From assembly GCA_003605055.1 (NCBI GenBank), contig QZKP01000041.1, positions 1-64,000 of the forward strand: a DNA stretch of 64,000 bases, written 5' to 3'. The notes beneath the pieces were generated by a model that ran no database searches, was not told the DNA's origin, and saw only the letters and a list, made by a program, of their open reading frames with translations. Below are positions 1 through 64,000 of this stretch, in pieces (positions within the stretch are counted from its first letter, which is position 1; every line of letters starts with the position of its first letter). Source of the stretch: Desulfarculus sp. Lineage in GTDB: Bacteria > Desulfobacterota > Desulfarculia > Desulfarculales > Desulfarculaceae. The position numbers and the translations under genes were made by a program.

Positions 1-345
1 GGCAGCGGCCCGCCGGGGCAGGGCGGCGGTTCGCCGGGCAACAGCGGCAACGCGCCCGGGCAGAGCGGCAACGGCCCGCCGGGGCAGGGCGGCGGCCCGC
101 CGGGCAACAGCGGCAACGCGCCCGGGCAGAGCGGCGGCGGTTCGCCGGGCAACAGCGGCAACGCGCCCGGGCAGGGCGGCAGCGGCCCGCCGGGGCAGGG
201 CGGCGGTTCGCCGGGCAACAGCGGCAATGCGCCCGGGCAGAGCGGCGGCGGCCCGCCGGGCAACAGCGGCAATGCGCCGGGCCAGAGCGGCGGCGGCCCG
301 CCTGGGCAGGGCGGCGGCTCGCCCGGCAACAGCGGCAACGCGCCG
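1..345 (+). repeat. In-frame minisatellite of about 66 bp units (three 21-24 bp subunits)
   Basis: Blocks such as GGCAACAGCGGCAACGCGCC recur almost identically along this stretch, with only third-position differences (aac/aat, ccg/cct). Each 66-bp unit encodes 22 residues and contains three PG motifs. Because period and reading frame agree, copy number can change by recombination or slippage without breaking the protein. Confidence 0.8.
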
Positions 346-360
346 GGTAAAAACAAGTAG
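1..360 (+). CDS. C-terminal tail of a Gly/Pro/Asn/Gln-rich repeat protein (5' end outside window)
   Basis: The frame is open from base 1 to a TAG at 358-360, giving 119 residues made almost only of G, P, N, Q, S and A, ending in GKNK. A PG-N/Q motif recurs every 7-8 residues, with a higher-order 22-residue period. There is no start codon, so this is the end of a longer gene beginning upstream of the window. Such low-complexity tails are common at the C-terminus of exported or periplasmic proteins, but no domain is visible here and I assign no function. The frame is supported by the fixed codon pattern of the repeats and the clean stop. Confidence 0.75.
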   Translation, partial: GSGPPGQGGGSPGNSGNAPGQSGNGPPGQGGGPPGNSGNAPGQSGGGSPGNSGNAPGQGGSGPPGQGGGSPGNSGNAPGQSGGGPPGNSGNAPGQSGGGPPGQGGGSPGNSGNAPGKNK

Positions 361-531
361 GGGCTCGCTTCCCCCGACGGGCCGGGATGGTGCAGGCCGG
401 GGCCACCCCGGAGCGGTAAGCGCCTGAGTGCAACAAGGGCTGGCCCGCGGGCTGGGTCCGTGCCGGGGAGTCCATCCCACTCCCCGGGCGGCCCGCGGCG
501 CCAGGCCCCGGCCAGGTGGGGAGGCGCGCTG

Positions 532-2742
532 GTGCCCCTAAAGAAGCCCGTGATCCTGCTGGGCCTGGGCCTGATCCTCTCCGGCCTCATCCTGGCCCTG
601 GCCGTGTACAGCACCCCCTTTTTACATCTGGTGGAGTTGAAGGCCCTGGACGCCTTTTTCCTGGCGCGGGGGCCCTTGTCCATGGCCCAGAGCCAAGTGG
701 CGGTGGTGGCGGTGGGCGAGCGCAGCCTGGATCGCCAAGGGCGCTGGCCCTGGCCCCGGGAGAAGGTGGCCACCCTGATCCAGGCCGTGGCCGAGCACCA
801 GGCCCAGGCCATAGGCCTGGACATGGGGTTTTTCGAGCCGGATGACCGCTTCCCGGCCGAGGCGGTGGGGGCCATCCTGGAGGCCGCCCGCCAGGGCCGG
901 CTCCTGAGCGAGGAGCAGGTCCTGCGGCGCTTCCACCCGGACCTGATCCTGGCCCGCACCCTGGCCCAGTTGCGCGGCCGGGTGGTGATGGGCTACTTCT
1001 TCCACATGTCCGGCGAGGGCGTGGTCCACCTCACCCCCCAGGAGATTGAACAGCGCCTGCGCCTGCTGGACCCCTTTGACTATCCCGCGGTGCGCCTGCG
1101 CTCCCCGGCCGCCCGGCGGGCCCCCCTGCTCACAGCCCTGGCCCCGGAGACGGTGCAGCCCGTGCTGCTGCAGGCGGCGGGTGCGGCCGGCTACTTCAAC
1201 GTGCTGCCCGACCGCGACGGGGTGATGCGCAGCCTGCCCCTGGTGATCCAGTGCGGCCGGCGCTTGTTCCCGCCGCTGGCCTTGGGCACCCTGGCCGCCT
1301 ATATGCGGGCGCCGCTGCCGGTGGTGGACGTGTACGAAAACGGCCTGAGGGAGATTATCCTGGGGGCGCGGCGCATCCCGGTGGGCCCCGAAGGCCGCAT
1401 GCTCATCAACCTGCGCGGCGGACCGGGCGCGGTCAAGGTGGTGGAGGCCACGGACCTGATGGAGGGCCGGCTGCCGGCCGACGCTCTCAAGGGCAAGGCG
1501 GTGCTGGTGGGGGTGACGGCCCTGGGGCTGTTCGACATCAAGTCCACCGCCTTCGCCCCGCAGCACCCGGCGGTGGAGGTGGCGGCCCAGGCCATGGACA
1601 ACATCCTGGCGGGGGACTTCCTGGTCAAGCCGGCCTGGGGCGGGCTTTTCGCCCTGGGGGCCATCATGGGCCTGGGCCTGACGGCCACCCTGTTCATGGG
1701 CCTGCTGCGCCCCCTGTGGGGCGGGCTGGCCAGCCTGGGCCTGGGCGTGGCCTACGGGATCCTGGCCTACGCCTTGTTCCGGGGCGGCTACGTGGTGCAG
1801 GTGATTCATCCCCTGCTGGCCCTCTTGGCGGCCGGCAGCGGGGTGGGGCTGTACCGCAACCTGACCGAGGAGAAGGAGAAGCGCTGGCTGCGCAGCGCCT
1901 TCTCCCACTACCTGAACCCCGTGGTGATAGACCGCCTGACCCAGGACCCCAGTCGGTTGCAGATGGCCGGCGAGAAGAAGGAACTGACGGTGCTCTTCTC
2001 CGATATCCGCAGCTTCATCACCCTGTGCGAGGGCATGGAGCCCGAGAGGCTGGCCCGGCAGCTCAACATATATCTGGAGCGCATGACCCAGGAGGTGTTC
2101 GCCCAGGAGGGGGTGCTGGACAAGTTCATCGGCGACGCGGTGATGGCCTTTTTCGGCGCGCCCGAGGAGCAGCCAGACCACGCGGCCCGGGCCTGCCGCA
2201 CGGCCCTGGCCATGGTGCGGGCCAGCCACGAACTGGACGCCACCTGGCAGGAGCTGGGCCTGCCGCCGCTGCGCATGGGGGTGGGCGTCAACACCGGGCC
2301 CATGATCGTGGGCAACCTGGGCTCTGAGCTGCGCATGGACTATACCGTGGTGGGCGACGCGGTGAACCTGGCCTCGCGGTTGGAGGACCTCACGCGCAGC
2401 TTTGAGGGCGTGGACATCCTGGTGGGCCAGGCCACCCGCGACGCCTGCGCCGGGGAGTTCCTGTTCCGGCCCTTGGCCATGGTGCAGGTCAAGGGCAAGC
2501 GGCAGTGGGTAGAGGTGTATCAGCTCTTGGGGTCCCAGGATGTCCAACCGCCGCCCCAGCTCAAGCTGGCCGAGGAGGCCTTTGACCTCCTGCGCCGGCA
2601 AGAGCTGGCCGCCAGCCTGGCCCTCTACCAGGAGCTGCTCAGGCAGTTTCCCGCCGACCAGCCGGCGGCCTGGGCCGTGGAGCAGCTCCGACGGCTCCTG
2701 CAGGATCCGCCGCCGGAGTGGGGCCCGGCCTCCCCGCGCTGA
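532..2742 (+). CDS. CHASE2-domain class III adenylate/guanylate cyclase
   Basis: This 736-residue membrane-bound nucleotide cyclase is predicted to make cAMP (or cGMP) in response to an extracytoplasmic signal. An N-terminal membrane helix (about residues 5-28) is followed by a CHASE2 sensor (about 30-360), three membrane helices (about 370-445) and a class III catalytic domain (about 480-670). The catalytic domain shows the metal-binding aspartates in LFSDIRSF and IGDAVMAFFGAP, and the dimer-interface motif TVVGDAVNLASRLE. The Lys in LDKFIGD suggests ATP as substrate. The GTG at 532 is preferred over an upstream in-frame GTG at 460 because a GGGGAG site lies just before it and the protein then begins directly with the membrane helix. 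It stands alone and is convergent with the next gene. Confidence 0.9.
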   Translation: MPLKKPVILLGLGLILSGLILALAVYSTPFLHLVELKALDAFFLARGPLSMAQSQVAVVAVGERSLDRQGRWPWPREKVATLIQAVAEHQAQAIGLDMGFFEPDDRFPAEAVGAILEAARQGRLLSEEQVLRRFHPDLILARTLAQLRGRVVMGYFFHMSGEGVVHLTPQEIEQRLRLLDPFDYPAVRLRSPAARRAPLLTALAPETVQPVLLQAAGAAGYFNVLPDRDGVMRSLPLVIQCGRRLFPPLALGTLAAYMRAPLPVVDVYENGLREIILGARRIPVGPEGRMLINLRGGPGAVKVVEATDLMEGRLPADALKGKAVLVGVTALGLFDIKSTAFAPQHPAVEVAAQAMDNILAGDFLVKPAWGGLFALGAIMGLGLTATLFMGLLRPLWGGLASLGLGVAYGILAYALFRGGYVVQVIHPLLALLAAGSGVGLYRNLTEEKEKRWLRSAFSHYLNPVVIDRLTQDPSRLQMAGEKKELTVLFSDIRSFITLCEGMEPERLARQLNIYLERMTQEVFAQEGVLDKFIGDAVMAFFGAPEEQPDHAARACRTALAMVRASHELDATWQELGLPPLRMGVGVNTGPMIVGNLGSELRMDYTVVGDAVNLASRLEDLTRSFEGVDILVGQATRDACAGEFLFRPLAMVQVKGKRQWVEVYQLLGSQDVQPPPQLKLAEEAFDLLRRQELAASLALYQELLRQFPADQPAAWAVEQLRRLLQDPPPEWGPASPR

Positions 2743-2809
2743 GCCGCCGGCGAGCCTGGTCCGGCCTGGGAGCCATCCCATACAGGTTCGCCGGGCCTAG
2801 GCCCCCGGT

Positions 2810-3778
2810 TCAAGCCACCCGCGCAAACACCACCTTTTCTTGCCGCTTCTCCCGCCGGAGGCGGCCTTCCTGCTCCAGATACCTCAGGTGGGACAGGGCC
2901 TCGCCGGTGGCGAACCACCACTGCAAAACCGGGAAGGACTCCCAGTCCGGGCTGATGTCCCAGGTCATGCGCGAGGCCACCGTGAAGGCGTCCATCTCGC
3001 CGTCTTCCAGGATGGCCAGCACCTCGGCCAGCCGGGCGCGGTGATGCTCCCTGAGCTGGGCGATGCGCTGGCGGCAGTCATGGATCAGCCGGCGGTGACC
3101 GGGCAACACCAGCTCCACCTCCAGGGACTCAACCCGGGCCAGACTCTCCAGGTAGCGGGCCAGGGGGTTTTCCTGCCAGTTCCAGAGCTGGATGTTGGGG
3201 GTGATGTCGTCCAGGATGTGGTCGCCGGCGATCAAGAACCTGCGCTGGGGCTCATACAGGCAGAGGTGGCCCGAGGTGTGGCCGGGCGTGGCCAGGCATT
3301 GGAAGGAGTAGCCGCCGGCCGCCAGTTGGTCGCCGTCGTCCAGGATGGTGAAGTCCAGGCGGCCGGTGGGCTCGTACTTTTTCCCAGGGTGGTCCTTGGT
3401 AATGGCCTGCAAGGATTCGGACGGCACCCCGTTTTGCAGGCCGAAGGCGAAAAGCTCCTCCCAGCGGCCGTCTCCGGCCATGCGCTGGGCGTCGGGGCGG
3501 TTGAAGTACACGCGCCTCCCCGGACGGTGCAGGCGGCCGGTCAGGCCCAGGTGGTCGGCGTGCAGATGGGTGATGAACAGATCGGTGCGCTCCAGGTCCA
3601 GGCCCAGGCTCTGCAAGGCCTGCTGCATGGCCTGCAGGCACTCTGGGCGGTTCATGCCCGTGTCTATGATCAGGTTGCGCTCGGGGCCGATGAGGAAATA
3701 GGAGTTGAGGCTTTGCAGGGGGCTGTTGGGCAGGGGAATCTTGACCTGGAACAGGTTGTCGGCGATCTTGGTGATCAT
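2810..3778 (-). CDS. MBL-fold metallo-hydrolase (LACTB2-like)
   Basis: This 322-residue metallo-beta-lactamase-fold hydrolase carries the binuclear zinc motif THLHADHLG (HxHxDH), a later His in TPGHTSGH, an Asp in AGDHIL and a His in LPGHR. The last ~60 residues look like the small helical C-terminal domain of LACTB2-type proteins. ATG 3778 is chosen because a GGAAG site lies 6 bases before it; the reading frame runs further upstream but that part does not look like protein. Substrate unknown; thioester or glyoxalase-II-like hydrolysis are possibilities given the neighbouring acyl-CoA dehydrogenase, but this is only inference. Confidence 0.85.
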   Translation of the reverse strand: MITKIADNLFQVKIPLPNSPLQSLNSYFLIGPERNLIIDTGMNRPECLQAMQQALQSLGLDLERTDLFITHLHADHLGLTGRLHRPGRRVYFNRPDAQRMAGDGRWEELFAFGLQNGVPSESLQAITKDHPGKKYEPTGRLDFTILDDGDQLAAGGYSFQCLATPGHTSGHLCLYEPQRRFLIAGDHILDDITPNIQLWNWQENPLARYLESLARVESLEVELVLPGHRRLIHDCRQRIAQLREHHRARLAEVLAILEDGEMDAFTVASRMTWDISPDWESFPVLQWWFATGEALSHLRYLEQEGRLRREKRQEKVVFARVA

Positions 3779-3915
3779 GGTTACTTCCGTGGCTGGGGTT
3801 TTGCCCGGGACATCATTCGAGGTCAAGCCTAAACGACCGCCCGCCGGAGGCCATGGCCGACAAGATGGCTTTCCAAGCCTGATGGGCAAAAATGCGCCAG
3901 CAATAGATTGAACTG

Positions 3916-3931
3916 CGGCATAAGTTTTGCT
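3916..3931 (+). promoter_or_regulatory. Candidate sigma-54 (-24/-12) promoter before the acyl-CoA dehydrogenase
   Basis: CGGCATAAGTTTTGCT has GG at 3917-3918 and GC at 3929-3930, exactly ten bases apart, matching the GGCA...TTGC core. A weaker sigma-70 reading overlaps it (TTGAAC 3908-3913, 17 bases, TAAGTT 3931-3936). It lies 60-80 bases upstream of the start codon at 3994. No sigma-54 activator is encoded nearby. Confidence 0.35.
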
Positions 3932-3993
3932 AAGTTACCCAGCGAAGCAATCTTGCCGTTCACGGCACATCCTAAAGTAAGGGCATAAATATC

Positions 3994-5154
3994 ATGGATT
4001 TTTCAATACCCGAAGATCTCCGCGCTATGGTGGAGACAGTGCGGCGCTTTGTCAAGCAGGATCTGGAACCCATCAGCCAGCAGGTGGAGGATGAGGACCA
4101 CATACCAGAGGACGTGGTGCAGACCATGCGCGAGCTGGGCCTGTTCGGCTTGGCCATCCCGGCCGAGTTCGGCGGCCTGGAGGTGGGCACCCTGGGCGAG
4201 TGCCTGGTCTATGAGGAGCTGTCCAAGACCAACGCCTGCTTCCGCACCCGCATCGGCACCAACAACGGCATCGGCTCCCAGGGCATCGTCATAGACGGCA
4301 CGCCGGAGCAGAAGGAGAGCTACCTGCCCAAGCTGGCCTCCGGCGAGTGGATCGCCTGCTTTGCCCTCACTGAGCCCGAGGCGGGCTCGGACGCGGCCAA
4401 CATCCAGACCACAGCCGTGCGCCAGGGCGACCACTGGGTGCTCAACGGCCGCAAGCACTTCATCACCAACGGCAACATCTCCGACTTGGCCACGGTGTTC
4501 GCAGTCACGGACAAACAAAAGCGGGCCAAGGGCGGCATCACGGCCTTCCTGGTGGAAAAGGGTTCTCCCGGCTTCAGCGTGGGCACCATCGAGCGCAAGA
4601 TGGGCATGCGCGGCTCCCACACCTGCGAGCTGATCATGGACGACTGTCAGATCCCTCTGGAAAACGTGGTGGGGGGCGAGGCCATGGTGGGCCAGGGCTT
4701 TAAGACCGCCATGAAGACGCTGGACAAGGGCCGCCTGACCATGGGCGCCTCGGCGGTGGGCAGCGCCCAGAAACTGCTGGAGCTGTCCCTGGAATACGCC
4801 CAGCAGCGGGTGCAGTTCGGCAAGCCCATCGCGGAGTTTCAGAGCATCCAGAACATGCTGGCCGACATGGCCACCCAGATCTACGCCGGGCGGCAGATGC
4901 TCTACCACGCGGCCTGGCTGCGGGACCAGAAGGGCACGGCGGTGGTCAAGGAGGCGGCCATGGTCAAGCTGTTCTGCACGGGCATGGCCAACCGGGTGGC
5001 GGACATGGCGGTGCAGATTCACGGCGGCATGGGCTACATGAAGGATTTTCCGGTGGAGCGCTTCTACCGCGACCTGCGCCTGACCCGCATCTACGAAGGC
5101 ACCGACGAGATACAGCGGCTGGTCATAGCGCGGGAGCTGCTTAAAGAGGGATAA
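3994..5154 (+). CDS. Acyl-CoA dehydrogenase
   Basis: This 386-residue cytosolic FAD enzyme introduces an alpha,beta double bond into an acyl-CoA. It has the full family length and layout: N-terminal helical domain, central beta domain with CFALTEPEAGSD and the FITNG segment, and C-terminal helical domain with QFGKPIAEFQ and the terminal RIYEGTDEIQRLVIAREL. The Glu in RIYEGT is at the position of the catalytic base in short-chain acyl-CoA dehydrogenases. Exact substrate cannot be read from sequence; short-chain or substituted (aromatic/alicyclic) acyl-CoA are all possible. A candidate promoter precedes it, and the next gene in the same direction begins about 140 bases on. No ETF genes are in the window. 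Confidence 0.93.
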   Translation: MDFSIPEDLRAMVETVRRFVKQDLEPISQQVEDEDHIPEDVVQTMRELGLFGLAIPAEFGGLEVGTLGECLVYEELSKTNACFRTRIGTNNGIGSQGIVIDGTPEQKESYLPKLASGEWIACFALTEPEAGSDAANIQTTAVRQGDHWVLNGRKHFITNGNISDLATVFAVTDKQKRAKGGITAFLVEKGSPGFSVGTIERKMGMRGSHTCELIMDDCQIPLENVVGGEAMVGQGFKTAMKTLDKGRLTMGASAVGSAQKLLELSLEYAQQRVQFGKPIAEFQSIQNMLADMATQIYAGRQMLYHAAWLRDQKGTAVVKEAAMVKLFCTGMANRVADMAVQIHGGMGYMKDFPVERFYRDLRLTRIYEGTDEIQRLVIARELLKEG

Positions 5155-5293
5155 GGCCACGGGTCAGCCGCTGAGTTTGGTTGCAGCGGGCGGCCCGTAG
5201 GGCAGGCCCGAAGAAGCGGAGTCCGGGCGGCCGAGGGCGCTGAACCCGCGGCTTGGCCACGGTTGCAAACCAACCTCATGCGCAGGAGTCCAG

Positions 5294-6469
5294 ATGACCC
5301 CTGACTCTCTTTTGCCCTGGCTGCGCCAGATTCGCCGGCACCTGCACGCCCACCCCGAGCTCTCTGGCCAGGAGAAGGCCACCAGCGCCTACATCAAAGA
5401 GGTGCTGGCCGAGATGGGCGTGGAAGTCCTGGACTACCCCGGACCCACGGGCGTGGTGGGGCTCATCCGGGGCCAGGGGCCGGGGCCCACCATCGCCCTG
5501 CGGGCGGACATTGACGCCCTGCCCCTGCAGGAGTTGAATCAGACGCCCTATTGCTCCCAGAACCAGGGCGTCATGCACGCCTGCGGCCATGACGGCCACA
5601 CGGCCATGGTCCTGGGCGCGGCCCGGGAGATATGCCGTGGCGGCCGGCTGCCGGGGTTCCGGGGCAACTTGAAGCTGCTGTTCCAGCCGGCCGAGGAGAG
5701 CGGCACTGGCGCGGCCCAGATGGTGGCTCAGGGGGTATTGGAGGAGCCCCGGGTGGACATGGTGCTGGCCTGCCACCTGACCCCGGACCAGCCCCTGGGC
5801 GCGGTGCGCATCTTCCGCGACCTGGGCTACGCCTCCAACGACCGCTTCCGGATCAAGGTGCGGGGCCAGGGCTGCCACGGCGCCCGGCCCGAGGAGGGCC
5901 GCGACCCCATCGCGGCGGCGGCCTACCTGGTCACCGCCCTGCAGACCATCGTCTCGCGCAACCTGCGGCCCACCGAGGCCGGGGTGATCACCGTGGGGCG
6001 GCTGCGGGCCGGCCAGACCTACAACATCATCCCCGAGGAAGCGGAGTTGGAGGGCACGGTGCGGGCCCTGACCCTCCAGGCGCGGGAGCTCCTGCTGGCC
6101 CGCCTGCAAGAGATGTGCGCGGGCCTGGGCGGCCTGTTCCGGGTGGAGTGCCGCCTGGAGCTGGCCGAGCACATACCCTCCTGTCGCAACGCCCCGGAGG
6201 TCTCGGCCCTGCTGTTCAGGGCGGCGGCCGTGGTGGCGGGGCCCGAGGCGGTCAGCTACGTGCCGCCCATCATGGGCTCGGAGGACTTCGCCTTCTTCAC
6301 CCAGGCCCGGCCCGGGGCCCTGTTCCGCCTGGGCACGGCCGTGCCCGCCGCGGGCCCGCCGCTGGCCCTGCACAGCCCCCGCTTTGACTTTGACGAGCGG
6401 GCCCTGTCCGTGGGCGTGGAGGTTTTCCTGGCCGCCCTGCGGGAGGCCTTCGGCCTGCCGGAGGCCTAG
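5294..6469 (+). CDS. M20D-family amidohydrolase (hippurate/IAA-amino acid hydrolase type)
   Basis: This 391-residue metallo-amidohydrolase cleaves N-acyl or N-carbamoyl amino acids in its family. Metal-binding motifs are MHACGHDGHTAMVLGAA, the PAEESGTGA segment (catalytic and ligand Glu), the CHL residue near 165 and the late GSEDFAFF. Start ATG 5294 follows AGGAG at 5283-5287. It sits upstream of a flavoprotein, a creatinase-fold protein and an ATC-hydrolase family protein, all in one direction. That arrangement would suit release of cysteine from an N-carbamoyl intermediate; this pathway role is inference, and auxin-conjugate or hippurate-like substrates remain equally possible. Confidence 0.88.
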   Translation: MTPDSLLPWLRQIRRHLHAHPELSGQEKATSAYIKEVLAEMGVEVLDYPGPTGVVGLIRGQGPGPTIALRADIDALPLQELNQTPYCSQNQGVMHACGHDGHTAMVLGAAREICRGGRLPGFRGNLKLLFQPAEESGTGAAQMVAQGVLEEPRVDMVLACHLTPDQPLGAVRIFRDLGYASNDRFRIKVRGQGCHGARPEEGRDPIAAAAYLVTALQTIVSRNLRPTEAGVITVGRLRAGQTYNIIPEEAELEGTVRALTLQARELLLARLQEMCAGLGGLFRVECRLELAEHIPSCRNAPEVSALLFRAAAVVAGPEAVSYVPPIMGSEDFAFFTQARPGALFRLGTAVPAAGPPLALHSPRFDFDERALSVGVEVFLAALREAFGLPEA

Positions 6470-6508
6470 GTCAAGGGCCAGGCAATCGAGCATCAGGGAG
6501 AGTCATTC

Positions 6509-8281
6509 ATGACAGCGACCGAAATTAAAACCGATGTCTTGGTCATAGGCGGGGGGGGAGCCGGCTTCCGGGCGGTGATTGGGGCCCGGGAGAAGGGGGC
6601 CGAGGCGCTGCTGCTGAGCAAGGGGCCCCTGGGCCGCTGCGGGGCCACGCCCATGGCCGGCGCGGACTACACCGTGGACGGAAAGAGCCTCCGGGAGCTG
6701 GGATTCTACGGAGAGCCCCTGGACTCCCAGCAGACCTTTTTCGAGGACATCGTCAAGCAGGGCTTCTACCTGAACAATCAGAAGCTCCTGGAGCAGTACG
6801 TGCGCACCGCGCCCCTGCGCCTCAAGGAGTTCCTGGACTGGGGCGTGGTGGTGGCCCGCAGCGAGGAGCGGGCCATATACACCACTGGCATCGGCATGAT
6901 GGACGCCCTGCTGGGCCAGGCCAAGAAGATGGGGGCCCGCACCCTGGACGACGTGATGGCCCTGGATCTGCTGGTGCAGGACGGCCAGATCGCCGGCGTC
7001 CTGGGCCTGGACGTCAAGAGCGGCCAGTTCATCCGCTTCCGGGCCAAGGCGGTGGTGGTGGCCACCGGCGGCTGGCACAAGGCCTTTTGGCCCAACACCG
7101 GCATGCGCGACCTCTCCGGCGAGGGGATGGCCATGGCCCACCGGGCCGGGGCCGAGCTGGGCAACATGGAATTCATCACCTTCTGCTGCAACGTGCTCTA
7201 CGGGCCGCCGCACGTGCTGGGCAGCATCGCCTCCTACATCTTCAGCCTGCGCTGCGCCGGCGAGCTGACCAACGGCGCGGGCGAGAGGTTCCTGGGCCAG
7301 TACGACCCCAACCTGGCCTACATCGGCACCCACATGGAGTGGAACAAGTGCTTCATCTCCTGGGCCACCCTGCAGGAGGTGCGCAAGGGCAAGGGCTCGC
7401 CCAAGGGCGGCGTCTACTACGGCCGGGGCCCGGTGCCCTGGTCCGAGTGGGAGCGCCTGGTCTCGCCCACCTTCCCCAACTGGAAGTACAAGCACATTGA
7501 CCTGTCCGCGATAGTGGCCCGCATCCGCGAGGGCGGGACCATCGAGGTGGGCCCGGCGGTGGAATACTTCGACGGCGGCATCATCATAGACGAGCACTTC
7601 CAGACCAGGGTGCCGGGCCTGTTCGCGGCCGGCGAGTGCACCCTGGGGCCCTTCGGCGCCAACCGGGTCTGCGCCGCCACCACCGAGATGATGGTGCACG
7701 GGGCCGAGGCCGGCCAGAACGCCGGGGCCTATGCCCTGGAGCAGAAGACGCCGGCGCCGGACGCCGCGGGGTTCCAGGAGCTGGAGCAGATGGCCAGCCT
7801 GCCGCTCACCCGCACCGGCGGACCGGCGGTGGCCCAGGTGCGGCGCCAGGTGCAGGAGATGGCCCACAGGCGCCTGGGGCCCCTGCGCAGCGAGGCGGAG
7901 CTGAACCTGCTCCTGGACTTCTTGCAGGACGTGAAGGCCAACGCCCTGCCGCGCCTGGCCACGGCCAGCAAGAGCCGCCGCTACAACAAGGAGTGGATGG
8001 ACGCCCTGGAGCTGGCCAACTTGACCCATCTGCTGGAGACCGCCGCCCTGAGCGCCCTGGCGCGCACCGAGAGCCGCGGCGTGCATTATCGTGAGGACCA
8101 CCCCTACACGGACAACGACCAATGGCTCAGGGAGAGCGTGGCCCGGCTCAACGGCGGGATACAGATCAGCAGCCGGCCCATCACCGTGACCTCGGTCACG
8201 CCGCCCAAGGGGGTCAAGCCCTACCTGGAGATGCTCCAGGAGCTGATGGAGGGGCACTCGGCGGTGGGCGGGCACCACTAA
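6509..8281 (+). CDS. Fumarate reductase/succinate dehydrogenase-type flavoprotein
   Basis: This 590-residue FAD oxidoreductase starts with the dinucleotide-binding motif VIGGGGAGFRA, has the inner FAD segment VVVATGGWHKAFWP, and ends the FAD domain with PGLFAAGECTLGPFGANRV. It then has a helical C-terminal domain with YNKEWMDALEL and an Arg-rich HYREDHPYTDND segment typical of this family. The His used for covalent FAD attachment in SdhA is absent from the N-terminal substrate loop (GRCGATPMAGADY), so FAD is probably non-covalent. A good AGGGAGAG ribosome site precedes ATG 6509. The gene directly downstream is a stand-alone 2Fe-2S protein; no membrane anchor subunit is present, so I infer a soluble two-component reductase or dehydrogenase of unknown substrate. 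Confidence 0.88.
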   Translation: MTATEIKTDVLVIGGGGAGFRAVIGAREKGAEALLLSKGPLGRCGATPMAGADYTVDGKSLRELGFYGEPLDSQQTFFEDIVKQGFYLNNQKLLEQYVRTAPLRLKEFLDWGVVVARSEERAIYTTGIGMMDALLGQAKKMGARTLDDVMALDLLVQDGQIAGVLGLDVKSGQFIRFRAKAVVVATGGWHKAFWPNTGMRDLSGEGMAMAHRAGAELGNMEFITFCCNVLYGPPHVLGSIASYIFSLRCAGELTNGAGERFLGQYDPNLAYIGTHMEWNKCFISWATLQEVRKGKGSPKGGVYYGRGPVPWSEWERLVSPTFPNWKYKHIDLSAIVARIREGGTIEVGPAVEYFDGGIIIDEHFQTRVPGLFAAGECTLGPFGANRVCAATTEMMVHGAEAGQNAGAYALEQKTPAPDAAGFQELEQMASLPLTRTGGPAVAQVRRQVQEMAHRRLGPLRSEAELNLLLDFLQDVKANALPRLATASKSRRYNKEWMDALELANLTHLLETAALSALARTESRGVHYREDHPYTDNDQWLRESVARLNGGIQISSRPITVTSVTPPKGVKPYLEMLQELMEGHSAVGGHH

Positions 8282-8331
8282 GCCATATGGACCTCGCGCC
8301 AGGATTTGGTTTGCAGCAGGAGAGAGCGGCC

Positions 8332-8658
8332 ATGAGCCAGAAAATGATCGCGGTGAAGGTCTTCCGGCAGGACCCCGAGGCAGGGACCGGGCCTTCCTTT
8401 GACACCTTTGCGGTGCCCTGGCAGCCGGGCCTGAGCGCCCTGGATGTCTTGGACTACATCTACCAGAACCTGGACAGCACCCTGGCCTATTACGATCACG
8501 CCGGCTGCGCCCTGGGCATCTGCGCCCGCTGCACGGGCAAGATCAACGGCAAGGCCGGCCTGCTCTGCCAGACGTTGGTGGAGGGCGACCTGGTGCTGGA
8601 GCCCACCTCGGCCGAGCGCGTGGTCAAGGACCTGGTGGTGGACAGGGGAGGCAAGTGA
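8332..8658 (+). CDS. Small 2Fe-2S protein (SdhB/FrdB N-terminal-like)
   Basis: This 108-residue electron-transfer protein resembles only the N-terminal half of succinate dehydrogenase/fumarate reductase iron-sulfur subunits. Cysteines fit the plant-type 2Fe-2S pattern: HAGCALGICARC followed by GLLCQTL. The second, [4Fe-4S]/[3Fe-4S] half of SdhB is missing, with the frame ending cleanly, so this looks like a natural single-cluster form. ATG 8332 is chosen for its CAGGAGAGAG site, 50 bases after the flavoprotein stop. It is the likely electron partner of the upstream flavoprotein. The stop overlaps a GTG of the next frame, showing tight coupling. Confidence 0.85.
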   Translation: MSQKMIAVKVFRQDPEAGTGPSFDTFAVPWQPGLSALDVLDYIYQNLDSTLAYYDHAGCALGICARCTGKINGKAGLLCQTLVEGDLVLEPTSAERVVKDLVVDRGGK

Positions 8659-8660
8659 CC

Positions 8661-9770
8661 ATGCCGGCGGCTACGGCCATATCCAAAGAAGAATTTGCCG
8701 CCCGGCTGGACCGGGTGCAGCAGGCCATGGGCCAGCGCGGCCTGGACGGCCTGGTGGTCCTGGGCACCTTTCCGGAGCAGGAGGGACACGTGGCCTACCT
8801 CTCCGGCTTCCGGCAGGCCTATCCCAAGGTCCTGGGTTGCGGCGGGGCCGGGCACCACGCCTTGGTCCTGGCCCGGGAGGGCCTGGCCACGCTGGTCTCG
8901 CCCACGGGCTACCAGAGCCAGGCCCTGGTCAACCTGGAGGGCGTGCGCCTGGGGCCGGACCTGGCCTTGGAGCTGGCCACGGCCCTGCGCGACAAGGGTC
9001 TGGCCGCCGGCAAGGTGGGGGTGGCGGGCTGGAGTCTGACGCCAGTGGAGACCTGGCGGGCGGTAGAGAAGGCCCTGCCCAAGGCCGTCTTCGAGCCCGT
9101 TGACGATCTGCTGCAGGGCCTGCGCGGGACCAAGAGCCCGTCCGAGATCGCCTTGCTGACTCGCGCCGCCCAGGTGGGCGCGGCCGCGGCGGCCGCCGGC
9201 CTGGCCGCCGCCCAACCGGGGATCAGCGAGGCCCGGGTGGAGGCGGCCATGCGCCAGGCGGCCACGGAGGCCGGGGCCGAGCTGGTGGCCCGGGTGGGGG
9301 TGCAGGGCGGCCCCAGCCTGCGGCCGCGGGGCTGGCCGCCGGTGACCGGCCGCGCCTTAGAGGACGGTGATCTCCTTCAGGTGGAGATAGCCGGCTGGGC
9401 CGGCGGCTACGGGTTTTCCGCGGCCCGGGTGCAGGCGGTGGGCTCGGCCAGCGCCGAGCAGGAGGCGCACCTGGCGCACCTGGCCGAGGCGGTGGAGTGG
9501 ATGCGGGAATCCTTGCAGCCCCGTAAGCCGGTGGGCTACGTCATGACCGTGCACCGCGAGCAGCGCATTATGCCCGCGGCCCACGGCATCGGCCTGGACA
9601 TCTTCGAGTACCCCTGGATCCTGCCCGGGCCCGGGCCCAAGAAGCATCAGGTGCCGCCGGGCAGCGTGCTGTGCGTGGAGCCAATCATGACCAACACCCG
9701 CTTCGGGTCCGTGTCCATCAAGCGGACGGTCCTGGTGGACGAGGACGGCCCCCGGTTTTTAGATGAATAA
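8661..9770 (+). CDS. M24-family (creatinase/aminopeptidase P fold) protein lacking metal ligands
   Basis: This 369-residue protein has the two-part layout of M24 proteins: an N-terminal creatinase-like domain (about 1-135) and a C-terminal pita-bread domain. The usual metal ligands are mostly lost. The D-x-G...SD pattern reads VEIAGWAGGYGFSAARV, and the last Glu motif reads SIKRTVLVDEDG with Lys-Arg in place of Glu-Asp. The His of AHGIGLDIFEYP and the Glu of CVEPIM remain. This suggests a metal-independent hydrolase like creatinase, or a non-peptidase. ATG 8661 is preferred to the GTG at 8655 because GGGGAGG lies nine bases before it. It is cotranscribed with the flavoprotein pair and overlaps the next frame. 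Confidence 0.82.
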   Translation: MPAATAISKEEFAARLDRVQQAMGQRGLDGLVVLGTFPEQEGHVAYLSGFRQAYPKVLGCGGAGHHALVLAREGLATLVSPTGYQSQALVNLEGVRLGPDLALELATALRDKGLAAGKVGVAGWSLTPVETWRAVEKALPKAVFEPVDDLLQGLRGTKSPSEIALLTRAAQVGAAAAAAGLAAAQPGISEARVEAAMRQAATEAGAELVARVGVQGGPSLRPRGWPPVTGRALEDGDLLQVEIAGWAGGYGFSAARVQAVGSASAEQEAHLAHLAEAVEWMRESLQPRKPVGYVMTVHREQRIMPAAHGIGLDIFEYPWILPGPGPKKHQVPPGSVLCVEPIMTNTRFGSVSIKRTVLVDEDGPRFLDE

Positions 9771-9819
9771 GGCTGACACCGGCCCGGAGGCCGCGCCCGC
9801 GCGGCCAGGAGTGAGAGAC

Positions 9820-10290
9820 ATGGGAGCTGATCTTAGCCAGATGCCGACCCTGCTCAGGCGGGAGATCGAGGCCCGTATCGCCGGGCCCCTGCTGGAGGCC
9901 TTCATGGAGGAGTTCGGCCGCGAAAAGACCCTGGCAGTGGCCTCCAGGGTGATAGAGAGGCTGGCACGGGAGGCCGGGGCCCAACTGGCCAAGGCCTGCG
10001 GTGGGAACACCCTGGCCCACCTGGCCCAGGGGCCCAGCCTCTCGGCCGCCGGCGGGGCGCTGGAAAAACAAGCCCTGGAGTTGAGCGAGACCACCTACAA
10101 CTACAACGTGGTGCGCTGCAAATACGCGGACATGTACCGCGAGCTGGGCCTGGCCGATCTGGGCCTGGTGCTCTCCTGCGGCCGGGACTTCGCCATGTTC
10201 GCCGGCTTCAACCCCAAGCTGAAGCTGAGGCGCAGCCAGACCATCATGGAGGGCGCGGACTACTGCGACTTCCGGCTCAGCCTGGCTTAG
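9820..10290 (+). CDS. L-2-amino-thiazoline-4-carboxylic acid hydrolase family protein
   Basis: This 156-residue helical protein resembles the Pfam family named for L-2-amino-thiazoline-4-carboxylate (ATC) hydrolase. The recognisable C-terminal part has YNVVRCKYADMYRELGLADLG, a CGRDFAMFAGFNPKLKLRRSQTIMEGADYCDFR block and conserved Cys and Asp residues. Start: an upstream ATG at 9763 overlaps the previous stop, but ATG 9820 has an AGGAG site at 9807-9811 and the preceding residues look unlike protein. In pseudomonads ATC is opened to N-carbamoyl-cysteine and then hydrolysed to cysteine. Here an M20D amidohydrolase lies upstream and a cysteine desulfidase family gene is convergent. Many members of this family have no tested function. 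Confidence 0.75.
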   Translation: MGADLSQMPTLLRREIEARIAGPLLEAFMEEFGREKTLAVASRVIERLAREAGAQLAKACGGNTLAHLAQGPSLSAAGGALEKQALELSETTYNYNVVRCKYADMYRELGLADLGLVLSCGRDFAMFAGFNPKLKLRRSQTIMEGADYCDFRLSLA

Positions 10291-10306
10291 CCGGCCGGCG
10301 CCGGCT
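10289..10306. terminator. Weak bidirectional hairpin between convergent genes
   Basis: AGCCGGC (10289-10295) pairs perfectly with GCCGGCT (10300-10306) around a 4-base loop, overlapping the stop codon of the plus-strand gene. There is no strong T-run, so termination is only suggested by position between convergent genes. Confidence 0.3.
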
Positions 10307-10329
10307 GCCCGCCTTTGGTCCGGGCGGCC

Positions 10330-11661
10330 TTAAGAATTCGGCGCCGCCGGCTGGCTGGTGAGCACCTTGTTCAGAAGTATCTGCAAGATGGTGTGGTCGG
10401 CCTCGATCATGCCCTCATTGCTCAGGGTGCCCAGGTTGGTGGCGGTCCGCTCCATGGTGGTGTCTATGATGCCGTCGGTGGGCTGCACCGTGACCCCCTG
10501 CAGGGCGAACAGTGAGGCCTGCACCGCGGTGCCGGCGGCGGTGGCCAGCTTGATGGCGCAGCCCGCCTTGGCGCCGTCGCAGACCACGCCGGCCAGGTCC
10601 TGGATCAGGTTCATGATGGCCCCGGCCATGTGCTTGATGTCACCCCCCAAGAGATAGGTCACCCCGCTGGCGGCCCCGGCCCCGGCGGCCACCGAACAGC
10701 CGCACACCGCCGAAAGCCGGCCGGTGTGGGTCTTGACGTAGGCGGTGATTATGTGGCTCAGACCGATGGCCCGCAGGATGTCCTCAGTCTCGCACTCCAC
10801 GTAGTCCTTGACCGCCCAGATGGGCAGCACCGCGGTCAGTCCATGGTTGCCGCTGCCGGCCGAGGACATGGCCGGCAGCTTGACCCCGGCCATGCGGGCG
10901 TCGGCCGCCGCCGAGGTGAGCATGCGCGCGGCCAGGATCATGTCCTTCTTGATCAGCCGCTGGCGCACCAGCCGGTCCATGGTTTTGCCTACGCCCAGGC
11001 CCGGCCCGTGCTTGAGGCCGTACTCGGCCAGGCGCAGGTTGTAGGTCACGCTCTGCTCCAAGAACTTCAGGTCCTCCTCGTCCAGCTCGTCCACCAGGTC
11101 CAGGAAGCGCTCCAGGGACTGGCTGCGCAGCCAGTCCTCCAGCCGCAGCCGGTTGTCCTGGTCCTCCGGGCCCGCGCCGGCCAGCAGGGGGCTGTCGCTC
11201 ACCGGGCGGCCGTCCAGGCGCAGGGAGATGATGTTGTCGTGCATGTGGGTGATCTCGGACTCGGCCGTGTGCGGGCCGCTGGTGACCACGGTCTTGATGC
11301 GCAGCCCCCTTTCGTCCAGCAGGTTCAGCTTCACCTTTTTGTCGCGCAGCAACCCCTGGGCCTTTTTCACCACCGGCTCGTCAATGGACTCCAGCACCTC
11401 CAGCTTGCGGGCCGGGTCGCCGCCCAGGGCGCCCAGGGCTGCAGCCAGGTCCAGGCCGAAGAGTCCGCCGGTGCCGGGGATCAGCACCGCGATGCCGTTC
11501 TTGTAGATGTTGGGGTCCACCCAGACCTCGATGGAGTCCAGGGGGCCGCCGGGCAGCAGGGAGGCCGCGGCCGCGGCCCCCAGGGCGATGGCCACCGGCT
11601 CAGTGCAACCCAGGGCCGGGGCGACCTCCATGCGCAGGATGTCTTTGACCGCGAATGTCAT
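10330..11661 (-). CDS. L-cysteine desulfidase / UPF0597 (CyuA, YhaM-like) family protein
   Basis: This 443-residue protein belongs to the oxygen-sensitive iron-sulfur family that includes archaeal L-cysteine desulfidase and bacterial CyuA, which breaks cysteine into pyruvate, ammonia and sulfide. Conserved cysteines that can hold the cluster are seen in ALGCTEPVA near the N-terminus, in VCGCSVAAGAG and in VCDGAKAGCAIKL. Other family signatures are SSAGSGNHGLTA and the C-terminal TNLGTLSNEGM. The start at 11661 follows a GAGGAA site. It is convergent with the ATC-hydrolase family gene, which would supply cysteine if the pathway inference is right. Serine dehydratase-like activity is the main alternative. 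Confidence 0.87.
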   Translation of the reverse strand: MTFAVKDILRMEVAPALGCTEPVAIALGAAAAASLLPGGPLDSIEVWVDPNIYKNGIAVLIPGTGGLFGLDLAAALGALGGDPARKLEVLESIDEPVVKKAQGLLRDKKVKLNLLDERGLRIKTVVTSGPHTAESEITHMHDNIISLRLDGRPVSDSPLLAGAGPEDQDNRLRLEDWLRSQSLERFLDLVDELDEEDLKFLEQSVTYNLRLAEYGLKHGPGLGVGKTMDRLVRQRLIKKDMILAARMLTSAAADARMAGVKLPAMSSAGSGNHGLTAVLPIWAVKDYVECETEDILRAIGLSHIITAYVKTHTGRLSAVCGCSVAAGAGAASGVTYLLGGDIKHMAGAIMNLIQDLAGVVCDGAKAGCAIKLATAAGTAVQASLFALQGVTVQPTDGIIDTTMERTATNLGTLSNEGMIEADHTILQILLNKVLTSQPAAPNS

Positions 11662-11999
11662 GGGCTATTCCTCGATCCTATTTGCGGGCAGGGCCGATTA
11701 AGTTGTCCGCGATCCCGCGCAGGGGGCATCTTGCCTGCGGGGCCCGCCTCTTTGGTCAATGTACCACTTCCCGCGCCAGGCTCTAGTTGTTTTTGGGCTG
11801 CGGGTGCGGGGAAAGCCTTGCCTGTCTAATAAAACGGCCCGCAAGACCAAGGGAAAGCGGGGGTCACTAAAGACTTCCCACCGGGTCCCGACGGCATTAT
11901 GATCTTAACCCGGCGTTCCATGGTGCCGGTCGCCGCTGCTGGCCACGGCGTCCGGGGGCTTGTCCAGACGGCCAACTAGCTAGGCATGGATGGGGATTG
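11662..11999. other. Intergenic region between divergent genes
   Basis: About 340 bases lie between the cysteine desulfidase-like gene and the cytochrome operon, which are transcribed divergently. I see one plausible plus-strand promoter (annotated separately) and no gene, RNA or long repeat. The minus-strand promoter was not identified. Confidence 0.6.
11875..11903 (+). promoter_or_regulatory. Candidate sigma-70 promoter of the cytochrome/Hdr-like operon
   Basis: TTCCCA (11875-11880) and TATGAT (11898-11903) are 17 bases apart, placing a start site near 11910, about 90 bases before the first ATG. The -10 box matches five of six consensus positions, the -35 box four of six. Confidence 0.4.
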
Positions 12000-13352
12000 A
12001 TGCAGCGGGTTTTTCATATCTTGGCCTGCGCTCTCCTGCTAGGCGTGTTTTGGGCCCTGGCCGGGTTGGCCGCAGCCGCGCCTCAGCCCGGCTGTCTGGA
12101 GTGCCACCAGGCCCCGGCCCAGGCGGCCGAGCGCGCCAAGCTGCTGGGCCCTCACGCCCAACTGGAGTGCGGCGACTGCCACCAGGGAGTGGCCGAGTAC
12201 CCGCATGAGCGGCCCTCGCTGGTCCCTTGCCTGAGCTGCCACACCCCGCACTCCGAGGCCCAGATCGCCGATGTGCATGCGGGCGTGAGCTGCCAGGCCT
12301 GCCACTTCGCCGGACTGACGCCGCTGCGCGCCAAGCCGGGCGGCCCGGTCAGCGCCCGGCCGCCGGCCGGCAAGGAGAGCACCCTGTACGTGCATCGGCT
12401 GGTGGACGCGCCCCATTCCGCCTCTTGTGGCCGCTGCCACCATCCGGGCAACCAACTGGGCGCGGCGGCTGCGGTGCTACCGGCCAAGGGCCTGCTCTGC
12501 CTGGCCTGCCACACCGCCACCCTGACCCTGCCGGACTGGCCCTCGCGCCTGGCCCTGGCCGTGCTGGTTCTGGGACTGCTGGCGGCGCTGGGCTTCTGGT
12601 TCAGCGGCACCCGGGGCGGGGCCCTGGTCCTGCCCGGCGGGAAGGGGCAGGCGGCGCATCAGGCAGCGGGCGTTGGCGTCCGGACCCGCCTGGGACGCGG
12701 CCTGGCCGCCCTGGTCCTGGACGGGCTGTTGCAGCGGCGGCTGTGGCGCTTTTCGCCCGGCCGGGGCCTGATCCACGCCCTGATCTTCTGGCCCTTGCTG
12801 CTGCGCCTGCTCTGGGCCCTGGCGGCTCTGGCCCTGAACCATTGGTGGCCGCAAGGTGCGCTCTCCCAGGCCCTGCTGCACAAGAATCAGCCGGCCACGG
12901 CCCTGTTCTTTGATCTGACCGGTCTGATCATGCTGGCCGGAGTGGCGGCCGCGGCCCTGCGCCGGCTGTACGCGCCGCCGCCAGCGGCGCCAGGGCTGCC
13001 CCGGCCGGACTGGCCGGCCCTGGCCCTGCTGGGCGGCGCGGTGCTGATGGGTTTTGTGCTGGAGGCGGCGCGCCTGGCCATGACCGGCTGGCCCGCGGGC
13101 GGCGGCTGGGCCCCGGCCGGCTGGGCCCTGAGCCGGCTGTTCAGCCCCGGACCGGCCTTGCAGGAGGCCTACGCCTGGCTTTGGTACGCCCACGTGGTGC
13201 TCTATGCCGGCTTCGTGGCCTATCTGCCCTTCAGCCGCATGTTCCATATTCTCACCGCGCCGCTGGTGCTGGCCCTGCGCGGGGCCCAGGGCCAACCGGC
13301 CCTCAGCGGCTCTTGGAACGGCCCCGCGCCGGCGGACAAGGTCCGGCGGTGA
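12000..13352 (+). CDS. Hexahaem cytochrome c fused to a NarI/DsrM-like membrane cytochrome b
   Basis: This 450-residue protein joins two redox modules. After a signal peptide (about 1-27, ending AAAA) come six CxxCH haem c motifs (CLECH, CGDCH, CLSCH, CQACH, CGRCH, CLACH) within about 150 residues, so this part is periplasmic. About five membrane helices follow; the two with His residues (LIHALIFWPLL and YAHVVLYAGFVAYLPFSRMFHI) resemble the haem b helices of NarI and DsrM. The predicted role is electron exchange between periplasmic haems and the quinone pool or the cytosolic iron-sulfur proteins encoded next. The ATG at 12000 is chosen, a TTG lies just before it. It heads the operon that includes two HdrD-like proteins, a lipoyl protein and a lipoate ligase. 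Confidence 0.88.
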   Translation: MQRVFHILACALLLGVFWALAGLAAAAPQPGCLECHQAPAQAAERAKLLGPHAQLECGDCHQGVAEYPHERPSLVPCLSCHTPHSEAQIADVHAGVSCQACHFAGLTPLRAKPGGPVSARPPAGKESTLYVHRLVDAPHSASCGRCHHPGNQLGAAAAVLPAKGLLCLACHTATLTLPDWPSRLALAVLVLGLLAALGFWFSGTRGGALVLPGGKGQAAHQAAGVGVRTRLGRGLAALVLDGLLQRRLWRFSPGRGLIHALIFWPLLLRLLWALAALALNHWWPQGALSQALLHKNQPATALFFDLTGLIMLAGVAAAALRRLYAPPPAAPGLPRPDWPALALLGGAVLMGFVLEAARLAMTGWPAGGGWAPAGWALSRLFSPGPALQEAYAWLWYAHVVLYAGFVAYLPFSRMFHILTAPLVLALRGAQGQPALSGSWNGPAPADKVRR

Positions 13353-13473
13353 GCCGCGCAAACATCGGCTTGCACCGGCCGGAGGCGGAAGCTATGCTGC
13401 TTGCCGGACCACACGGCGGCGATCCCGAGCAGGTCACTACCGTAACCCCGGCGAGACGGCCCTGGAGGAATAG

Positions 13474-14580
13474 ATGACCAAGCCCGAGCAACTGCGAATC
13501 AGCCAGGAATTCCGCGATCAGATACAGCGCTGTTCCCGCTGCGGCTTCTGCCAAGCCCACTGCCCGGTGTTCGGCTCCACCCTGCGCCCGGCCCTGAACG
13601 CCCGCGGCAAGATGCTGCTGCTCAAGGAGGTGCTGGAGGGGCGGCTGGAGCTGAACGAGGATCTGGTGGAGTCCATCTTCCAGTGCACCACCTGCGCCTC
13701 CTGCGCCACCAACTGCCCTTCGGGGGTCAACGTACCCGAGATCATCAAGGCCGCCCGCAAGGACATGGTCAGCCTGGGCACCTGCCACCCGGCCTTCGTG
13801 GGCATGAATCAGGTGCTGGAGCAATCCGACAACATCTACGGCGAGGACGAGCCGCCGGACTTCGGCCGGCCGCGCAACCAGAAGGCGCCGGTGGTCTATT
13901 TCATCGGCTGCGTGGGCGCCTATCGCGAGGACGAGGCCACCGAAGCGGCCCTGGACCTGCTGGACCATTTGCAGGTGGACTACACCCTCATAGACGAGGC
14001 CTGCTGCACCGGCGTTCTGGAGGACGTGGGCTACGACATGAAGCCCCGCCTGGTGGAGCGCAATGTAGAGGCCATCCTGGCCACCGGGGCCAAGACCATC
14101 GTCACCGGCTGCCCCTATTGCCTGCGCACCTTCACCCACAAGGAGCAATACCTGCCCCTGCGCCAGGCGGGCCTGGAAATCCTGCACCTGAGCCAGTTTC
14201 TGGCCCGGCAGGACCTGGGGCTGTCCACGGAGCAGGTGGTGACCTACCACGACCCCTGCGACCTGGGCCGGCACGCGGGAATCTACGAGGAGCCGCGGCG
14301 CACCATAAAAAGCCTCGCGCCCAACTTCGTGGAGCTGACTCACCACCATGCCGAGGCCTTGTGCTGCGGGGCCGGCGGCGGGGTGCGCGGGGCCTTCGCC
14401 AAAAACTCCCTGGAGATGGCCCGCCGGCGGCTGCGCGAGGTGGAGGAGGTGGGGGCCTCGGTGGTGCTGACCGAGTGCAACTCCTGCGCGCACAACCTGG
14501 CCAATGCCAAGCTGCGGGCGCAGAAGTTCCGGGTGCTCACCACCCCCCAGTTCCTCATGGAGCTGATCGAGGAATCCTAG
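13474..14580 (+). CDS. HdrD/DsrK-like iron-sulfur protein with CCG domains (1)
   Basis: This 368-residue cytosolic protein has two ferredoxin-type 4Fe-4S motifs (CSRCGFCQAHCPVFG and CTTCASCATNCPSGV) followed by two cysteine-rich CCG domains (CVGAY...CCTGVLED...CPYC, then DPCDLGRHAGIYEEPR...CCGAGGG...CNSCAHNL). This is the arrangement of HdrD, DsrK and glycolate/lactate oxidase iron-sulfur subunits. In HdrD the CCG domains hold the noncubane clusters that reduce a disulfide. The neighbouring membrane cytochrome resembles the DsrM side of such complexes. ATG 13474 follows GGAGGA. The downstream lipoyl protein makes a protein-bound dithiol/disulfide a candidate substrate, which is inference. Confidence 0.88.
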   Translation: MTKPEQLRISQEFRDQIQRCSRCGFCQAHCPVFGSTLRPALNARGKMLLLKEVLEGRLELNEDLVESIFQCTTCASCATNCPSGVNVPEIIKAARKDMVSLGTCHPAFVGMNQVLEQSDNIYGEDEPPDFGRPRNQKAPVVYFIGCVGAYREDEATEAALDLLDHLQVDYTLIDEACCTGVLEDVGYDMKPRLVERNVEAILATGAKTIVTGCPYCLRTFTHKEQYLPLRQAGLEILHLSQFLARQDLGLSTEQVVTYHDPCDLGRHAGIYEEPRRTIKSLAPNFVELTHHHAEALCCGAGGGVRGAFAKNSLEMARRRLREVEEVGASVVLTECNSCAHNLANAKLRAQKFRVLTTPQFLMELIEES

Positions 14581-14599
14581 ACCAGGCAAGGGACGGATT

Positions 14600-15025
14600 A
14601 TGGAGATACAGGGCTACCAATTCCCGGACGAGCTTTACTACGACCCCGAGCACTTCTGGGTGCGCGTGGAGGGCAACGAGTTGGTCATGGGCATGGATGA
14701 CTTTGCCCAGAAGATGGCCGGCGAGATCGTCTTTGTGCAATTGCCCGAGGAGGGCAAGAAGCTGGTCAAGGGCAAGAAGCTGGCCAAGGTGGAGAGCGGC
14801 AAGTGGCTGGGCAAGGTGCTCAGCCCGGTGGACGGCACCCTCCTGGCGGTGAACGAAGCCCTGGAGACCAACCCCGGCCTGATCAACCAGGACTGCTACG
14901 GAGCGGGCTGGATGTACCGCCTCCAGGCCGATGATGTGGGACAGGTGCGGGGCCTCCTGCACGGACGCCAGGCCGTGGAGGAGTGGGTGCTGGCGGAGAT
15001 CGCCAAGCACGCCCAGGAGGCCTGA
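14600..15025 (+). CDS. GcvH-like lipoyl carrier protein (LbpA-type candidate)
   Basis: This 141-residue protein matches the H-protein fold. The lipoylation site is clear: VESGKWLGKVLSPVDGTLL, with Lys in the hairpin turn where GcvH has ESVKA. The N-terminal FPDELYYDPEHFWVRVEG and C-terminal GAGWMYRLQADD segments are H-protein-like. No gcvT or gcvP is present nearby. It is instead flanked by two HdrD-like proteins and a lipoate-protein ligase, with 19 and 7 bases to its neighbours. This parallels the lipoate-binding proteins of the sHdr sulfur-oxidation system, so it probably carries a lipoyl dithiol or bound sulfur compound for the Hdr-like proteins. Confidence 0.86.
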   Translation: MEIQGYQFPDELYYDPEHFWVRVEGNELVMGMDDFAQKMAGEIVFVQLPEEGKKLVKGKKLAKVESGKWLGKVLSPVDGTLLAVNEALETNPGLINQDCYGAGWMYRLQADDVGQVRGLLHGRQAVEEWVLAEIAKHAQEA

Positions 15026-15032
15026 GCCCCCG

Positions 15033-16220
15033 GTGGCCCGGCTACCCTACAGCCCGCGCCAGCTCCTGGAGATGCAGGCCTGCACCTCCTGCCGGGCCTG
15101 CGCCGAGGTCTGCCCGGCGGTGCGGGCCTCGGGCGAGGCCGGCGTCTCCGGGGTGCAGCGCCTGGCCTGGCAGCGGCGGGCCTGCCAGGCCGCCAGCCCC
15201 TGGACGCGCTGGCTGCCCGGCCGCCGCGCCCCCCGGCCCGAGCAGTGGGCCCGGTTCGCCCCCAGCGTGTACCGCTGCACCCTCTGCGGCAACTGCGCCG
15301 AGGTCTGCCCCTCGGGCATCGGCCTCAAGGACCTCTGGCTGGCCCTGCGCCAGGACCTGGCGGCCCGCGGCGTGCAGCCGGAGAAGACGAGCCTGATCCA
15401 GAACAACCTGGCCAGTTGCCACAACGTCTTTGCCGAGGACCAGGAGGACCGCTGCGAGTGGGTGGAGGACATGGATGAGCCGCCGGCCCACGGCTTTGTC
15501 AAGCCCCGGGCCGAGGTGGTGTACTTCACCGGCTGCGTGGCCTCCTTTTATCCCCTGGCCCAACAAATACCCATTGCCCTGGCCGAGGTTTTTCAGGCCG
15601 CCGGGGTGGACTTCACCCTCCTGGGCGAGGATGAGTGGTGCTGCGGCTTCCCCCTGCTGGGGGCGGGCATGTTGAGCCAGGCCCAGGAGCTGATGGCGCA
15701 CAATCTGGAAATGGTGCGCGCCAAGGGCGCCCGGCAGGTGGTCTTCGCCTGCCCCTCCTGCTACATGATGTGGCGCGAGCACTACCCCACGGACCTGAAG
15801 CTGATCCACGAGACCCAGTTCCTGGAGCGGCTTTTACTGGAGGGCCGGCTGCCGCTCAAGGAGCGGGAGCTGAGCGTCACCTACCACGACCCCTGCGATC
15901 TGGGCCGCGGGGCCCGCGTCTTCGACGAGCCCCGCCGGGTGCTGGCCGCCCTGCCCGGGGTGCGTCTGATTGAGATGGCCGAGAGCCGCCAGTCTTGCCA
16001 GTGCTGCGGCGGCGGGGGCAACCTGGAGATGATCGACCCGGCGCTGAACGCCGAGATCGCCCGCCGCAAGATAGAGCAGGTGCAGGCCACCGGGGCCCAG
16101 GCCGTGGTCTCGGCCTGCCAGCAGTGCCTGCGCACCATGGCCACCCACATCCGCCGCCACAAGCTGCCCATCCAGGTGCTGGACATCGCCCAACTGGTGC
16201 GCCGGCACCTGGAGGCCTGA
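15033..16220 (+). CDS. HdrD/DsrK-like iron-sulfur protein with CCG domains (2)
   Basis: This 395-residue protein is a paralogue in layout of the protein two genes upstream. It has 4Fe-4S motifs CTSCRACAEVCP and CTLCGNCAEVCPSGI, then CCG domains with CVASF...WCCGFPLLGAG...CPSCYMMW and DPCDLGRGARVFDEPRR...CQCCGGGGNLEM...CQQCLRTM. The first ferredoxin motif follows within 20 residues of the GTG start at 15033, which has AGGAGG 12 bases before it. The stretch between the two ferredoxin motifs is longer than in the first paralogue. It lies 7 bases after the lipoyl protein and 7 before the ligase, which implies coupled translation. The role is probably disulfide or lipoyl redox chemistry with the upstream cytochrome. 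Confidence 0.87.
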   Translation: MARLPYSPRQLLEMQACTSCRACAEVCPAVRASGEAGVSGVQRLAWQRRACQAASPWTRWLPGRRAPRPEQWARFAPSVYRCTLCGNCAEVCPSGIGLKDLWLALRQDLAARGVQPEKTSLIQNNLASCHNVFAEDQEDRCEWVEDMDEPPAHGFVKPRAEVVYFTGCVASFYPLAQQIPIALAEVFQAAGVDFTLLGEDEWCCGFPLLGAGMLSQAQELMAHNLEMVRAKGARQVVFACPSCYMMWREHYPTDLKLIHETQFLERLLLEGRLPLKERELSVTYHDPCDLGRGARVFDEPRRVLAALPGVRLIEMAESRQSCQCCGGGGNLEMIDPALNAEIARRKIEQVQATGAQAVVSACQQCLRTMATHIRRHKLPIQVLDIAQLVRRHLEA

Positions 16221-16227
16221 GGGGACG

Positions 16228-17223
16228 GTGCATCTCTACGCCCTGGGCCAGGTCCCCTGGCAGGATTCGCAACTGGCCTACCACGCCCTGGCCCACCTGG
16301 GCCGCGAGGGCCTGATCCTCTGTTCGCCGCAAGAGCCCTACGTCTGCCTGGGCTACTCCCAGGACCCGGCCCAGGAGCTGGACCTGGAGCACTGCCGGGC
16401 CGTGGGCCTGCCCCTGTTCCGGCGGGAGGTGGGCGGGGGGACGGTGTATCTGGACAAGCAGCAGGTGTTCTGGCAAATGGTGCTGCGGCGGGACAACGCC
16501 CTGGTCCCCCGGCGGCGGGAGGTCTTCTTCAGCCGCTTCCTGGCGCCGGTGGTGGCCGCCTACCGGGCCCTGGGCGTGGAGGCCCGCCTGGCGCCGCCCA
16601 ACGAGGTGGCCGTGGGCCGGCGCAAGATAGCCGGCATTGGCGCCGGTGAGATCGGCGAGTGCCTGGTGCTGGTGGGCAACCTCATGCGCAGCTTTGACTG
16701 CGCGGCCATGGCCCGGGTGCTGCGGGCGCCGTCACCGGAGTTCCGCCGGCTGTACCGGCGCAGCATGGAGGCCAACCTCACCTCCATCCGGCGGGAGCTG
16801 GGCCCGGTCCGCGAGGCGGCTGTCAGCGACCAAGCCCTGTACGATCTTTTGTCCCAGAGCTTCGCCCAGGCGCTGGGCCCCCTGACCCCGGCCGGCCAGG
16901 ACCAGGCCTGGCAGGAGGCCATGGGCCGCCTGGCTGGCCGCATGCTGTCGCCGCAGTGGATCAACTTCCGGCGCAAGGCCCGGCCCGGCCGCAAGGTCAA
17001 GGTGCGCGCCGGGCTGTTTCTGCACCAGGTGCAGCAGGACACCCCCCGCGGACCCTGGCAGGCTTTGTTCACCAGCGAGGGAGGAAGGGTGTCTGAGGCG
17101 GACCTCTACGCGCCGGGCCAGGACCGGGAGGCCCTGCGGCAACGGGCCCGGCGCGAGTTGGTGGGGCTGAGCGTGGCCCAGGCGGCCGCGGCCGTGCGCG
17201 CCCTGGCCGAGCAGCGGGCCTAG
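16228..17223 (+). CDS. Lipoate-protein ligase A family protein
   Basis: This 331-residue biotin/lipoate ligase-fold enzyme attaches lipoate (or octanoate) to a carrier protein. It has the signature FRREVGGGTVYLD (family RRxSGGGxV) and the Lys-containing VGRRKIAGIGAGEIG loop. A C-terminal accessory domain (about 230-331) is present, as in LplA. GTG 16228 is preceded by GGAGG and GGGGA. Its place 7 bases after the second HdrD-like gene, and one gene from the GcvH-like protein, makes it a dedicated modifier of that carrier. Its TAG stop shares the palindrome CTAG with the stop of the convergent IclR gene. Confidence 0.88.
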   Translation: MHLYALGQVPWQDSQLAYHALAHLGREGLILCSPQEPYVCLGYSQDPAQELDLEHCRAVGLPLFRREVGGGTVYLDKQQVFWQMVLRRDNALVPRRREVFFSRFLAPVVAAYRALGVEARLAPPNEVAVGRRKIAGIGAGEIGECLVLVGNLMRSFDCAAMARVLRAPSPEFRRLYRRSMEANLTSIRRELGPVREAAVSDQALYDLLSQSFAQALGPLTPAGQDQAWQEAMGRLAGRMLSPQWINFRRKARPGRKVKVRAGLFLHQVQQDTPRGPWQALFTSEGGRVSEADLYAPGQDREALRQRARRELVGLSVAQAAAAVRALAEQRA

Positions 17224-18047
17224 CCGGCCGCGGTCTGTCCCCCGGACGCGGGCCGCATGTCGCCGATGGAATCCTGTAGAACCTGGCTCAGCTCCCGGGC
17301 GGCGCGCGTCACCATGGCTATCAGGGCCGGCTGGTTCTGGTCGAAGCGCTCCCTGGGCACCGACACGCTCAGGCCCGCCACCACCGAGCCTTCGAAGAAC
17401 ACCGGGGCGGCCACGCACTTGAGGCCTATCTCGATCTCCTCGTTGTCAAGGGCGTAGCCTTGGGCGCGTATGCGCTGCAGCTCGGCCTCCAAGTTTTTCC
17501 AGGTGGTGATGGTGTGCTGGGTGAAGGCGGGCAGGCCCCGCTCCTCCACAATGCCCTTGGCCTCTTCCGGGGGCAGGTGGGCCAGGAGCACCTTGCCCAC
17601 CCCTGAGCAGTGGGCGGGCAGCTTGTGCCCTTCCTGGGAAATCACCACCCGTACCGTGTGGCTGCTTTCCAGCTTGGAGAGGTACAGGGCCTCGCCCTTG
17701 TGCAGCACCGCCAGGTGCACCGTCTCGTCGCTTTGCTTATTAAGCTGCTCCAGCAGAGGCCGGGCCGCGCTTCTCAGATAGCGGTAGGGCTTGACCAGGC
17801 TGCCCAGGAAGAAGAGCTTCATGCCCAGGCGGTATTTGCCGGTCTCGGGGTTTTTTTCCAGATAGCCTTCTTCTTCCAGGTTGGCTATGATACGGAAAGT
17901 AGTAGTCTTGTTGTAGTGCAGCCGCTGGTTTATCTCCGGGACCGTTAGCTCCAGGGCCTCGTCGCCAAAAAGCTCCAGGAGCCGGAAGGCCTTTTGCAGG
18001 ACCTTGATGCGGTACTTGGCATGCTTATCATCGGCGGTTCGATTCAT
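17220..18047 (-). CDS. IclR-family transcriptional regulator
   Basis: This 275-residue repressor or activator has an N-terminal winged HTH (about 15-75, with ELTVPEINQRLHYNKTTTFR) and a C-terminal GAF-like effector domain (SSHTVRVVISQEGHKLPAHC, HCSGVGKVLLA, with the usual Cys). Start ATG 18047 has AGGAG ahead of it. It is divergent from the nitroreductase/TAXI-TRAP/UbiD operon and probably controls it in response to an aromatic or organic acid. Palindromes over its own ribosome site and in front of the divergent operon are annotated separately and suggest autoregulation. Confidence 0.92.
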   Translation of the reverse strand: MNRTADDKHAKYRIKVLQKAFRLLELFGDEALELTVPEINQRLHYNKTTTFRIIANLEEEGYLEKNPETGKYRLGMKLFFLGSLVKPYRYLRSAARPLLEQLNKQSDETVHLAVLHKGEALYLSKLESSHTVRVVISQEGHKLPAHCSGVGKVLLAHLPPEEAKGIVEERGLPAFTQHTITTWKNLEAELQRIRAQGYALDNEEIEIGLKCVAAPVFFEGSVVAGLSVSVPRERFDQNQPALIAMVTRAARELSQVLQDSIGDMRPASGGQTAAG

Positions 18048-18067
18048 AATATGAATCTCCTGATTCA
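18041..18067. promoter_or_regulatory. IclR operator candidate over the regulator's own start codon
   Basis: GATTCATAATATGAATC (18041-18057) is a perfect 7-3-7 inverted repeat covering the iclR-type start codon. TGAATC-TCCT-GATTCA (18052-18067) is a second perfect repeat sharing one arm and covering the ribosome site. The 17-bp palindrome matches the one at 18231-18247 at the outer positions (GRTTC...TGAAYC), as expected for one regulator binding both. Confidence 0.6.
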
Positions 18068-18071
18068 GAAT

Positions 18072-18101
18072 AACCTACGTTTCTAACTCCTGCGCTGTCA
18101 A
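18072..18101 (-). promoter_or_regulatory. Candidate sigma-70 promoter of the IclR gene
   Basis: Read on the minus strand, TTGACA (18101-18096) is followed after 18 bases by TAGGTT (18077-18072). The start site near 18065 would fall in the palindromes at 18041-18067. The -35 is perfect, the -10 weak. Confidence 0.5.
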
Positions 18102-18184
18102 GGCCAAACCGGGCGCCGCACAGCCTAGGCTCCCAAGCGCCCTCCTTGGCGGTACCGCGCCGTTGATAGGCGGACAGAAAGGCC

Positions 18185-18214
18185 TTGACAAGGTAGGGCC
18201 TATTAAAATATTTT
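18185..18214 (+). promoter_or_regulatory. Candidate sigma-70 promoter of the nitroreductase/TRAP/UbiD operon
   Basis: TTGACA (18185-18190) is followed after 18 bases by TATTTT (18209-18214) in an AT-rich patch. The predicted start near 18221 lies just before the palindrome at 18231-18247 and about 160 bases before the first gene. Confidence 0.55.
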
Positions 18215-18230
18215 GAATTGTGCAAACATT

Positions 18231-18247
18231 GGTTCGCATAGTGAACC
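18231..18247. promoter_or_regulatory. IclR operator candidate downstream of the divergent promoter
   Basis: GGTTCGCATAGTGAACC has perfect 5-bp arms around 7 bases. It shares 17-bp length and the pattern GRTTCNNANNNTGAAYC with the palindrome at 18041-18057. Its place just after the predicted start site would suit repression. Confidence 0.55.
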
Positions 18248-18384
18248 TAACCGCGGATTAAACATTGCGCTGGGCGCGGCCGGGCTGAGAGTGGCGGGCT
18301 GGCAAAGGCGCGATGGGCCGGTTCGCCGTGCGTGGCCCGGACAGCGGGCCAGGCCAGGGTTGCAGGCAGGGAAAGGACTTGGTC

Positions 18385-19275
18385 ATGACCGAAAAATTCG
18401 ACGAGTTGCATCAGTCCCAGGACACCGAGGCGGTGCGTTGGCTCTACGGAGAGTACAGCCGTAAGGACCTGGAAGGCATGGACCCGGTGTGCCTGCGGGC
18501 CCTGCTGCGGGAGAGGGTGCACCACACCATCGAGGTGGAGCTGTATCCGGCGCTTACCGGCGAAAAACAGGCCCATGCCAAAATGGGCTCCCAAGCCGCC
18601 CTGGTCTGGGAGGTCTGGCGCTCCCGGGGCCTGCCCACCGAGGAGCCGGACCTGCAGTGGTGTCAGCAATACCTGGATATCGCCGCCCGGGTGCGGGCCG
18701 GGGAGAAGGTGCAGATCAACCAGCCGCTGCCGGAGCCCTTCAGCAACCAAGAGATGGACGTGGTGCGCAAGCTGATGTGGGAGCGCCGCTCCATCCGCGA
18801 CTGGGTGCCTAACAAGCGGGTGCCCGACGAGTTGCTCGAGAAGATCCTGGAGGCGGGCCGGGCCGCGCCCAACGCCTGCAACCTGTGCGTGGTGCGCTTC
18901 GTGGTGATCAAGGATCCCAAGCAGCAGAAGATGGTCTGGAGCGACATTCCCACGCCCTATGACCGCTGCACGCTCATCGTGATTTGCTACGACCGCCGGG
19001 TGTACGAGACCGTGGGGCACGACCGCCTGGTGCCCCACAATATGCTCTTGGACTGCGCGGCCGCGGGGGACCACATGTGCCTGATGGCCCACGCCCTGGG
19101 CCTGGGCGCGGTGTGGCTGACCTGTACCGAGAAGACCGCGGCCACCTTCAAGAAGAAACTCGGCCTGCCCGACTACATCGAGCAGGCTCTGCACGTGGCG
19201 GTGGGCTATCCGGCCATCGCTTCCATCAAGTCACGCAGGCTGCCCCTCAAGGACATGGTTATCAACCAGGAGTGA
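18385..19275 (+). CDS. Nitroreductase-family FMN oxidoreductase with N-terminal extension
   Basis: This 296-residue protein has the nitroreductase domain in its C-terminal two thirds. ERRSIRDWVPNKRVP is the FMN phosphate-binding Arg motif, AGRAAPNACNLC follows, and LMAHALGLGAVWLTC plus HVAVGYPA are later family motifs. The first ~115 residues form an extra helical domain with no motif I recognise. ATG 18385 follows GGAAAGGA. As first gene of the IclR-controlled operon it may reduce or dehydrogenate the aromatic or cyclic compound handled by the transporter and UbiD enzyme; the substrate is not known. Confidence 0.85.
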   Translation: MTEKFDELHQSQDTEAVRWLYGEYSRKDLEGMDPVCLRALLRERVHHTIEVELYPALTGEKQAHAKMGSQAALVWEVWRSRGLPTEEPDLQWCQQYLDIAARVRAGEKVQINQPLPEPFSNQEMDVVRKLMWERRSIRDWVPNKRVPDELLEKILEAGRAAPNACNLCVVRFVVIKDPKQQKMVWSDIPTPYDRCTLIVICYDRRVYETVGHDRLVPHNMLLDCAAAGDHMCLMAHALGLGAVWLTCTEKTAATFKKKLGLPDYIEQALHVAVGYPAIASIKSRRLPLKDMVINQE

Positions 19276-19328
19276 CCGGCGCGGCACGGGACCGATCTTT
19301 GGCGAGGGCGGAAAGGAGTTTGCTTAAG

Positions 19329-20324
19329 ATGTTTGGCAAAGGGACGAAACGGTGGATGGTGCTCATGCTGGCCGGCGCCTGCCTGCTCTATGGGGCCGTG
19401 GCCGGCGCAGAGGCGGCGCCCCAGAAGCTGGCTCTGGCCAGCTTCAAGACCGGCAGCGGCTGGTACGTCATGGCTCAAACCATGGCCAAGCTCATGAAGG
19501 GCGCCCTGCCGGCCGGCTCCCAGGTGGACGTGCTGCCCTACAGCGGCGGGGTGGGCAACCCCATGCTGCTGGCCCAGGGCAAGGCCGACATGGGTCTGAG
19601 CTTCCCGATAGAGACCGGCCTGGCCCTCAAGGGTGAAGCGCCCTACAAGCAGAAGATACCCAACCTCAAGCTGCTGGTGGGCAACCTGGACACCTACTGG
19701 TACGTCTTCGCGGTGCGCGCCGAGACCCCCATCAAGAGCTTCAAGGACATCAAGGCCCAAAAGTTCCCCCTGCGCCTGGCCGTGCTGCCCAAGGGCAGCA
19801 GCGGCGAGTGGGACACCCGCAAGATGTTGGCCGCCTACGGCATCACCTTCGAGGACATCGTGTCCTGGGGAGGCAAGGTCAACTACGTTTCCTTCCCCAC
19901 GGCGGTGGAGATGATGAAGGACGGCCAGGCCGACGCCTTCGGCCAGCTCTGCACGCCGGGCCACCCCTCCTGGACCCAGTTGGCCACCATGACCAAACTG
20001 CGCTTCCTGCCCGTGGACAAGGCGGTGGGCGATAAGTTCGCCAAGGAATACGGCTTCAGCATGAGCTATCTGCCCAAAGGGTCGTTCCGCGGGGTGGAGG
20101 CCAACGTGCCCGTGCTGGGCTTCGCCACCTGCCTGATCACCACCAGCAAGATGCCGGTTGACGTAGCCTACAAGATCACCAAGGCCATCTGCAGCAACAA
20201 GCAGGAGTTGGTCACGGCCTACAAGGGCGCCAAGGCCTTTGACCCCAAGAAAGCCGCCCAGGCGGCCCTGCCCCTGCATCCCGGGGCGGAGAAGTATTAC
20301 CGGGAAGCCGGGATTATTAAATAG
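19329..20324 (+). CDS. TAXI-family TRAP transporter solute-binding protein
   Basis: This 331-residue periplasmic binding protein has a signal peptide (about 1-29, cleaved after AEA) and the TAXI family pattern: FKTGSGWYVMAQTMAKLMKG near the N-terminus, YSGGVGNPMLLAQGKADMG in the ligand-binding lobe, and a regular C-terminal helix. It captures a carboxylate-like solute and delivers it to the fused permease encoded next. ATG 19329 follows AAGGAG at 19313-19318. A long hairpin lies between it and the permease, which would allow the binding protein to be made in excess. Confidence 0.92.
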   Translation: MFGKGTKRWMVLMLAGACLLYGAVAGAEAAPQKLALASFKTGSGWYVMAQTMAKLMKGALPAGSQVDVLPYSGGVGNPMLLAQGKADMGLSFPIETGLALKGEAPYKQKIPNLKLLVGNLDTYWYVFAVRAETPIKSFKDIKAQKFPLRLAVLPKGSSGEWDTRKMLAAYGITFEDIVSWGGKVNYVSFPTAVEMMKDGQADAFGQLCTPGHPSWTQLATMTKLRFLPVDKAVGDKFAKEYGFSMSYLPKGSFRGVEANVPVLGFATCLITTSKMPVDVAYKITKAICSNKQELVTAYKGAKAFDPKKAAQAALPLHPGAEKYYREAGIIK

Positions 20325-20332
20325 ACCCCCCC

Positions 20333-20383
20333 GACGGGGGCGCCGTCTTTGGACACCCTGACCGGACATCAGGCGCCCCCGTC
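20333..20383 (+). terminator. Intra-operon hairpin (partial terminator/processing site)
   Basis: GACGGGGGCGCC (20333-20344) is perfectly complementary to GGCGCCCCCGTC (20372-20383), and ATTTTA follows. A 12-bp GC stem between the binding-protein gene and the permease gene is the usual layout for unequal expression within a TRAP operon. Confidence 0.6.
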
Positions 20384-20465
20384 ATTTTAGGACGCCCCCC
20401 GATGCCGAAGTTGGCATTGGGGGTTGCGGTATAGCCTGTTCGGGCGGCCGCGGAGCAGGAAAGAG

Positions 20466-22331
20466 TTGGATCACGAACTTAAGAAGAGGCTGGTGGCCGG
20501 GACGGCCATTACTTGGTCCCTGGTGCAGCTTTACTGCGCCTTCACCTTTGCGCTGGACATCCTGCAGGTGGAGATGCTGCACATCAGCTTCGCCCTGATC
20601 CTGGTTTTTTTGCTCAAGCCTGGTCCTGGGCTGTTCAACCGCAAGGGCGGGGCCGACCTGTTCCTGGCCGCGCTCTCTCTGGCGGCGGGGGCCTATTTTC
20701 TTTTCAGCTATCCCCGGATCATCGAGCGCATTCGTTTCGTGGACGAGGTGCTGCCCGGGGACTATGCGGCCTGCATGGCCAGCCTGTTCCTGGTGCTGGA
20801 GGCCGGCCGCCGGTTGATGGGCTGGGGGCTTTCGGTCCTGGGACTGGCGGCCATCGCCTACGCCTTCTTGGGCTATCTGATCCCCGGCACCCTGGGCCAC
20901 AGCTCGGTTTCGCTGTCCAACTTCACTGAGTTCATGGTGCTGACCCAGGAGGGCCTGTTCGGCATACCGCTGAGGGTCTCCACCACCTACGTGTTCCTTT
21001 TCGTGCTCTTCGGCGCCTTTTTGAAATACGGCCGGCTGGGAGAGTTCTACAATGACCTGGCCGTGTCCGTGGCTGGAGGCCTGCGGGGCGGCCCGGGCAA
21101 GGTGGCGGTTATCAGCAGCAGCCTTTTAGGCACCATCAGCGGCAGCGCGGTGGCCAACGTCTCCACCTCCGGGACCTTCACCATCCCCATGATGAAGCGG
21201 GCGGGCTACAGCCCGGTTTCGGCCGGGGCCATCGAGGCCCTGGCCTCCACCGGCAGCCAGATCGTGCCGCCGATCATGGGCGCGGCGGCCTTTATCATGG
21301 CCGAGCTCACGCGCATCCCCTACTGGACCATAGCCCTGGTGGCCATCATTCCCTCCATCCTTTATTACGTGGTGGTCTACGCAGCGGTGCACTTCGAGTC
21401 CATCCGGACCGGCCTGGGGGTGATGAGCGAAGAGCGCAAGCCGCTGTGGGGCTTGTTGATCGCCAAAGGGTACATGTTCGTGCCCATCGTGGTGATCATC
21501 TACTACCTGGGCGCCGGCTACTCGATCACCCTTTCGGCCACCATGGCCATCATCGCCTCGTTTATCATCTCGGCCATCCCCATCATCGCCCGGGGGCGCT
21601 GGAAGGAAATGCTGGTGTTCGTGGACGCCCTGGAGGACGGCGCCAAGAGCTCCATCGCGGTGGCGGTGCCCTGCGCCATCGCCGGGGTGATCGTGGGGGT
21701 GTTGACCCTGACCGGGCTGGGGTTGAAATTCACCGAGATCATCCTGGGCCTGGCGGGCAGCGATGTGCTGTGGCTGTTGTTGATCACTTCGCTGGTCTGC
21801 CTGGTGTTGGGCATGGGCATGCCCACCAGCGCGGCCTACATCACCGTGGCCATTCTGGCCATTCCGGCGCTGATCAAGGCCGGCATGCCCACCATCACCG
21901 CCCATTTCTTCGGCTTCTACTTCGCCAACTTGTCCATGATCACCCCGCCGGTGGCGCTGGCCGCCTACGCGGGGGCGGGCATCGCCGACGCCAACTCGGC
22001 CAAGGTGGGCGTGCGGGCCTGCCGGATGGGCCTGACCCTGTATTTGATCCCCTTCCTGCTGGCCACCTATCCTCCCTTGATGCTCATGGGCAGCTGGCCG
22101 GAGATCATCTTTGCCATTTTCAAGGCCAGCGTAATCGTGATCTGCTTCACCGCGGCCATGATGGGCACCTTCCACCGCCGGTTGAAGGCCCAGGAGAAGC
22201 TGCTTTTCGTGGCGGCGGGTGTACTGCTGTGGATAACGACCTATCCGCTGCTGACCAACATCGTGGGTTTCGCCCTGTTGGCACTGGCGGTGGTGCTGTC
22301 CCTGCGCGGCCGGCCGCCGGCCGAGGCTTGA
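20466..22331 (+). CDS. TRAP transporter fused permease (DctQM-type, TAXI system)
   Basis: This ~621-residue inner-membrane protein carries the small (about 4-helix) and large (about 12-helix) TRAP subunits in one chain, as usual for TAXI systems. Recognisable large-subunit motifs are SSLLGTISGSAVANVSTSG, TGSQIVPPIMGAAAF and GMGMPTSAAYITVA. The start is uncertain: no ATG is present near the N-terminus. TTG 20466 has AGGAAAG before it and gives DHELKKRLVAG; TTG 20424 would add 14 residues. It works by cation symport with the upstream binding protein. The loaded substrate is probably the acid that the UbiD enzyme downstream acts on. Confidence 0.88.
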   Translation: MDHELKKRLVAGTAITWSLVQLYCAFTFALDILQVEMLHISFALILVFLLKPGPGLFNRKGGADLFLAALSLAAGAYFLFSYPRIIERIRFVDEVLPGDYAACMASLFLVLEAGRRLMGWGLSVLGLAAIAYAFLGYLIPGTLGHSSVSLSNFTEFMVLTQEGLFGIPLRVSTTYVFLFVLFGAFLKYGRLGEFYNDLAVSVAGGLRGGPGKVAVISSSLLGTISGSAVANVSTSGTFTIPMMKRAGYSPVSAGAIEALASTGSQIVPPIMGAAAFIMAELTRIPYWTIALVAIIPSILYYVVVYAAVHFESIRTGLGVMSEERKPLWGLLIAKGYMFVPIVVIIYYLGAGYSITLSATMAIIASFIISAIPIIARGRWKEMLVFVDALEDGAKSSIAVAVPCAIAGVIVGVLTLTGLGLKFTEIILGLAGSDVLWLLLITSLVCLVLGMGMPTSAAYITVAILAIPALIKAGMPTITAHFFGFYFANLSMITPPVALAAYAGAGIADANSAKVGVRACRMGLTLYLIPFLLATYPPLMLMGSWPEIIFAIFKASVIVICFTAAMMGTFHRRLKAQEKLLFVAAGVLLWITTYPLLTNIVGFALLALAVVLSLRGRPPAEA

Positions 22332-22402
22332 GACCCCGGGGCGTATAGGGGGCCGGCGCCAGTCGGCCGCGCCACGTTCACGCCCGGAAAGGAACACAGG
22401 AT

Positions 22403-23845
22403 ATGCCCAAGGACCTGAGGAGCTACTTGGCGGAGCTGGAGCAGACGCATCCCGAGGCGATTCTGCGCATCAAAAAGCCGCTCAAGGCGGCCTATGAGAT
22501 CAGCGCCCTGCAGCGCAAGCTGGACGCCATGAAGAAATACCCGGTGATCATCGTGGAGCGTCCCATCCTGGACAATGGCCAAGAGAGCCCCTTCCCGGTG
22601 GTGACCAACCTCACCGCCAGCCGGGAGCTTTGCGCCGAGGTCCTGGGCATCAACCCCCGCCGGGTGGCCATGGAGTACGCAGCCCGGGTGAACAATCAGA
22701 TGGAGACGGTGGTGGTGGCGCGGGGGGACGCGCCGGTGAAGCAGGTGGTGGAAAAGGGCGATGAGGTGGACCTCTTGAAGTTCCCCATCATGACCCACAA
22801 CTACATGGACCCAGGGCCTTACATCGGCACCGGCTTCGTGACCACGGTGGAGCCGGAGACCGGCATTGACAACACCTGCCTGCAGCGCATCTGGGTCAAG
22901 GGACCGCGCCGCACCGGCTACTGGGCGGCCATCACCTCCCACAGCATGCAGAACATCATCCGCTGGTGGGAGCGGGGCGAGGACATGCCGGTGGCGGTGT
23001 GGATCGGACATCACCCGGCGGCCATCGCCGGCGGCCAGTCCCGCCTGGGCTACCCGGAGAGCCACTACCCTTCCATGGGCGGGGTGATGGGCCAGCCGCT
23101 ACGCCTGGTGCCCAGCGAGACCTTCGGCGAGCGGCTGATGGTGCCGGCGGACGCGGAAATGGTCATCGAGGGCTACGTGCCCAGGGACGTGTTCGAGGCC
23201 GAAGGGCCCTTCGGCGAGTATCCCGGCTACATCGGCCCCCAACGTCCCAGCAACGTCATCGAGGTGAGCTGCGTCACCTACCGGCGGGACGCCCTGTACC
23301 ACGGCATCGGCGTGGGGCTGGCCGACCATCTGGTGCTGCTGGGCAACTTCCCTCTGGAGGCCCGCATCTACAGCGTGGTCAAGAGCGTGTTGCCCGAGTT
23401 GATGAACGTCTACGTGCCCATCTCCGGCCGGCGCAACCATGTCTATTTGCAGGTGAAGAAGACGCGTCCCGGCATAGGCAAGGACGCCATCATGGCCGCC
23501 TTGCCCTGCGACAGCCGCCTGAAGCACGTGATCGTGGTGGACGAGGACATGGACCTGTTCAACGAGAGCGACGTGCTGTGGTCGGTGGCCTACCGCAGCC
23601 AGTGGGACAAGGACCTGGTGGTGGTCAAGGGCGCCGCCGTGTTCCCCCTGGACCCCAGCCTGCCTTCGCCGGGCAACATCGGCACCCGGGGCGGCATAGA
23701 CGCCACCGCGCCGCCGCCCATCGGCATCGGGCTGCCCCGCTTCTACCAGATGATCAACAAGACGCCCGAGGAGGTGGCCCAAGCCATCCAGGTGGAAGAC
23801 TATGTGGACCCGGCCCATCTGGCCAAGTATCCCACCTCCTATTAA
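22403..23845 (+). CDS. UbiD-family prenylated-FMN decarboxylase
   Basis: This 480-residue cytosolic enzyme removes (or adds) a carboxyl group on an aromatic or unsaturated acid using prenylated FMN. Full family length; conserved segments include LTASRELCAEVLGI, YIGTGFVTT, the catalytic AEGPFGEYPGYIG (Glu in GPFGE) and the late VVDEDMDLFNESDVLWSVAYR. ATG 22403 follows a GGAAAGGA site. A tiny zinc-ribbon gene follows after 23 bases, reminiscent of the small D subunits of BsdBCD/VdcBCD hydroxyarylate decarboxylases. The gene for the prenyltransferase UbiX is not in the window and must be elsewhere. Confidence 0.92.
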   Translation: MPKDLRSYLAELEQTHPEAILRIKKPLKAAYEISALQRKLDAMKKYPVIIVERPILDNGQESPFPVVTNLTASRELCAEVLGINPRRVAMEYAARVNNQMETVVVARGDAPVKQVVEKGDEVDLLKFPIMTHNYMDPGPYIGTGFVTTVEPETGIDNTCLQRIWVKGPRRTGYWAAITSHSMQNIIRWWERGEDMPVAVWIGHHPAAIAGGQSRLGYPESHYPSMGGVMGQPLRLVPSETFGERLMVPADAEMVIEGYVPRDVFEAEGPFGEYPGYIGPQRPSNVIEVSCVTYRRDALYHGIGVGLADHLVLLGNFPLEARIYSVVKSVLPELMNVYVPISGRRNHVYLQVKKTRPGIGKDAIMAALPCDSRLKHVIVVDEDMDLFNESDVLWSVAYRSQWDKDLVVVKGAAVFPLDPSLPSPGNIGTRGGIDATAPPPIGIGLPRFYQMINKTPEEVAQAIQVEDYVDPAHLAKYPTSY

Positions 23846-23868
23846 ACTGGGCGGCAAGGAGTCAGATC

Positions 23869-24051
23869 ATGGAAACCATCGAAAAAGTGGGTACGCCCAA
23901 AGACGTTTGGGTCACCTGCCCGGGCTGCCAGAAGCTTTTCTACATAGACCGCTCCTTCTACAACCCCCAGTTTGACCAGATCAAGCTGCACTGCCCCTTC
24001 TGCCATCTGGAGTTCGACAAGAAGGATTCCCCTAAAACGTGGGGCAACTAA
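23869..24051 (+). CDS. 60-residue zinc-ribbon protein linked to UbiD
   Basis: A small protein with two CxxC knuckles, TCPGC at about residue 18 and HCPFC at about residue 45, spaced as in a zinc ribbon. ATG 23869 follows a clear AAGGAG. It ends in front of a strong terminator and so closes the operon. BsdD/VdcD-type subunits of other UbiD decarboxylases are also short CxxC/CxxC proteins; the sequence here is not obviously the same family, so the link is functional analogy only. Confidence 0.72.
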   Translation: METIEKVGTPKDVWVTCPGCQKLFYIDRSFYNPQFDQIKLHCPFCHLEFDKKDSPKTWGN

Positions 24052-24134
24052 GGGCCGGCGGGGTCATTCTGGGGTAGGAAGCTGATTCCAGGGAGCGGCG
24101 TCTGCGGCGGCGGGCTGGCGAGCGCCAGCTAAAT

Positions 24135-24187
24135 AAGCGCCGGAGGGCGGGGGCGGATCAAGCCGCGGCCGGCTCCGGCGCTTTTTT
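24135..24187 (+). terminator. Rho-independent terminator of the UbiD operon
   Basis: AAGCGCCGGAG (24135-24145) pairs perfectly with CTCCGGCGCTT (24173-24183), followed by a run of six T. The loop is long (27 bases) and GC-rich. It may also stop transcription from the convergent ABC operon, though the minus-strand T-tract is weaker. Confidence 0.8.
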
Positions 24188-24214
24188 GTCCCCGTCCCCC
24201 GCGGCGGCGGGGCC

Positions 24215-25441
24215 TTACTCGTAGCGCAGGGCGTCTATGGGGTTGAGGCCGGCGGCTTTGCGGGCCGGGTAAAAGCCGAAGAATATGCCCACCCCGCCGG
24301 AGAACAAGAAGGATATGACGATGGCCTGGCTGGCGATGAGGGTGGGCCAGCCCACCAGCCGGGAGACCACCGTGGCGCCGACCACCCCCATGAGCATGCC
24401 TATAATGCCGCCAAAGAGGGTCATCAGCACGGCCTCGGTCAGGAACTGCAGCAGGATGTTGCGCTGCTTGGCGCCTATGGCCATGCGGATGCCGATCTCG
24501 CGGGTGCGCTCGGTCACCGAGACCAGCATGATATTCATGATGCCGATGCCGCCCACCAGCAGGGAGATGGAGGCCACCGCCCCCAGGAGCAGGGACATGA
24601 CCTGGGCCGACTGCTGAGACACGGCCAGTATCTCCGAGAGGTTGCGCACCGAGTAATCGCGCTCCTTGGTGGGCCCGATGCGGTGGCGCTGGTCCAGCAG
24701 GGAGCTCACCTCCTGCTCGGCCTGTTGCAGGCGGTCCTCGCTCACCGCCTGGATGAGCATGGCTCCCACGGTGTTGGGGAACTGGGTGCCGATGATCTTG
24801 CGCTGGGCGGTGGTCAGGGGCAGGAAGACCGCGTCGTCCTGGTCATCGCCGCGCGGGGACTGGCCCTTGCGCTCCAGCACCCCCACCACGGTGAAAGGGA
24901 CCTTTTTGATGCGCACCACCTTGCCCACCGGGTCCTCGCTGCCGAACAGGGTCTCGGCCACGGTCATGCCCAGCAGGCAGTCCTTGCGGGCGCCCTCCAC
25001 ATCCGCTTCGGTCAGGCCTCGGCCCGCAACCAAGTTCCATTCGCGTATTTGCAGGAACTCGGGGGTGATGCCCTGCACCAGGGTGGACCAGTTCATGTTG
25101 CCGTAGACCACCTGAGCCGCGCCGCGCGCAGTGGGGGCCACCAGGGCCACCGAGGGACATTCGTTGCGTATGGCCTTCACGTCGTCCCAGGTGAGGGTGG
25201 GTGCGCTATGAAATCCGGTGCGCGCGCCGCCGGAGGTGGTGGAGCCCGGAATGACCATGATGATATTGCTGCCGATGCTGGCTATCTGATCGGCGATCAT
25301 CTGGCTGGCGCCGGAGCCGATGGCGATCATGACTATCACCGCTCCGATGCCGATGATGATGCCCAGCATGGTCAGGAAGGAGCGCATCTTGTTGGCCTTG
25401 AGGGCGCGCAAGGCTATCTTGAGCGACTGCAGTATCTCCAT
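24215..25441 (-). CDS. MacB-type ABC transporter permease
   Basis: This 408-residue inner-membrane protein has one N-terminal helix (SFLTMLGIIIGIGAVIVMIAIGSG), a large periplasmic MacB-PCD domain (about 45-275) and three C-terminal helices containing GGIGIMNIMLVSVTERTREIGIRMA, the FtsX-like signature. It is the third gene of a MarR-adaptor-ATPase-permease set and forms the efflux pump with the ATPase encoded just upstream (5 bases). The ATPase is a separate protein here, unlike E. coli MacB where it is fused. Confidence 0.93.
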   Translation of the reverse strand: MEILQSLKIALRALKANKMRSFLTMLGIIIGIGAVIVMIAIGSGASQMIADQIASIGSNIIMVIPGSTTSGGARTGFHSAPTLTWDDVKAIRNECPSVALVAPTARGAAQVVYGNMNWSTLVQGITPEFLQIREWNLVAGRGLTEADVEGARKDCLLGMTVAETLFGSEDPVGKVVRIKKVPFTVVGVLERKGQSPRGDDQDDAVFLPLTTAQRKIIGTQFPNTVGAMLIQAVSEDRLQQAEQEVSSLLDQRHRIGPTKERDYSVRNLSEILAVSQQSAQVMSLLLGAVASISLLVGGIGIMNIMLVSVTERTREIGIRMAIGAKQRNILLQFLTEAVLMTLFGGIIGMLMGVVGATVVSRLVGWPTLIASQAIVISFLFSGGVGIFFGFYPARKAAGLNPIDALRYE

Positions 25442-25446
25442 GGCGC

Positions 25447-26151
25447 TCAGTTCCCCTGCTGCGGGGCCGGGTTCCGTTCGTCGGAGAGGACCAGGCCGTC
25501 GCGGAAAGTGATGACCCGGCGGGCGTAGGCGGCCATGTCCGGCTCGTGGGTGACCATGATGATGGTGATGCCCTGCCCGTTGAGTTCGCTGAAGATGTCC
25601 ATGATCTCGGCGCTGGTCTTGGTATCCAGGTTGCCGGTGGGTTCGTCGGCCAGGATCATGGCCGGCCGGTTGGCCAGGGAGCGGGCGATGGCCACCCGCT
25701 GCTGCTGCCCGCCCGAGAGCTGGTTGGTCAGGTGCCCGGCCCGGTCGGCCAGACCCACCCGGTTGAGCGCCTCCAGGGCCCGCTTCTTGCGCTCGCCGGC
25801 GGACACCCTGGCGTAGATCAGGGGCAGCTCCACGTTCTCCAGGGCCGTGGTGCGCGGCAGCAGGTTAAAGCCCTGGAACACGAAGCCCAGCTTGCTGTTG
25901 CGTATCTCGGCCAACTGGTTGCGGCTTAGGTTGCCCACGCTCACGTTCTCCAGCAGGTACTGGCCGCTGGTGGGCGTATCCAGGCAGCCCAAGATGTACA
26001 TGCAGGTGGACTTGCCGCTGCCCGAGGCCCCCATGATGGCCAGGAACTCGCCGGAGGCTACCGCAAAGGAGACGCCGCGCAGGGCCTGCACCCGCTGCTC
26101 GCCCAGGTCATAGACCTTGGTCAATTCCACCAGCTTGACGACTTCGCTCAA
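25447..26151 (-). CDS. MacB/LolD-type ABC transporter ATP-binding protein
   Basis: This 234-residue ATPase has Walker A GASGSGKST, Q-loop FVFQGFNLLP, signature LSGGQQQRVAIAR, Walker B MILADEPTGNLD and switch His in MVTHEPD. The LSGGQQQR and the short insertion pattern place it in the MacB/LolD/FtsE group. It powers the adjacent permease. Only one base separates it from the adaptor gene, so the three form one transcription unit. Confidence 0.94.
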   Translation of the reverse strand: MSEVVKLVELTKVYDLGEQRVQALRGVSFAVASGEFLAIMGASGSGKSTCMYILGCLDTPTSGQYLLENVSVGNLSRNQLAEIRNSKLGFVFQGFNLLPRTTALENVELPLIYARVSAGERKKRALEALNRVGLADRAGHLTNQLSGGQQQRVAIARSLANRPAMILADEPTGNLDTKTSAEIMDIFSELNGQGITIIMVTHEPDMAAYARRVITFRDGLVLSDERNPAPQQGN

Positions 26152-26152
26152 C

Positions 26153-27370
26153 TTAGAACCTCATGCCCATGCCGGGCCGGCTGACGGAGTTGGCCTTTTT
26201 CTTGGTTTGCCACTGCCCTATGATCACCTCGCTCCCCTCTGGGAGCTTGCCGCCGTTGATCTCGATGTTGCTATCGTCGGCCAGGCCGGTCTTGACAGGC
26301 ACCGCCACCGGCTTATTGTCCGGGCCCACGATGTACACCAGCTTCATGTCCTTGCTGCTGCGGCGGCCGGCCGGAGTGGTCGGGGAGGCGCCGGGCTTGG
26401 CGGCCGGCGCGCCCGCCGCCTTGGGCCGGAAGCGCAGGGCGGCCTTGGGGATTATCAGCACGTTGTTCTTGCGGCCCACCTCCAGATTGACGTTGGCGGT
26501 CATGCCCGGCCTGAGCAGCAGCTCTTTGTTGTTCACCCCGATCACCACCACGTAGGTCACTACGTTCTGGGTGATCACCGGCGCGTTGCGCACCTGCACC
26601 ACCTGGCCCCGGAAGCGCCGCTCTGGGAAGGCATCCACGGAGAAGACGGCGTTCTGACCCTCCTTGACCTTGCCGATGTCCGCCTCGTCCACGCTGGTGT
26701 CTATCTGCATCTTGGTCAGGTCCTGGGCGATGGTGAACAGGGTGGGGGTCTGGAAGGAGGCGGCCACGGTCTGGCCCACGTCCACGTTGCGCGAGACCAC
26801 GATGCCGTCCACCGGCGACTTGATGGTGGAATAGGCCAGGTTGGTTTGGGCCTGATCCTGTGCCCCCTTGGTCTGGGCCACCACCGCCTCAGTCGCCTTG
26901 AGGGCGGCCAAGGCCGCGTCATAGGAGGTCTGGGCGGTGTCGAACTCGCTTTGAGCCACCAGGTTGTCCTTTACCAGCTTGCGGTAGCGCTCCAGGGTGC
27001 GCAGGGCATCGGCCACTATGACCTTGGCCTTTTCCTGGTTGGCCACCGCCGCCAGGTAGTTGCCCCGGGCCTGGTCAACCTGGGCCTGGAAGATGGAGGG
27101 GTCTATCTGGGCGATGGGCTGGCCCTCTTTGACCACCGAGTTGTAGTCCACGTATAGCTTCTGGATGGTGCCCGAGACCTGGGTGCCCACCTGCACGGTG
27201 ATGACCGCGGACAGATTGCCGGTGGCCGAAACCGTGGAGATGATGTTCCCGCGCTGGACCCTGACCGTCTTATAGGCCGACTCCGCCGGCCGGGTGAGCA
27301 GGCGGTACAGGAACAATCCGCCCGCCGCCGCAATGGCCGCCACTGTGACGTAGATGACGATTTTTTTCAT
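26153..27370 (-). CDS. MacA-like periplasmic adaptor (HlyD/RND-type membrane fusion protein)
   Basis: This ~405-residue adaptor has an N-terminal membrane anchor (KKIVIYVTVAAIAAAGGLFLY), a lipoyl/barrel-sandwich half motif (VSATGNLSAVITVQVGTQVSG), a helical hairpin (about 85-165) and a beta-barrel plus membrane-proximal domain. It links the ABC pump to an outer-membrane channel that is not encoded here. ATG 27370 is chosen because the anchor then starts directly; an upstream GTG at 27403 is possible. The Pro/Ala/Gly-rich insert near residue 330 is low-complexity and unusual. Confidence 0.9.
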   Translation of the reverse strand: MKKIVIYVTVAAIAAAGGLFLYRLLTRPAESAYKTVRVQRGNIISTVSATGNLSAVITVQVGTQVSGTIQKLYVDYNSVVKEGQPIAQIDPSIFQAQVDQARGNYLAAVANQEKAKVIVADALRTLERYRKLVKDNLVAQSEFDTAQTSYDAALAALKATEAVVAQTKGAQDQAQTNLAYSTIKSPVDGIVVSRNVDVGQTVAASFQTPTLFTIAQDLTKMQIDTSVDEADIGKVKEGQNAVFSVDAFPERRFRGQVVQVRNAPVITQNVVTYVVVIGVNNKELLLRPGMTANVNLEVGRKNNVLIIPKAALRFRPKAAGAPAAKPGASPTTPAGRRSSKDMKLVYIVGPDNKPVAVPVKTGLADDSNIEINGGKLPEGSEVIIGQWQTKKKANSVSRPGMGMRF

Positions 27371-27442
27371 GGGTCTGATCCGCACTCCGCGTGCAAGGGC
27401 CACGTCGCCGGGCCGGCAGGGCCGGACCCGGAGGGGATATCC

Positions 27443-27958
27443 TCAGCGGCCGGTCCGCTTTGGGGAGACCGTCTTCAATGGCCGCACATTCCGCTTGGCC
27501 TCCCTGGCCGAGGGCGGCGCCTCCTCCGAGGAGAACACGCGCGCCAGGCTGCGCATGGCCTGCACCAGACTCTGGCGCTCCTGCACCGGCAGGGAGCTGA
27601 GCCGCTGGGCCAGGGCCTGCTGGGAGCCACCGCGGGCCTGCTCCAAAAGGGCCCGGCCGCTGGCGGTCAGGGTCAGGTTAACCCGCCGCCGGTCCTGGGC
27701 GCAGCTTTCCCGGCGGACCAGCCCCTTGCCCACCAGGCCCTCTATCATCTTGGACATGGAGGGGGTGGTCAGGCCGACGTTTTCGGCCAGCTCGGAAAGA
27801 GTTCCTCCGGGAAGCCTGTTTATGAAGATGAGGGCTCGGAATTGGGGGATGGTCAAATCGGGGGTGCGGCGGCTGCGCATCTCCACCCGGATGGCCTGCA
27901 TAACCAGCAGCACGCTGTCCAGCAGCTCCGCCGCGCAAACCTGAAGCGAGGAGGGCAT
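27443..27958 (-). CDS. MarR-family transcriptional regulator
   Basis: This 171-residue protein has the MarR winged HTH (LSELAENVGLTTPSMSKMIEGLVGKGLVRR, with the wing Arg/Asp in AQDRRRVNLTLTASG). It heads the MacAB-like efflux operon, 70-odd bases before the adaptor, and probably represses it until a toxic compound binds. A near-consensus promoter with an overlapping inverted repeat lies directly upstream. Confidence 0.92.
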   Translation of the reverse strand: MPSSLQVCAAELLDSVLLVMQAIRVEMRSRRTPDLTIPQFRALIFINRLPGGTLSELAENVGLTTPSMSKMIEGLVGKGLVRRESCAQDRRRVNLTLTASGRALLEQARGGSQQALAQRLSSLPVQERQSLVQAMRSLARVFSSEEAPPSAREAKRNVRPLKTVSPKRTGR

Positions 27959-28019
27959 ATTGTTAAAAACCCCAATTATTAAACAATCAAACTATATGGT
28001 GGGCTTGGTAGCGTGTCAA
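27959..28019 (-). promoter_or_regulatory. Near-consensus promoter with MarR operator candidate
   Basis: On the minus strand TTGACA (28019-28014), a 17-base spacer and TATAGT (27996-27991) form a near-perfect sigma-70 promoter with a start near 27984. ATTGTT (27959-27964) and AACAAT (27982-27987) form an inverted repeat across the start region up to the ATG, a sensible site for autorepression. Confidence 0.7.
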
Positions 28020-28093
28020 GCGGGGCGAAGGCCGCCGGTGGATTTAATCGAAAAATCTCGTTACCCAGGTTGGTTACGAGCCGCCTGCTACCG

Positions 28094-28453
28094 ATGAGAC
28101 AGCAGTATAGCTTGATCAGGAGCCTGGCCCTGGCGCAAGGGTACGTGGACATAGTGTGCATGGTGCGCCGGCCCTATGAGCGCGTCTATGTATATGCCTG
28201 GCCCTTGGGCGGGGACCGCTACCAGATCCAGCGCCCCCACCCCGCGTTGCGCGGTGGGTTCAACTTCCTGAAGTTGCCGGGAAAAAACGTCGCCAACTTG
28301 AGCCTCCGGCGCCTTCCGCGGGAGGGGGCCGTGGTGGCCTGCCGGCGGGACGATGGGGGTAAGCTGCACTTCGCGGCCTACAGGACGAAGCCTGAACTCC
28401 TTTGTACCTCCGCTGGACTCGGCAAGATTTGGCTGGACTCCCGCCGGCGGTAA
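28094..28453 (+). CDS. Hypothetical protein
   Basis: A possible 119-residue basic protein with no motif I recognise. The evidence for coding is the continuous frame with GC-rich third positions like the neighbours, and a mixed, non-repetitive composition (VYAWPLGGDRYQIQRP). There is no convincing ribosome site at ATG 28094, and the frame extends upstream to 28013. It is divergent from the MarR gene. Confidence 0.4.
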   Translation: MRQQYSLIRSLALAQGYVDIVCMVRRPYERVYVYAWPLGGDRYQIQRPHPALRGGFNFLKLPGKNVANLSLRRLPREGAVVACRRDDGGKLHFAAYRTKPELLCTSAGLGKIWLDSRRR

Positions 28454-28563
28454 AAACTAACCTAAGAGGCGGCTATACCGGCCGCCGGGGCGGCGTCGTT
28501 GACGCTGGCCCGTCCTAAGGCTCACTTGACGGCTGTCTCTGGGGGGACTTCCGAGCTCGGCGC

Positions 28564-30204
28564 ATGAACATGTCTTTACCCAACGACTCCAAAACGGATC
28601 GCATTTGGTTGGGCTATGGTCTCTGGGGCCTGGTTGCCTTCGCGGGCCTGTATCTGGCCAGTCTCTACAGCTACCTGCTGTTTCACAGCCTGGCCGAGAT
28701 ATTCAGCGTGGTGGTGGCCTGCGCTGTGTTCGTGGTGGCCTGGAACACCCGCGGCATACAGCAGAACCCGTACCTGTTGTTTTTGGGTATGGCTTATCTG
28801 TTCGTGGGCGCTCTGGATTTTCTGCACATGCTGGCCTACAAGGGCATGGGGGTGTTCCCGGACCGCGGCAGCAACCTGCCCACCCAGCTCTGGATAGCCG
28901 CCCGCTATATGCAGGCCCTCTGCCTGTTGGCCGCGCCGGCCATGCTCGGGCGGCGGGTCAACGCTTACGCCTGGCTGGCCGTTTTCAGCGCCATCCTGAC
29001 CCTTTTGCTTGTCTCCATATTTCCCCTGCGCCTGTTCCCGGTCTGCTACCTGGAGGGGGTGGGCCTTACGCCTTTCAAGAAGATCAGCGAATACATCATC
29101 TGCCTGATCCTGGGCGGTGCCCTGGCCTACACCTTCAGCAGGCGCGCGGACTTTGATCCCCAAATCTTGTGGCTGATCCTCTGGGCCATTATTTTGACCG
29201 TCGGCGGTGAGATACTTTTCACCTTATACATAACCGTCTATGGCCTGCCCAACCTTCTAGGGCACTTTTTCAAGATCATCTCCTTTTATCTGATCTACAA
29301 GGCCATCGTAGAAACCAGCCTGCAGAGGCCTTACCGGCTTTTGTTCCGCGACTTGCAGCAGATCAACCAGCAGATGACCGGGGAGATTGCACAGCGCCGG
29401 CGGGCTGAAGGGGAGAAAAACCGGCTGATCAGAGACCTGCAGGCGGCCCTGGGCCAGGTGAACAAGCTCAATGACATCCTGAACGCCGATCTGCAAACCG
29501 CCTCCCGCTATCAGCACCACCTGCTGCCCAGCCGCCGCTCCCTGGACGGGGTGAAGTTCGACTACGTGTTCCAGCCCTGCGCCGGCGTGGGCGGCGATTA
29601 CTTTGACTTCTTTCGCCTGCCCGACGGCGGCATAGCCTTCCTGGTGGTGGACGTCTCCGGCCACGGCGTCAGCGCCGCCATGACCGCCACCATGCTCAAG
29701 GCCCTGCTGCCTCTTTACCTGAGGGACACCGGGGAGCCGGCGCCGGCCCTGGCGGCTCTGAACCGGGACCTGCACCGCCTGATCACCGCGGACGCCTTTG
29801 TCTCCTGCTTCGCGGCCGTGTACCACCGGTCCTCGGGCCGACTGGCCTGGGCCAGCGCCGGGCACCCGCCGGCCCTGTTGCTGCATGGACAGGAGCCGCC
29901 CCGCCGCTTGCAGCAGGAGTCAATGTTCCTGGGGGCCTTCTCTGACCAGGACCCCGTCTCCGGCTATCAACAGGAGGAGCTGTCAGTGGCCCCGGGCGAC
30001 CGCCTGGCCCTGTACACCGACGGGCTCATCGAGGCCCGGGACAGCCGAGAGAACCAATTCGGTCTGGACCGCCTGGCCCAGGAGTTGACCTCCCTGCGCA
30101 ACCAGCCCATTGGCCAGGCTTGCCAGAGCATTCAGCAGAGCGTGGTCCGCTTCAGCGGAGGCCAGTTGACCGATGACCTGGTTTTCATGCTGGTGGAGTT
30201 CTAG
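28564..30204 (+). CDS. MASE3-sensor SpoIIE/RsbU-type PP2C phosphatase
   Basis: This 546-residue membrane protein has an N-terminal block of about eight helices (about 20-260) resembling the MASE3 sensor, a coiled coil (about 270-325) and a SpoIIE-type PP2C phosphatase domain (about 335-546). Metal-binding aspartates are visible in GVGGDYFDFF, VVDVSGHGVSAAM, YTDGLIEARD and TDDLVFML. Such proteins dephosphorylate anti-anti-sigma factors in partner-switching stress pathways. No anti-sigma or STAS gene is adjacent, so the partner is elsewhere. Confidence 0.88.
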   Translation: MNMSLPNDSKTDRIWLGYGLWGLVAFAGLYLASLYSYLLFHSLAEIFSVVVACAVFVVAWNTRGIQQNPYLLFLGMAYLFVGALDFLHMLAYKGMGVFPDRGSNLPTQLWIAARYMQALCLLAAPAMLGRRVNAYAWLAVFSAILTLLLVSIFPLRLFPVCYLEGVGLTPFKKISEYIICLILGGALAYTFSRRADFDPQILWLILWAIILTVGGEILFTLYITVYGLPNLLGHFFKIISFYLIYKAIVETSLQRPYRLLFRDLQQINQQMTGEIAQRRRAEGEKNRLIRDLQAALGQVNKLNDILNADLQTASRYQHHLLPSRRSLDGVKFDYVFQPCAGVGGDYFDFFRLPDGGIAFLVVDVSGHGVSAAMTATMLKALLPLYLRDTGEPAPALAALNRDLHRLITADAFVSCFAAVYHRSSGRLAWASAGHPPALLLHGQEPPRRLQQESMFLGAFSDQDPVSGYQQEELSVAPGDRLALYTDGLIEARDSRENQFGLDRLAQELTSLRNQPIGQACQSIQQSVVRFSGGQLTDDLVFMLVEF

Positions 30205-30359
30205 CCGCTGGGGAGGTCGCTCGCCGGCCGCCGTAGTTCCTGAGCAGGGACGGCCATAGCTGAAGTATAATTTTAGCTAGGGTCCTAAGCGGCCCAGCCG
30301 GGAAAGCCAACCGATCCTATTGCCATCAACGCCAAAGGCCGCCAGCGAGGTCCTGCGGG

Positions 30360-33300
30360 ATGAAGCCGTCGCCCCAGCCAATAGGTGCAGCCAACTCAAG
30401 CGCCCTCCGCAAGCCCAGGCGGCCCAGGGCCGGGTGCGGGGTCTGGCGGGCCACGGCGGCCTTGCTGTTGGGTCTGGCCTTGGCGGCCGGGCCGGCCCTG
30501 GCCCAGCCGGAGACCCCTTCGCCCTTTGCCGGGGCCAAGGTCACGGGCGAAACCAGCCGGGACGCGGGCCGCGAGAACGAGTCCACGGACCGCCGGGCGG
30601 ACTCACCCTTTGCCGGAGCCAAGGCCGCGGGCGCTGCTCGGCCCGTCCCGGCCAGGCCCATCCCCGCGGCCCCGGCTGCGCAGGCGCCGCCGCCGGCCGC
30701 GCCGCCGGCCGCGGCTTCTGTTCCGGTCCAGCGGGTGGCGACCGAGATCCCTGATCTGACCCGGAAGCCGGCCGCGCCGAAGGTCAAGTTCAACGCCCAG
30801 GACCCCTGCGACCGCTCCTCGTGGGCCCTCGCCGGCGCGCCCTGGGTCAAGCCCAGCGGCCCGCCGGTGAAGCTGCCCCCAGGGGCGCCGCCGGCCCGGT
30901 TGCCGCCGCCCCTGGACATCAACCGATTGTCCCAGGGCCAGTACGCCGGCGCGGTGTCCGCGGCCATGGAGTCCCTGCGGGGCATTTACGGCGTTTTGTC
31001 TCCTGAGCAGGAGCAGCGCTTCCAGTCCCTGTGGGCGCCCCTGTTCGACTATCCCTCGGCCGAGATCGTGGCCTACCTCAACCGGCTCAACCCCCTGCTG
31101 GCCCAGTTCATAGCCGGCCGCGAGGCCCTGGGCCAGGCCGGCGCGGCCTTGCAAGGGGCTCTCTTGGAGGCGGCGGTGGCTCAGGGCTACCGGGACGCCC
31201 CGGGGCTGCGGGCGGCGCTGGCCCTGGCCCGCCAGGCCCAGGCCGAGGTCCGGGCCCTGCAGGCGGCGCTGGCTTCCCTGGCCCAGCAGATAGAGGCCCT
31301 GGGCAACCCGCCCAACCCCCTGGAGCACAAGTGCCGGGCCCGCAAGAAGTTTGAGCAGGCCAAGCAGGAAACCGCCAAACTGCTGGGCCCCAAGGGCCCG
31401 GCTGCGGGCGGCCAGTGGGTGCTCTGGCGCTACGAGGTGGAGAATCGCCGCCGGCCGGACGAGACCAGCGGTTATGTCCTGAGCCAACTCAAGGAGACCT
31501 CCCTGAGCGTGGACATCGGGCCCAGCAACCTGTGGAAGTGGCGCACCTGGAACCTCTGGTGGCAGCGGCCGCCGGAGCGCCTTAAGTCTGGTCAGGACCT
31601 CAAGCCCAAGGCCTCTTTGCAGCGCCAGGGCGGGGGCTACAAACACCAGGTCTATGAGCGTCCCTTTGCGCTTTACTGCCCCTGGGGCGTGCGCGAGGGC
31701 AAGATCGTCCGCCTGCCCTACCTGCTGAAGGTGGGCGGCAAGTTCGTGCGCGCGCCGGCCGACTGGAGGCCGGACGGCCAGAGCCAGCCGGTCTACCGCA
31801 ACCCAGGCGGTTGGGAGCAGAACCAGGCTGCCTGGACCCCGGAGAAGTTGGAGTTCGGCATCATGGCCACGGTGGAGCCGCTGCCGATCAAGCCCGCCAA
31901 GGGTGCGGCGGCCGGCCGGCCCCTGTTCCTGCTGGTGACATACAAGGCCCTGCTGGGCCGGGCCCAGGCCAAGCTGGACCTGGCCGGCGCCCGGGAGACC
32001 GGCCGGGACGCGGCCAGCCGCAGCATCCAAAAGTCGGCCGAACTGAAGGACTATAAGCCCCGGCCGGAAAAGGACGCGGACTGGCTGCTCCTGCGGCGCT
32101 ACCTTTATATCTACGAGCCGCCCGACAGCAAGGTGCGGGTGCTGGGCGGCATGGGCGCCGGGGAGAAGATCAAGATCGTCCAGGCCGAGAAACAGCAGGA
32201 CAAGGCGGCCCAGCGCGCCCTGGCCCTGCGCAAGGCCAAGGAAGAGGAACTGGCCTATCACCAGGCCAACATCGAGATCGCCCTGCGCAACCTGGCCAAG
32301 GACCAGGCGGCCCTGGCCAGGGAGACCGACCCCCGACGGCGCCAGGAGTGGGAGCTCAGGGTGCTGGCCGGCCTGTCGGACATTCAACTGGAGCGTGACC
32401 TCATCGCCCAGGTGCAGACCGGCCAATTCGTGCACACCCGCACGGCCCTGGAGGAGTACAACCACCGGCAGCTCTTAGCCAAGTCCCAGGAGGAGGCGGC
32501 CAGCATGGCCGCCGTCCGCCGCTACCGCACCGGCGCCGAGCGCATGATAAATCTCCTGCCCGAGGACCAGCGGGAGGCCAAGCGGGAGACGGTGCGCCGT
32601 CTGCTGGACGCCAAGACAGTGGTAAGCGGCGACGTGGCAAAGGCCCGGCAGGTGGTGGGCGCCCTGGACAAGCAGGTGCAGGGGTACTGGCAGGCCGAGG
32701 CCGCCCGCCACGAGGAAACAGCCGTCAAGTACCAGGAGTATGAGTTCTACGCCCAGTCCACCAAGATGGCCGCCGGCATGCTCCTGGTGGGCGTGGCGGC
32801 GCCGGCCTTCAGCGCCACCTTCGGGGCAGAGGCCGCGGCCACGGTCTGGGCGCCCACCATCACCGGCGCGGCCTACGGCGGGGTCACCGGCCTGATCGAG
32901 GGCGGGCCGGTGGAGGGGGTCAAGGGAGCCGTGTCCTGGTCCTCCACGGTGGGCTACGTGGCAACGGAGGCCCTGGCCGGCTACCAGGAAGGCGGCGTGG
33001 CCGGGGCCGTGCAGGCGGCGGGCGAGGCCTATTTGATCGGCAAGGCCTTTGAGCTGGGCGCGGCCCTCACCGGCAGAGTGGCCGGGGCCGTGGCTGGAGC
33101 GGCCCGGGGCGGTTCGGCCCCGCGCCCCGCTCCCCGCGAGAAGATGGACATGGCCCGCTTCCGCCAGGAGCTGGAGGACGGCGCCTCATTGGTGAAGCGC
33201 TACCAGGGCCTGGAACTGGAGCTGAGCCGGGCCCGGCAGACCAAGGCGCCCCCGGCGCAGATACAGAGCATGGAGACGGATCTGTCCGGACTGACCGGGG

Positions 33301-34118
33301 CCATCAACTCCACCTACCACGCCAAGTGGTATCTCAAGCACAAAGGGCATCCGCTGGTGCAGGCCAAGTTCAATGAGCGGGTGCAGAGGTCCTACCAGGA
33401 AATGATGCCCGGCTTTTACCAGCGCCTGCAAGCCAAGGGCTATGACACCAAAAATTTGAAGTTCCAACCGGTGCGCAACGCCGCCAGCGCCGGCTCGGTG
33501 GGCATGGACCTGGACCTGGCCCTCAAGGAGTATCCAGGCTTGGTCATCAGCAAGAACGGCCGTCCGGTGAGCCGGCACCAGTTCATGGCCGACGCCCAGG
33601 AGGCCCTGCACCGCGCCTATTACCAGAGCAGCGGCCGCAGCGGCCGGGCCGCGGCCCTGAACCTGACCACCCGGGCCCATCCGGAGGCCTACCTGGAGGC
33701 CGAGCTGCTCAAGCGCGACGTGGACTTCAGCAAAATAGACCCGCGCAACATGCCCCAGGCCGGCGACGTGACCCGCTACAAGATGTGGGAGGCCCAGGGC
33801 GACCCCCGCCTGTCCCGCTACGCCGCCCTGCAGGAGACCAGCCGCACGGCGGCCAAGGACATGGACAAGCTGCTGGTCTACATGGGGGAAAAGCTCAAGA
33901 GCGCCCAGGGGTCCCAGCGCCAAAGCCTGCAGGAGACCATCCAGTACTGGCAGGAGGTGCAGAAGACCCTGGCCCAGATCGGCCGCCAGGAAACCGACCC
34001 CTACCGCATCTGGCAGCTCAACCAGCAGATGCGCCAACAGACCGGCGGTTACTCGGTGTACGAGGTGGTGGAGCAGATGGGCGGCCACTTCGAGACCCTG
34101 GCCAAGTTCTACCGCTAA
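30360..34118 (+). CDS. Large exported multidomain protein of unknown function
   Basis: A 1252-residue protein unlike any family I can name. A signal peptide (about 28-48, ending GPALA-Q) is followed by a Pro/Ala-rich linker holding two copies of PFAGAK (near 55 and 84), a helical Ala/Gln-rich stretch (about 235-340), and a beta-rich part with many Trp (about 350-550). Next come charged coiled coils (about 600-790), a Gly/Ala-rich weakly hydrophobic stretch (about 800-920), and a soluble C-terminal domain. The last domain contains G-S-V-G-M-D-L-D (residues 1045-1052), reminiscent of the GS...DxD nucleotidyltransferase motif. The layout (export signal, long stalk, Gly/Ala pre-toxin-like segment, compact end domain) recalls polymorphic toxins. 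I see no immunity gene, so this is only a possibility. Confidence 0.75.
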   Translation: MKPSPQPIGAANSSALRKPRRPRAGCGVWRATAALLLGLALAAGPALAQPETPSPFAGAKVTGETSRDAGRENESTDRRADSPFAGAKAAGAARPVPARPIPAAPAAQAPPPAAPPAAASVPVQRVATEIPDLTRKPAAPKVKFNAQDPCDRSSWALAGAPWVKPSGPPVKLPPGAPPARLPPPLDINRLSQGQYAGAVSAAMESLRGIYGVLSPEQEQRFQSLWAPLFDYPSAEIVAYLNRLNPLLAQFIAGREALGQAGAALQGALLEAAVAQGYRDAPGLRAALALARQAQAEVRALQAALASLAQQIEALGNPPNPLEHKCRARKKFEQAKQETAKLLGPKGPAAGGQWVLWRYEVENRRRPDETSGYVLSQLKETSLSVDIGPSNLWKWRTWNLWWQRPPERLKSGQDLKPKASLQRQGGGYKHQVYERPFALYCPWGVREGKIVRLPYLLKVGGKFVRAPADWRPDGQSQPVYRNPGGWEQNQAAWTPEKLEFGIMATVEPLPIKPAKGAAAGRPLFLLVTYKALLGRAQAKLDLAGARETGRDAASRSIQKSAELKDYKPRPEKDADWLLLRRYLYIYEPPDSKVRVLGGMGAGEKIKIVQAEKQQDKAAQRALALRKAKEEELAYHQANIEIALRNLAKDQAALARETDPRRRQEWELRVLAGLSDIQLERDLIAQVQTGQFVHTRTALEEYNHRQLLAKSQEEAASMAAVRRYRTGAERMINLLPEDQREAKRETVRRLLDAKTVVSGDVAKARQVVGALDKQVQGYWQAEAARHEETAVKYQEYEFYAQSTKMAAGMLLVGVAAPAFSATFGAEAAATVWAPTITGAAYGGVTGLIEGGPVEGVKGAVSWSSTVGYVATEALAGYQEGGVAGAVQAAGEAYLIGKAFELGAALTGRVAGAVAGAARGGSAPRPAPREKMDMARFRQELEDGASLVKRYQGLELELSRARQTKAPPAQIQSMETDLSGLTGAINSTYHAKWYLKHKGHPLVQAKFNERVQRSYQEMMPGFYQRLQAKGYDTKNLKFQPVRNAASAGSVGMDLDLALKEYPGLVISKNGRPVSRHQFMADAQEALHRAYYQSSGRSGRAAALNLTTRAHPEAYLEAELLKRDVDFSKIDPRNMPQAGDVTRYKMWEAQGDPRLSRYAALQETSRTAAKDMDKLLVYMGEKLKSAQGSQRQSLQETIQYWQEVQKTLAQIGRQETDPYRIWQLNQQMRQQTGGYSVYEVVEQMGGHFETLAKFYR

Positions 34119-34222
34119 GCACCGCGCCTGAAATTAAACAGGCTGGCGCCTCGGACCCTGCCCCGATTTGCAGTGAGATGCTTGTCCTTTGGCCTGATGG
34201 GCCGGGGCGGGCCATAAGTTGC

Positions 34223-34266
34223 TTGACACGGCAGGATTGATTTTGCAATGATTGACCAGTCATTCC
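34223..34266 (+). promoter_or_regulatory. Promoter with TetR-type operator before the DUF35/thiolase/TRAP operon
   Basis: This sits in a 453-base gap (34119-34571) with no other gene visible. TTGACA (34223-34228) is followed after 18 bases by AATGAT (34247-34252). An 18-base operator, TGATTGACCAGTCATTCC (34249-34266), overlaps the -10 and start. Read on the other strand it fits TGANTGANNNNTCANTCA with one mismatch, the same pattern as the perfect palindrome at 43022-43039. The leader to ATG 34572 is about 310 bases. Confidence 0.55.
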
Positions 34267-34571
34267 GGAGTCGGATTCAGCGGCTCATGGCGATATGTAG
34301 GCGGCTTCCGGCGAACTAGACGGTTGCATTAAACCGGAAATCAGAGGGTGGGTGTTGACCGACCCCGGCGACACCAGGGTGAGCGCGTGCCCGGGCGGGA
34401 GGTGCTTGACGCCGCGTTGCGCCGTTGCCGGTTCCCGCGCAGGTTGCCGCCCGCCCGGCGGGCTGGGCAGGCCCGCGGGTCACAACACGCCCCGGCCGCA
34501 TGGGCGGGCGCCATCTGAGGCGCAGACCGGCGCGGTGAAAAGTGCGCGTCGGGTCTCGGAGGAAGGACCTA

Positions 34572-35015
34572 ATGGATAAGCAAAAAATTGCTGGAGACAA
34601 AGTGCCCGCCCTGCCTGACCTGTTCCAGGGCGAGGCCGGCGGGGTGCGCCTGCGCAGCGCCCGCTGCGGCACCTGCGGCACCTGCTTTTTCCCGGAATAC
34701 CACGAGCAGCACCGCCCGGGATGCTCGCGGGAGGGCGTGGAGAAAATTCTCTTGAACCGCATTGGTAAGCTGGCCAGCTATACGGTGCAGCACTACATGC
34801 CTCCGCCTCCCTTCCGGACCGAGAAGGACATCACGCCTTACCCCATCGGCATGGTTGAGTTTCCGGAGGGCATCCAGGTGGTGGGCATCATGGTCGATTA
34901 TAAAGAGGATGATCTGGTGTTGGGCAGGGAGGTGGAGACCACCACCTTCACCCTGTACCGGGACGACAAGGGACAGGAGATCGTCACCTGGGCCTTTCGG
35001 CCGAAGGCACACTGA
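34572..35015 (+). CDS. DUF35 (Zn-ribbon/OB-fold) acyl-CoA-associated protein
   Basis: This 147-residue protein has an N-terminal zinc ribbon (CGTCGTCFFP with a further Cys in RPGC) and a C-terminal OB fold (ASYTVQHYMPPPPF, PYPIGMVEFPEG). DUF35 proteins bind thiolase-superfamily enzymes and bring acyl-CoA to their active sites. The next gene is such a thiolase-like protein, 39 bases on. ATG 34572 follows GGAGGAAGGA. Confidence 0.88.
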   Translation: MDKQKIAGDKVPALPDLFQGEAGGVRLRSARCGTCGTCFFPEYHEQHRPGCSREGVEKILLNRIGKLASYTVQHYMPPPPFRTEKDITPYPIGMVEFPEGIQVVGIMVDYKEDDLVLGREVETTTFTLYRDDKGQEIVTWAFRPKAH

Positions 35016-35054
35016 AATCCCGGCCCTGGCCGTATAGAGTTTTTGGAGCTCAAC

Positions 35055-36236
35055 ATGCGCAATGTTTCCATCATCGGCGTCGGATTGCACCCCTGGGGCA
35101 AATTCCCGCAAAACACCTTCGTGGAGCTGGGCGTGCAGGCGGTGGCCAACGCCCTGCAGGACGCCAATATAAAGTGGCAGGAGATACAGGCCATCGCCTC
35201 GGGCATCTACATCTGGGGCGGCAACGCCGGGCACATCTCCGGCCAATACCTGGCTGCGGTCTTCGGCGAGACCGGCATTCCCATCATAAATGTGTACAAC
35301 GCCTGCGCCACCGGGGCCGCGGCCCTGCGCACCGCCTATATGAGCGTAGCCTCGGGGCAGGTGGACGTGGCCCTGGCCGTGGGCGTGGACATTTCGCCCG
35401 AAGGGTTTCTTTCGGCCAAGTCCGACAACCCCCGCCAGGACCGGGACGTGCTGCGCTGGCGCATGGTGGGCATGCCCAACCCGGCCTTCTGGGCCTTGGA
35501 GTGCCGCAAGCGCATGCACAAATACGGCACCACCGCCGAGGACCTGGCCCGGGTCAAGGTCATCCTGAGCCAGTACGGGGTCTTGAACCCCAACGCCCGC
35601 TACCGGAAGGCCTACACCCTGGAGCAGGTCCTGAACTCCCCCATGGTCAACGACCCCCTGCGGCTGTTCGAGATTTGCGCCACCAGCGACGGGGCCGCGG
35701 CCATCATCGTCTGCGCCGCCGACAAGGCGGCCCAGTACACCTCCCAGCCGGTGAACATCGCCGCCTGCACCATGGGCAGCGCCATATACGGCGACCCCAC
35801 CATCCGCATCTCGGCTTTGTCCGCGCCGGCCAAGGCCGAGGCCCCCATGCTCAGTGAAAGCTATTCCGCCTCCCAGCAGGCCTACCGCATCGCCGGCATC
35901 GGGCCGGAGGACGTGGACGTGCTGGAGCTGCCCGACAACAGCTCCTGGCATTACCTGCAATACCTGGAGACCTGCGGCTTCTGCGGCGAGGGCCAGGCCG
36001 AGCAGATGGTGCGCGAGGGCCAGACCCAGATCGGCGGCAAGGTGGCGGTCTGCCCCAGCGGCGGCTTCTCCTCCTTTGGCGAAGCCATAGGTGCGCAGGC
36101 CGTGTGGCAGGTGGTGGAGGCGGTCACCCAGCTCCGTGGCCAGTGCGGCCCGCGGCAGGTGAAAAACGCCAAGGTGGCCATGGCCCAGACCTACGGCCTG
36201 ATGGGCAACAGCGCCACCACCATCCTCACCGTGTAG
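35055..36236 (+). CDS. Thiolase-superfamily (SCP-x/lipid-transfer type) protein
   Basis: This 393-residue thiolase-fold enzyme is expected to join or cleave a C-C bond on acyl-CoA together with the DUF35 protein. The nucleophilic Cys is present in NVYNACATGAAALR. The two later catalytic motifs are changed: the GHPxGATG-type His region reads CPSGGFSSFGEAIGA, and the final CxGGG region reads QTYGLMGNSATTI without Cys. This is typical of thiolase-like lipid-transfer/aldolase partners of DUF35 proteins rather than a classical acetyl-CoA acetyltransferase. ATG 35055 is chosen because GGAG lies six bases ahead. Confidence 0.85.
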   Translation: MRNVSIIGVGLHPWGKFPQNTFVELGVQAVANALQDANIKWQEIQAIASGIYIWGGNAGHISGQYLAAVFGETGIPIINVYNACATGAAALRTAYMSVASGQVDVALAVGVDISPEGFLSAKSDNPRQDRDVLRWRMVGMPNPAFWALECRKRMHKYGTTAEDLARVKVILSQYGVLNPNARYRKAYTLEQVLNSPMVNDPLRLFEICATSDGAAAIIVCAADKAAQYTSQPVNIAACTMGSAIYGDPTIRISALSAPAKAEAPMLSESYSASQQAYRIAGIGPEDVDVLELPDNSSWHYLQYLETCGFCGEGQAEQMVREGQTQIGGKVAVCPSGGFSSFGEAIGAQAVWQVVEAVTQLRGQCGPRQVKNAKVAMAQTYGLMGNSATTILTV

Positions 36237-36419
36237 GGCGGGCGTTGTTTATAAGGCGGGGGAAACCCAGGTCTCCTGAGCGGGTCGGGGCTCTGCTCGA
36301 CCGGGGCGGATGGAACTGGGCGATGGCATGAGCAGCTTTTTCCTGGCGGCTCCTTGCTGAGGAGGCGCAGCCAAGAAGTAGTTTGGGAATATCCTGCGTT
36401 TTAAAAGGGAGGTGAACAG

Positions 36420-37433
36420 ATGCCCAAGAAATTAATGATGTTGGCCAGCGTCGTGCTGGCGCTGACGCTGGTGGTGGCCGGCGCGGCCATGGCAGCGCCC
36501 AAGTACAAGTGGCGGGCCCAGGTGCTCACCCCGCTGACCAGCTACATGGGCACGGTCTACTGGGGCAACTGGGTCAAGCTGGTTAAGGAGCGCACCGAGG
36601 GGCAGGTGGAGATCAAGCTGTTCCCGCCCGGGGCCATTGCCAAGGGCAAGCAGATCTACGCCGCGGTGCAGAACGGCGCCGTGGAGGTGGGCTGCAGCTA
36701 CGGCGCCTATCACAGCACCGAGATCCCGGCGGCCTATGCGGAATACAGCATCCCCATGGGCTTCAAGGACATGAACGCCGTTTACGATTTTTACTACAAA
36801 TACAAAAACGGCGAGGCCCTGAAGGTGCTGGATAAGCTGTACCGCGAGAAGGGGACCACCCTGTTGTCCGTGGCCGCCTTCACGGTGGGCTTCATGACCA
36901 AGTTCCCCATCAACTCCATCGCCGACCTCAAGGGCAAGAAGCTGCGCGCCTCCGGCTCCTACGCGGCGCTGCTCAAGAACCTGGGGGCGGCGCCGGTTCT
37001 GCTGGCCAGTCCCGAGCAGTACATGGCCCTGCAGCGCGGCACCATCGACGGTACTCTTAACCCCCTGTACATGGCCGAGACCTACAAGCTCAAAGAGGTC
37101 ATCAAGTACATCGGCGTGCCGCCGGTGGGTTATGGCTTGGGCGACACCTACGTCAACCTGCAGACCTGGAACAAGCTGCCCGCTAATCTGCAAAAAATCG
37201 TGAAGCAGGCCGCCATAGACGCCGCCCTGGAGCACTACAAGGTCGAGTACGACAAGCTGGAGGGCCGCGACATCGGCCGGGCCAAGAAGGCAGGCGTGAC
37301 TATCGTCAATCTGACGGCCGCCGAGTTGGCCAATATCCGCAAGGCGGCCGAGCCCCTGTGGGAGCAGGTTGCCGCCAAATCGCCGGGCAGCAAGAAGATC
37401 ATAGACCTGATGAAGGAATTCGCCGGCAAGTAG
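36420..37433 (+). CDS. TRAP transporter DctP-family solute-binding protein
   Basis: This 337-residue periplasmic protein has a signal peptide (about 1-25, AMAA) and the DctP fold. KLFPPGAIAKGKQIYAAVQNGAVEVG and PINSIADLKGKKLRASGSYAALLKNLG hold the conserved Arg that contacts a substrate carboxylate. It has a strong AGGGAGGTGA ribosome site. It captures a carboxylic acid for the DctQM permease encoded next. It is still GC-rich, while the permease genes just downstream are AT-richer. Confidence 0.92.
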   Translation: MPKKLMMLASVVLALTLVVAGAAMAAPKYKWRAQVLTPLTSYMGTVYWGNWVKLVKERTEGQVEIKLFPPGAIAKGKQIYAAVQNGAVEVGCSYGAYHSTEIPAAYAEYSIPMGFKDMNAVYDFYYKYKNGEALKVLDKLYREKGTTLLSVAAFTVGFMTKFPINSIADLKGKKLRASGSYAALLKNLGAAPVLLASPEQYMALQRGTIDGTLNPLYMAETYKLKEVIKYIGVPPVGYGLGDTYVNLQTWNKLPANLQKIVKQAAIDAALEHYKVEYDKLEGRDIGRAKKAGVTIVNLTAAELANIRKAAEPLWEQVAAKSPGSKKIIDLMKEFAGK

Positions 37434-37460
37434 CAGCCCTGGAATTTAATCACCGCCATG

Positions 37461-37491
37461 TGCCTGGGGCGGCGAGCGTTCGCCCCAGGCA
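37461..37491 (+). terminator. Intra-operon hairpin after dctP-type gene
   Basis: TGCCTGGGGCG (37461-37471) pairs perfectly with CGCCCCAGGCA (37481-37491) over a 9-base loop. No T-run follows, so it is more likely a stability or attenuation hairpin than a full terminator. It lies between the binding protein and the permease genes. Confidence 0.5.
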
Positions 37492-37545
37492 TGTGGCGCG
37501 GCGGGCCGGCGTTTAAAGCTTTAGCCATGCAAGTGGAAGGCTGGC

Positions 37546-38082
37546 ATGCGCCTACTGTTTAGAATCGTGAAAGTTATTGATGCCATTTCCAGTTTGGTGG
37601 GGAATGCCTCTGTCTGGTTGGTTTTTATCCTTATGCTGGTCATGGTCTATGAAGTGGCCATGCGCTACGTTTTTACCGCTCCAACCATATGGGCCATGGA
37701 GCTTAGTGGTTACCTGATGTTGCTTTTTGTAGCTTTAGGGGGGGCCCTTGTTTTGCAGCAGGATGGGCACATCAACGTAGACATCTTGTATAGCCGTTTG
37801 AGCAAACGCGCGCAAGCGGTCATGAGTGTAATAACCGCCGGGCTGTTTTTTATTTTTTTATATTATTTTTTTATATTATCAGCGAAACAAGCAATGGTTG
37901 CGGTGGCGTTCAGACACACTTCGGGCACAATATGGAATCCACCCATATGGCCCATAAGTATCCTGCTAGCTGCGGGCGTAGGCTTGGTTATGCTGCAAGG
38001 AATAGCTAAGTTTATCCGCGACTTGGTGATGGCGGTCACCGGCGTTCCTCTAGAGCAACAAGCGGCTGCGTTCAAAGGTTAA
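37546..38082 (+). CDS. TRAP transporter small permease (DctQ)
   Basis: This 178-residue inner-membrane protein has four predicted helices and the family segment MVYEVAMRYVFTAPTIWAMELSGYLML. It pairs with the large subunit that starts three bases after its stop. Codon use is clearly AT-richer than in the binding-protein gene just upstream. Confidence 0.92.
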   Translation: MRLLFRIVKVIDAISSLVGNASVWLVFILMLVMVYEVAMRYVFTAPTIWAMELSGYLMLLFVALGGALVLQQDGHINVDILYSRLSKRAQAVMSVITAGLFFIFLYYFFILSAKQAMVAVAFRHTSGTIWNPPIWPISILLAAGVGLVMLQGIAKFIRDLVMAVTGVPLEQQAAAFKG

Positions 38083-38084
38083 TC

Positions 38085-39395
38085 ATGAGTATTGAACTTA
38101 TTACCATTTTAATTTTTGCCCTGTTGATAGTTTTATTGCTATCTGGCTTGCCCTTGGCTTTTGGCTTTGGCGCGGCCATGGTAATCCTGACCTTGTGGCA
38201 GATGGGGCCGCAAGGTCTTTACATAATAGTCACTACCGCTAATTCGGATTGGAACAGTTATATACTGCTGGCCATTCCCTTGTTTGTATTGATGGCCAAA
38301 TTTCTGCAGCACTCCGGGCTGGCCGAAAAAGTCTATAGCTCTATGTATAAATGGATGGGAGGCCTACCGGGCGGCCTGGCGATGGGCACCGTTTTTGTAT
38401 GCGCCATATTTGCGGCCATGTCGGGCATCAGCGGGGCGGCTACTGTCGCCATGGGGCTTATCGCCCTGCCGTCTATGTTGAAGCGCAACTACGACAAAAG
38501 AATGGCGGTGGGCACGGTCGCGGCCGGCGGATCGCTGGGGATTCTTATACCACCCAGCATTATCATGGTGGTTTACGCCAGCTTGACCAATGAATCTGTG
38601 GGCAAGCTGTTCATGGCCGGCATTATCCCCGGTATCATCTTGACTATCGTCTATATATTGCAAGTGGGAATATTATGTAGATTGAGGCCGCATTATGGTC
38701 CGCCGATTCCCGAAAATGAACGGGCAAGCCTTAAAGAAAAAATAGTAAGCCTTAAGGCCATTATATTGCCGCTCCTTATGATCCTTGTGGTTTTAGGGTT
38801 TATATATTTTGGCGTATGCACTCCCACAGAAGCCGCGGGAATAGGTGCTTTCGCCGCCTTTATCATAACGATAATTCAGGGACGTATGACTAAGGAAGTT
38901 TTTTTTAAATCATTAAAAGAAACCCTTATGATAAGTGTAATGATAATGTGGATTGTTTTGGGGGCTAAGTGCTTTGTACACATATATAGCGCAACTGGTG
39001 CTAGCGATTTTGTGGGAGATTTAATGAGCGGCTTGCCCCTGAACAAATGGTTTATAGTAATTATAATGCAATTCATAATTCTGTTCTTGGGAATGTTTAT
39101 TGATCCCATTGGGATTATGATGATCTGCGTGCCGGTATTTTTACCAATCATCGAGAGCTTTGGCATGAGCCCTATCTGGTTTGGGGTGCTTTTTACAATA
39201 AACCTAGAGATGGCTTACATAACTCCACCGTTTGGGCTTAATTTATTTTATCTGAAAAGTATTCTGCCGTCAGATGTCACAATGGAAGACATGTATCGCT
39301 CCATTGTTCCTTTTGTGTTGCGGGACATGGCAGTCCTCGCAATGGTTATGATATTCCCACAACTCGCACTTTGGCTGCCGGAGCACATGCATTAG
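38085..39395 (+). CDS. TRAP transporter large permease (DctM)
   Basis: This 436-residue protein with about 12 membrane helices contains DctM motifs: PLFVLMAKFLQHSG, AAMSGISGAATVAMGLIALPSM, AAGGSLGILIPPSIIMVVYA and YFGVCTPTEAAGIGAF. It forms the cation-coupled channel for the acid bound by the upstream DctP. Like DctQ it has AT-rich third positions. Confidence 0.93.
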   Translation: MSIELITILIFALLIVLLLSGLPLAFGFGAAMVILTLWQMGPQGLYIIVTTANSDWNSYILLAIPLFVLMAKFLQHSGLAEKVYSSMYKWMGGLPGGLAMGTVFVCAIFAAMSGISGAATVAMGLIALPSMLKRNYDKRMAVGTVAAGGSLGILIPPSIIMVVYASLTNESVGKLFMAGIIPGIILTIVYILQVGILCRLRPHYGPPIPENERASLKEKIVSLKAIILPLLMILVVLGFIYFGVCTPTEAAGIGAFAAFIITIIQGRMTKEVFFKSLKETLMISVMIMWIVLGAKCFVHIYSATGASDFVGDLMSGLPLNKWFIVIIMQFIILFLGMFIDPIGIMMICVPVFLPIIESFGMSPIWFGVLFTINLEMAYITPPFGLNLFYLKSILPSDVTMEDMYRSIVPFVLRDMAVLAMVMIFPQLALWLPEHMH

Positions 39396-39473
39396 TAGGT
39401 GGTGAATAACCAAAATTAATTAAGTTACATATCCTAAAGCGCCGTTGCTATCATATCTAATGTGTTATTTCTA

Positions 39474-41429
39474 CTAGAGAATACGCCCAAGTTCAGCCCC
39501 TTCATGCATGGCTTCCAGGGCATCACGGGGAGTCTTACAATCACCGATTACATGAATTTCGGGTGCGATAAGCTTTAACTCAGCAAACAAATCTATGACG
39601 GGAGAAAATCCCACAGCTAATACAACTGTGTCTGCCTGGATAGAAAGAAGATTTCCGTTATCATCTAAAAATACACCTCCTTCGTTTACTTCTAAAAGGG
39701 GGCAGCCAGTAAAAAATTGAACGCCATTTTCAATCAGGCGATTACGAAGTGTGCGGTAAATATTTTCCTCCAAGGGCTCACCATTTTCGCCCAATCTTTT
39801 ATCAGTGATTAGGGAAACTTTTTTACCTTGGCGCGCCAAATCCAGCGCCACCTCCATGCCGATCAGCCGCCCTCCTATTACAGCGACTTTTTCTCCAACT
39901 TGAGCCTTGCCTTGGATTACATCAATACCCTGTACAACGGTGGGCCTATCAATACCCGGAACCGGTAACTTTTTAGGGGAGGCGCCTGTTGCTAACACGA
40001 CAATATCGGGACGGGATTCTAATAAAATACCAGGCGTGACGCTTATATTGGTTATGACATTAACACCTGCTTCTCGTATGCCTTGTACCTGTCGTTTCAG
40101 CAGGCTAAGATACTTTGATTTATCAGGTTGTTGGCAGGCAATTAAAAATTGGCCACCGAGTTCACTACTTTTTTCAAACAACGTGACTTGGTGTCCTCTT
40201 TCAGCCGCCACGCGGGCAACTTCCATTCCAGCTAGTCCGCCTCCAATTACGCTTATTTTTTTGGCGGATAGTGCCTGCTTCAAATCAAACAGCGTCTCCC
40301 GATGTACAGCAGGGTTAACCGTGCAATAAAGTCGTCCCACTTCGCGGCTCTTACTAAAAACACGTTTCCAGCAGTTGTTACAACAGATGCAATAATTAAT
40401 TCGATCCAATTTATTATCACGTACTTTGTTAGGCCACTCAGGGTCCGCAAGTAATTGGCGCCCAAGGGCCACAAAATCAGCGAACCCTTGCTTTATCACT
40501 TCCTCGGCCACTTCAGGATTTCCAAGCTTGCCGACGGTAATGACAGGAACATCAACAACCTTTTTTACGGCTGCCGCTAAATTAGTTATGAAGCCATCGG
40601 GCCATAAATAGGAAAGGAATTGAACTTCTGTATTCTCGTGGGCGCCGGCCGATATGTGAAGGGCGTCCGCACCGGCTTTCACAAATAAAGGTGCTTGAAT
40701 AAGAGTATCTTCGATGGTAGTACCACCAACTAAAAAATCGCTACCGCTGATACGCACTCCAATTGGGAAATGCGGCCCTACCTTTTCTCTAGTGCGCATG
40801 ATTATTTCACATAATAAACGCGCACGTTTCTCCGGAGTACCTCCGTATTGATCATCACGCCTGTTACTGAATGAAGACAAGAATGAGCTTAACAAATATC
40901 CGTGAGCAGCATGGAGTTCGATCATGTCAAAACCTGCATCACGTGCGCGTCTGGCGGCTTCGGATATTTGTTCAGTAATTCGCTGGATATCTTCGAGAGA
41001 TGCTTTTCGTAAAACAACGCCTGTCTTTACGTATCGCAACGGCGAAGGGCCAATTGATTCTGCCAAACCAGTGCCTTGCGCCAGGGCTTGGTTATAGGTC
41101 AAAGCCTTGCCTGTATGATTAATTTGTTGTGCAATTTTGGTGCCTTGGTTATGTACTGCTTCTGTTAGTTCTAAAAAAAGAGGAATTACTTTGTCATTAT
41201 AAAGAGCAGGTGTTTTAGGGGCGTGCGATTCTGGAGAAGGCTTTGCACCTGGGCAAATAATTAAACCGGCGCCTCCTCTGGCCCTGGCTACAAAATAATC
41301 AATCGTTTTTTGGTTTGGAGTACCATCATTCTCATAGCTAAAGGTTTGCATAGGGGACATAACCACCCGGTTTTTAATGGTCAAATCTCCGATGCGGCTA
41401 GGAGTAAATAATTTTTTGAAATCTGGCAT
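39474..41429 (-). CDS. FadH-like NADH:flavin oxidoreductase (2,4-dienoyl-CoA reductase/Old Yellow Enzyme family)
   Basis: This 651-residue enzyme has an N-terminal FMN TIM barrel (about 1-370; RVVMSPMQTFSYENDG, the HAAHGYLLSSFLS catalytic stretch, RRDDQYGG), a 4Fe-4S site (CICCNNCWKR followed by a Cys in YCTVNP) and an FAD/NADH part with GGGLAGMEVARVAAERG and VAVIGGRLIGMEVAL. This is the FadH layout, which passes electrons NADH-FAD-4Fe4S-FMN to an unsaturated CoA ester. The surrounding ligase, thiolase and transporter genes support an enoyl/dienoyl-CoA or cyclic enone substrate. It is convergent with the DctM gene and AT-rich. Confidence 0.9.
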   Translation of the reverse strand: MPDFKKLFTPSRIGDLTIKNRVVMSPMQTFSYENDGTPNQKTIDYFVARARGGAGLIICPGAKPSPESHAPKTPALYNDKVIPLFLELTEAVHNQGTKIAQQINHTGKALTYNQALAQGTGLAESIGPSPLRYVKTGVVLRKASLEDIQRITEQISEAARRARDAGFDMIELHAAHGYLLSSFLSSFSNRRDDQYGGTPEKRARLLCEIIMRTREKVGPHFPIGVRISGSDFLVGGTTIEDTLIQAPLFVKAGADALHISAGAHENTEVQFLSYLWPDGFITNLAAAVKKVVDVPVITVGKLGNPEVAEEVIKQGFADFVALGRQLLADPEWPNKVRDNKLDRINYCICCNNCWKRVFSKSREVGRLYCTVNPAVHRETLFDLKQALSAKKISVIGGGLAGMEVARVAAERGHQVTLFEKSSELGGQFLIACQQPDKSKYLSLLKRQVQGIREAGVNVITNISVTPGILLESRPDIVVLATGASPKKLPVPGIDRPTVVQGIDVIQGKAQVGEKVAVIGGRLIGMEVALDLARQGKKVSLITDKRLGENGEPLEENIYRTLRNRLIENGVQFFTGCPLLEVNEGGVFLDDNGNLLSIQADTVVLAVGFSPVIDLFAELKLIAPEIHVIGDCKTPRDALEAMHEGAELGRIL

Positions 41430-41458
41430 TTCTCTCGTTGACTCCTGAATTAAAAGCG

Positions 41459-41498
41459 GTTATTCTTGTAAAATAACAAATACTATGTTACAGGTCAA
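41459..41498 (-). promoter_or_regulatory. Candidate promoter of the FadH-like gene with inverted repeat
   Basis: On the minus strand TTGACC (41498-41493), 17 bases, then TATTTT (41475-41470). GTTATT (41459-41464) and AATAAC (41472-41477) form a perfect inverted repeat across the -10 and start region. Confidence 0.45.
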
Positions 41499-41829
41499 TA
41501 AAATTATTATTTTATAAAACCTTTTTGTTCTGATATTTTCATCTACTACTAATAAAAACCTGCCAACTGAAGCGCGATTTATAAATAAAACAAGGAAGGT
41601 TAATAGCAATAGCATATATGTATCATTCACGCAGGCAATCTTGATGGTTTTGATAATATTCCTCATAGCATATAATTATTTTTTGAATACCAGGAAGGAT
41701 TTGGCACAATAGGACGGACAAGAGGGGCGGAGGCCTAAGAGATATACTAGCTACCTTAAGGTTCACCGATTAAATTGTATAAAGCTGAAACATTGTTAAG
41801 ATTGATCGCCGTTCGCGCTTTATATTAGT

Positions 41830-41858
41830 TTGACACTTGAGCGAGTAGCTTTTATAAT
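41830..41858 (+). promoter_or_regulatory. Perfect-consensus sigma-70 promoter before the TetR gene
   Basis: TTGACA (41830-41835) and TATAAT (41853-41858) are separated by 17 bases, an exact match to the consensus. Start predicted near 41865, giving a leader of about 135 bases to ATG 41999. Confidence 0.75.
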
Positions 41859-41957
41859 TTAACAAGTGGGTAAGTTCATTGAGGGTAATTTGGTGGTGAA
41901 TTAGGTTGAGGTATTGTTTTTGCGTTGGGATCTACCAAGATGAGTTTGACTGTCAAT

Positions 41958-41974
41958 TATACGTAGCACGTATA
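41958..41974. promoter_or_regulatory. 17-bp palindrome in the TetR leader
   Basis: TATACGT-AGC-ACGTATA is a perfect 7-3-7 inverted repeat just before the ribosome site of the TetR gene. It differs from the TGANTGA-type operators, so it may bind another factor or act in the RNA. Confidence 0.4.
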
Positions 41975-41998
41975 TGCTCGTAAGGGAGTTCTTAAAAA

Positions 41999-42628
41999 AT
42001 GAGTAAGCGACAAAACCAAAAAAAACGTCGGTTTTTACCTCCAGGGCAGAGAAGAGGGGAAATACTCAAAGCTGCAGCTCAGGTTTTTAGTGAGAAGGGT
42101 TACTATAAAACGCGAATATCCGATATCGCTGCTAGGGCAAAGATGGGGCATGGTACGGTATACCGCTTTTTCCCAAGCAAAAGGGTTCTAGCTACTGAGG
42201 TGGTAGGTGCAAGAGGAGCGACGGGTTTTTTCCAGTCGTTGCGAGAAAACACAATTGAAGAATCAAACCCGTCTGAATTTTTTATGACCATCGGAGCAAA
42301 TTATTTGGGAAACCTGGGGGAACGCTTACCAATTATACGGTTTTCAATTGCAGAAGCTATTTCAAGTGAAGAACTAGCGCGACAATATTATGAAAATCTG
42401 TTGCAAACACTTTTTGATAAGCTTTCAGAGGCTGTTTCTACTTTCCAGGAAAAAGGAATTTTCAAAGAAGGTGATTCTTTTTTGCTAGGTCATATTTTTT
42501 ATAGCATGCTTTTTGGCTTTCTCTATTCACAAGAACTATTATATGGTAAAGAAATAACGCACATCGAAAAACAGAGGCTGATAGAAACTGTAGTGGACGT
42601 ATTCTTAAATGGTGTTAGAAAAGCATAA
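41999..42628 (+). CDS. TetR/AcrR-family transcriptional regulator
   Basis: This 209-residue regulator has the N-terminal HTH (RRGEILKAAAQVFSEKGYYKTRISDIAARAKMGHGTVYRFFPSK with the typical GTVYRFF helix) and a helical ligand-binding C-terminal domain with no motif to name its ligand. The preceding stretch of lysines (QNQKKRRF) is unusual. Its probable targets are the two TGANTGANNNNTCANTCA operators at 34249-34266 and 43022-43039, in front of acyl-CoA genes, so an acyl- or aryl-CoA is a likely effector. ATG 41999 follows TAAGGGAG. Confidence 0.92.
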   Translation: MSKRQNQKKRRFLPPGQRRGEILKAAAQVFSEKGYYKTRISDIAARAKMGHGTVYRFFPSKRVLATEVVGARGATGFFQSLRENTIEESNPSEFFMTIGANYLGNLGERLPIIRFSIAEAISSEELARQYYENLLQTLFDKLSEAVSTFQEKGIFKEGDSFLLGHIFYSMLFGFLYSQELLYGKEITHIEKQRLIETVVDVFLNGVRKA

Positions 42629-43213
42629 TTGAAGGTTGCTTATTTCTGGATATGACTAATAAACTAGTAATGTAGACAGTCCACAATGGATATAAATTGA
42701 ACAGAAAAAAAACAAAAAACCTATTAGATTGACGCTAAATTTATAAGCGGTTTTATGGAAATTTGCAATCCATTACTTAGTTCAAACTCATTTACAATTT
42801 GGAACTTAGTTCATCAATAGTGGAGAATGTTATCTGGTAAAGACTTTATCGAACTTAACAACTAATAATCTAAGCCTCAATACGTTGACTAATATAATGT
42901 AACAAAAAGTTGTTTTACAAATCGCCATAAACAAATTAATATCACCAAACTAGGTTTTTAAATCAATTTTAGTACCAGCAAGAAATGTTTGACAAAAAAT
43001 GGGAAGGAAAGTAAAAAGAAATGACTGATCGATCAGTCACTAATCATTGTACGCTAAGGGCTGGCTATAAAATAATAAAAACAAATAGGTATGTATATTT
43101 TATTACTATTATAGTTGACGTGCCAAATGTCGGTTCCTTAAAAACTGTTAGAAAAATTGGTTATATAAAAAGCCAAAAATGTTTTAACACTTTTGTGTGA
43201 TGAGGAGGTAAAT
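42629..43213. other. Long AT-rich intergenic region before the CoA ligase
   Basis: Nearly 600 bases, strongly AT-rich and without a plausible gene. Its identifiable content is the promoter-operator at 42989-43039 and a second weaker promoter-like pair (TTGACG 43115-43120, TAAAAA 43139-43144). I see no repeat or RNA gene in the first 350 bases. Confidence 0.6.
42989..43039 (+). promoter_or_regulatory. TetR-repressed promoter of the CoA ligase/molybdoenzyme operon
   Basis: TTGACA (42989-42994), 17 bases, TAAAAA (43012-43017). The predicted start lies at the left edge of the perfect 18-bp palindrome TGACTGATCGATCAGTCA (43022-43039). Placement over the start site implies repression by a TetR-family protein; the regulator encoded at 41999-42628 is the obvious candidate. 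Confidence 0.7.
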
Positions 43214-44860
43214 GTGTCAGTTATTCCAGGAGAATATCTGCCCTTAAACGACTTTTTGCCAGATTATATATATCCTTTGCCGGAGGTTAGGCTGCCCCAA
43301 GATATCAATGCATGTCAGCTGTTCTTGGATAAACATATTCTTGAAGGACGGGGAGATAAAGTTGCTATTATTTATATGGATCAAAAAATATCATTTTTTG
43401 AATTACAAAAAAAAGTAAATCAATTTGCGAACGCGTTAGCTTCTCTTGGAATTGAAAAATACGACCGCGTCATGATACGGATGCCCAATCGTCCGGAATT
43501 TGTAATAGGATGCTTGGCATGTTGGCGGTTAGGAGCCATTCCCGTTTTGACCCACCACCTTATTCAATCCGATGAAATTGTTTTTCGGGCCAATGATACG
43601 GAAGCTAAGGCTATTTTAGTAAGTTCTGACACTTTCCCGGCTGTAAAAGAAGGCTTAGATCGATGTCCATCGCTAAGGTCAGTTATGATAGCAAAAGATC
43701 GTATTGATAATTACTTGTTTTTAGACGATCTTATTCAAAACCAATCTGATCAGTGTGTGACAACGGAAACAACGAAAAATGATTGGCTGCGTATTATTTA
43801 TAGCTCCGGAACGACCGGTAAACCAAAGGGTATTATAAGTGCCATCGGAGATATGGTTGCCGGAATTAATGTTGCTAATCGCTATTTGTTACATCTAACT
43901 GAGAATGATGTACTTGGCTCTCCACCCGCCTTTACATTTGCCTTTGGATTCTTTTCTATATTATTTTTCGGTATCAGCGGTTGCACGTTAAATATTATCG
44001 AAGATTTTAGTGCGGAAAACATGTTTAAAGCAATTGAAAATAATCGTATCAGCGTTTTGCGCTGCGTACCGACTGGCCTTCGGATGATGTTGAACATGAA
44101 GGATAGCGAGAAAAAATATGATTTAAGATCACTACGCCTGTGCCAAAGCTCTGGTGAAGTGCTGCCTAGCGTTGTAGCCAAGGAATGGAAAAGTAGATTT
44201 GGCGTTACGGTCCTGAATTCACTTGGGTCGGCTGAACTCAACTCATATATGTCCACTCACGTGGATATGCCGGATGAAAAACTGGACTCGTTGGGTATGC
44301 CGGTCCCCGGCGTTGATTATCGTTTGGTTGATAGTGAGTTTAAGGAGGTTCCTGCCGGTACTCCTGGCGAATTAATACTGAGGGCGCCATGGGGACAACT
44401 GTATTGGAGACGTCCTGATGCACAAATGAAGAGCGTTAAAAATGGTTGGAACAGGACAGGGCTAATTTTCGAAGTAGATGCAGATGGTTATTTTTGGTTC
44501 AAAGGCCGAGATGATGACATGATTGTCAGCTCAGGATACAAAATACCCGGAGGGGAAGTGGAACAAGCCCTTTTAAGCAATGAAGTAGTGCACGAGGCGG
44601 CCGTGATTCCTTCACCCGATCCTATCCGAGGAAATATAGTTAAAGCATTCATCGTGTTAAAGAGGGGGTGTACGCCGTCTGATGATCTCAAAGAAAAGCT
44701 TAAAAATCATGTTAAAGGGAAGATAGCGCCCTATAAATATCCCCGGGAAATAGAGTTTATAGATGGTAATGCACTACCGCGGACCACAACCGGCAAGATT
44801 CAAAGATTTCTTCTGCGAGATAGGGAAATCCAAATGAAATTATCTAGAAAGAGTATCTGA
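43214..44860 (+). CDS. AMP-forming acyl/aryl-CoA ligase (benzoate-CoA ligase-like)
   Basis: This 548-residue adenylate-forming enzyme activates a carboxylic acid to its CoA thioester. Core motifs: IIYSSGTTGKPKG (ATP phosphates), NSLGSAE, RTGLIFEVDADGYFWFKGRDDD, and the C-terminal catalytic Lys in LPRTTTGKIQRF. Overall similarity in layout is to benzoate/2-aminobenzoate-CoA ligases, but the substrate is not determined. Start: GTG 43214 has AGGAGG five bases before it; an upstream TTG at 43193 would place the ribosome site inside the gene. It heads the TetR-controlled operon and is AT-rich. Confidence 0.9.
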   Translation: MSVIPGEYLPLNDFLPDYIYPLPEVRLPQDINACQLFLDKHILEGRGDKVAIIYMDQKISFFELQKKVNQFANALASLGIEKYDRVMIRMPNRPEFVIGCLACWRLGAIPVLTHHLIQSDEIVFRANDTEAKAILVSSDTFPAVKEGLDRCPSLRSVMIAKDRIDNYLFLDDLIQNQSDQCVTTETTKNDWLRIIYSSGTTGKPKGIISAIGDMVAGINVANRYLLHLTENDVLGSPPAFTFAFGFFSILFFGISGCTLNIIEDFSAENMFKAIENNRISVLRCVPTGLRMMLNMKDSEKKYDLRSLRLCQSSGEVLPSVVAKEWKSRFGVTVLNSLGSAELNSYMSTHVDMPDEKLDSLGMPVPGVDYRLVDSEFKEVPAGTPGELILRAPWGQLYWRRPDAQMKSVKNGWNRTGLIFEVDADGYFWFKGRDDDMIVSSGYKIPGGEVEQALLSNEVVHEAAVIPSPDPIRGNIVKAFIVLKRGCTPSDDLKEKLKNHVKGKIAPYKYPREIEFIDGNALPRTTTGKIQRFLLRDREIQMKLSRKSI

Positions 44861-44996
44861 ATCTATAGTACTACGCCCCTGGCCTTAATGGTCTTCGGTA
44901 ACATGAGTTATTTACAGCCCTGCTATGACCATGGTGGGAAGGCTGATAAAAAACGGCAGTGGCCCTCCGAATAGTCGAGGGAAGGGAGATATATAT

Positions 44997-47096
44997 ATGG
45001 AAGCGGAAAAAAAATGGCACCATGTCTTCTGCCATATATGCCCGGCTCATTGTGCACGCAGGGTTGCCGTACAAAACGGTGAGATCGTGGAAGTGCTGCC
45101 GGACACGAAAAGCCGTTGGCCCAGCGCCCCATGCTCCCACAACAAAAGTCAGATAATGAAGGAGGTCCATTCCCATCCCGATCGGCTTAAGTATCCCCTA
45201 AAAAGGATAGGCCAGAGAGGTGAAGGCAAGTGGCAGCGAATTTCATGGGATGAGGCCCTTGATACCATCGCGGCAAAATTAACCGAGTATAAGGAAAAGT
45301 TCGGCCCAGATAGTGTCGCCTTTTGTCTGGGTGAACCCAAGGAAATGGAGTTTGCCTTTGCCCAAAGATTTGCAAGTGTTTTTGGCACGGCCAACTGCGT
45401 GACACCGGGCAATTACTGAGGGGTTCCCCGGCTGGCAGGTGCCAGCTCTGTTTTTGGTACGCACTTTACCGCCGATCCTGGCCCTAACACCCGTTTGCTG
45501 TTGGTTTGGGGGGCTAATCCCTTTGAGCTCATGGGCGGCGAACGCATTGAGAAGATAAAGGCGGCCATCGCCGTCGGCGCCAAGGTGGTGGTCATTGACC
45601 CCAAGAGAACCCTGCTGGCGAAAAAGGCCGATTTGTGGATAAGTCCGAGGCCGCAAAGCGACGGCGCTTTGGCCATGGGCTTCATCAAAGTGATAATCGA
45701 AGAGAAGCTTTATAACGCTGATTTTGTATCTAAGTGGACGGTTGGCTTCGAAGAGCTGGAAAAGGAAATAAGGAGTTTTTCCCTGGATGAGGTGGGAACA
45801 GCCACCTGGATTCCCGAGGCGCAGATACAAAAAGCGGCCAGGATGTTTGCCGACCCTGCCAACAGGCCCTTTTGCTTTTACGAAGGAAACGGCATAGAGA
45901 GAAGCATCCACAGCTTTCAGGCCGTCCGCGCCATGAATATCATGGTGGCCCTGCTCGGCGACCTGAACGTCCCGGGAGGGAACATTCTGGTAACCCCCGC
46001 CCCCTTTGAGAGGATGGGACGGTTTTATATGCTGCGAGGGACCCCACGTAATTTCGCGAAGGGACTTTGCAGCCCTTTCCGCGTGGGCATGCCGGCAGCT
46101 TATGTGCCGCCGCAGTCATTTGTCAGGGCCGTATTGGACGAAAAGCCCTACCCCATAAAAGCCGCCATCTGCATCCTGACCAATCCCCTGGTCAGCTACC
46201 CGGATACGGAGGCAACCTACCAGGCGTTCATGAAGCTGGACTTCGTTGTGGTGTCGGAACTGTTTCCTTCGCCGACCACCATGGTGGCCGATATCGTTCT
46301 GCCGGCGGCCTGGGGCAGCGAGCATGACTCAGTGGGGTACTGGCCTGGCTGGCAACAGGGGCTTCGCGCCTATCCCAAACTGGTCGAGCCGCCCGGGGAG
46401 GCCCGCTCGAATTCCGATTGGCTCAATGACCTGGCCCAGAGGATGAACCTAGGCGAGCACTTCTGGGATAAATGGGAGGACTGCCTGGACGAGATCCTCA
46501 AGCCCGCTGGCATTAACTTTGAGCAACTCAAAGAACAGCGCTTCCTGGAAGCGACCAGGGAGTACAAAAAACCGGAAGAGGGGATTTTCAAGACTCTTTC
46601 GGGTAAGGCGCAGATATACTCCCAGGCCTTGAAACAACTTGGCTATGCGCCCGTCCCCACTTTCAAGGAGTTGAGCGATTACCGCTGGGACGTTTCCGAC
46701 GATTATCCGCTGCTCATGTTCAACGGCAAAGAAGCGGCCTTCATGAACAACGGCTATAAGCACGTCAAGATCGCCCGGGCGCGCAAGCCCTATCCCACGG
46801 TGCAGCTGAACCCGGAGACGGCCGCCAAGCTGGGGCTCCAGGAGGGCGAGTGGGTTTACATTGAAACCAAAAAAGGCCGGATCAAACAGGTCCTTAAGCT
46901 GGACCCGGACCTCCACCCCAAGCTGGTGTTTCCCTCCATGGGCTGGTGGTTCCCGGAGGAGCCGGAAGACCTCTTCCAATTCAGAAAGTCCAACATCAAC
47001 GTGCTCACCTATAGTGAGCCGCCCTATGACCCCGAGGTGGGCGCCGTGGAGTTAGGGGCCATACCCTGCCGGGTTTATAAAGTTGCTGATCAATAG
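44997..47096 (+). CDS. Selenocysteine-containing molybdopterin oxidoreductase (TGA at 45417-45419 read as Sec)
   Basis: Read through one in-frame TGA this gene encodes 699 residues of the DMSO-reductase/formate-dehydrogenase superfamily. Order: 4Fe-4S site CHICPAHC...PC (about 12-48), TPGNY-Sec-GVPR at residue 141 where the family has the Mo-ligating Cys/Sec/Ser, then bis-MGD binding segments (LVWGANPFELMGGERIEKI, ILTNPLVSYPD, VVVSELFPSPT) and a C-terminal MGD-cap domain (LNPETAAKLGLQEGEWVYIETKKG). ATG 44997 follows GAAGGGAG. The two halves are in the same frame, and a SECIS-like hairpin follows the TGA, so this is not a pseudogene. No export signal is seen, so it is probably cytosolic. It follows the CoA ligase and may oxidise, reduce or hydrate the CoA ester or acid; substrate unknown. 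Confidence 0.88.
45417..45446 (+). promoter_or_regulatory. Sec codon with bacterial SECIS element
   Basis: The TGA (45417-45419) is followed after 17 bases by a hairpin loop AGGT (45437-45440), closed by a perfect 6-bp stem GCTGGC (45431-45436)/GCCAGC (45441-45446). In E. coli fdhF the loop begins with AGGU at the same 17-base distance from UGA. A SelB-binding role is therefore strongly suggested. Confidence 0.8.
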
Positions 47097-47130
47097 CCTA
47101 GCGCGGCCTGGCTCGCGGCGACAAAGGCAA

Positions 47131-47167
47131 AGCAGAACCCTGGGGCCGGCCCCAGGGTTCTTGCTTT
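47131..47167 (+). terminator. Strong terminator after the selenoprotein gene
   Basis: GAACCCTGGGGCC (47135-47147) is followed directly by its complement GGCCCCAGGGTTC (47148-47160). Flanking AGCA and TTGCT extend the stem, and a T-rich tail follows. It separates the operon from the convergent minus-strand locus and marks the end of the AT-richer block. Confidence 0.75.
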
Positions 47168-47207
47168 ATAACGGTGGCCGGTAGCCCCAACGCCGCCGGC
47201 TGCGCTG

Positions 47208-48005
47208 CTATTTATTATAAACCCGGAGTACGGCCTCCAGCACCGAGCCCCCCAGGGAAAGGGCCTTGTCGCTGATGGTGTGCAGGTAGCATGCCTCCCC
47301 CCGGGGGTCGACGTCGCCCACCTTGAGGCCCTTTGTCACCGGCGCGCCGGGGCGGATCAGCCCCCGCAGCATGCCGGCCAACTGGGCGCGCACCGGGCTG
47401 TCGCCGACCCTGCCCACTTCCTGGCCGGCCTCCACCATGGCCCCCAGGGACAGATCTGTTTCAAAAACACCGTCGGCCGGGGCCCGCAGCACCCGCTCCC
47501 AGGTGCGGCCGGCGATGTTGCCCGGCACGCCGGTGTTGGCCTCGGCCGTCCCGCGCTCATAAAGCCGCCCCAGATTGTGTCCCCGGTTGGTCTCCACCAC
47601 GAAATGGGCGTCGCGGCCGGCTTCGAAGCCAGGCCCCAGGGCGATGACCAGGGGCGCATCGCGCAGACTCAGGCCCGCGTTGCGCTTGTTCAGGGTGGCC
47701 TCCACCAGGACCTGGGGCCTGAGTCGCGGCAGCACGCTCAACGCGGGGTCCACCAGCAGCGGGATGCGCCCCTGGGCCCAGGTTTCGGCCAACTGATCCA
47801 TGCGCCGCACATGCTGGGCGGTCACTCCCTCCACGGCCTTCTGGCCTTCATGGACCGCCTCGCAGAAGGACACCGCCCGGCGGACCGCCAGAGGACGGGC
47901 CGTCTCGGTCATGACCAGGCGGAAGCGGCTCTGGAACAGACGCCAGGCCACGCCGCTAGCCATCTCGCCAGCCCCCTTGATCAGTATGCAGAGATCGATG
48001 CCCAT
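47208..48005 (-). CDS. yqeB: YqeB (EF2563)-family selenium-dependent molybdenum hydroxylase maturation protein
   Basis: This 265-residue protein has the YqeB N-terminal Rossmann-like motif ILIKGAGEMASGVAWRLFQSRFRLVMTE and the family segments VDPALSVLPRLRPQVLVEAT and LGPGFEAGRDAHFVVETNRGHNLGR. Comparative genomics ties YqeB to organisms and loci that use a labile selenium atom in molybdenum hydroxylases, although its exact step is not known. It is the last gene of the minus-strand run that includes the three-subunit molybdenum hydroxylase at 50.5-54.4 kb, which makes that enzyme its likely client. Confidence 0.85.
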   Translation of the reverse strand: MGIDLCILIKGAGEMASGVAWRLFQSRFRLVMTETARPLAVRRAVSFCEAVHEGQKAVEGVTAQHVRRMDQLAETWAQGRIPLLVDPALSVLPRLRPQVLVEATLNKRNAGLSLRDAPLVIALGPGFEAGRDAHFVVETNRGHNLGRLYERGTAEANTGVPGNIAGRTWERVLRAPADGVFETDLSLGAMVEAGQEVGRVGDSPVRAQLAGMLRGLIRPGAPVTKGLKVGDVDPRGEACYLHTISDKALSLGGSVLEAVLRVYNK

Positions 48006-48054
48006 GCCCTATGACCTGCGATATGCGTGAAATCAGCTCCTGGCCGCGCTTGGT

Positions 48055-48456
48055 CTAGGCCTCGTCGTCGTAGACGTTGGCGATGCAGCACAGGAAGCTG
48101 CAAGCCTCGTTGTCGCTGGGATTGACAAAGCCGTGCGGCTCCATAGTGGGGATGAAGGCCACGTCATGAGGGCCGATGGCGAACTCCTCGGTCTTCCGGT
48201 CGGTCTCGGAGTCAAAGGCGAACCCGGTCAGCCGGCCCTCGAGGATAAACATGGTCTGATAGTAGAAATGTTTGTGGATGGGAATCTCGCCGCCCGGCCC
48301 TACGGTGAACAGGCGCAAGCCGTATTCCGGACTCTCGGCCGGCCCGGCGTTGGACAACCACTGGATGAACACGTCCTTGACCGCGTAGTCCTTGCCCTTG
48401 TAGGGGAACTTTTCGATCTTGTTCTTCACCGCGTCCTGAGCCCTGGTAACCTTCAT
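48055..48456 (-). CDS. Cupin-domain protein
   Basis: This 133-residue single-domain cupin has motif 1 as GGEIPIHKHFYYQTMFILEG (HxH plus Gln) and motif 2 around PHDVAFIPTMEPHGFVN with the third His. These can bind a divalent metal. Single cupins in catabolic operons act as isomerases, dioxygenases or effector-binding proteins; no choice can be made here. It has a GGAGAGAGG ribosome site and lies 49 bases before yqeB. Confidence 0.85.
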   Translation of the reverse strand: MKVTRAQDAVKNKIEKFPYKGKDYAVKDVFIQWLSNAGPAESPEYGLRLFTVGPGGEIPIHKHFYYQTMFILEGRLTGFAFDSETDRKTEEFAIGPHDVAFIPTMEPHGFVNPSDNEACSFLCCIANVYDDEA

Positions 48457-48575
48457 GTGTCCCTCTCTCCGGTTCGTGATTAGCAGGTGGGCAGGCTCAA
48501 TTCTTTGCGGGCCGTGCGGGTCGGTGTCTTCGCTCCGTCAGCTATATCGCCGCCAGGCGCCCCGGCCCCGAGCCA

Positions 48576-49559
48576 TCAGGCATATATCTCGGGGTTGAGG
48601 CAGGTGGGCGGCGGGGTCTGGCCCTTTATCAACACCGCGATCAGGTTGTCGGCCGCGATCAGGCCCATCTTGGTGCGGGTCTCGATGGAGCCGCTGGCTA
48701 TGTGGGGCAGGATCACCACCTTTTCCATGGTCAGCAGCCCGGGATGGATCTGCGGCTCGAACTCAAACACGTCCAGGCCGGCGCCGGCGATCTGGCCGGC
48801 CTGCAGGGCTGCCACCAATGCCTCCTCGTGGATCACCTCGCCCCGGGCGGTGTTGATTACATAGGCCGTGGGCTTCATCAGGGCAAAGTCCGGCGCGGCC
48901 ATGATGTGCTTGGTCTCCGGCGTGAGCGGCACGTGCACCGAAACGAAGTCCGACTCCCGCAAAAGCGTTTCTTTGTCCACAAAACGCGCCCCCACCTGCT
49001 GCTCCAGCTTGGGATCGGCCCGCACCACGTCGTGATAGATGACCTTCATGTCGAAGCCGGCCGCCCGTTTGGCCATGGCGTAGCCGATGCGGCCGAAGCC
49101 CAACAGCCCCAGGGTCTTGTGGTGCACGTCCGCCCCCACGAAGAGCAGGGGGGCCCAGCCCTGGTACTTGCCGGCCCGGGCGTAGGCGTCGGCGGGAACC
49201 ACGCGCCGGGCCACGGCCAGCAAAAGGGCCATGGCCAGATCGGCGGTGGTGTCGGTGAGCACCCCCGGCGTGTTGGTGGCCGGAATCTTGCGGCGGGTGC
49301 AGGCGGCCACGTCAATGTTGTTGAAGCCCACGGCGTAGTTGGCCACGATCTTCAACTGCGGGCCGGCCGCGTCCAGCAGCTCGTCGTCGACGCGGTCGGT
49401 CAAGAGGGGCAGTACGCCGTCCTTGCCAGCCACGCCGGCCAAAAGCTCCTGCCGGGTCAGTACGCGGTCGTGCGGATTGCACTCCACCGCGAAGTTATCC
49501 TCCAGCGCCCGCATGGCCCCCTCGGGCAGGCGCCGGGTGACGAAAATCTTAGGCTTCAT
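48576..49559 (-). CDS. D-isomer-specific 2-hydroxyacid dehydrogenase (glyoxylate/hydroxypyruvate reductase-like)
   Basis: This 327-residue NAD(P)-dependent enzyme interconverts a 2-oxoacid and a D-2-hydroxyacid. Nucleotide-binding GLLGFGRIGYAMAKRA, with Asp in VIYHD suggesting NAD preference; catalytic Arg in NTARGEVI, Glu in VFEFEP and His in LPHIASGS are all present. It is 12 bases downstream of the sugar-isomerase-like gene and probably handles a late, small intermediate of the pathway encoded by this locus. Confidence 0.9.
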   Translation of the reverse strand: MKPKIFVTRRLPEGAMRALEDNFAVECNPHDRVLTRQELLAGVAGKDGVLPLLTDRVDDELLDAAGPQLKIVANYAVGFNNIDVAACTRRKIPATNTPGVLTDTTADLAMALLLAVARRVVPADAYARAGKYQGWAPLLFVGADVHHKTLGLLGFGRIGYAMAKRAAGFDMKVIYHDVVRADPKLEQQVGARFVDKETLLRESDFVSVHVPLTPETKHIMAAPDFALMKPTAYVINTARGEVIHEEALVAALQAGQIAGAGLDVFEFEPQIHPGLLTMEKVVILPHIASGSIETRTKMGLIAADNLIAVLIKGQTPPPTCLNPEIYA

Positions 49560-49571
49560 CTGCCTTCCTTC

Positions 49572-50483
49572 CTATACCAGGGCCCAGGCCAGGTTCATGA
49601 CGCGCTGGGCGTTGGCTATGACCAGCAGCGGGTCCTGGCCCTCCATGGGCTTGACCTCAAAGCTGACTATGGGCCGCTTCACCTCGTCCAGGAACTCGAT
49701 GTCCATCAGAGTGCGCAGGAACTCCACCATCTCTGGCAGGTCGTTGGCGCTGCCGGCGGTGCCGAAGACGGGGTGGTAGTCGCCGTAGCCGGGCATGCCC
49801 TGGGTCAACACCGCGTTGCCCAGGTGAGCGCCGGCCAGGTATTTCTTGACCGGCTCCAGGGCCTCGCTGGGCGACTCCTGGAGCAGCGGTATGTGGCTCA
49901 GGTCCACCAACAGGCCGAAATTGTCGTGCTCCTCGCGCACGGCCTTGGCCACCTCCCGGGCCAGAGAGGCGGGCCCCAGCAGGCAGCACTTGTCCATCTC
50001 CCGGTCAAATACCTCGGCGATCACCTGCGGGCCGTTTTGCTGGCCCGAGTAAGCGCACAGCTCGCCCAGGGACTTGACCAGGGCCTGCACGGCCTGGGGG
50101 CGTTTTGCTTCGCCCGGGTCCTTGCCCGAGAGCAGCACAAAGCTGTCCGCCTCCATGAACACGGCCTCGTCGATCAGCTCCTTGAGCTTGGTCACGGCCT
50201 GTCCCCGCTTGCTCTCCTCCAGGGAGTTGATGTCCAGGCCGCCGCCCAGGATAGCCGGGTGGGCCCCGAAGCCCACCGAGAGGTTGGCCAGGCGGCAGAT
50301 GCCGCGCACCCGGCCGCGCACGGCCGCGTCGGCGATGTGGGTGATTTCGATGGCCGTAAAGAAGGGGTCGCGGGCGATATGGGCCACCGTCTCCTCCCAG
50401 GGGCCTTGGCCCCCGGCCAGTTGCGGGAAGGCCATGAAATGGACCAGGCCCATGCGCATATAAGCGTGATAGGAACGCTCCAT
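49572..50483 (-). CDS. Sugar phosphate isomerase/epimerase-like TIM-barrel protein
   Basis: This 303-residue protein has the AP-endonuclease-2/xylose isomerase-like barrel. Likely metal ligands are the Glu in QVIAEVFD, Asp in LLVDLSHIP, His in GAHLGNAV and Glu in SFEVKPMEG. Enzymes of this fold isomerise or epimerise sugars, inositols and hydroxypyruvate. Its place between the molybdenum hydroxylase and a 2-hydroxyacid dehydrogenase suggests a polyhydroxy or keto-acid intermediate. Confidence 0.82.
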   Translation of the reverse strand: MERSYHAYMRMGLVHFMAFPQLAGGQGPWEETVAHIARDPFFTAIEITHIADAAVRGRVRGICRLANLSVGFGAHPAILGGGLDINSLEESKRGQAVTKLKELIDEAVFMEADSFVLLSGKDPGEAKRPQAVQALVKSLGELCAYSGQQNGPQVIAEVFDREMDKCCLLGPASLAREVAKAVREEHDNFGLLVDLSHIPLLQESPSEALEPVKKYLAGAHLGNAVLTQGMPGYGDYHPVFGTAGSANDLPEMVEFLRTLMDIEFLDEVKRPIVSFEVKPMEGQDPLLVIANAQRVMNLAWALV

Positions 50484-50506
50484 GATGACTCCTTAGCCCG
50501 TCGGCT

Positions 50507-52903
50507 CTATTCCTTGGGCGGACCGCCTGCCTCCCGGATGGCCCAGAACACGGCCTCCGGGTCCGCGGGCAGCGAGCGCACCCGGCCGCCGCAGGCGTTG
50601 GTGATGGCGTTTAGTATAGCCGGGGTGGCCGGAATGTTGGGCATCTCGCCGATGCCCTTGGCGCCGTAAGGCCCGAACTCATTCTTCACCTCCAGGATCA
50701 CCGGCTGGATGTCCGGCACGTCCAGGGTGGTGGGGATCAGGTAGTTTTGCAGGCTCGTGTTCTGGATCAGGCCGTCGGTGATGACCACCTCTTCCATCAA
50801 GGCATAGCCCAGACCCATGCCCACGCCGCCCTCGATCTGGCCCTCCAGGGCCCGGGGGTTGATGGCCTTGCCCACGTCGAAGGCGGCCACGTATTTCTCG
50901 ATATCCACCTCGCCGGTCTCCACGTCCACCACCACCTGGGCCATGTGCGTGGAGTAGGTGTAGACGAAGTAGGGGTTGCCCTGGCCAGTGTGGCCGTCCA
51001 GGCTGGCGGGCGGCGGGGTCCACCAGCCCTGGCCGATCAGGCGCTTGCCCGTGGCCATGCAGCGGGCGGCCGCCTCCCGGAAGGCCAGGGACTTTTCCGG
51101 GTGGTCCCGGTCGAAAATCTTGCGGTCCTTGGACTCCAGCCGCTCCACCGGAACCATGAGCATCATGGAGGCGGTCTCCAACAGCGACTCCTTGACTTGG
51201 CGGGCGGCCATGATGATGGCGTTGCCCATCAGGGTGGTGGAGCGGCTGCCCACCGTGGGCCCGGACTCGGGCACCAGGTCCGTGTCCGGCGTGACCAGGC
51301 GTACGTCTTCCAGGCGCACTCCCAGCTCCTCGGCGCAGATCTGGGGCAGCACGGTGAAGGCGCCCTGGCCCATCTCGGTGATGCCCGAGTACAGGAGCAC
51401 CGAGCCGTCTTCGTGCACGTACACATTGGCCCCGCAGCCGTCGAAGCCGGTGCCGATGCTGGTGCGGTACCAGCCCATGCCGATGCCCACGCCCCGGCGC
51501 TTGCTGCGCTGGGCGTCCAGGTAGCCGGTCTGTTTGTAGCGGCGGTCCCACTCAAAGGCCTTGGCGCAGGCCTCCAGGGTGTCGCGCAGGCCCACACTCT
51601 GGTTTAGCACCTGGCCGGTGGCGGTGGTCGAGCCCAGCTTGAAGGCGTTCTTGCGCCTAATCTCCAGGGGGCTCAAGCCCAGCTCGGTGGCCAGCTCGTC
51701 CAGGACCTGCTCGTGGGCGATGTGGACCTGAGGCGCGCCGAAGCCGCGCATGGCCCCGCCGTAGGGGTGGTTGGTGTAGGCCAGGTAGGCGTCCACCTTC
51801 ACGTTGGGTATCTCGTAGGGGCCGGCCATCATCACCATGGAGTGCACGTGGCTGCCCCCGGCCGGCGGGATGCGCGGGCCCAGGCTGGCGTAGGCCCCCT
51901 GTTCGTCGTAGATCACGCCCTGGAAGGCAGTGAGGGTGCCGTCCTTCTTGGCCCCGATCTTCACCTCCATGATCATGGGATGGCGCTTGGCGGTCTGCAG
52001 GGTGATCTCCTCGCGCTCCAAGGCCAGGCGCACCGGACGTTTGGTATGCCAGGCCAGCACCGCCGCTCGGCAGCCGATGTCAATGGGCGAGTCCTCCTTG
52101 CCGCCGAAGCCACCGCCCATGTGTATCTGGCGGCAGCGGACCTTGTTGATGGGCAGGCCCAGCACGGGAGCCACATTGCGCCGGGTGGTGAAAGGCGCCT
52201 GCATGGGCCCTTCCACCAGCATGGTGCCGTCCGGCTGGGGGATGGCCATAACCATGTCCGGCTCGATGTAGGCGTGCTCCAGGAAAGGCACCTGATAGGT
52301 GCGCTCGATTATCACCTCCGCCTGGGCGAAGCCGGCCGCCACGTCGCCCTTGATCAGCTTGTCGTAGGAGAGCAGGTTGCCCTTCTCGTGAATCTTGGGC
52401 GCGCCCTCGGCCATGGCTTCGCGGGGGTCGAACACCGCGGGCAGAGGCTCGTACTCCACTTCGATCAGGGACAAGGCCTGGTGGGCGATTTTCTCGCTCT
52501 CGGCCGCCACTAGGGCCACGCCGTCGCCCACGAAACGCACTTTGTCCCCGCAGATCACCGGCTGGTCGGGGATGATGGCTCCGAAGCCGTTGCGGCCGGG
52601 CACGTCCTTGGCCAGCAGCACCGCCGCCACGCCCTCCAGTTCCTGGGCCTTTTTGATGTTGATGGACTTGATCCGGGCGTGGGGGTGGGGGCTTCTGAGT
52701 ATCTTGCCGTGCAGGAAGCCCTCGGCCGGGTAGTCGGCGCCGTACTTGAGCTTGCCGGTGACCTTCAGGGGGTCGTCCACCCGCCGCACCGAGGTGCCGG
52801 CCACGGTGAGGGCGGCCTGGCCTTCCCGGGCCAGCCGCTGCAGGTCAATCTTTTCCTTGGTTAGGACCTTAGCCTCTTTCTTGTCGTCGGTCTTATCGAA
52901 CAT
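50507..52903 (-). CDS. Molybdenum hydroxylase large subunit (xanthine dehydrogenase family)
   Basis: This 798-residue subunit carries the molybdopterin cytosine dinucleotide site. Motifs: DVPGRNGFG near the N-terminus, HMGGGFGGKED, MRGFGAPQVH, TEMGQGAFTVLPQICAEELG and the catalytic Glu in GAKGIGEMPNIPAT. It hydroxylates a carbon next to nitrogen (or an aldehyde) using water. With the small and medium subunits encoded just upstream it forms a complete XdhABC/CoxLMS-type enzyme. YqeB in the same run suggests a labile selenium ligand at molybdenum. Substrate unknown; purine-, pyrimidine- or nicotinate-like rings are typical. Confidence 0.92.
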   Translation of the reverse strand: MFDKTDDKKEAKVLTKEKIDLQRLAREGQAALTVAGTSVRRVDDPLKVTGKLKYGADYPAEGFLHGKILRSPHPHARIKSINIKKAQELEGVAAVLLAKDVPGRNGFGAIIPDQPVICGDKVRFVGDGVALVAAESEKIAHQALSLIEVEYEPLPAVFDPREAMAEGAPKIHEKGNLLSYDKLIKGDVAAGFAQAEVIIERTYQVPFLEHAYIEPDMVMAIPQPDGTMLVEGPMQAPFTTRRNVAPVLGLPINKVRCRQIHMGGGFGGKEDSPIDIGCRAAVLAWHTKRPVRLALEREEITLQTAKRHPMIMEVKIGAKKDGTLTAFQGVIYDEQGAYASLGPRIPPAGGSHVHSMVMMAGPYEIPNVKVDAYLAYTNHPYGGAMRGFGAPQVHIAHEQVLDELATELGLSPLEIRRKNAFKLGSTTATGQVLNQSVGLRDTLEACAKAFEWDRRYKQTGYLDAQRSKRRGVGIGMGWYRTSIGTGFDGCGANVYVHEDGSVLLYSGITEMGQGAFTVLPQICAEELGVRLEDVRLVTPDTDLVPESGPTVGSRSTTLMGNAIIMAARQVKESLLETASMMLMVPVERLESKDRKIFDRDHPEKSLAFREAAARCMATGKRLIGQGWWTPPPASLDGHTGQGNPYFVYTYSTHMAQVVVDVETGEVDIEKYVAAFDVGKAINPRALEGQIEGGVGMGLGYALMEEVVITDGLIQNTSLQNYLIPTTLDVPDIQPVILEVKNEFGPYGAKGIGEMPNIPATPAILNAITNACGGRVRSLPADPEAVFWAIREAGGPPKE

Positions 52904-52953
52904 GAGACCTTCCCTTTATAAGGCAGGCGCTGGGGCCTGGAGATGCTCCGCGG

Positions 52954-53424
52954 CTACTTTCCCTGGGCGATGTTCTGCACGGCCTGCACGATCTTGCGGT
53001 AGCCCGTGCAGCGGCACAGCACCCCGGACAGGGCCTGCCGAATCTGGCCCTCGTCGGGATGGGGAGCCTTGTCCAGGAGGGCCTTGGCGTTGAGAATCAT
53101 GGCCGGCGTGCAGAAGCCGCACTGAGAGGCGCCTTGGTCCGTGAAGGACTGCTGCAGGGCATGCAGGGTGCCGTCCTCCTGGACCAGGCCCTCGATGGTG
53201 GTCACCTCGCGTCCGGCCGCCTTCATGGCCGGCAGCAGACAGGAGTTGACCGGCTCGCCGTCCAGAAGCACCGTGCAGGCACCGCATTCGCCCTCGCGGC
53301 AGCCGGCCTTGGTGCCTGTGAGTCCCAGGTCCTCGCGCAGCACATCCACCAGCAGCGCGTTGGGGGCCACCGCCAGGCTGGTCAGCTTGCCGTTGACTTT
53401 AAAAGAAAGCTTGAGTGTGCTCAT
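52954..53424 (-). CDS. Molybdenum hydroxylase 2Fe-2S small subunit
   Basis: This 156-residue subunit has the two 2Fe-2S clusters of the family: [15 protein letters not shown]...NSC for the plant-type cluster and [11 protein letters not shown]...CRCTGYRKI for the helical cluster. It passes electrons from molybdenum to the FAD subunit. ATG 53424 follows an AAGGA site and lies 11 bases after the FAD subunit gene. Confidence 0.93.
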
Positions 53425-53435
53425 GTTTCCGTCCT

Positions 53436-54359
53436 TTAATCCAGGGTGCATCCGGCCTGCTCCAGGGCCTTGGTCAGGCCGCGGCGCACAAAGACCTTCA
53501 CCATTTCCTGCCGGTAGTCGCAGGAACCCCGCAGCAGGCTGTCGCGGGGGCTGCACCAGGCGGAGGCGTTCTCCGCCGCCTGTGCGATGACCTGCCGGCT
53601 GGCGGCGGCGCCCCTGAGGGACTCCTCGGTGCGCACCTCCCGGAAGGGCACCGGCGCCACCGGACCCAGGGCGATGGCCGCCTCTTTGATCACTTTGGCC
53701 TGGGGATCGGCCGTGACCTGCACCGCGCAGACCAGCATGGGCAGGCACAGGGCCTTGCGCTTGCTCAGGCGCAGGTAGCAGCCGCCTTGGTCGGGGCCCA
53801 GGGCCCGGAAGCGGATGCGGGTCAGCACCTCCCGGGTGCTGTCCAGCACCGTCTTGCCCACATCCAGGAAGAACTCCTTCAGCGGCACTTCGCGTTCGCC
53901 CTCTAGGGAGGCGATGGTCACCCGGGCGTCCAGGGCCAACAGGGGGATGCTGGCGTCGGCCGCGGGTTGGCCGCTGATTAGGTTGCCGGCCAGGGTGCCC
54001 AGGTTGCGGATCTGGGGCGAGCCCACCGCCGCGCAGCCCTGGGCCAGCAGGCCGGCCCTTTCGCGGATCAGTGCGGAGGCGGGGGCCTGGGCGTGGGTCA
54101 CCAGCCCGCCCAGCACTATGTCCTCGCCTTCCTGAGTGATGCCCCGCAGCTCCGGCAGGCGGGTGATGTCCACCAGGATGCTGGCCTTGAGGTGCCGCCG
54201 GCGCAGCTCGGGTATCACGTCGGTGCCGCCGGCGATCACCCGCGCCTGGCCCTTGCCGTCGGCCAGCATCTGCAGGGCGTCGTCCAGGCTGCCTGGGGTC
54301 AGGTATTGCCCGAACTCCAGCTCCCGGCTCCAATGCAGTTTCTCAAAGGCGTGTGCCAT
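53436..54359 (-). CDS. Molybdenum hydroxylase FAD-binding medium subunit
   Basis: This ~307-residue subunit has the CoxM/XdhB FAD-binding motif VIAGGTDVIPELR (family AGGTD) and the second one IRNLGTLAGNLISGQPAAD. The C-terminal CO-dehydrogenase flavoprotein domain follows. Start ATG 54359 is preferred because AAGGGGA lies seven bases before it; another ATG at 54377 adds six residues. It is the first structural gene after the GntR regulator. Confidence 0.92.
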   Translation of the reverse strand: MAHAFEKLHWSRELEFGQYLTPGSLDDALQMLADGKGQARVIAGGTDVIPELRRRHLKASILVDITRLPELRGITQEGEDIVLGGLVTHAQAPASALIRERAGLLAQGCAAVGSPQIRNLGTLAGNLISGQPAADASIPLLALDARVTIASLEGEREVPLKEFFLDVGKTVLDSTREVLTRIRFRALGPDQGGCYLRLSKRKALCLPMLVCAVQVTADPQAKVIKEAAIALGPVAPVPFREVRTEESLRGAAASRQVIAQAAENASAWCSPRDSLLRGSCDYRQEMVKVFVRRGLTKALEQAGCTLD

Positions 54360-54458
54360 CTGTTTCCCCTTCACCATTCTCTGGGGTTTATGAATGGTCT
54401 GTCCCTGCCTCGGGCAGGGTTTGCTGCTAACTGTATCTGACGCGGCCGCTGCGGCGGC

Positions 54459-55115
54459 TCAGGTGGCCGCGCCGGCCCGCCGGTCCTGCTCCACCAGGCG
54501 CCGCACCCGCCGGTTGTGCCGAAGCATGGTTTGCCTGGCCGCCTGGGCGTCGCCTTGCTTGAGCGCCTGCACCAGGCCGCGGTGGTCCCGGTACAGTTCG
54601 CCCAGGATGGGCGTGATGTCGCGCACAAAGGGCTGCGCCTTGCTCTTGATCTTGTCCAGCAGCTCCTTGAGCAACCAGTTGCGGCAGGAGTTGTACAGCT
54701 CGGCGTGGAACTCGAAGTCGGAGCGGGAGTAGGCCACGCTGTCCTGCCGCTGCACCAACTCGTGCTGCCGGTCCAAAATGGCCTCCAGGCGCTTGATGGA
54801 CCGGGCCGGGATGCAGCGGGCGGCGAGGCTGGCGGCCATGCCCTCCAACACCCCACGCACCTCGTAAAGCTCCACGGCCATGTCCGGGGTCATCTCCACC
54901 ATGCGTATGCCCCGGTTGGGCTCGTGGCGGACCAGGCCTTGTTTTTCCAGCTCCTTGAGGGCCTGCCACACGGGGGTGCGGCTTACGCCCAGCTCCTTGG
55001 CCAGTTGCTCGGCGTTGATCCAGGTGCCCGAAGTGAAGCGATGGGAGGCGATCATGTCCCGCAGGGCACGGTAGGCCTGGTCCTTGAGGGTGGTGCGCCG
55101 GAGCTTGTTGGCCAA
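54459..55115 (-). CDS. GntR-family (FCD) transcriptional regulator
   Basis: This 218-residue regulator has an N-terminal winged HTH (INAEQLAKELGVSRTPVWQALKELEKQGLV) and a C-terminal FCD domain of helices with metal-binding-type residues (RSDFEFHAELYNSCRN, DHRGLVQALKQGD). FCD regulators usually sense carboxylic acids or sugar acids. It lies just before the molybdenum hydroxylase genes and after the IlvD operon, so it may control both. A promoter and palindrome lie upstream. Confidence 0.92.
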   Translation of the reverse strand: MANKLRRTTLKDQAYRALRDMIASHRFTSGTWINAEQLAKELGVSRTPVWQALKELEKQGLVRHEPNRGIRMVEMTPDMAVELYEVRGVLEGMAASLAARCIPARSIKRLEAILDRQHELVQRQDSVAYSRSDFEFHAELYNSCRNWLLKELLDKIKSKAQPFVRDITPILGELYRDHRGLVQALKQGDAQAARQTMLRHNRRVRRLVEQDRRAGAAT

Positions 55116-55178
55116 AAAGTATCGCCTCCTGCCGAGCAGTTCGCGGGCGGTCCAGAAGGTATCACTGAGACAGATTCA

Positions 55179-55215
55179 TTAAAGGACATTTGGCCGGAAA
55201 AATCAATATCGATTT
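55179..55215 (-). promoter_or_regulatory. Candidate promoter and operator of the GntR gene
   Basis: On the minus strand TTGATT (55206-55201), 16 bases, TTTAAT (55184-55179). AAATCAATATCGATTT (55200-55215) is a 16-bp palindrome with one mismatched pair, covering the -35 box. Confidence 0.4.
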
Positions 55216-55289
55216 GACAGAAAATGAAATACCTGAGAAATATTTTGGCTCGCTTCAAGCCCGGCGGCGGCCGCCTTCCCGCTGGCCTC

Positions 55290-56987
55290 CTATCTCCAGG
55301 CCGGGGGCACCTCCAGCACCGCCCCCCTCTCCACCGGCCCCACCAGGTACGGATAGATTTCGGTCAGGAAGCCTCTGGTGAGGGGAGGGCGTTGGGGAGG
55401 GGCCGCCGGGCGGCGCCGGGCCAACTCCGGCTGCGGGACCTCCAGCGTGAGCAGGCGCTGGGGGATGTCGTAGCTGATCAGGTCGCCGTCCTGCACCAGG
55501 GCGATGGAGCCAGCGGCCGCGGCCTCGGGCGAGACGTGCCCGATGGCCGGCCCCCGGTTCCAGCCGGAGAAGCGGCCGTCTGTGACCAGGGCCACGCTGT
55601 CGTCCAGGCCCATTCCGCAGAGCATGGTCTGAAAGGTGTACATCTCGCGCATGCCCGGCCCGCCCTTGGGACCCTCGAAGCGGATCACCACCACGTCGCC
55701 GGGCTGGATGCCGTGGGCCAGGAGCGCCTCCTTGGCCTGGTCCTCGCCGTCGAAGACCTTGGCCGGCCCACGGTGCCGCAGCATGCCCGGGGCCACGGCG
55801 GTCTGCTTGACCACCGCGCCGGCCGGGGCCAGGTTGCCCTTCAGCACCGCGATGGCCCCCTGGTCGCACACTGGGTTGTCCAGGGGCCGCACCACCTGAG
55901 GGTTCAGGTTGCGCGCACCGGCCAGGTTCTGGCTAAGGCGGCGGCCGGTCACTGTCAGGGCGTCGCCTTGCAGCAGCCCGCCCAGCTCCCGCATCACCGC
56001 CGGGATGCCGCCGGCCTGGTCCAGGTCCTGCATGGTGTAGGGCGAGCCCGCGGTGAGGTTGGCCAGGTGCGGGACCCGCGCCGAAACCTGGTTCCACTGC
56101 TCCAGGGGCAGCTCCAGGCCCAGCTCGCCGGCGATGGCCGGCAGATGGATAACCGCGTTGGTGGAGCCGCCGATGGCCGCGTGCACGGCCATGGCGTTGG
56201 CCAGGGCCTTTTCCGTGATGATCCGCCGGGGCCGCAGGTCCGCGGCCAGCAGGGCCATGATCTGGCGGCCGGCGGCCCGGCCCAGGCGCAAAAGCCGGGA
56301 GCCCACCGCGGCCACGGCGCCGTTGCCGGGCAGCGACATGCCCAGGGCCTCGGTCAGGCAGCACATGGTATTGGCCGTGCCCATGCTGCAGCAGGCGCCG
56401 CAGGTGGGGCAGACCCCGTCCTCGATGTCCTTGAACTCCGCGCTGGTGAGGCGTCCCTCCTTCCAGTCGGGGTATCTTTCGTTGATGAAGGAGGCCTCCA
56501 CGCTGCGCCCCTGAAAGCGCCCCGGCAGCATGTAGCCGCCGGTGACCATGATGGCCGGCAGGTTCAGGCGGGCCAGGGCCATAAGCTGGCCGGGCACGAT
56601 CTTGTCGCAGGTGGAGACGGCCACCACCCCATCCACCCGTTGGGACTCCACCATCATCTCGATGGACGCGGCCATGATGTCCCGGCTGGCCAGGATCCAG
56701 TGCATGCCCAGGTTGCCGTCGGCCAGGCCGTCGCAGGCGCCGATGTGGTTGAACTCGATGGGCATGCCCCCGGCCTGCCAGATGCCCACCTTGACCGCCT
56801 CGGCCACCCGGCGCAGATGAAAGTGGCCGGGGATGTACTCGTTCCAGGAGTTGGCCACGGCGATGAAGGGCCGGTCCAGGTCCTGGTCGTCGAAGTGCAT
56901 GGACTTGAACAAGGCCCGCCGCTCGTAATGGGAGTCCTCGGGCACCTGGCGGCTGTTGAGCCTGCGCAAGTCAATTTTCTTGGCCAT
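55290..56987 (-). CDS. IlvD/Edd-family dehydratase
   Basis: This 565-residue iron-sulfur dehydratase removes water from a 2,3-dihydroxy acid. Family motifs: GMPIEFNHIGACDGLADGN, AVSTCDKIVPGQLMA, CPTCGACCSMGTANTM and IGGSTNAVIHLPAIA, with the three cluster cysteines in ACDG, TCDK and GACC. The late GPKGGPGMREM and TDGRFSGWNRGPAIGHVSPEAA segments are intact. No branched-chain biosynthesis gene is near, and all neighbours are catabolic, so a sugar-acid or other 2,3-dihydroxyacid dehydratase is more likely than true IlvD. Confidence 0.9.
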   Translation of the reverse strand: MAKKIDLRRLNSRQVPEDSHYERRALFKSMHFDDQDLDRPFIAVANSWNEYIPGHFHLRRVAEAVKVGIWQAGGMPIEFNHIGACDGLADGNLGMHWILASRDIMAASIEMMVESQRVDGVVAVSTCDKIVPGQLMALARLNLPAIMVTGGYMLPGRFQGRSVEASFINERYPDWKEGRLTSAEFKDIEDGVCPTCGACCSMGTANTMCCLTEALGMSLPGNGAVAAVGSRLLRLGRAAGRQIMALLAADLRPRRIITEKALANAMAVHAAIGGSTNAVIHLPAIAGELGLELPLEQWNQVSARVPHLANLTAGSPYTMQDLDQAGGIPAVMRELGGLLQGDALTVTGRRLSQNLAGARNLNPQVVRPLDNPVCDQGAIAVLKGNLAPAGAVVKQTAVAPGMLRHRGPAKVFDGEDQAKEALLAHGIQPGDVVVIRFEGPKGGPGMREMYTFQTMLCGMGLDDSVALVTDGRFSGWNRGPAIGHVSPEAAAAGSIALVQDGDLISYDIPQRLLTLEVPQPELARRRPAAPPQRPPLTRGFLTEIYPYLVGPVERGAVLEVPPAWR

Positions 56988-57006
56988 GACCCCCTCCCGC
57001 GGCTGC

Positions 57007-57744
57007 TCAGAGCTTTAGGATGCGCGCCGCGTTGCCGCCCATGATCTTGGCCTTCTGCGCCGCGCTGATGTCCGCGTCGCGCACCTTGGATATCTCCGGC
57101 CCGGGGTTGTAGGCCGGGAAGTCCATGCCGAACACCACCCGGTCCTCGCCCACCATGTCAATAGCGTAGTTGAGCACGCGGTACCAGTTCCAACTGCCGG
57201 TGGAGTCCAGGATGATGTTGTCCGTGTCGCCGGCCAGGGCGATGGCCTCGAACCAGGCCTCCTCCCCGAAGTGGGCCATGATGATAGTGGCCTCGGGAAA
57301 GCGCTTGGCCAGGGCGTGCAGATTGTGGGGGTTGGAGTACTCGTCGGCCCCGCAATGGAATAGGCAGGGCAGCCCCAGCGCGATGGCTTTATCCATCACC
57401 GGGTTGAGCAAGGGCAGGTCCGAGCGGTAGTGGCAGGCGGCCGGGTGGAACTTCAGGCCGTACATGCCGTACTCCTCCTGGGCCCGCACCACCTCGTCCA
57501 CCGCGTCCTTGTACCAGCGGGGGTTGATCACCGCAAAGCCCAGCAGGCGATCCGGGTGCTCCCGGCAGATGCGGGCGATCTCGCGGTTGCCCTTGTCCGG
57601 CGCGTTGTGCGGCTGCCACCAGGACACGCAGCGCTTGTCTATGCCCCATTTATCCATGGAGGCCAGGTGGTCCTCCACGTCCACGTTCTGCGGCCAGTAG
57701 GCGTACCAGGGGTCGCCGATATGGCTGTGTATGTCTATGATCAT
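57007..57744 (-). CDS. Amidohydrolase-2 family metal-dependent hydrolase
   Basis: This 245-residue TIM-barrel hydrolase has the N-terminal metal motif IIDIHSHIG (HxH), GLKFHPAA, a His in LFHCGADE and IIMAHFG, and Asp in VVFGMDFPAYNP. The family includes ring-opening hydrolases and non-oxidative decarboxylases (ACMSD-like). It lies 19 bases before the IlvD-family gene. Reaction unknown. Confidence 0.88.
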   Translation of the reverse strand: MIIDIHSHIGDPWYAYWPQNVDVEDHLASMDKWGIDKRCVSWWQPHNAPDKGNREIARICREHPDRLLGFAVINPRWYKDAVDEVVRAQEEYGMYGLKFHPAACHYRSDLPLLNPVMDKAIALGLPCLFHCGADEYSNPHNLHALAKRFPEATIIMAHFGEEAWFEAIALAGDTDNIILDSTGSWNWYRVLNYAIDMVGEDRVVFGMDFPAYNPGPEISKVRDADISAAQKAKIMGGNAARILKL

Positions 57745-57756
57745 TTTCGCCCCTCC

Positions 57757-58713
57757 TTAATCCGCAGCCGGCAGGACCAGGTCCGCGGCGCCGGCGGCCG
57801 AGGTGGTCAGCCCCGGCGCGTGGCGGCCCATGATCTCCTGAACGATGGCCGCGATCTTGACCTTCTGGCGCACGAACTCCTGGTGCCAGGCCTCGCTGAC
57901 CCAGGGCTTGTAGATGTCGCCCTCGGAGGTGCCGGGCTCGATCTTGAAGTAGCAGGGCGCGGCCACCCGGGCGATCTCCGGGGCCTCATAGGCCCGGAAC
58001 ATGCCGCCGAAGGAGTCCACGATGCTCACGTAAACGTCCAGGGTCATGTCCACCGCCTGGCGGATGCCGGCCAGGATGGGCAGGGACACGTCCGAGGAGG
58101 GGTTCATGGTGTTCACCCCCAGGGACTGAAGCACCTTGGCCCCGGCCGCGTTGCAGTAGCCGCCGAACACCGAAAACTTGAAGATGGTCTCCGGCGGCAG
58201 GAAGCCCTCCCGCCGCATCTGGTCCAGGATGAGCAGCACCCCCTCGTCATAGACCAGAAAGCCCCGGAAACCGGCCTCGGCCGCGCGCATCAGGTCCGCC
58301 AGCCAGTAGGAGATCTGGTCCGAGCCCCGCAGCCGCCAGCCCTGCATGCCGCCCTCGGGGGTGGCCAGCTCGCGGGCGCCCGCGTCCCAGCCTTTGCGCT
58401 GGCCCACGGTCATAATCACTTCCACGCCGGCCTGCCGGGCCATCTGGGCCATGGCTTTTAGCTCGGCGAAGTCGCAATAAGTGGACCCGCCCACCGCGGC
58501 AATGACCCGGTGCACCACCACTTGGCGCCTGTCCGCCTCGGCCAGCAGAGCTTCCATGGTGGAGGCCCGCTCCAGGCCGGCAATCTCCAGGCGCCAATGG
58601 GCCCCGTCCGGGAAGGTCAGCGGCGAGCTGGGCAGCTCCCAGGCGTCGCGGCCGGGGATCCCCAGGCCGGCCATGAAACTCCGAATCTGCTCCAGGGACT
58701 TGGCCTTGAACAT
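57757..58713 (-). CDS. TIM-barrel-like protein, possibly peptidase U32-related
   Basis: A 318-residue protein that I recognise only weakly. Alternating beta/alpha pattern (VEVIMTVGQ, GFRGFLVYDEGVLL, IFKFSVFGGYCNAAGAK, LDVYVSIVDSFGGMFRAYE) suggests a TIM barrel, and the last part resembles uncharacterised proteins grouped with peptidase U32. No catalytic set can be named. It is tightly packed between the SDR and amidohydrolase genes. Confidence 0.6.
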   Translation of the reverse strand: MFKAKSLEQIRSFMAGLGIPGRDAWELPSSPLTFPDGAHWRLEIAGLERASTMEALLAEADRRQVVVHRVIAAVGGSTYCDFAELKAMAQMARQAGVEVIMTVGQRKGWDAGARELATPEGGMQGWRLRGSDQISYWLADLMRAAEAGFRGFLVYDEGVLLILDQMRREGFLPPETIFKFSVFGGYCNAAGAKVLQSLGVNTMNPSSDVSLPILAGIRQAVDMTLDVYVSIVDSFGGMFRAYEAPEIARVAAPCYFKIEPGTSEGDIYKPWVSEAWHQEFVRQKVKIAAIVQEIMGRHAPGLTTSAAGAADLVLPAAD

Positions 58714-58735
58714 GGCTCGCTTCCCTCCTGGCGCC

Positions 58736-59500
58736 CTAACAGGCGGTGAAACCTCCGTCGCACATGATCACCGTGCCGTTGGTGAAGCTGGCCGCGTCCG
58801 AGGCCAGGTAGATGGCCGCACCGACCATCTCCTCGGGCTGGCCCATGCGGTGCAAGGGAATGCGGTTGGTGGACCACTCCACGAAGGAGGGATCGGCCAG
58901 CACCGGGTTGTTCATGGGCGTGCGCACGAAGGCCGGGCCGATGGCGTTGACCTGGATGCCGTAGGGGCCCCACTCGGTGGCCAGGCAGCGGGTGGTCATG
59001 AGCAGGCCGCCCTTGCTGATGCAATAGGCGCCGATGCCGTGCTCGGCCACAAAGGAGCAGTTGGACAGGATGTTGATGATGCGGCCCTGCTTGGCCTTGA
59101 TCATTTCCTTGCCCACGGCCAGGGTGAAGAAAAAGTTGCCCTTGAGGTTGATGTCTATGGTGCTGTCCCAGATCTCCGGCGTGGTCTCTTCGATGGGGCC
59201 CTTGTAGAGCACGGCTGCGTTGTTCACCAGCACGTCTATCTTGCCGAAGGCCTTAATAACCCGCTTGACCGCTGGGCCGTGAAATCCCAGATCGCTGATG
59301 TCGCCGGCCACTACCAGGCAGCGCACGCCCTGGGCCTCCACCTCTGCCTTGGTCTGCTCCAGCGGCTCCGGCCGCCGGCCGTTGATGGCCACCTCCGCAC
59401 CCGCCTGAGCCAGGCCCACGGCAATGGCCTTGCCGATGCCGGTGCCCGCGCCGGTGACGATGCAGCTGCGGCCTGTCAGATCAAAACCCTTGTACTTCAT
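58736..59500 (-). CDS. SDR-family oxidoreductase
   Basis: This 254-residue classical short-chain dehydrogenase has TGAGTGIGKAIA for the cofactor, VLVNNAAV, a Ser in ILSNCSF and the catalytic YCISK, then the C-terminal FVRTPM. The basic Arg-Arg in NGRRPE after strand 2 favours NADP(H). It resembles gluconate-5-dehydrogenase and 3-ketoacyl reductase types. Likely an alcohol/ketone step of the locus pathway. Confidence 0.91.
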   Translation of the reverse strand: MKYKGFDLTGRSCIVTGAGTGIGKAIAVGLAQAGAEVAINGRRPEPLEQTKAEVEAQGVRCLVVAGDISDLGFHGPAVKRVIKAFGKIDVLVNNAAVLYKGPIEETTPEIWDSTIDINLKGNFFFTLAVGKEMIKAKQGRIINILSNCSFVAEHGIGAYCISKGGLLMTTRCLATEWGPYGIQVNAIGPAFVRTPMNNPVLADPSFVEWSTNRIPLHRMGQPEEMVGAAIYLASDAASFTNGTVIMCDGGFTAC

Positions 59501-59565
59501 CTCTCGCCTCTCTCCGGTTTGCCAGAAAAACCTTCTTCATGCCGCCGGCCCAGCCGCGCCGGGGC

Positions 59566-60252
59566 TTAACTTTTGCCCAACACCTCCTTCGGCGGCTCGC
59601 GCCATAGGTCGGTTTCGCTTAGGCTGAAGTCCCGGCGCGGGCCGCTCACCTCCTGCCGCATCTCGTTAAGCAGCGCGCCCACCCGGACCAGGCGGCCGCG
59701 GTCCATCTCTCGCGCCTTGGCCGTGAAAAACCCGCGAGCCGTCTCCTCGGCCCGGTCGCGGCACTCCCGGGCCAGGCAGTCGGCCAGGTTCTCGCTGAAC
59801 TCGCACATGAGCAGGCCCAGGATCACCAGGTCGAACAGACCGGCCTTTTCCAGCACGTCCGCGTCGTAGAGTATCTTGGCCTCCAGGCTGGCCGGCGCCT
59901 CGGCCTTGCCCTTGTGGGCCGTGATGCAGTGTTGGATGGCCGCTACCTCGAAGGCCAGGTAACCCAGGGCGGGCAGCATCTCTTGCGCCAATCGCGCCCC
60001 GGCCAGGTCGTGGCCCATCTCTGGCCAGTTGGGGTAGCAGAAGCCGATGTCGTGCAGCAGCACCGCCGGCAGCAGGACACTGTAGTCCACGCCTTTTTCG
60101 CTGGCCGCGATGACCAGGGCGCGGTGGGTGTCGCGGACCACGTGGCCGAAGTTGTGGTGGCAGAGGCCGGCCTGGCCGTAGCGCCGCCTGGCCTCCAGAT
60201 AGACCCGCAGGATGCGGGGATCGGCCCTGACGTGTTCGTCCAGCATCGGCAT
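59566..60252 (-). CDS. HD-domain phosphohydrolase-like protein
   Basis: This 228-residue protein has the HD metal motif: His in CHHNFGHVVRDTHR, His-Asp in AVLLHDIGFCYP, later His residues in GHDLAG and CITAHKGKAEA, and Asp in LYDADVLEK. Nucleotide or phosphomonoester hydrolysis is the usual role of such stand-alone domains. Its stop is two bases from the start of... the next upstream gene's stop region, as it lies immediately downstream (1 base) of the Tm-1-like gene, so the two are coupled. Confidence 0.86.
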   Translation of the reverse strand: MPMLDEHVRADPRILRVYLEARRRYGQAGLCHHNFGHVVRDTHRALVIAASEKGVDYSVLLPAVLLHDIGFCYPNWPEMGHDLAGARLAQEMLPALGYLAFEVAAIQHCITAHKGKAEAPASLEAKILYDADVLEKAGLFDLVILGLLMCEFSENLADCLARECRDRAEETARGFFTAKAREMDRGRLVRVGALLNEMRQEVSGPRRDFSLSETDLWREPPKEVLGKS

Positions 60253-60253
60253 C

Positions 60254-61528
60254 TCAGCCAGCCTCTCTGGCCTGGGCCTGGGCCAGCAGCCCCTGGAACA
60301 GCTCCATCAGCTTGGGGGTCAGGGAGGGGTCGTTGATGTGCTCGCGGAACTCGTGGATGACGATCGCGGGCTTGAGCTCCGCACGCAGGGTGTTCACCAG
60401 GGCCTGGTCCGCCTCCAGGTTGCGGAAGTGCAGCCCCTCGCGGTTGTAGAAGGAAAACCCGCCCCAGGGCACGGCGATGGCCACCGGCCCCCGGGCCTGG
60501 TTAAGGCGCTCAGCCATCACCTTGGCCAAGCGCACTGACTGCTCCGGGGTGATGCGCACCAGGGTGATGTGAGGGTTGTGCGGCACCGAAGGCTGCTGGC
60601 AGTACTCCCGGGGCACGGTCTCGGGCTCGCGCAGGGTGATGATGTCCGCCGCTCCGGGCACCACCAGGCGGGGCAGCCCGGCCCGGCCGCCGTCCAGCAA
60701 GCGGGTGTGGTCGCTGGGGTGGATGCCGCCGAACAGCTCGTCGGTGACTTCATGGATGGTCAGGTCCAACAGGGCGTCCAGGAAACCCTCGCAGGCCATC
60801 TCCTCCATGGCCTTGCCGCCGGTGCCGTTGGAGTGGAAGGAAAACACCTCGTAGCCCTGGGCCTCCAAGAGAGGTTTGAGGGCCATGCCCTGGGGCGTGG
60901 TCTGGCCGTAGAGGGTCAGCCCCACCCGCAGGCGGTGGCCTTCCTCGGCGGGCGCCTCCACCGCCGCCATGCCGCACACCGCGCCAGCCGCGTTGGCCAG
61001 GATGCGCCGGGTCAGGGAGTTGAGCCCCATAATGTCCACCACCGAGTGCATGATGGTCAGGTCGCGGGTACCGGTGTAGATACCGAAGGGGGTGATGCCC
61101 GAGGCCACGGTGGAGACCATGACCTTGGGCACCCCCAGGGGCAGAGCCCGCATGGCGTAGGTGCATATTTCGGTGCCCTGGGCCCCGCCCAGCCCCAACA
61201 CGCCGCAGATACGGCCCTGGTCATACAGCTCCCGCAGGATCAGGGCCGAGCCCCGGCACATGGCCCGGACGCCCCGCTCGCGGCTGCCCCGCTCGGCCTT
61301 GTGCTCGGCCAGGTAGCAGCGATCCTCGCCGCCGGCCGCGCAGATGCGGTCGGCGGCGATGTCCGGCGCGGGGCAGTCCGAGCGCGGTCCGTCCAGGATG
61401 CCGGTGTCCACGACCACCACGCCAAAGCCCAGCCGCTCTATGCACTCCTTGATGTAGGCCGTCTCCGGACCCTTGGTGTCCAGGGTGGCGATTACGGCGA
61501 TGGCCTTGCCTGCGCCCTTGGTATCCAT
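60254..61528 (-). CDS. Tm-1-like ATP-binding (UPF0261) family protein
   Basis: This 424-residue protein matches the UPF0261/Tm-1 family: N-terminal AVIATLDTKGPETAYIKE and VVVVDTGILDGP, middle GLGGAQGTEICTYAMRALPLGVPKVMVSTVASG, and C-terminal FHSNGTGGKAMEEM with HEFREHINDP. The plant Tm-1 N-terminal domain binds ATP; bacterial members often sit in catabolic operons beside TIM-barrel proteins. Function here unknown; a kinase-like or hydrolase role on the pathway substrate is possible. Confidence 0.88.
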   Translation of the reverse strand: MDTKGAGKAIAVIATLDTKGPETAYIKECIERLGFGVVVVDTGILDGPRSDCPAPDIAADRICAAGGEDRCYLAEHKAERGSRERGVRAMCRGSALILRELYDQGRICGVLGLGGAQGTEICTYAMRALPLGVPKVMVSTVASGITPFGIYTGTRDLTIMHSVVDIMGLNSLTRRILANAAGAVCGMAAVEAPAEEGHRLRVGLTLYGQTTPQGMALKPLLEAQGYEVFSFHSNGTGGKAMEEMACEGFLDALLDLTIHEVTDELFGGIHPSDHTRLLDGGRAGLPRLVVPGAADIITLREPETVPREYCQQPSVPHNPHITLVRITPEQSVRLAKVMAERLNQARGPVAIAVPWGGFSFYNREGLHFRNLEADQALVNTLRAELKPAIVIHEFREHINDPSLTPKLMELFQGLLAQAQAREAG

Positions 61529-61543
61529 CGCGCGCCGAGCCGT

Positions 61544-62404
61544 CTAGAACGAGCGGGTGTCGTAGGAGCGGTTATGCACCTTCACCTCGATTCCGCGAAT
61601 CTCATCGATGAACTTGGCCATGATCTCGGCCTTGCGGTTGAACAGGGCCTCACCCTTCTCGGCCGAGGCGCGGAAGGGGTTGCCGATCAGGCCGGTGTCG
61701 CTGTACTCCTGGTGATCCATGGGCACCCAGGCCACGTTCAGGCCGTTGTAGATCAAATAGGGGCTGCCGTTGACCTTGCTGAAGCTCTTGCCCGCCCACG
61801 CAGGCGCGTGCGGGAAGTCCTTGTCCGTGCGCTCCAGGTGCACCAGGTCCTGGTTGAAGGCCATCACCTCCGAGGTTTCGATCTCGCTGCCGTGCCAGCC
61901 GGGGGTCTCCTCGGGCGGGTTCTCGATAATGTCCGGGGCAAAGGCGGGAGCGGCCTCTGCGTCGTTGCGGAACACGCAGACAAAGGCGCCGGTCTCGTAG
62001 CGCAGGCGGCGCAGGGCTGGGTCCACCACCTTCATATTGGAGGTGTGGCCGGTGGCGAAGACGATCTTGTTGAAGCCGTTGTGGATCAGGCAGCGGGCCA
62101 CGTCGTAGAGCAGGTTCTGGTAGATGGTGGCCCGGATGGTGACGGTGCCCGAAGCCAAGCCGGCCGGATGCAGGTGCTGGGGCGAGTAGCCGAACCAGAT
62201 GAGGGGCATGTGGGGCACGTTGGCCAGGCGGGCGGCGCGCTGCACCGGAATGTCGGTGGCCACGCCGTCGGTGCACACCGGAAGGTGACGGCCGTGCTGC
62301 TCACAGCTTCCCAGAGGCACCAGCACGATGTCGGTCTCCTTGAGCCACTCGCGCACATCCAGGTAGCCGCAGTGATACAAGTTGTAAACTTTTTCTTTGG
62401 CCAT
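61544..62404 (-). CDS. Creatininase-family amidohydrolase
   Basis: This 286-residue protein has the creatininase binuclear metal pattern: Glu and His in LVPLGSCEQHGRHLPVCTD, Asp in the same motif, the TGHTSNM loop and Glu in WHGSEIETSEVMAF. Members hydrolyse cyclic or small amides (creatinine, formylated amines). It is 15 bases from the Tm-1-like gene. It probably opens an amide in the compound this locus degrades. Confidence 0.9.
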   Translation of the reverse strand: MAKEKVYNLYHCGYLDVREWLKETDIVLVPLGSCEQHGRHLPVCTDGVATDIPVQRAARLANVPHMPLIWFGYSPQHLHPAGLASGTVTIRATIYQNLLYDVARCLIHNGFNKIVFATGHTSNMKVVDPALRRLRYETGAFVCVFRNDAEAAPAFAPDIIENPPEETPGWHGSEIETSEVMAFNQDLVHLERTDKDFPHAPAWAGKSFSKVNGSPYLIYNGLNVAWVPMDHQEYSDTGLIGNPFRASAEKGEALFNRKAEIMAKFIDEIRGIEVKVHNRSYDTRSF

Positions 62405-62441
62405 GACGCTCTCTCCTTTGCTGAGGGCGAAAAAGTTCGTC

Positions 62442-63710
62442 CTAGAGTTTGTTGGTCAAACGTATCAGGGCCGCCCGGCGATGGGCGTCCATGGTCTCGA
62501 ACTCGGCCTGGCGCACGGAATAGGGGGCCAGCACCTTGGCGCCCCGCTCGTCCACCCACTGGTGGGTGATAACCTTGAGGAAGTGACCCACCCACAGGCC
62601 GCCGGTATAGCGGGCCCCGCGGCCGGTGGGCAGGATGTGATTGGTGCCGGCCACCTTGTCCGCGAAGACCTCGGCCGCGGCCTGGCCTAGGAACAGCGAG
62701 CCGTAGGCGTTCAACTGGGGCAGCAGGACCCGCGGGTTTTCGGTGTGCACCTCCAGGTGCTCGGGGCCGTAGTCGTTGGCATAAGCCGCGGCTTCCTCCA
62801 GGCTGTCCACCAGCACCACCACCCCGTGCTCCTCCCAGGAGGTCCGGGCCACCTCCTCGGTGGTCAGGTTCTTGAGCTGACGCTGTATCTCAGCCAGCAC
62901 CGCCCGGCCCAGCTCCGGCGAGGTGGTTACCACCGCCCCGCGGGCCATGGGATCGTGCTCGCACTGGGCCAAGATGTCGGCGGCGATGTAGTCGGCCCGG
63001 CCGCTGTGGTCGGCGATGACCATGCACTCGCTGGGGCCGGCCAGGAAGTCAATGCCCACGGCGCCGAAAACCTGGCGCTTGGCCTCCATGACGTACTGGT
63101 TGCCGGGCCCCACGATCAGGTCCACCGGCTTGATGCTCTCGGTGCCGTAGGCCATGGCCGCGATGGCCTGGGCGCCGCCCAGGCAGTAGATCTCGTCGGC
63201 GCCCAGGGCGTCCATGGTGTAGAGGATGGCCGGGTTGATGCGCCCCTCCCGGCCCGGCGAGGAGCAGGCCACCAGCCGGGGCACGCCGGCCACCTTGGCC
63301 GGGGCCAGGGACATCACCGCCGAGGTCAGGCAGGGGTAGCGGCCGGCGGGTACGTAGGCCGCGGCCGAGTTCACCGGCACCAGCCGGTGGCCCATGCGCA
63401 CGCCGGGGATCATCTCCTGCTCGAACTCCTGGATGCGCTCTCGCTGGGCGCGGGCAAAGGCCGTGACCCGCTCGATGGCGAAGTCCAGGCCCTCGATGAT
63501 CTGGGCAGGCAGCTCGGCCGTGGCCGCGGCGATCTTCTCCGGTCCCACCCGGAAGGGCCCGGGGAACTTGTCGAAGGTCTGGGAGTAGTGCAGCAGGGCC
63601 GCGTCGCCCTCGGTCTTGACCCGTTCCAGTATCTCCTCCACACGCTGGCGCAGGGCCTTTATGTCTTCGGGCCGGGCGGGTTTGGCGCTCTTGAGTTCCT
63701 TTATGGCCAT
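62442..63710 (-). CDS. Histidinol dehydrogenase-family protein, HpsN-like clade
   Basis: This 422-residue NAD-dependent alcohol dehydrogenase has the HisD fold. It carries GADEIYCLGGAQAIAAMAYGTE, VGPGNQYVMEAKRQVFG, FLAGPSECMVIAD and the His of EHLEVHT. The segment ARYTGGLWVGHFLKVITHQ resembles HpsN (sulfopropanediol 3-dehydrogenase) rather than biosynthetic HisD, and no his genes are near. It probably oxidises a primary alcohol to an acid in two steps. ATG 63710 follows GAGGAGG; a longer reading frame upstream overlaps the aminotransferase and is rejected. Confidence 0.88.
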   Translation of the reverse strand: MAIKELKSAKPARPEDIKALRQRVEEILERVKTEGDAALLHYSQTFDKFPGPFRVGPEKIAAATAELPAQIIEGLDFAIERVTAFARAQRERIQEFEQEMIPGVRMGHRLVPVNSAAAYVPAGRYPCLTSAVMSLAPAKVAGVPRLVACSSPGREGRINPAILYTMDALGADEIYCLGGAQAIAAMAYGTESIKPVDLIVGPGNQYVMEAKRQVFGAVGIDFLAGPSECMVIADHSGRADYIAADILAQCEHDPMARGAVVTTSPELGRAVLAEIQRQLKNLTTEEVARTSWEEHGVVVLVDSLEEAAAYANDYGPEHLEVHTENPRVLLPQLNAYGSLFLGQAAAEVFADKVAGTNHILPTGRGARYTGGLWVGHFLKVITHQWVDERGAKVLAPYSVRQAEFETMDAHRRAALIRLTNKL

Positions 63711-63724
63711 GGCGGGTAGCCTCC

Positions 63725-64000
63725 TCAGATTAGTTCCTGGACGTGCCGCTGCACCTTGCTCAGGGCCTCCAGGATGTGGTCCATGTCTTCGCGCTGGGCC
63801 AGGAGCACCTGGTGCCGTAGGATCAGGGTGCGGCGGCAGGCCTCCTCGGCCTGCGGGCAACCAGGGTCGTTGGGATCCACGGCCTGCCGGTATCGCTCCA
63901 GCACCTGCGGGCACAGCGCGCCGGCCAGGTTGGCCGGCTGAAACACCGGCTGGCGGTAGATGGGATGGGCGTCGCCAGGCACAAAGGGCGCGCCCTCGGC
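63725..64000 (-). CDS. C-terminus of a DegT/DnrJ/EryC1/StrS-type aminotransferase (5' end outside window)
   Basis: The last 91 residues of a PLP-dependent aminotransferase whose N-terminus lies beyond base 64000. The fragment DAHPIYRQPVFQ, a CP...CPQAEEACRR stretch and LRHQVLLAQREDMDHILEALSKV match the C-terminal domain of sugar or cyclitol aminotransferases. The PLP Lys is outside the window. It is the first visible gene of the minus-strand operon and ends 14 bases before the HpsN-like gene. Confidence 0.75.
   Translation of the reverse strand, partial: AEGAPFVPGDAHPIYRQPVFQPANLAGALCPQVLERYRQAVDPNDPGCPQAEEACRRTLILRHQVLLAQREDMDHILEALSKVQRHVQELI

Follow-up and report, generated by a model that had tools for sequence, protein, structure and literature searches.

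The locus and its reading frame

The window, meaning the whole stretch of 64,000 nucleotides analysed here, contains a gene for a molybdopterin oxidoreductase in which a TGA codon joins two halves of one frame. Its main features are the following.

44997..47096, forward strand: gene of the predicted Sec-containing molybdopterin oxidoreductase (699 codons and a stop, one TGA read through)
45030..45134, forward strand: Cys12, Cys15, Cys19 and Cys46, putative ligands of an N-terminal [4Fe-4S] cluster (from sequence and alignments)
45417..45419, forward strand: UGA codon 141, predicted selenocysteine at the Mo/W ligand position (from alignment to homologues)
45430..45447, forward strand: bSECIS hairpin, with a 7-bp stem (45430-45436 / 45441-45447) and the loop AGGU (45437-45440)

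A possible ribosome-binding site, GGGAAGGGAG, is located about 8 nt upstream of the ATG. The Pfam domains PF00384 (150.1 bits) and PF01568 (69.4 bits), both over cut-off, span the two halves, and the molybdopterin and dinucleotide-binding domains, together with a predicted bis-PGD fold, place the product in the DMSO reductase (MopB) superfamily. The four N-terminal cysteines are probably ligands of a [4Fe-4S] cluster, a role which we presume from the superfamily. Codon 141, within the ligand motif NYUGVPR, aligns with residue 140 of E. coli FdhF, which is Sec; in acetylene hydratase the aligned residue is the Cys that ligates the metal. A reading made earlier from the sequence alone had placed a single TGA exactly at the Mo-ligating Cys/Sec site, and this has been borne out, as the codon is the only stop in 699 codons and homologues carry Cys there. 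By chance such a coincidence would be rare: if codon 141 were Cys, 253 single-base changes in the gene would create a stop, only one of them at that codon. Genes of this type get split by standard annotation.

A candidate bSECIS element downstream of the TGA

The hairpin following the TGA has a stem of 7 bp including an outer G.U pair, that is, six Watson-Crick pairs; the stem starts 10-11 nt and the AGGU loop 17 nt after the UGA. According to the accessible text of a 2026 review, a bSECIS element has a loop of 3-9 nt, an (upper) stem of 4-16 bp, a G in the first two loop positions, a spacing of 16-37 nt and an energy of -7.5 or lower (PMC13188914). With its AGGU loop, 7 bp, 17 nt and -12.4 kcal/mol, the hairpin lies within all of these limits. 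The sequence-only reading had described a 6-bp stem with an AGGT loop 17 bases after the TGA; the six Watson-Crick pairs and the loop hold, but the distance of 17 nt is that to the start of the loop and not of the stem. The likeness in distance and loop start to E. coli fdhF, also claimed there, proved correct: GGT occupies nt 19-21 downstream of the TGA both in the window gene and in fdhF, and equally in the formate dehydrogenase gene of the host genome. The fdhF stretch used for this comparison agrees with database records: the two records listed, each annotated as fdhF, show a 100% match, and 5,363 of the 5,369 matching records reach 99% or more.

The statistics of the hairpin are less telling. 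Judged by folding energy, the 43 nt do not stand out (z -1.08), and 33 of 200 shuffles fold equally well or better. When the peptide was kept fixed and its codons were recoded synonymously (20,000 samples), a qualifying element with a stem of at least 6 bp arose in 12.7% of the samples, an equally stable one in 0.7%. Within the gene, an equally stable element at a spacing of 16-19 nt follows only two of 679 codons (codons 141 and 100), while two of 65 Cys homologues have an element that reaches -7.5 kcal/mol or lower and a single one has an element of equal stability. Elements were scored by uninterrupted stems only, which is stricter than the published bSECIS model and explains why E. coli fdhF (-2.0), the host SelD gene (-5.9) and a second TGA-containing homologue, L129 (-5.8), stay under the threshold on this measure; the L129 element reaches -9.5 when one mismatch is permitted. 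An Rfam scan of the window gave no match.

Homologues and a second TGA-containing copy

Alignment to homologues had been set beforehand as a test, and column 141 proved to be Cys in all 65 homologue loci given. In total, 148 loci were collected, many overlapping or repeating a gene, and 108 match the window protein. Column 141 is Cys in 97 of these and a stop in five, namely E. coli fdhF and the window and L129 genes, the latter two being represented twice each; it is uncovered in three (L061, L025 and L044) and a gap, Glu or Thr in L120, L122 and L123, which are remote members from the host genome with 25-28% identity. The host also holds a Cys paralogue, 45% identical, on contig C64. The TAA or TAG codons flagged in L111, L131 and L137 by three genome searches were discarded, since the alignments show no stop there.

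The L129 copy, 44% identical, carries a TGA at the same column (TPLAL-stop-GGGANAASS), followed by its own hairpin that qualifies as a bSECIS with one mismatch allowed. Its genome, G406, shares only the phylum with the host, and the assembly is 73% complete. As selB was not found in this assembly (three weak matches resemble EF-G, EF-G and Era), the L129 copy could itself be a pseudogene. It has Arg at the column of FdhF Arg333, and its contig of 7,063 bases contains no ligase.

The closest relative, L061 (59% identity), lacks residues 137-171, with a frameshift, precisely over the ligand and the hairpin (10380-10400). The open reading frame just upstream of this homologue contains X (unknown residues), so that the scaffold has unknown bases and an assembly fault is possible. 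The gap may thus be a real loss or such a fault, and L061 neither confirms nor refutes Sec.

A search for TGA homologues in 23 loci of a genome collection, 21 genomes of the order, 395 of the phylum and 85 of another order returned L129 only. None was found in viral contigs, nor in plasmids, where there were only two matches (29.6%). The genome collection was searched through six short peptide patterns only, with metagenome contigs outside the search, so further TGA homologues may exist.

Selenocysteine machinery of the host genome

The host genome encodes selB (contig C48), selA (C8) and selD (C22), all above curated cut-offs. Two further genes of known Sec families contain an in-frame TGA. 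The first is selD itself (L084, C22:30746-31669), whose G-stop-AAK fits the UxxK motif that the accessible text of the review gives for SelD (PMC13188914). The second encodes a formate dehydrogenase (L115, C10:41408-42685), with ARL-stop-HSSTVAG and a hairpin loop at 17 nt. There are 11 PF00384 matches in the genome, and only the window gene and this formate dehydrogenase contain a TGA.

A tRNA-Sec was not found in the host assembly (93.9% complete, 78 contigs) with an Rfam model, ARAGORN or a DNA pattern, and ARAGORN assigned the eight best candidate loci to Trp, Ser, Leu, Gly, Tyr and Thr tRNAs. The sequence-only reading had named the absence of selB or tRNA-Sec as what would speak against it: selA, selB and selD count in its favour, while the missing tRNA counts in part against it. 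An assembly gap is the likely explanation. Of the 21 genomes from the order, 13 have this tRNA with a score above the cut-off, among them five of seven genus mates, and in four of these five (L073, L074, L075 and L079) it adjoins a gene that by eye resembles a CCA-adding/poly(A)-polymerase-like nucleotidyltransferase; a close counterpart of this flanking gene is also missing from the host, where the best match is partial, at 34%. In L074 and L079, integrase-looking frames were seen by eye on the other side of the tRNA. In this genus, tRNA-Sec may serve as a site of integration, and poor assembly around it could have the same cause.

Enzyme identity, fold and phylogeny

The product matches the formate dehydrogenase profile TIGR01591 (Fdh-alpha) with 260.1 bits, far under the cut-off of 666.25, and scores higher against the thiosulfate/polysulfide reductase profile for PhsA (NF012032, 266.7 bits, cut-off 694). 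His141 and Arg333 of FdhF are catalytic residues of formate dehydrogenase; the corresponding residues here are Gly142 and Pro334. In the tree, the window protein falls in a fully supported clade of 13 rows, 11 with Cys and two with TGA, which is distinct from the formate dehydrogenases and from the branch with acetylene hydratase, the branching order between the two TGA copies not being fixed. The predicted model comes closest to the solved fold of acetylene hydratase. Identity as a formate dehydrogenase was rejected on residues, profile score, tree and fold; residues, profiles and tree place the enzyme in an acetylene-hydratase/polysulfide-reductase-like lineage outside the formate dehydrogenases.

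Genomic neighbourhood

Upstream of the gene, the window contains several genes on the same strand.

34542..35015, forward strand: DUF35-like (OB-fold) protein adjoining the thiolase-like gene (by eye; no NCBIfam match)
35043..36236, forward strand: lipid-transfer/thiolase-like protein (NF004715, 438.9 bits, cut-off 424)
36420..37433, forward strand: TRAP transporter substrate-binding protein, also in L061 (clustering, sequence)
37546..38082, forward strand: TRAP transporter small membrane subunit, also in L061 (clustering, sequence)
38085..39395, forward strand: TRAP transporter large membrane subunit (clusters with L047; sequence)
41999..42628, forward strand: TetR-like regulator, also in L061 (best family match far under cut-off)
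43193..44860, forward strand: AMP-forming acyl-CoA ligase, benzoate-CoA-ligase-like (TIGR02262, 354.1 bits, cut-off 375.25)

The ligase lies directly upstream of the Sec gene, with a gap of 136 nt. The earlier statement that the enzyme sits in a ligase setting and not among formate dehydrogenase genes thus stands, and the enzyme is not a formate dehydrogenase; the new substrate suggested there is plausible. A related ligase was found in eight of the ten regions compared (nine loci and the window), in L061 about 5 kb off and on the opposite strand. It was not seen in the regions of L048 and L050, the latter being uninformative because even its homologue was not called. By eye, the lipid-transfer/thiolase-like protein resembles an L061 gene. 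At third codon positions the two halves of the Sec gene have a G+C of 0.55 and 0.72, against 0.38 in the ligase (43193-47093), a jump suggesting that the ligase may have another origin.

Two further genes of the window deserve mention, a UbiD-family decarboxylase (22403-23845, forward strand; 271.9 bits, cut-off 244.85) and a protein that resembles old yellow enzyme and is most similar to BaiCD (39474-41429, reverse strand; 481.3 bits, cut-off 825), which perhaps represent more of an anaerobic pathway for aromatic or polycyclic acids. On the reverse strand at 47208-54377, a yqeB gene (TIGR03309, 349.3 bits, cut-off 220) lies beside xanthine-dehydrogenase (XDH)-type genes (50507-52903 and 53436-54377); this immediate neighbour of the Sec gene is possibly a cluster for a molybdenum hydroxylase with labile selenium. 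A labile-selenium enzyme was rejected as an explanation of the TGA, these neighbours belonging to another superfamily and strand.

No redox-partner gene was found beside the window copy. The genes after the C64 Cys paralogue resemble AsrA/ShyB and AsrB/HydG, below the family cut-offs. In L053, an XdhB-like gene, also below its family cut-off, precedes a homologue frame of 801 residues whose extra N-terminus resembles, by eye, an XDH-type [2Fe-2S] domain. A homologous frame of about 800-897 residues occurs in L047, L048, L049, L051 and L053, and an XdhB-like gene is also clustered in L048 and L051. In these relatives, a bis-pterin catalytic part has apparently been combined with xanthine-dehydrogenase-type redox parts. 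Such flavin and Fe-S electron-transfer neighbours speak for redox chemistry.

Proposed function and alternative explanations

Collectively, these data support that the gene encodes a selenoprotein of a non-formate lineage, a joint claim to which we assign a probability of about 0.88. The product, in which no export signal is visible, would be a Mo/W-bis(pyranopterin) oxidoreductase with selenocysteine in place of the metal-ligating Cys. UGA-141 is proposed to be read as Sec because SelB carrying Sec-tRNA would recognise the hairpin whose loop starts 17 nt downstream, the machinery consisting of the selA, selB and selD products and a tRNA-Sec that presumably sits in an assembly gap. As alignment and predicted fold suggest, the selenium of Sec141 would coordinate Mo or W. 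Judging from the neighbouring genes, the TRAP transporter might import a carboxylic acid and the adjacent ligase form its CoA thioester, on which the enzyme would perform two-electron redox chemistry, for instance by oxidising or hydroxylating it close to the thioester group, or in the opposite direction. That the substrate is the CoA thioester of an imported carboxylic acid is a tentative assignment, drawn from this neighbourhood.

Among the alternatives, a Sec enzyme of the acetylene-hydratase type, catalysing hydration without net redox change, perhaps of an unsaturated acyl-CoA, is unlikely. Acetylene hydratase has an essential catalytic Asp next to an Fe-S Cys, and Pro16 occupies the aligned position in the window protein; a hydratase, moreover, would not need the flavin or Fe-S electron-transfer neighbours of the homologues.

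It is improbable that the gene is a pseudogene, in which an ordinary nonsense mutation has struck a Cys codon and the hairpin has arisen by chance. TGA is indeed one substitution away from TGC, and the weak energy z-score, the frequency of qualifying elements among recodings and the missing tRNA-Sec would all suit this explanation, whereas the rarity of equally stable elements, the absence of any further stop and a host with sel genes and two more TGA-containing genes of known Sec families argue against it. The position of the TGA is a stronger argument than the hairpin statistics, because a single one of 253 nonsense sites lies on codon 141 and a second genome has a TGA there. A sequencing or assembly error, the true codon being TGC or TGT, is very improbable: the assembly is fragmented, but this same codon is followed by a bSECIS with the loop position of fdhF, and TGA recurs at this column in an unrelated assembly. 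Least credible is the idea that a Sec formate dehydrogenase or CO2 reductase has come to lie in unusual surroundings; this would suit the Fdh-alpha match and an inventory whose Sec members of the superfamily, in its accessible text, are all FdhA or FwdB (PMC13188914), but it is at odds with the higher PhsA score, the loss of both catalytic residues, tree and fold, and the separate TGA-containing formate dehydrogenase of the host.

Implications for selenocysteine in the DMSO reductase superfamily

In Table 1 of the same review, as far as its text is accessible, 119 prokaryotic selenoprotein families or subfamilies are given, and only FdhA and FwdB were found there for this superfamily (PMC13188914). 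No report of Sec in the present lineage was found in the accessible text of the open-licence literature. The gene would thus add a selenoprotein form to a lineage so far known only with Cys. It may even define a third lineage with Sec in the superfamily, one whose chemistry concerns neither formate nor formylmethanofuran but a reaction of CoA thioesters that is new for selenoenzymes, a proposal to which we give somewhat less than an even chance. On this proposal the clade would comprise molybdo- or tungsto-enzymes of acyl-CoA pathways, with a switch of the metal ligand from Cys to Sec that may have taken place more than once. Sec has been viewed, in the accessible part of one study, as the ancestral ligand of the superfamily (PMC7331816). 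Its occurrence inside a clade whose sampled members otherwise have Cys looks like a later gain and bears on this view.

The respective merits of Sec and Cys in metal enzymes have been argued almost wholly from formate dehydrogenases. If the reading as a selenoprotein is true, the Sec/Cys pair in one genome, from a lineage with other chemistry, would permit such a comparison on another reaction.

Comparison with known systems

Acetylene hydratase from Pelobacter acetylenicus (PDB 2e7z) has a Cys ligand where Sec is predicted here, and its essential Asp is replaced by Pro16; in contrast to it, the window gene sits in an acyl-CoA-ligase neighbourhood and its product in a separate clade. Compared with the polysulfide/thiosulfate reductases PsrA/PhsA (PDB 2vpw), the protein stays far under the family cut-off of 694 and has a predicted Sec ligand, and no membrane or periplasmic partner genes were seen near it. 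Phenylacetyl-CoA:acceptor oxidoreductase PadB belongs to the superfamily, has an acyl-CoA as its substrate and lies beside a CoA ligase; it is likened here by its described role, as an analogy of function only. With E. coli FdhF and the host formate dehydrogenase, the enzyme would share a Sec metal ligand, a UGA followed by a hairpin with GGU at nt 19-21 and the Mo-bisPGD fold. Unlike these Sec formate dehydrogenases, it is without the His after Sec and the Arg333 equivalent, with NYUGVPR in place of UHxP, and it is distant from them both in identity (25%) and in the tree.
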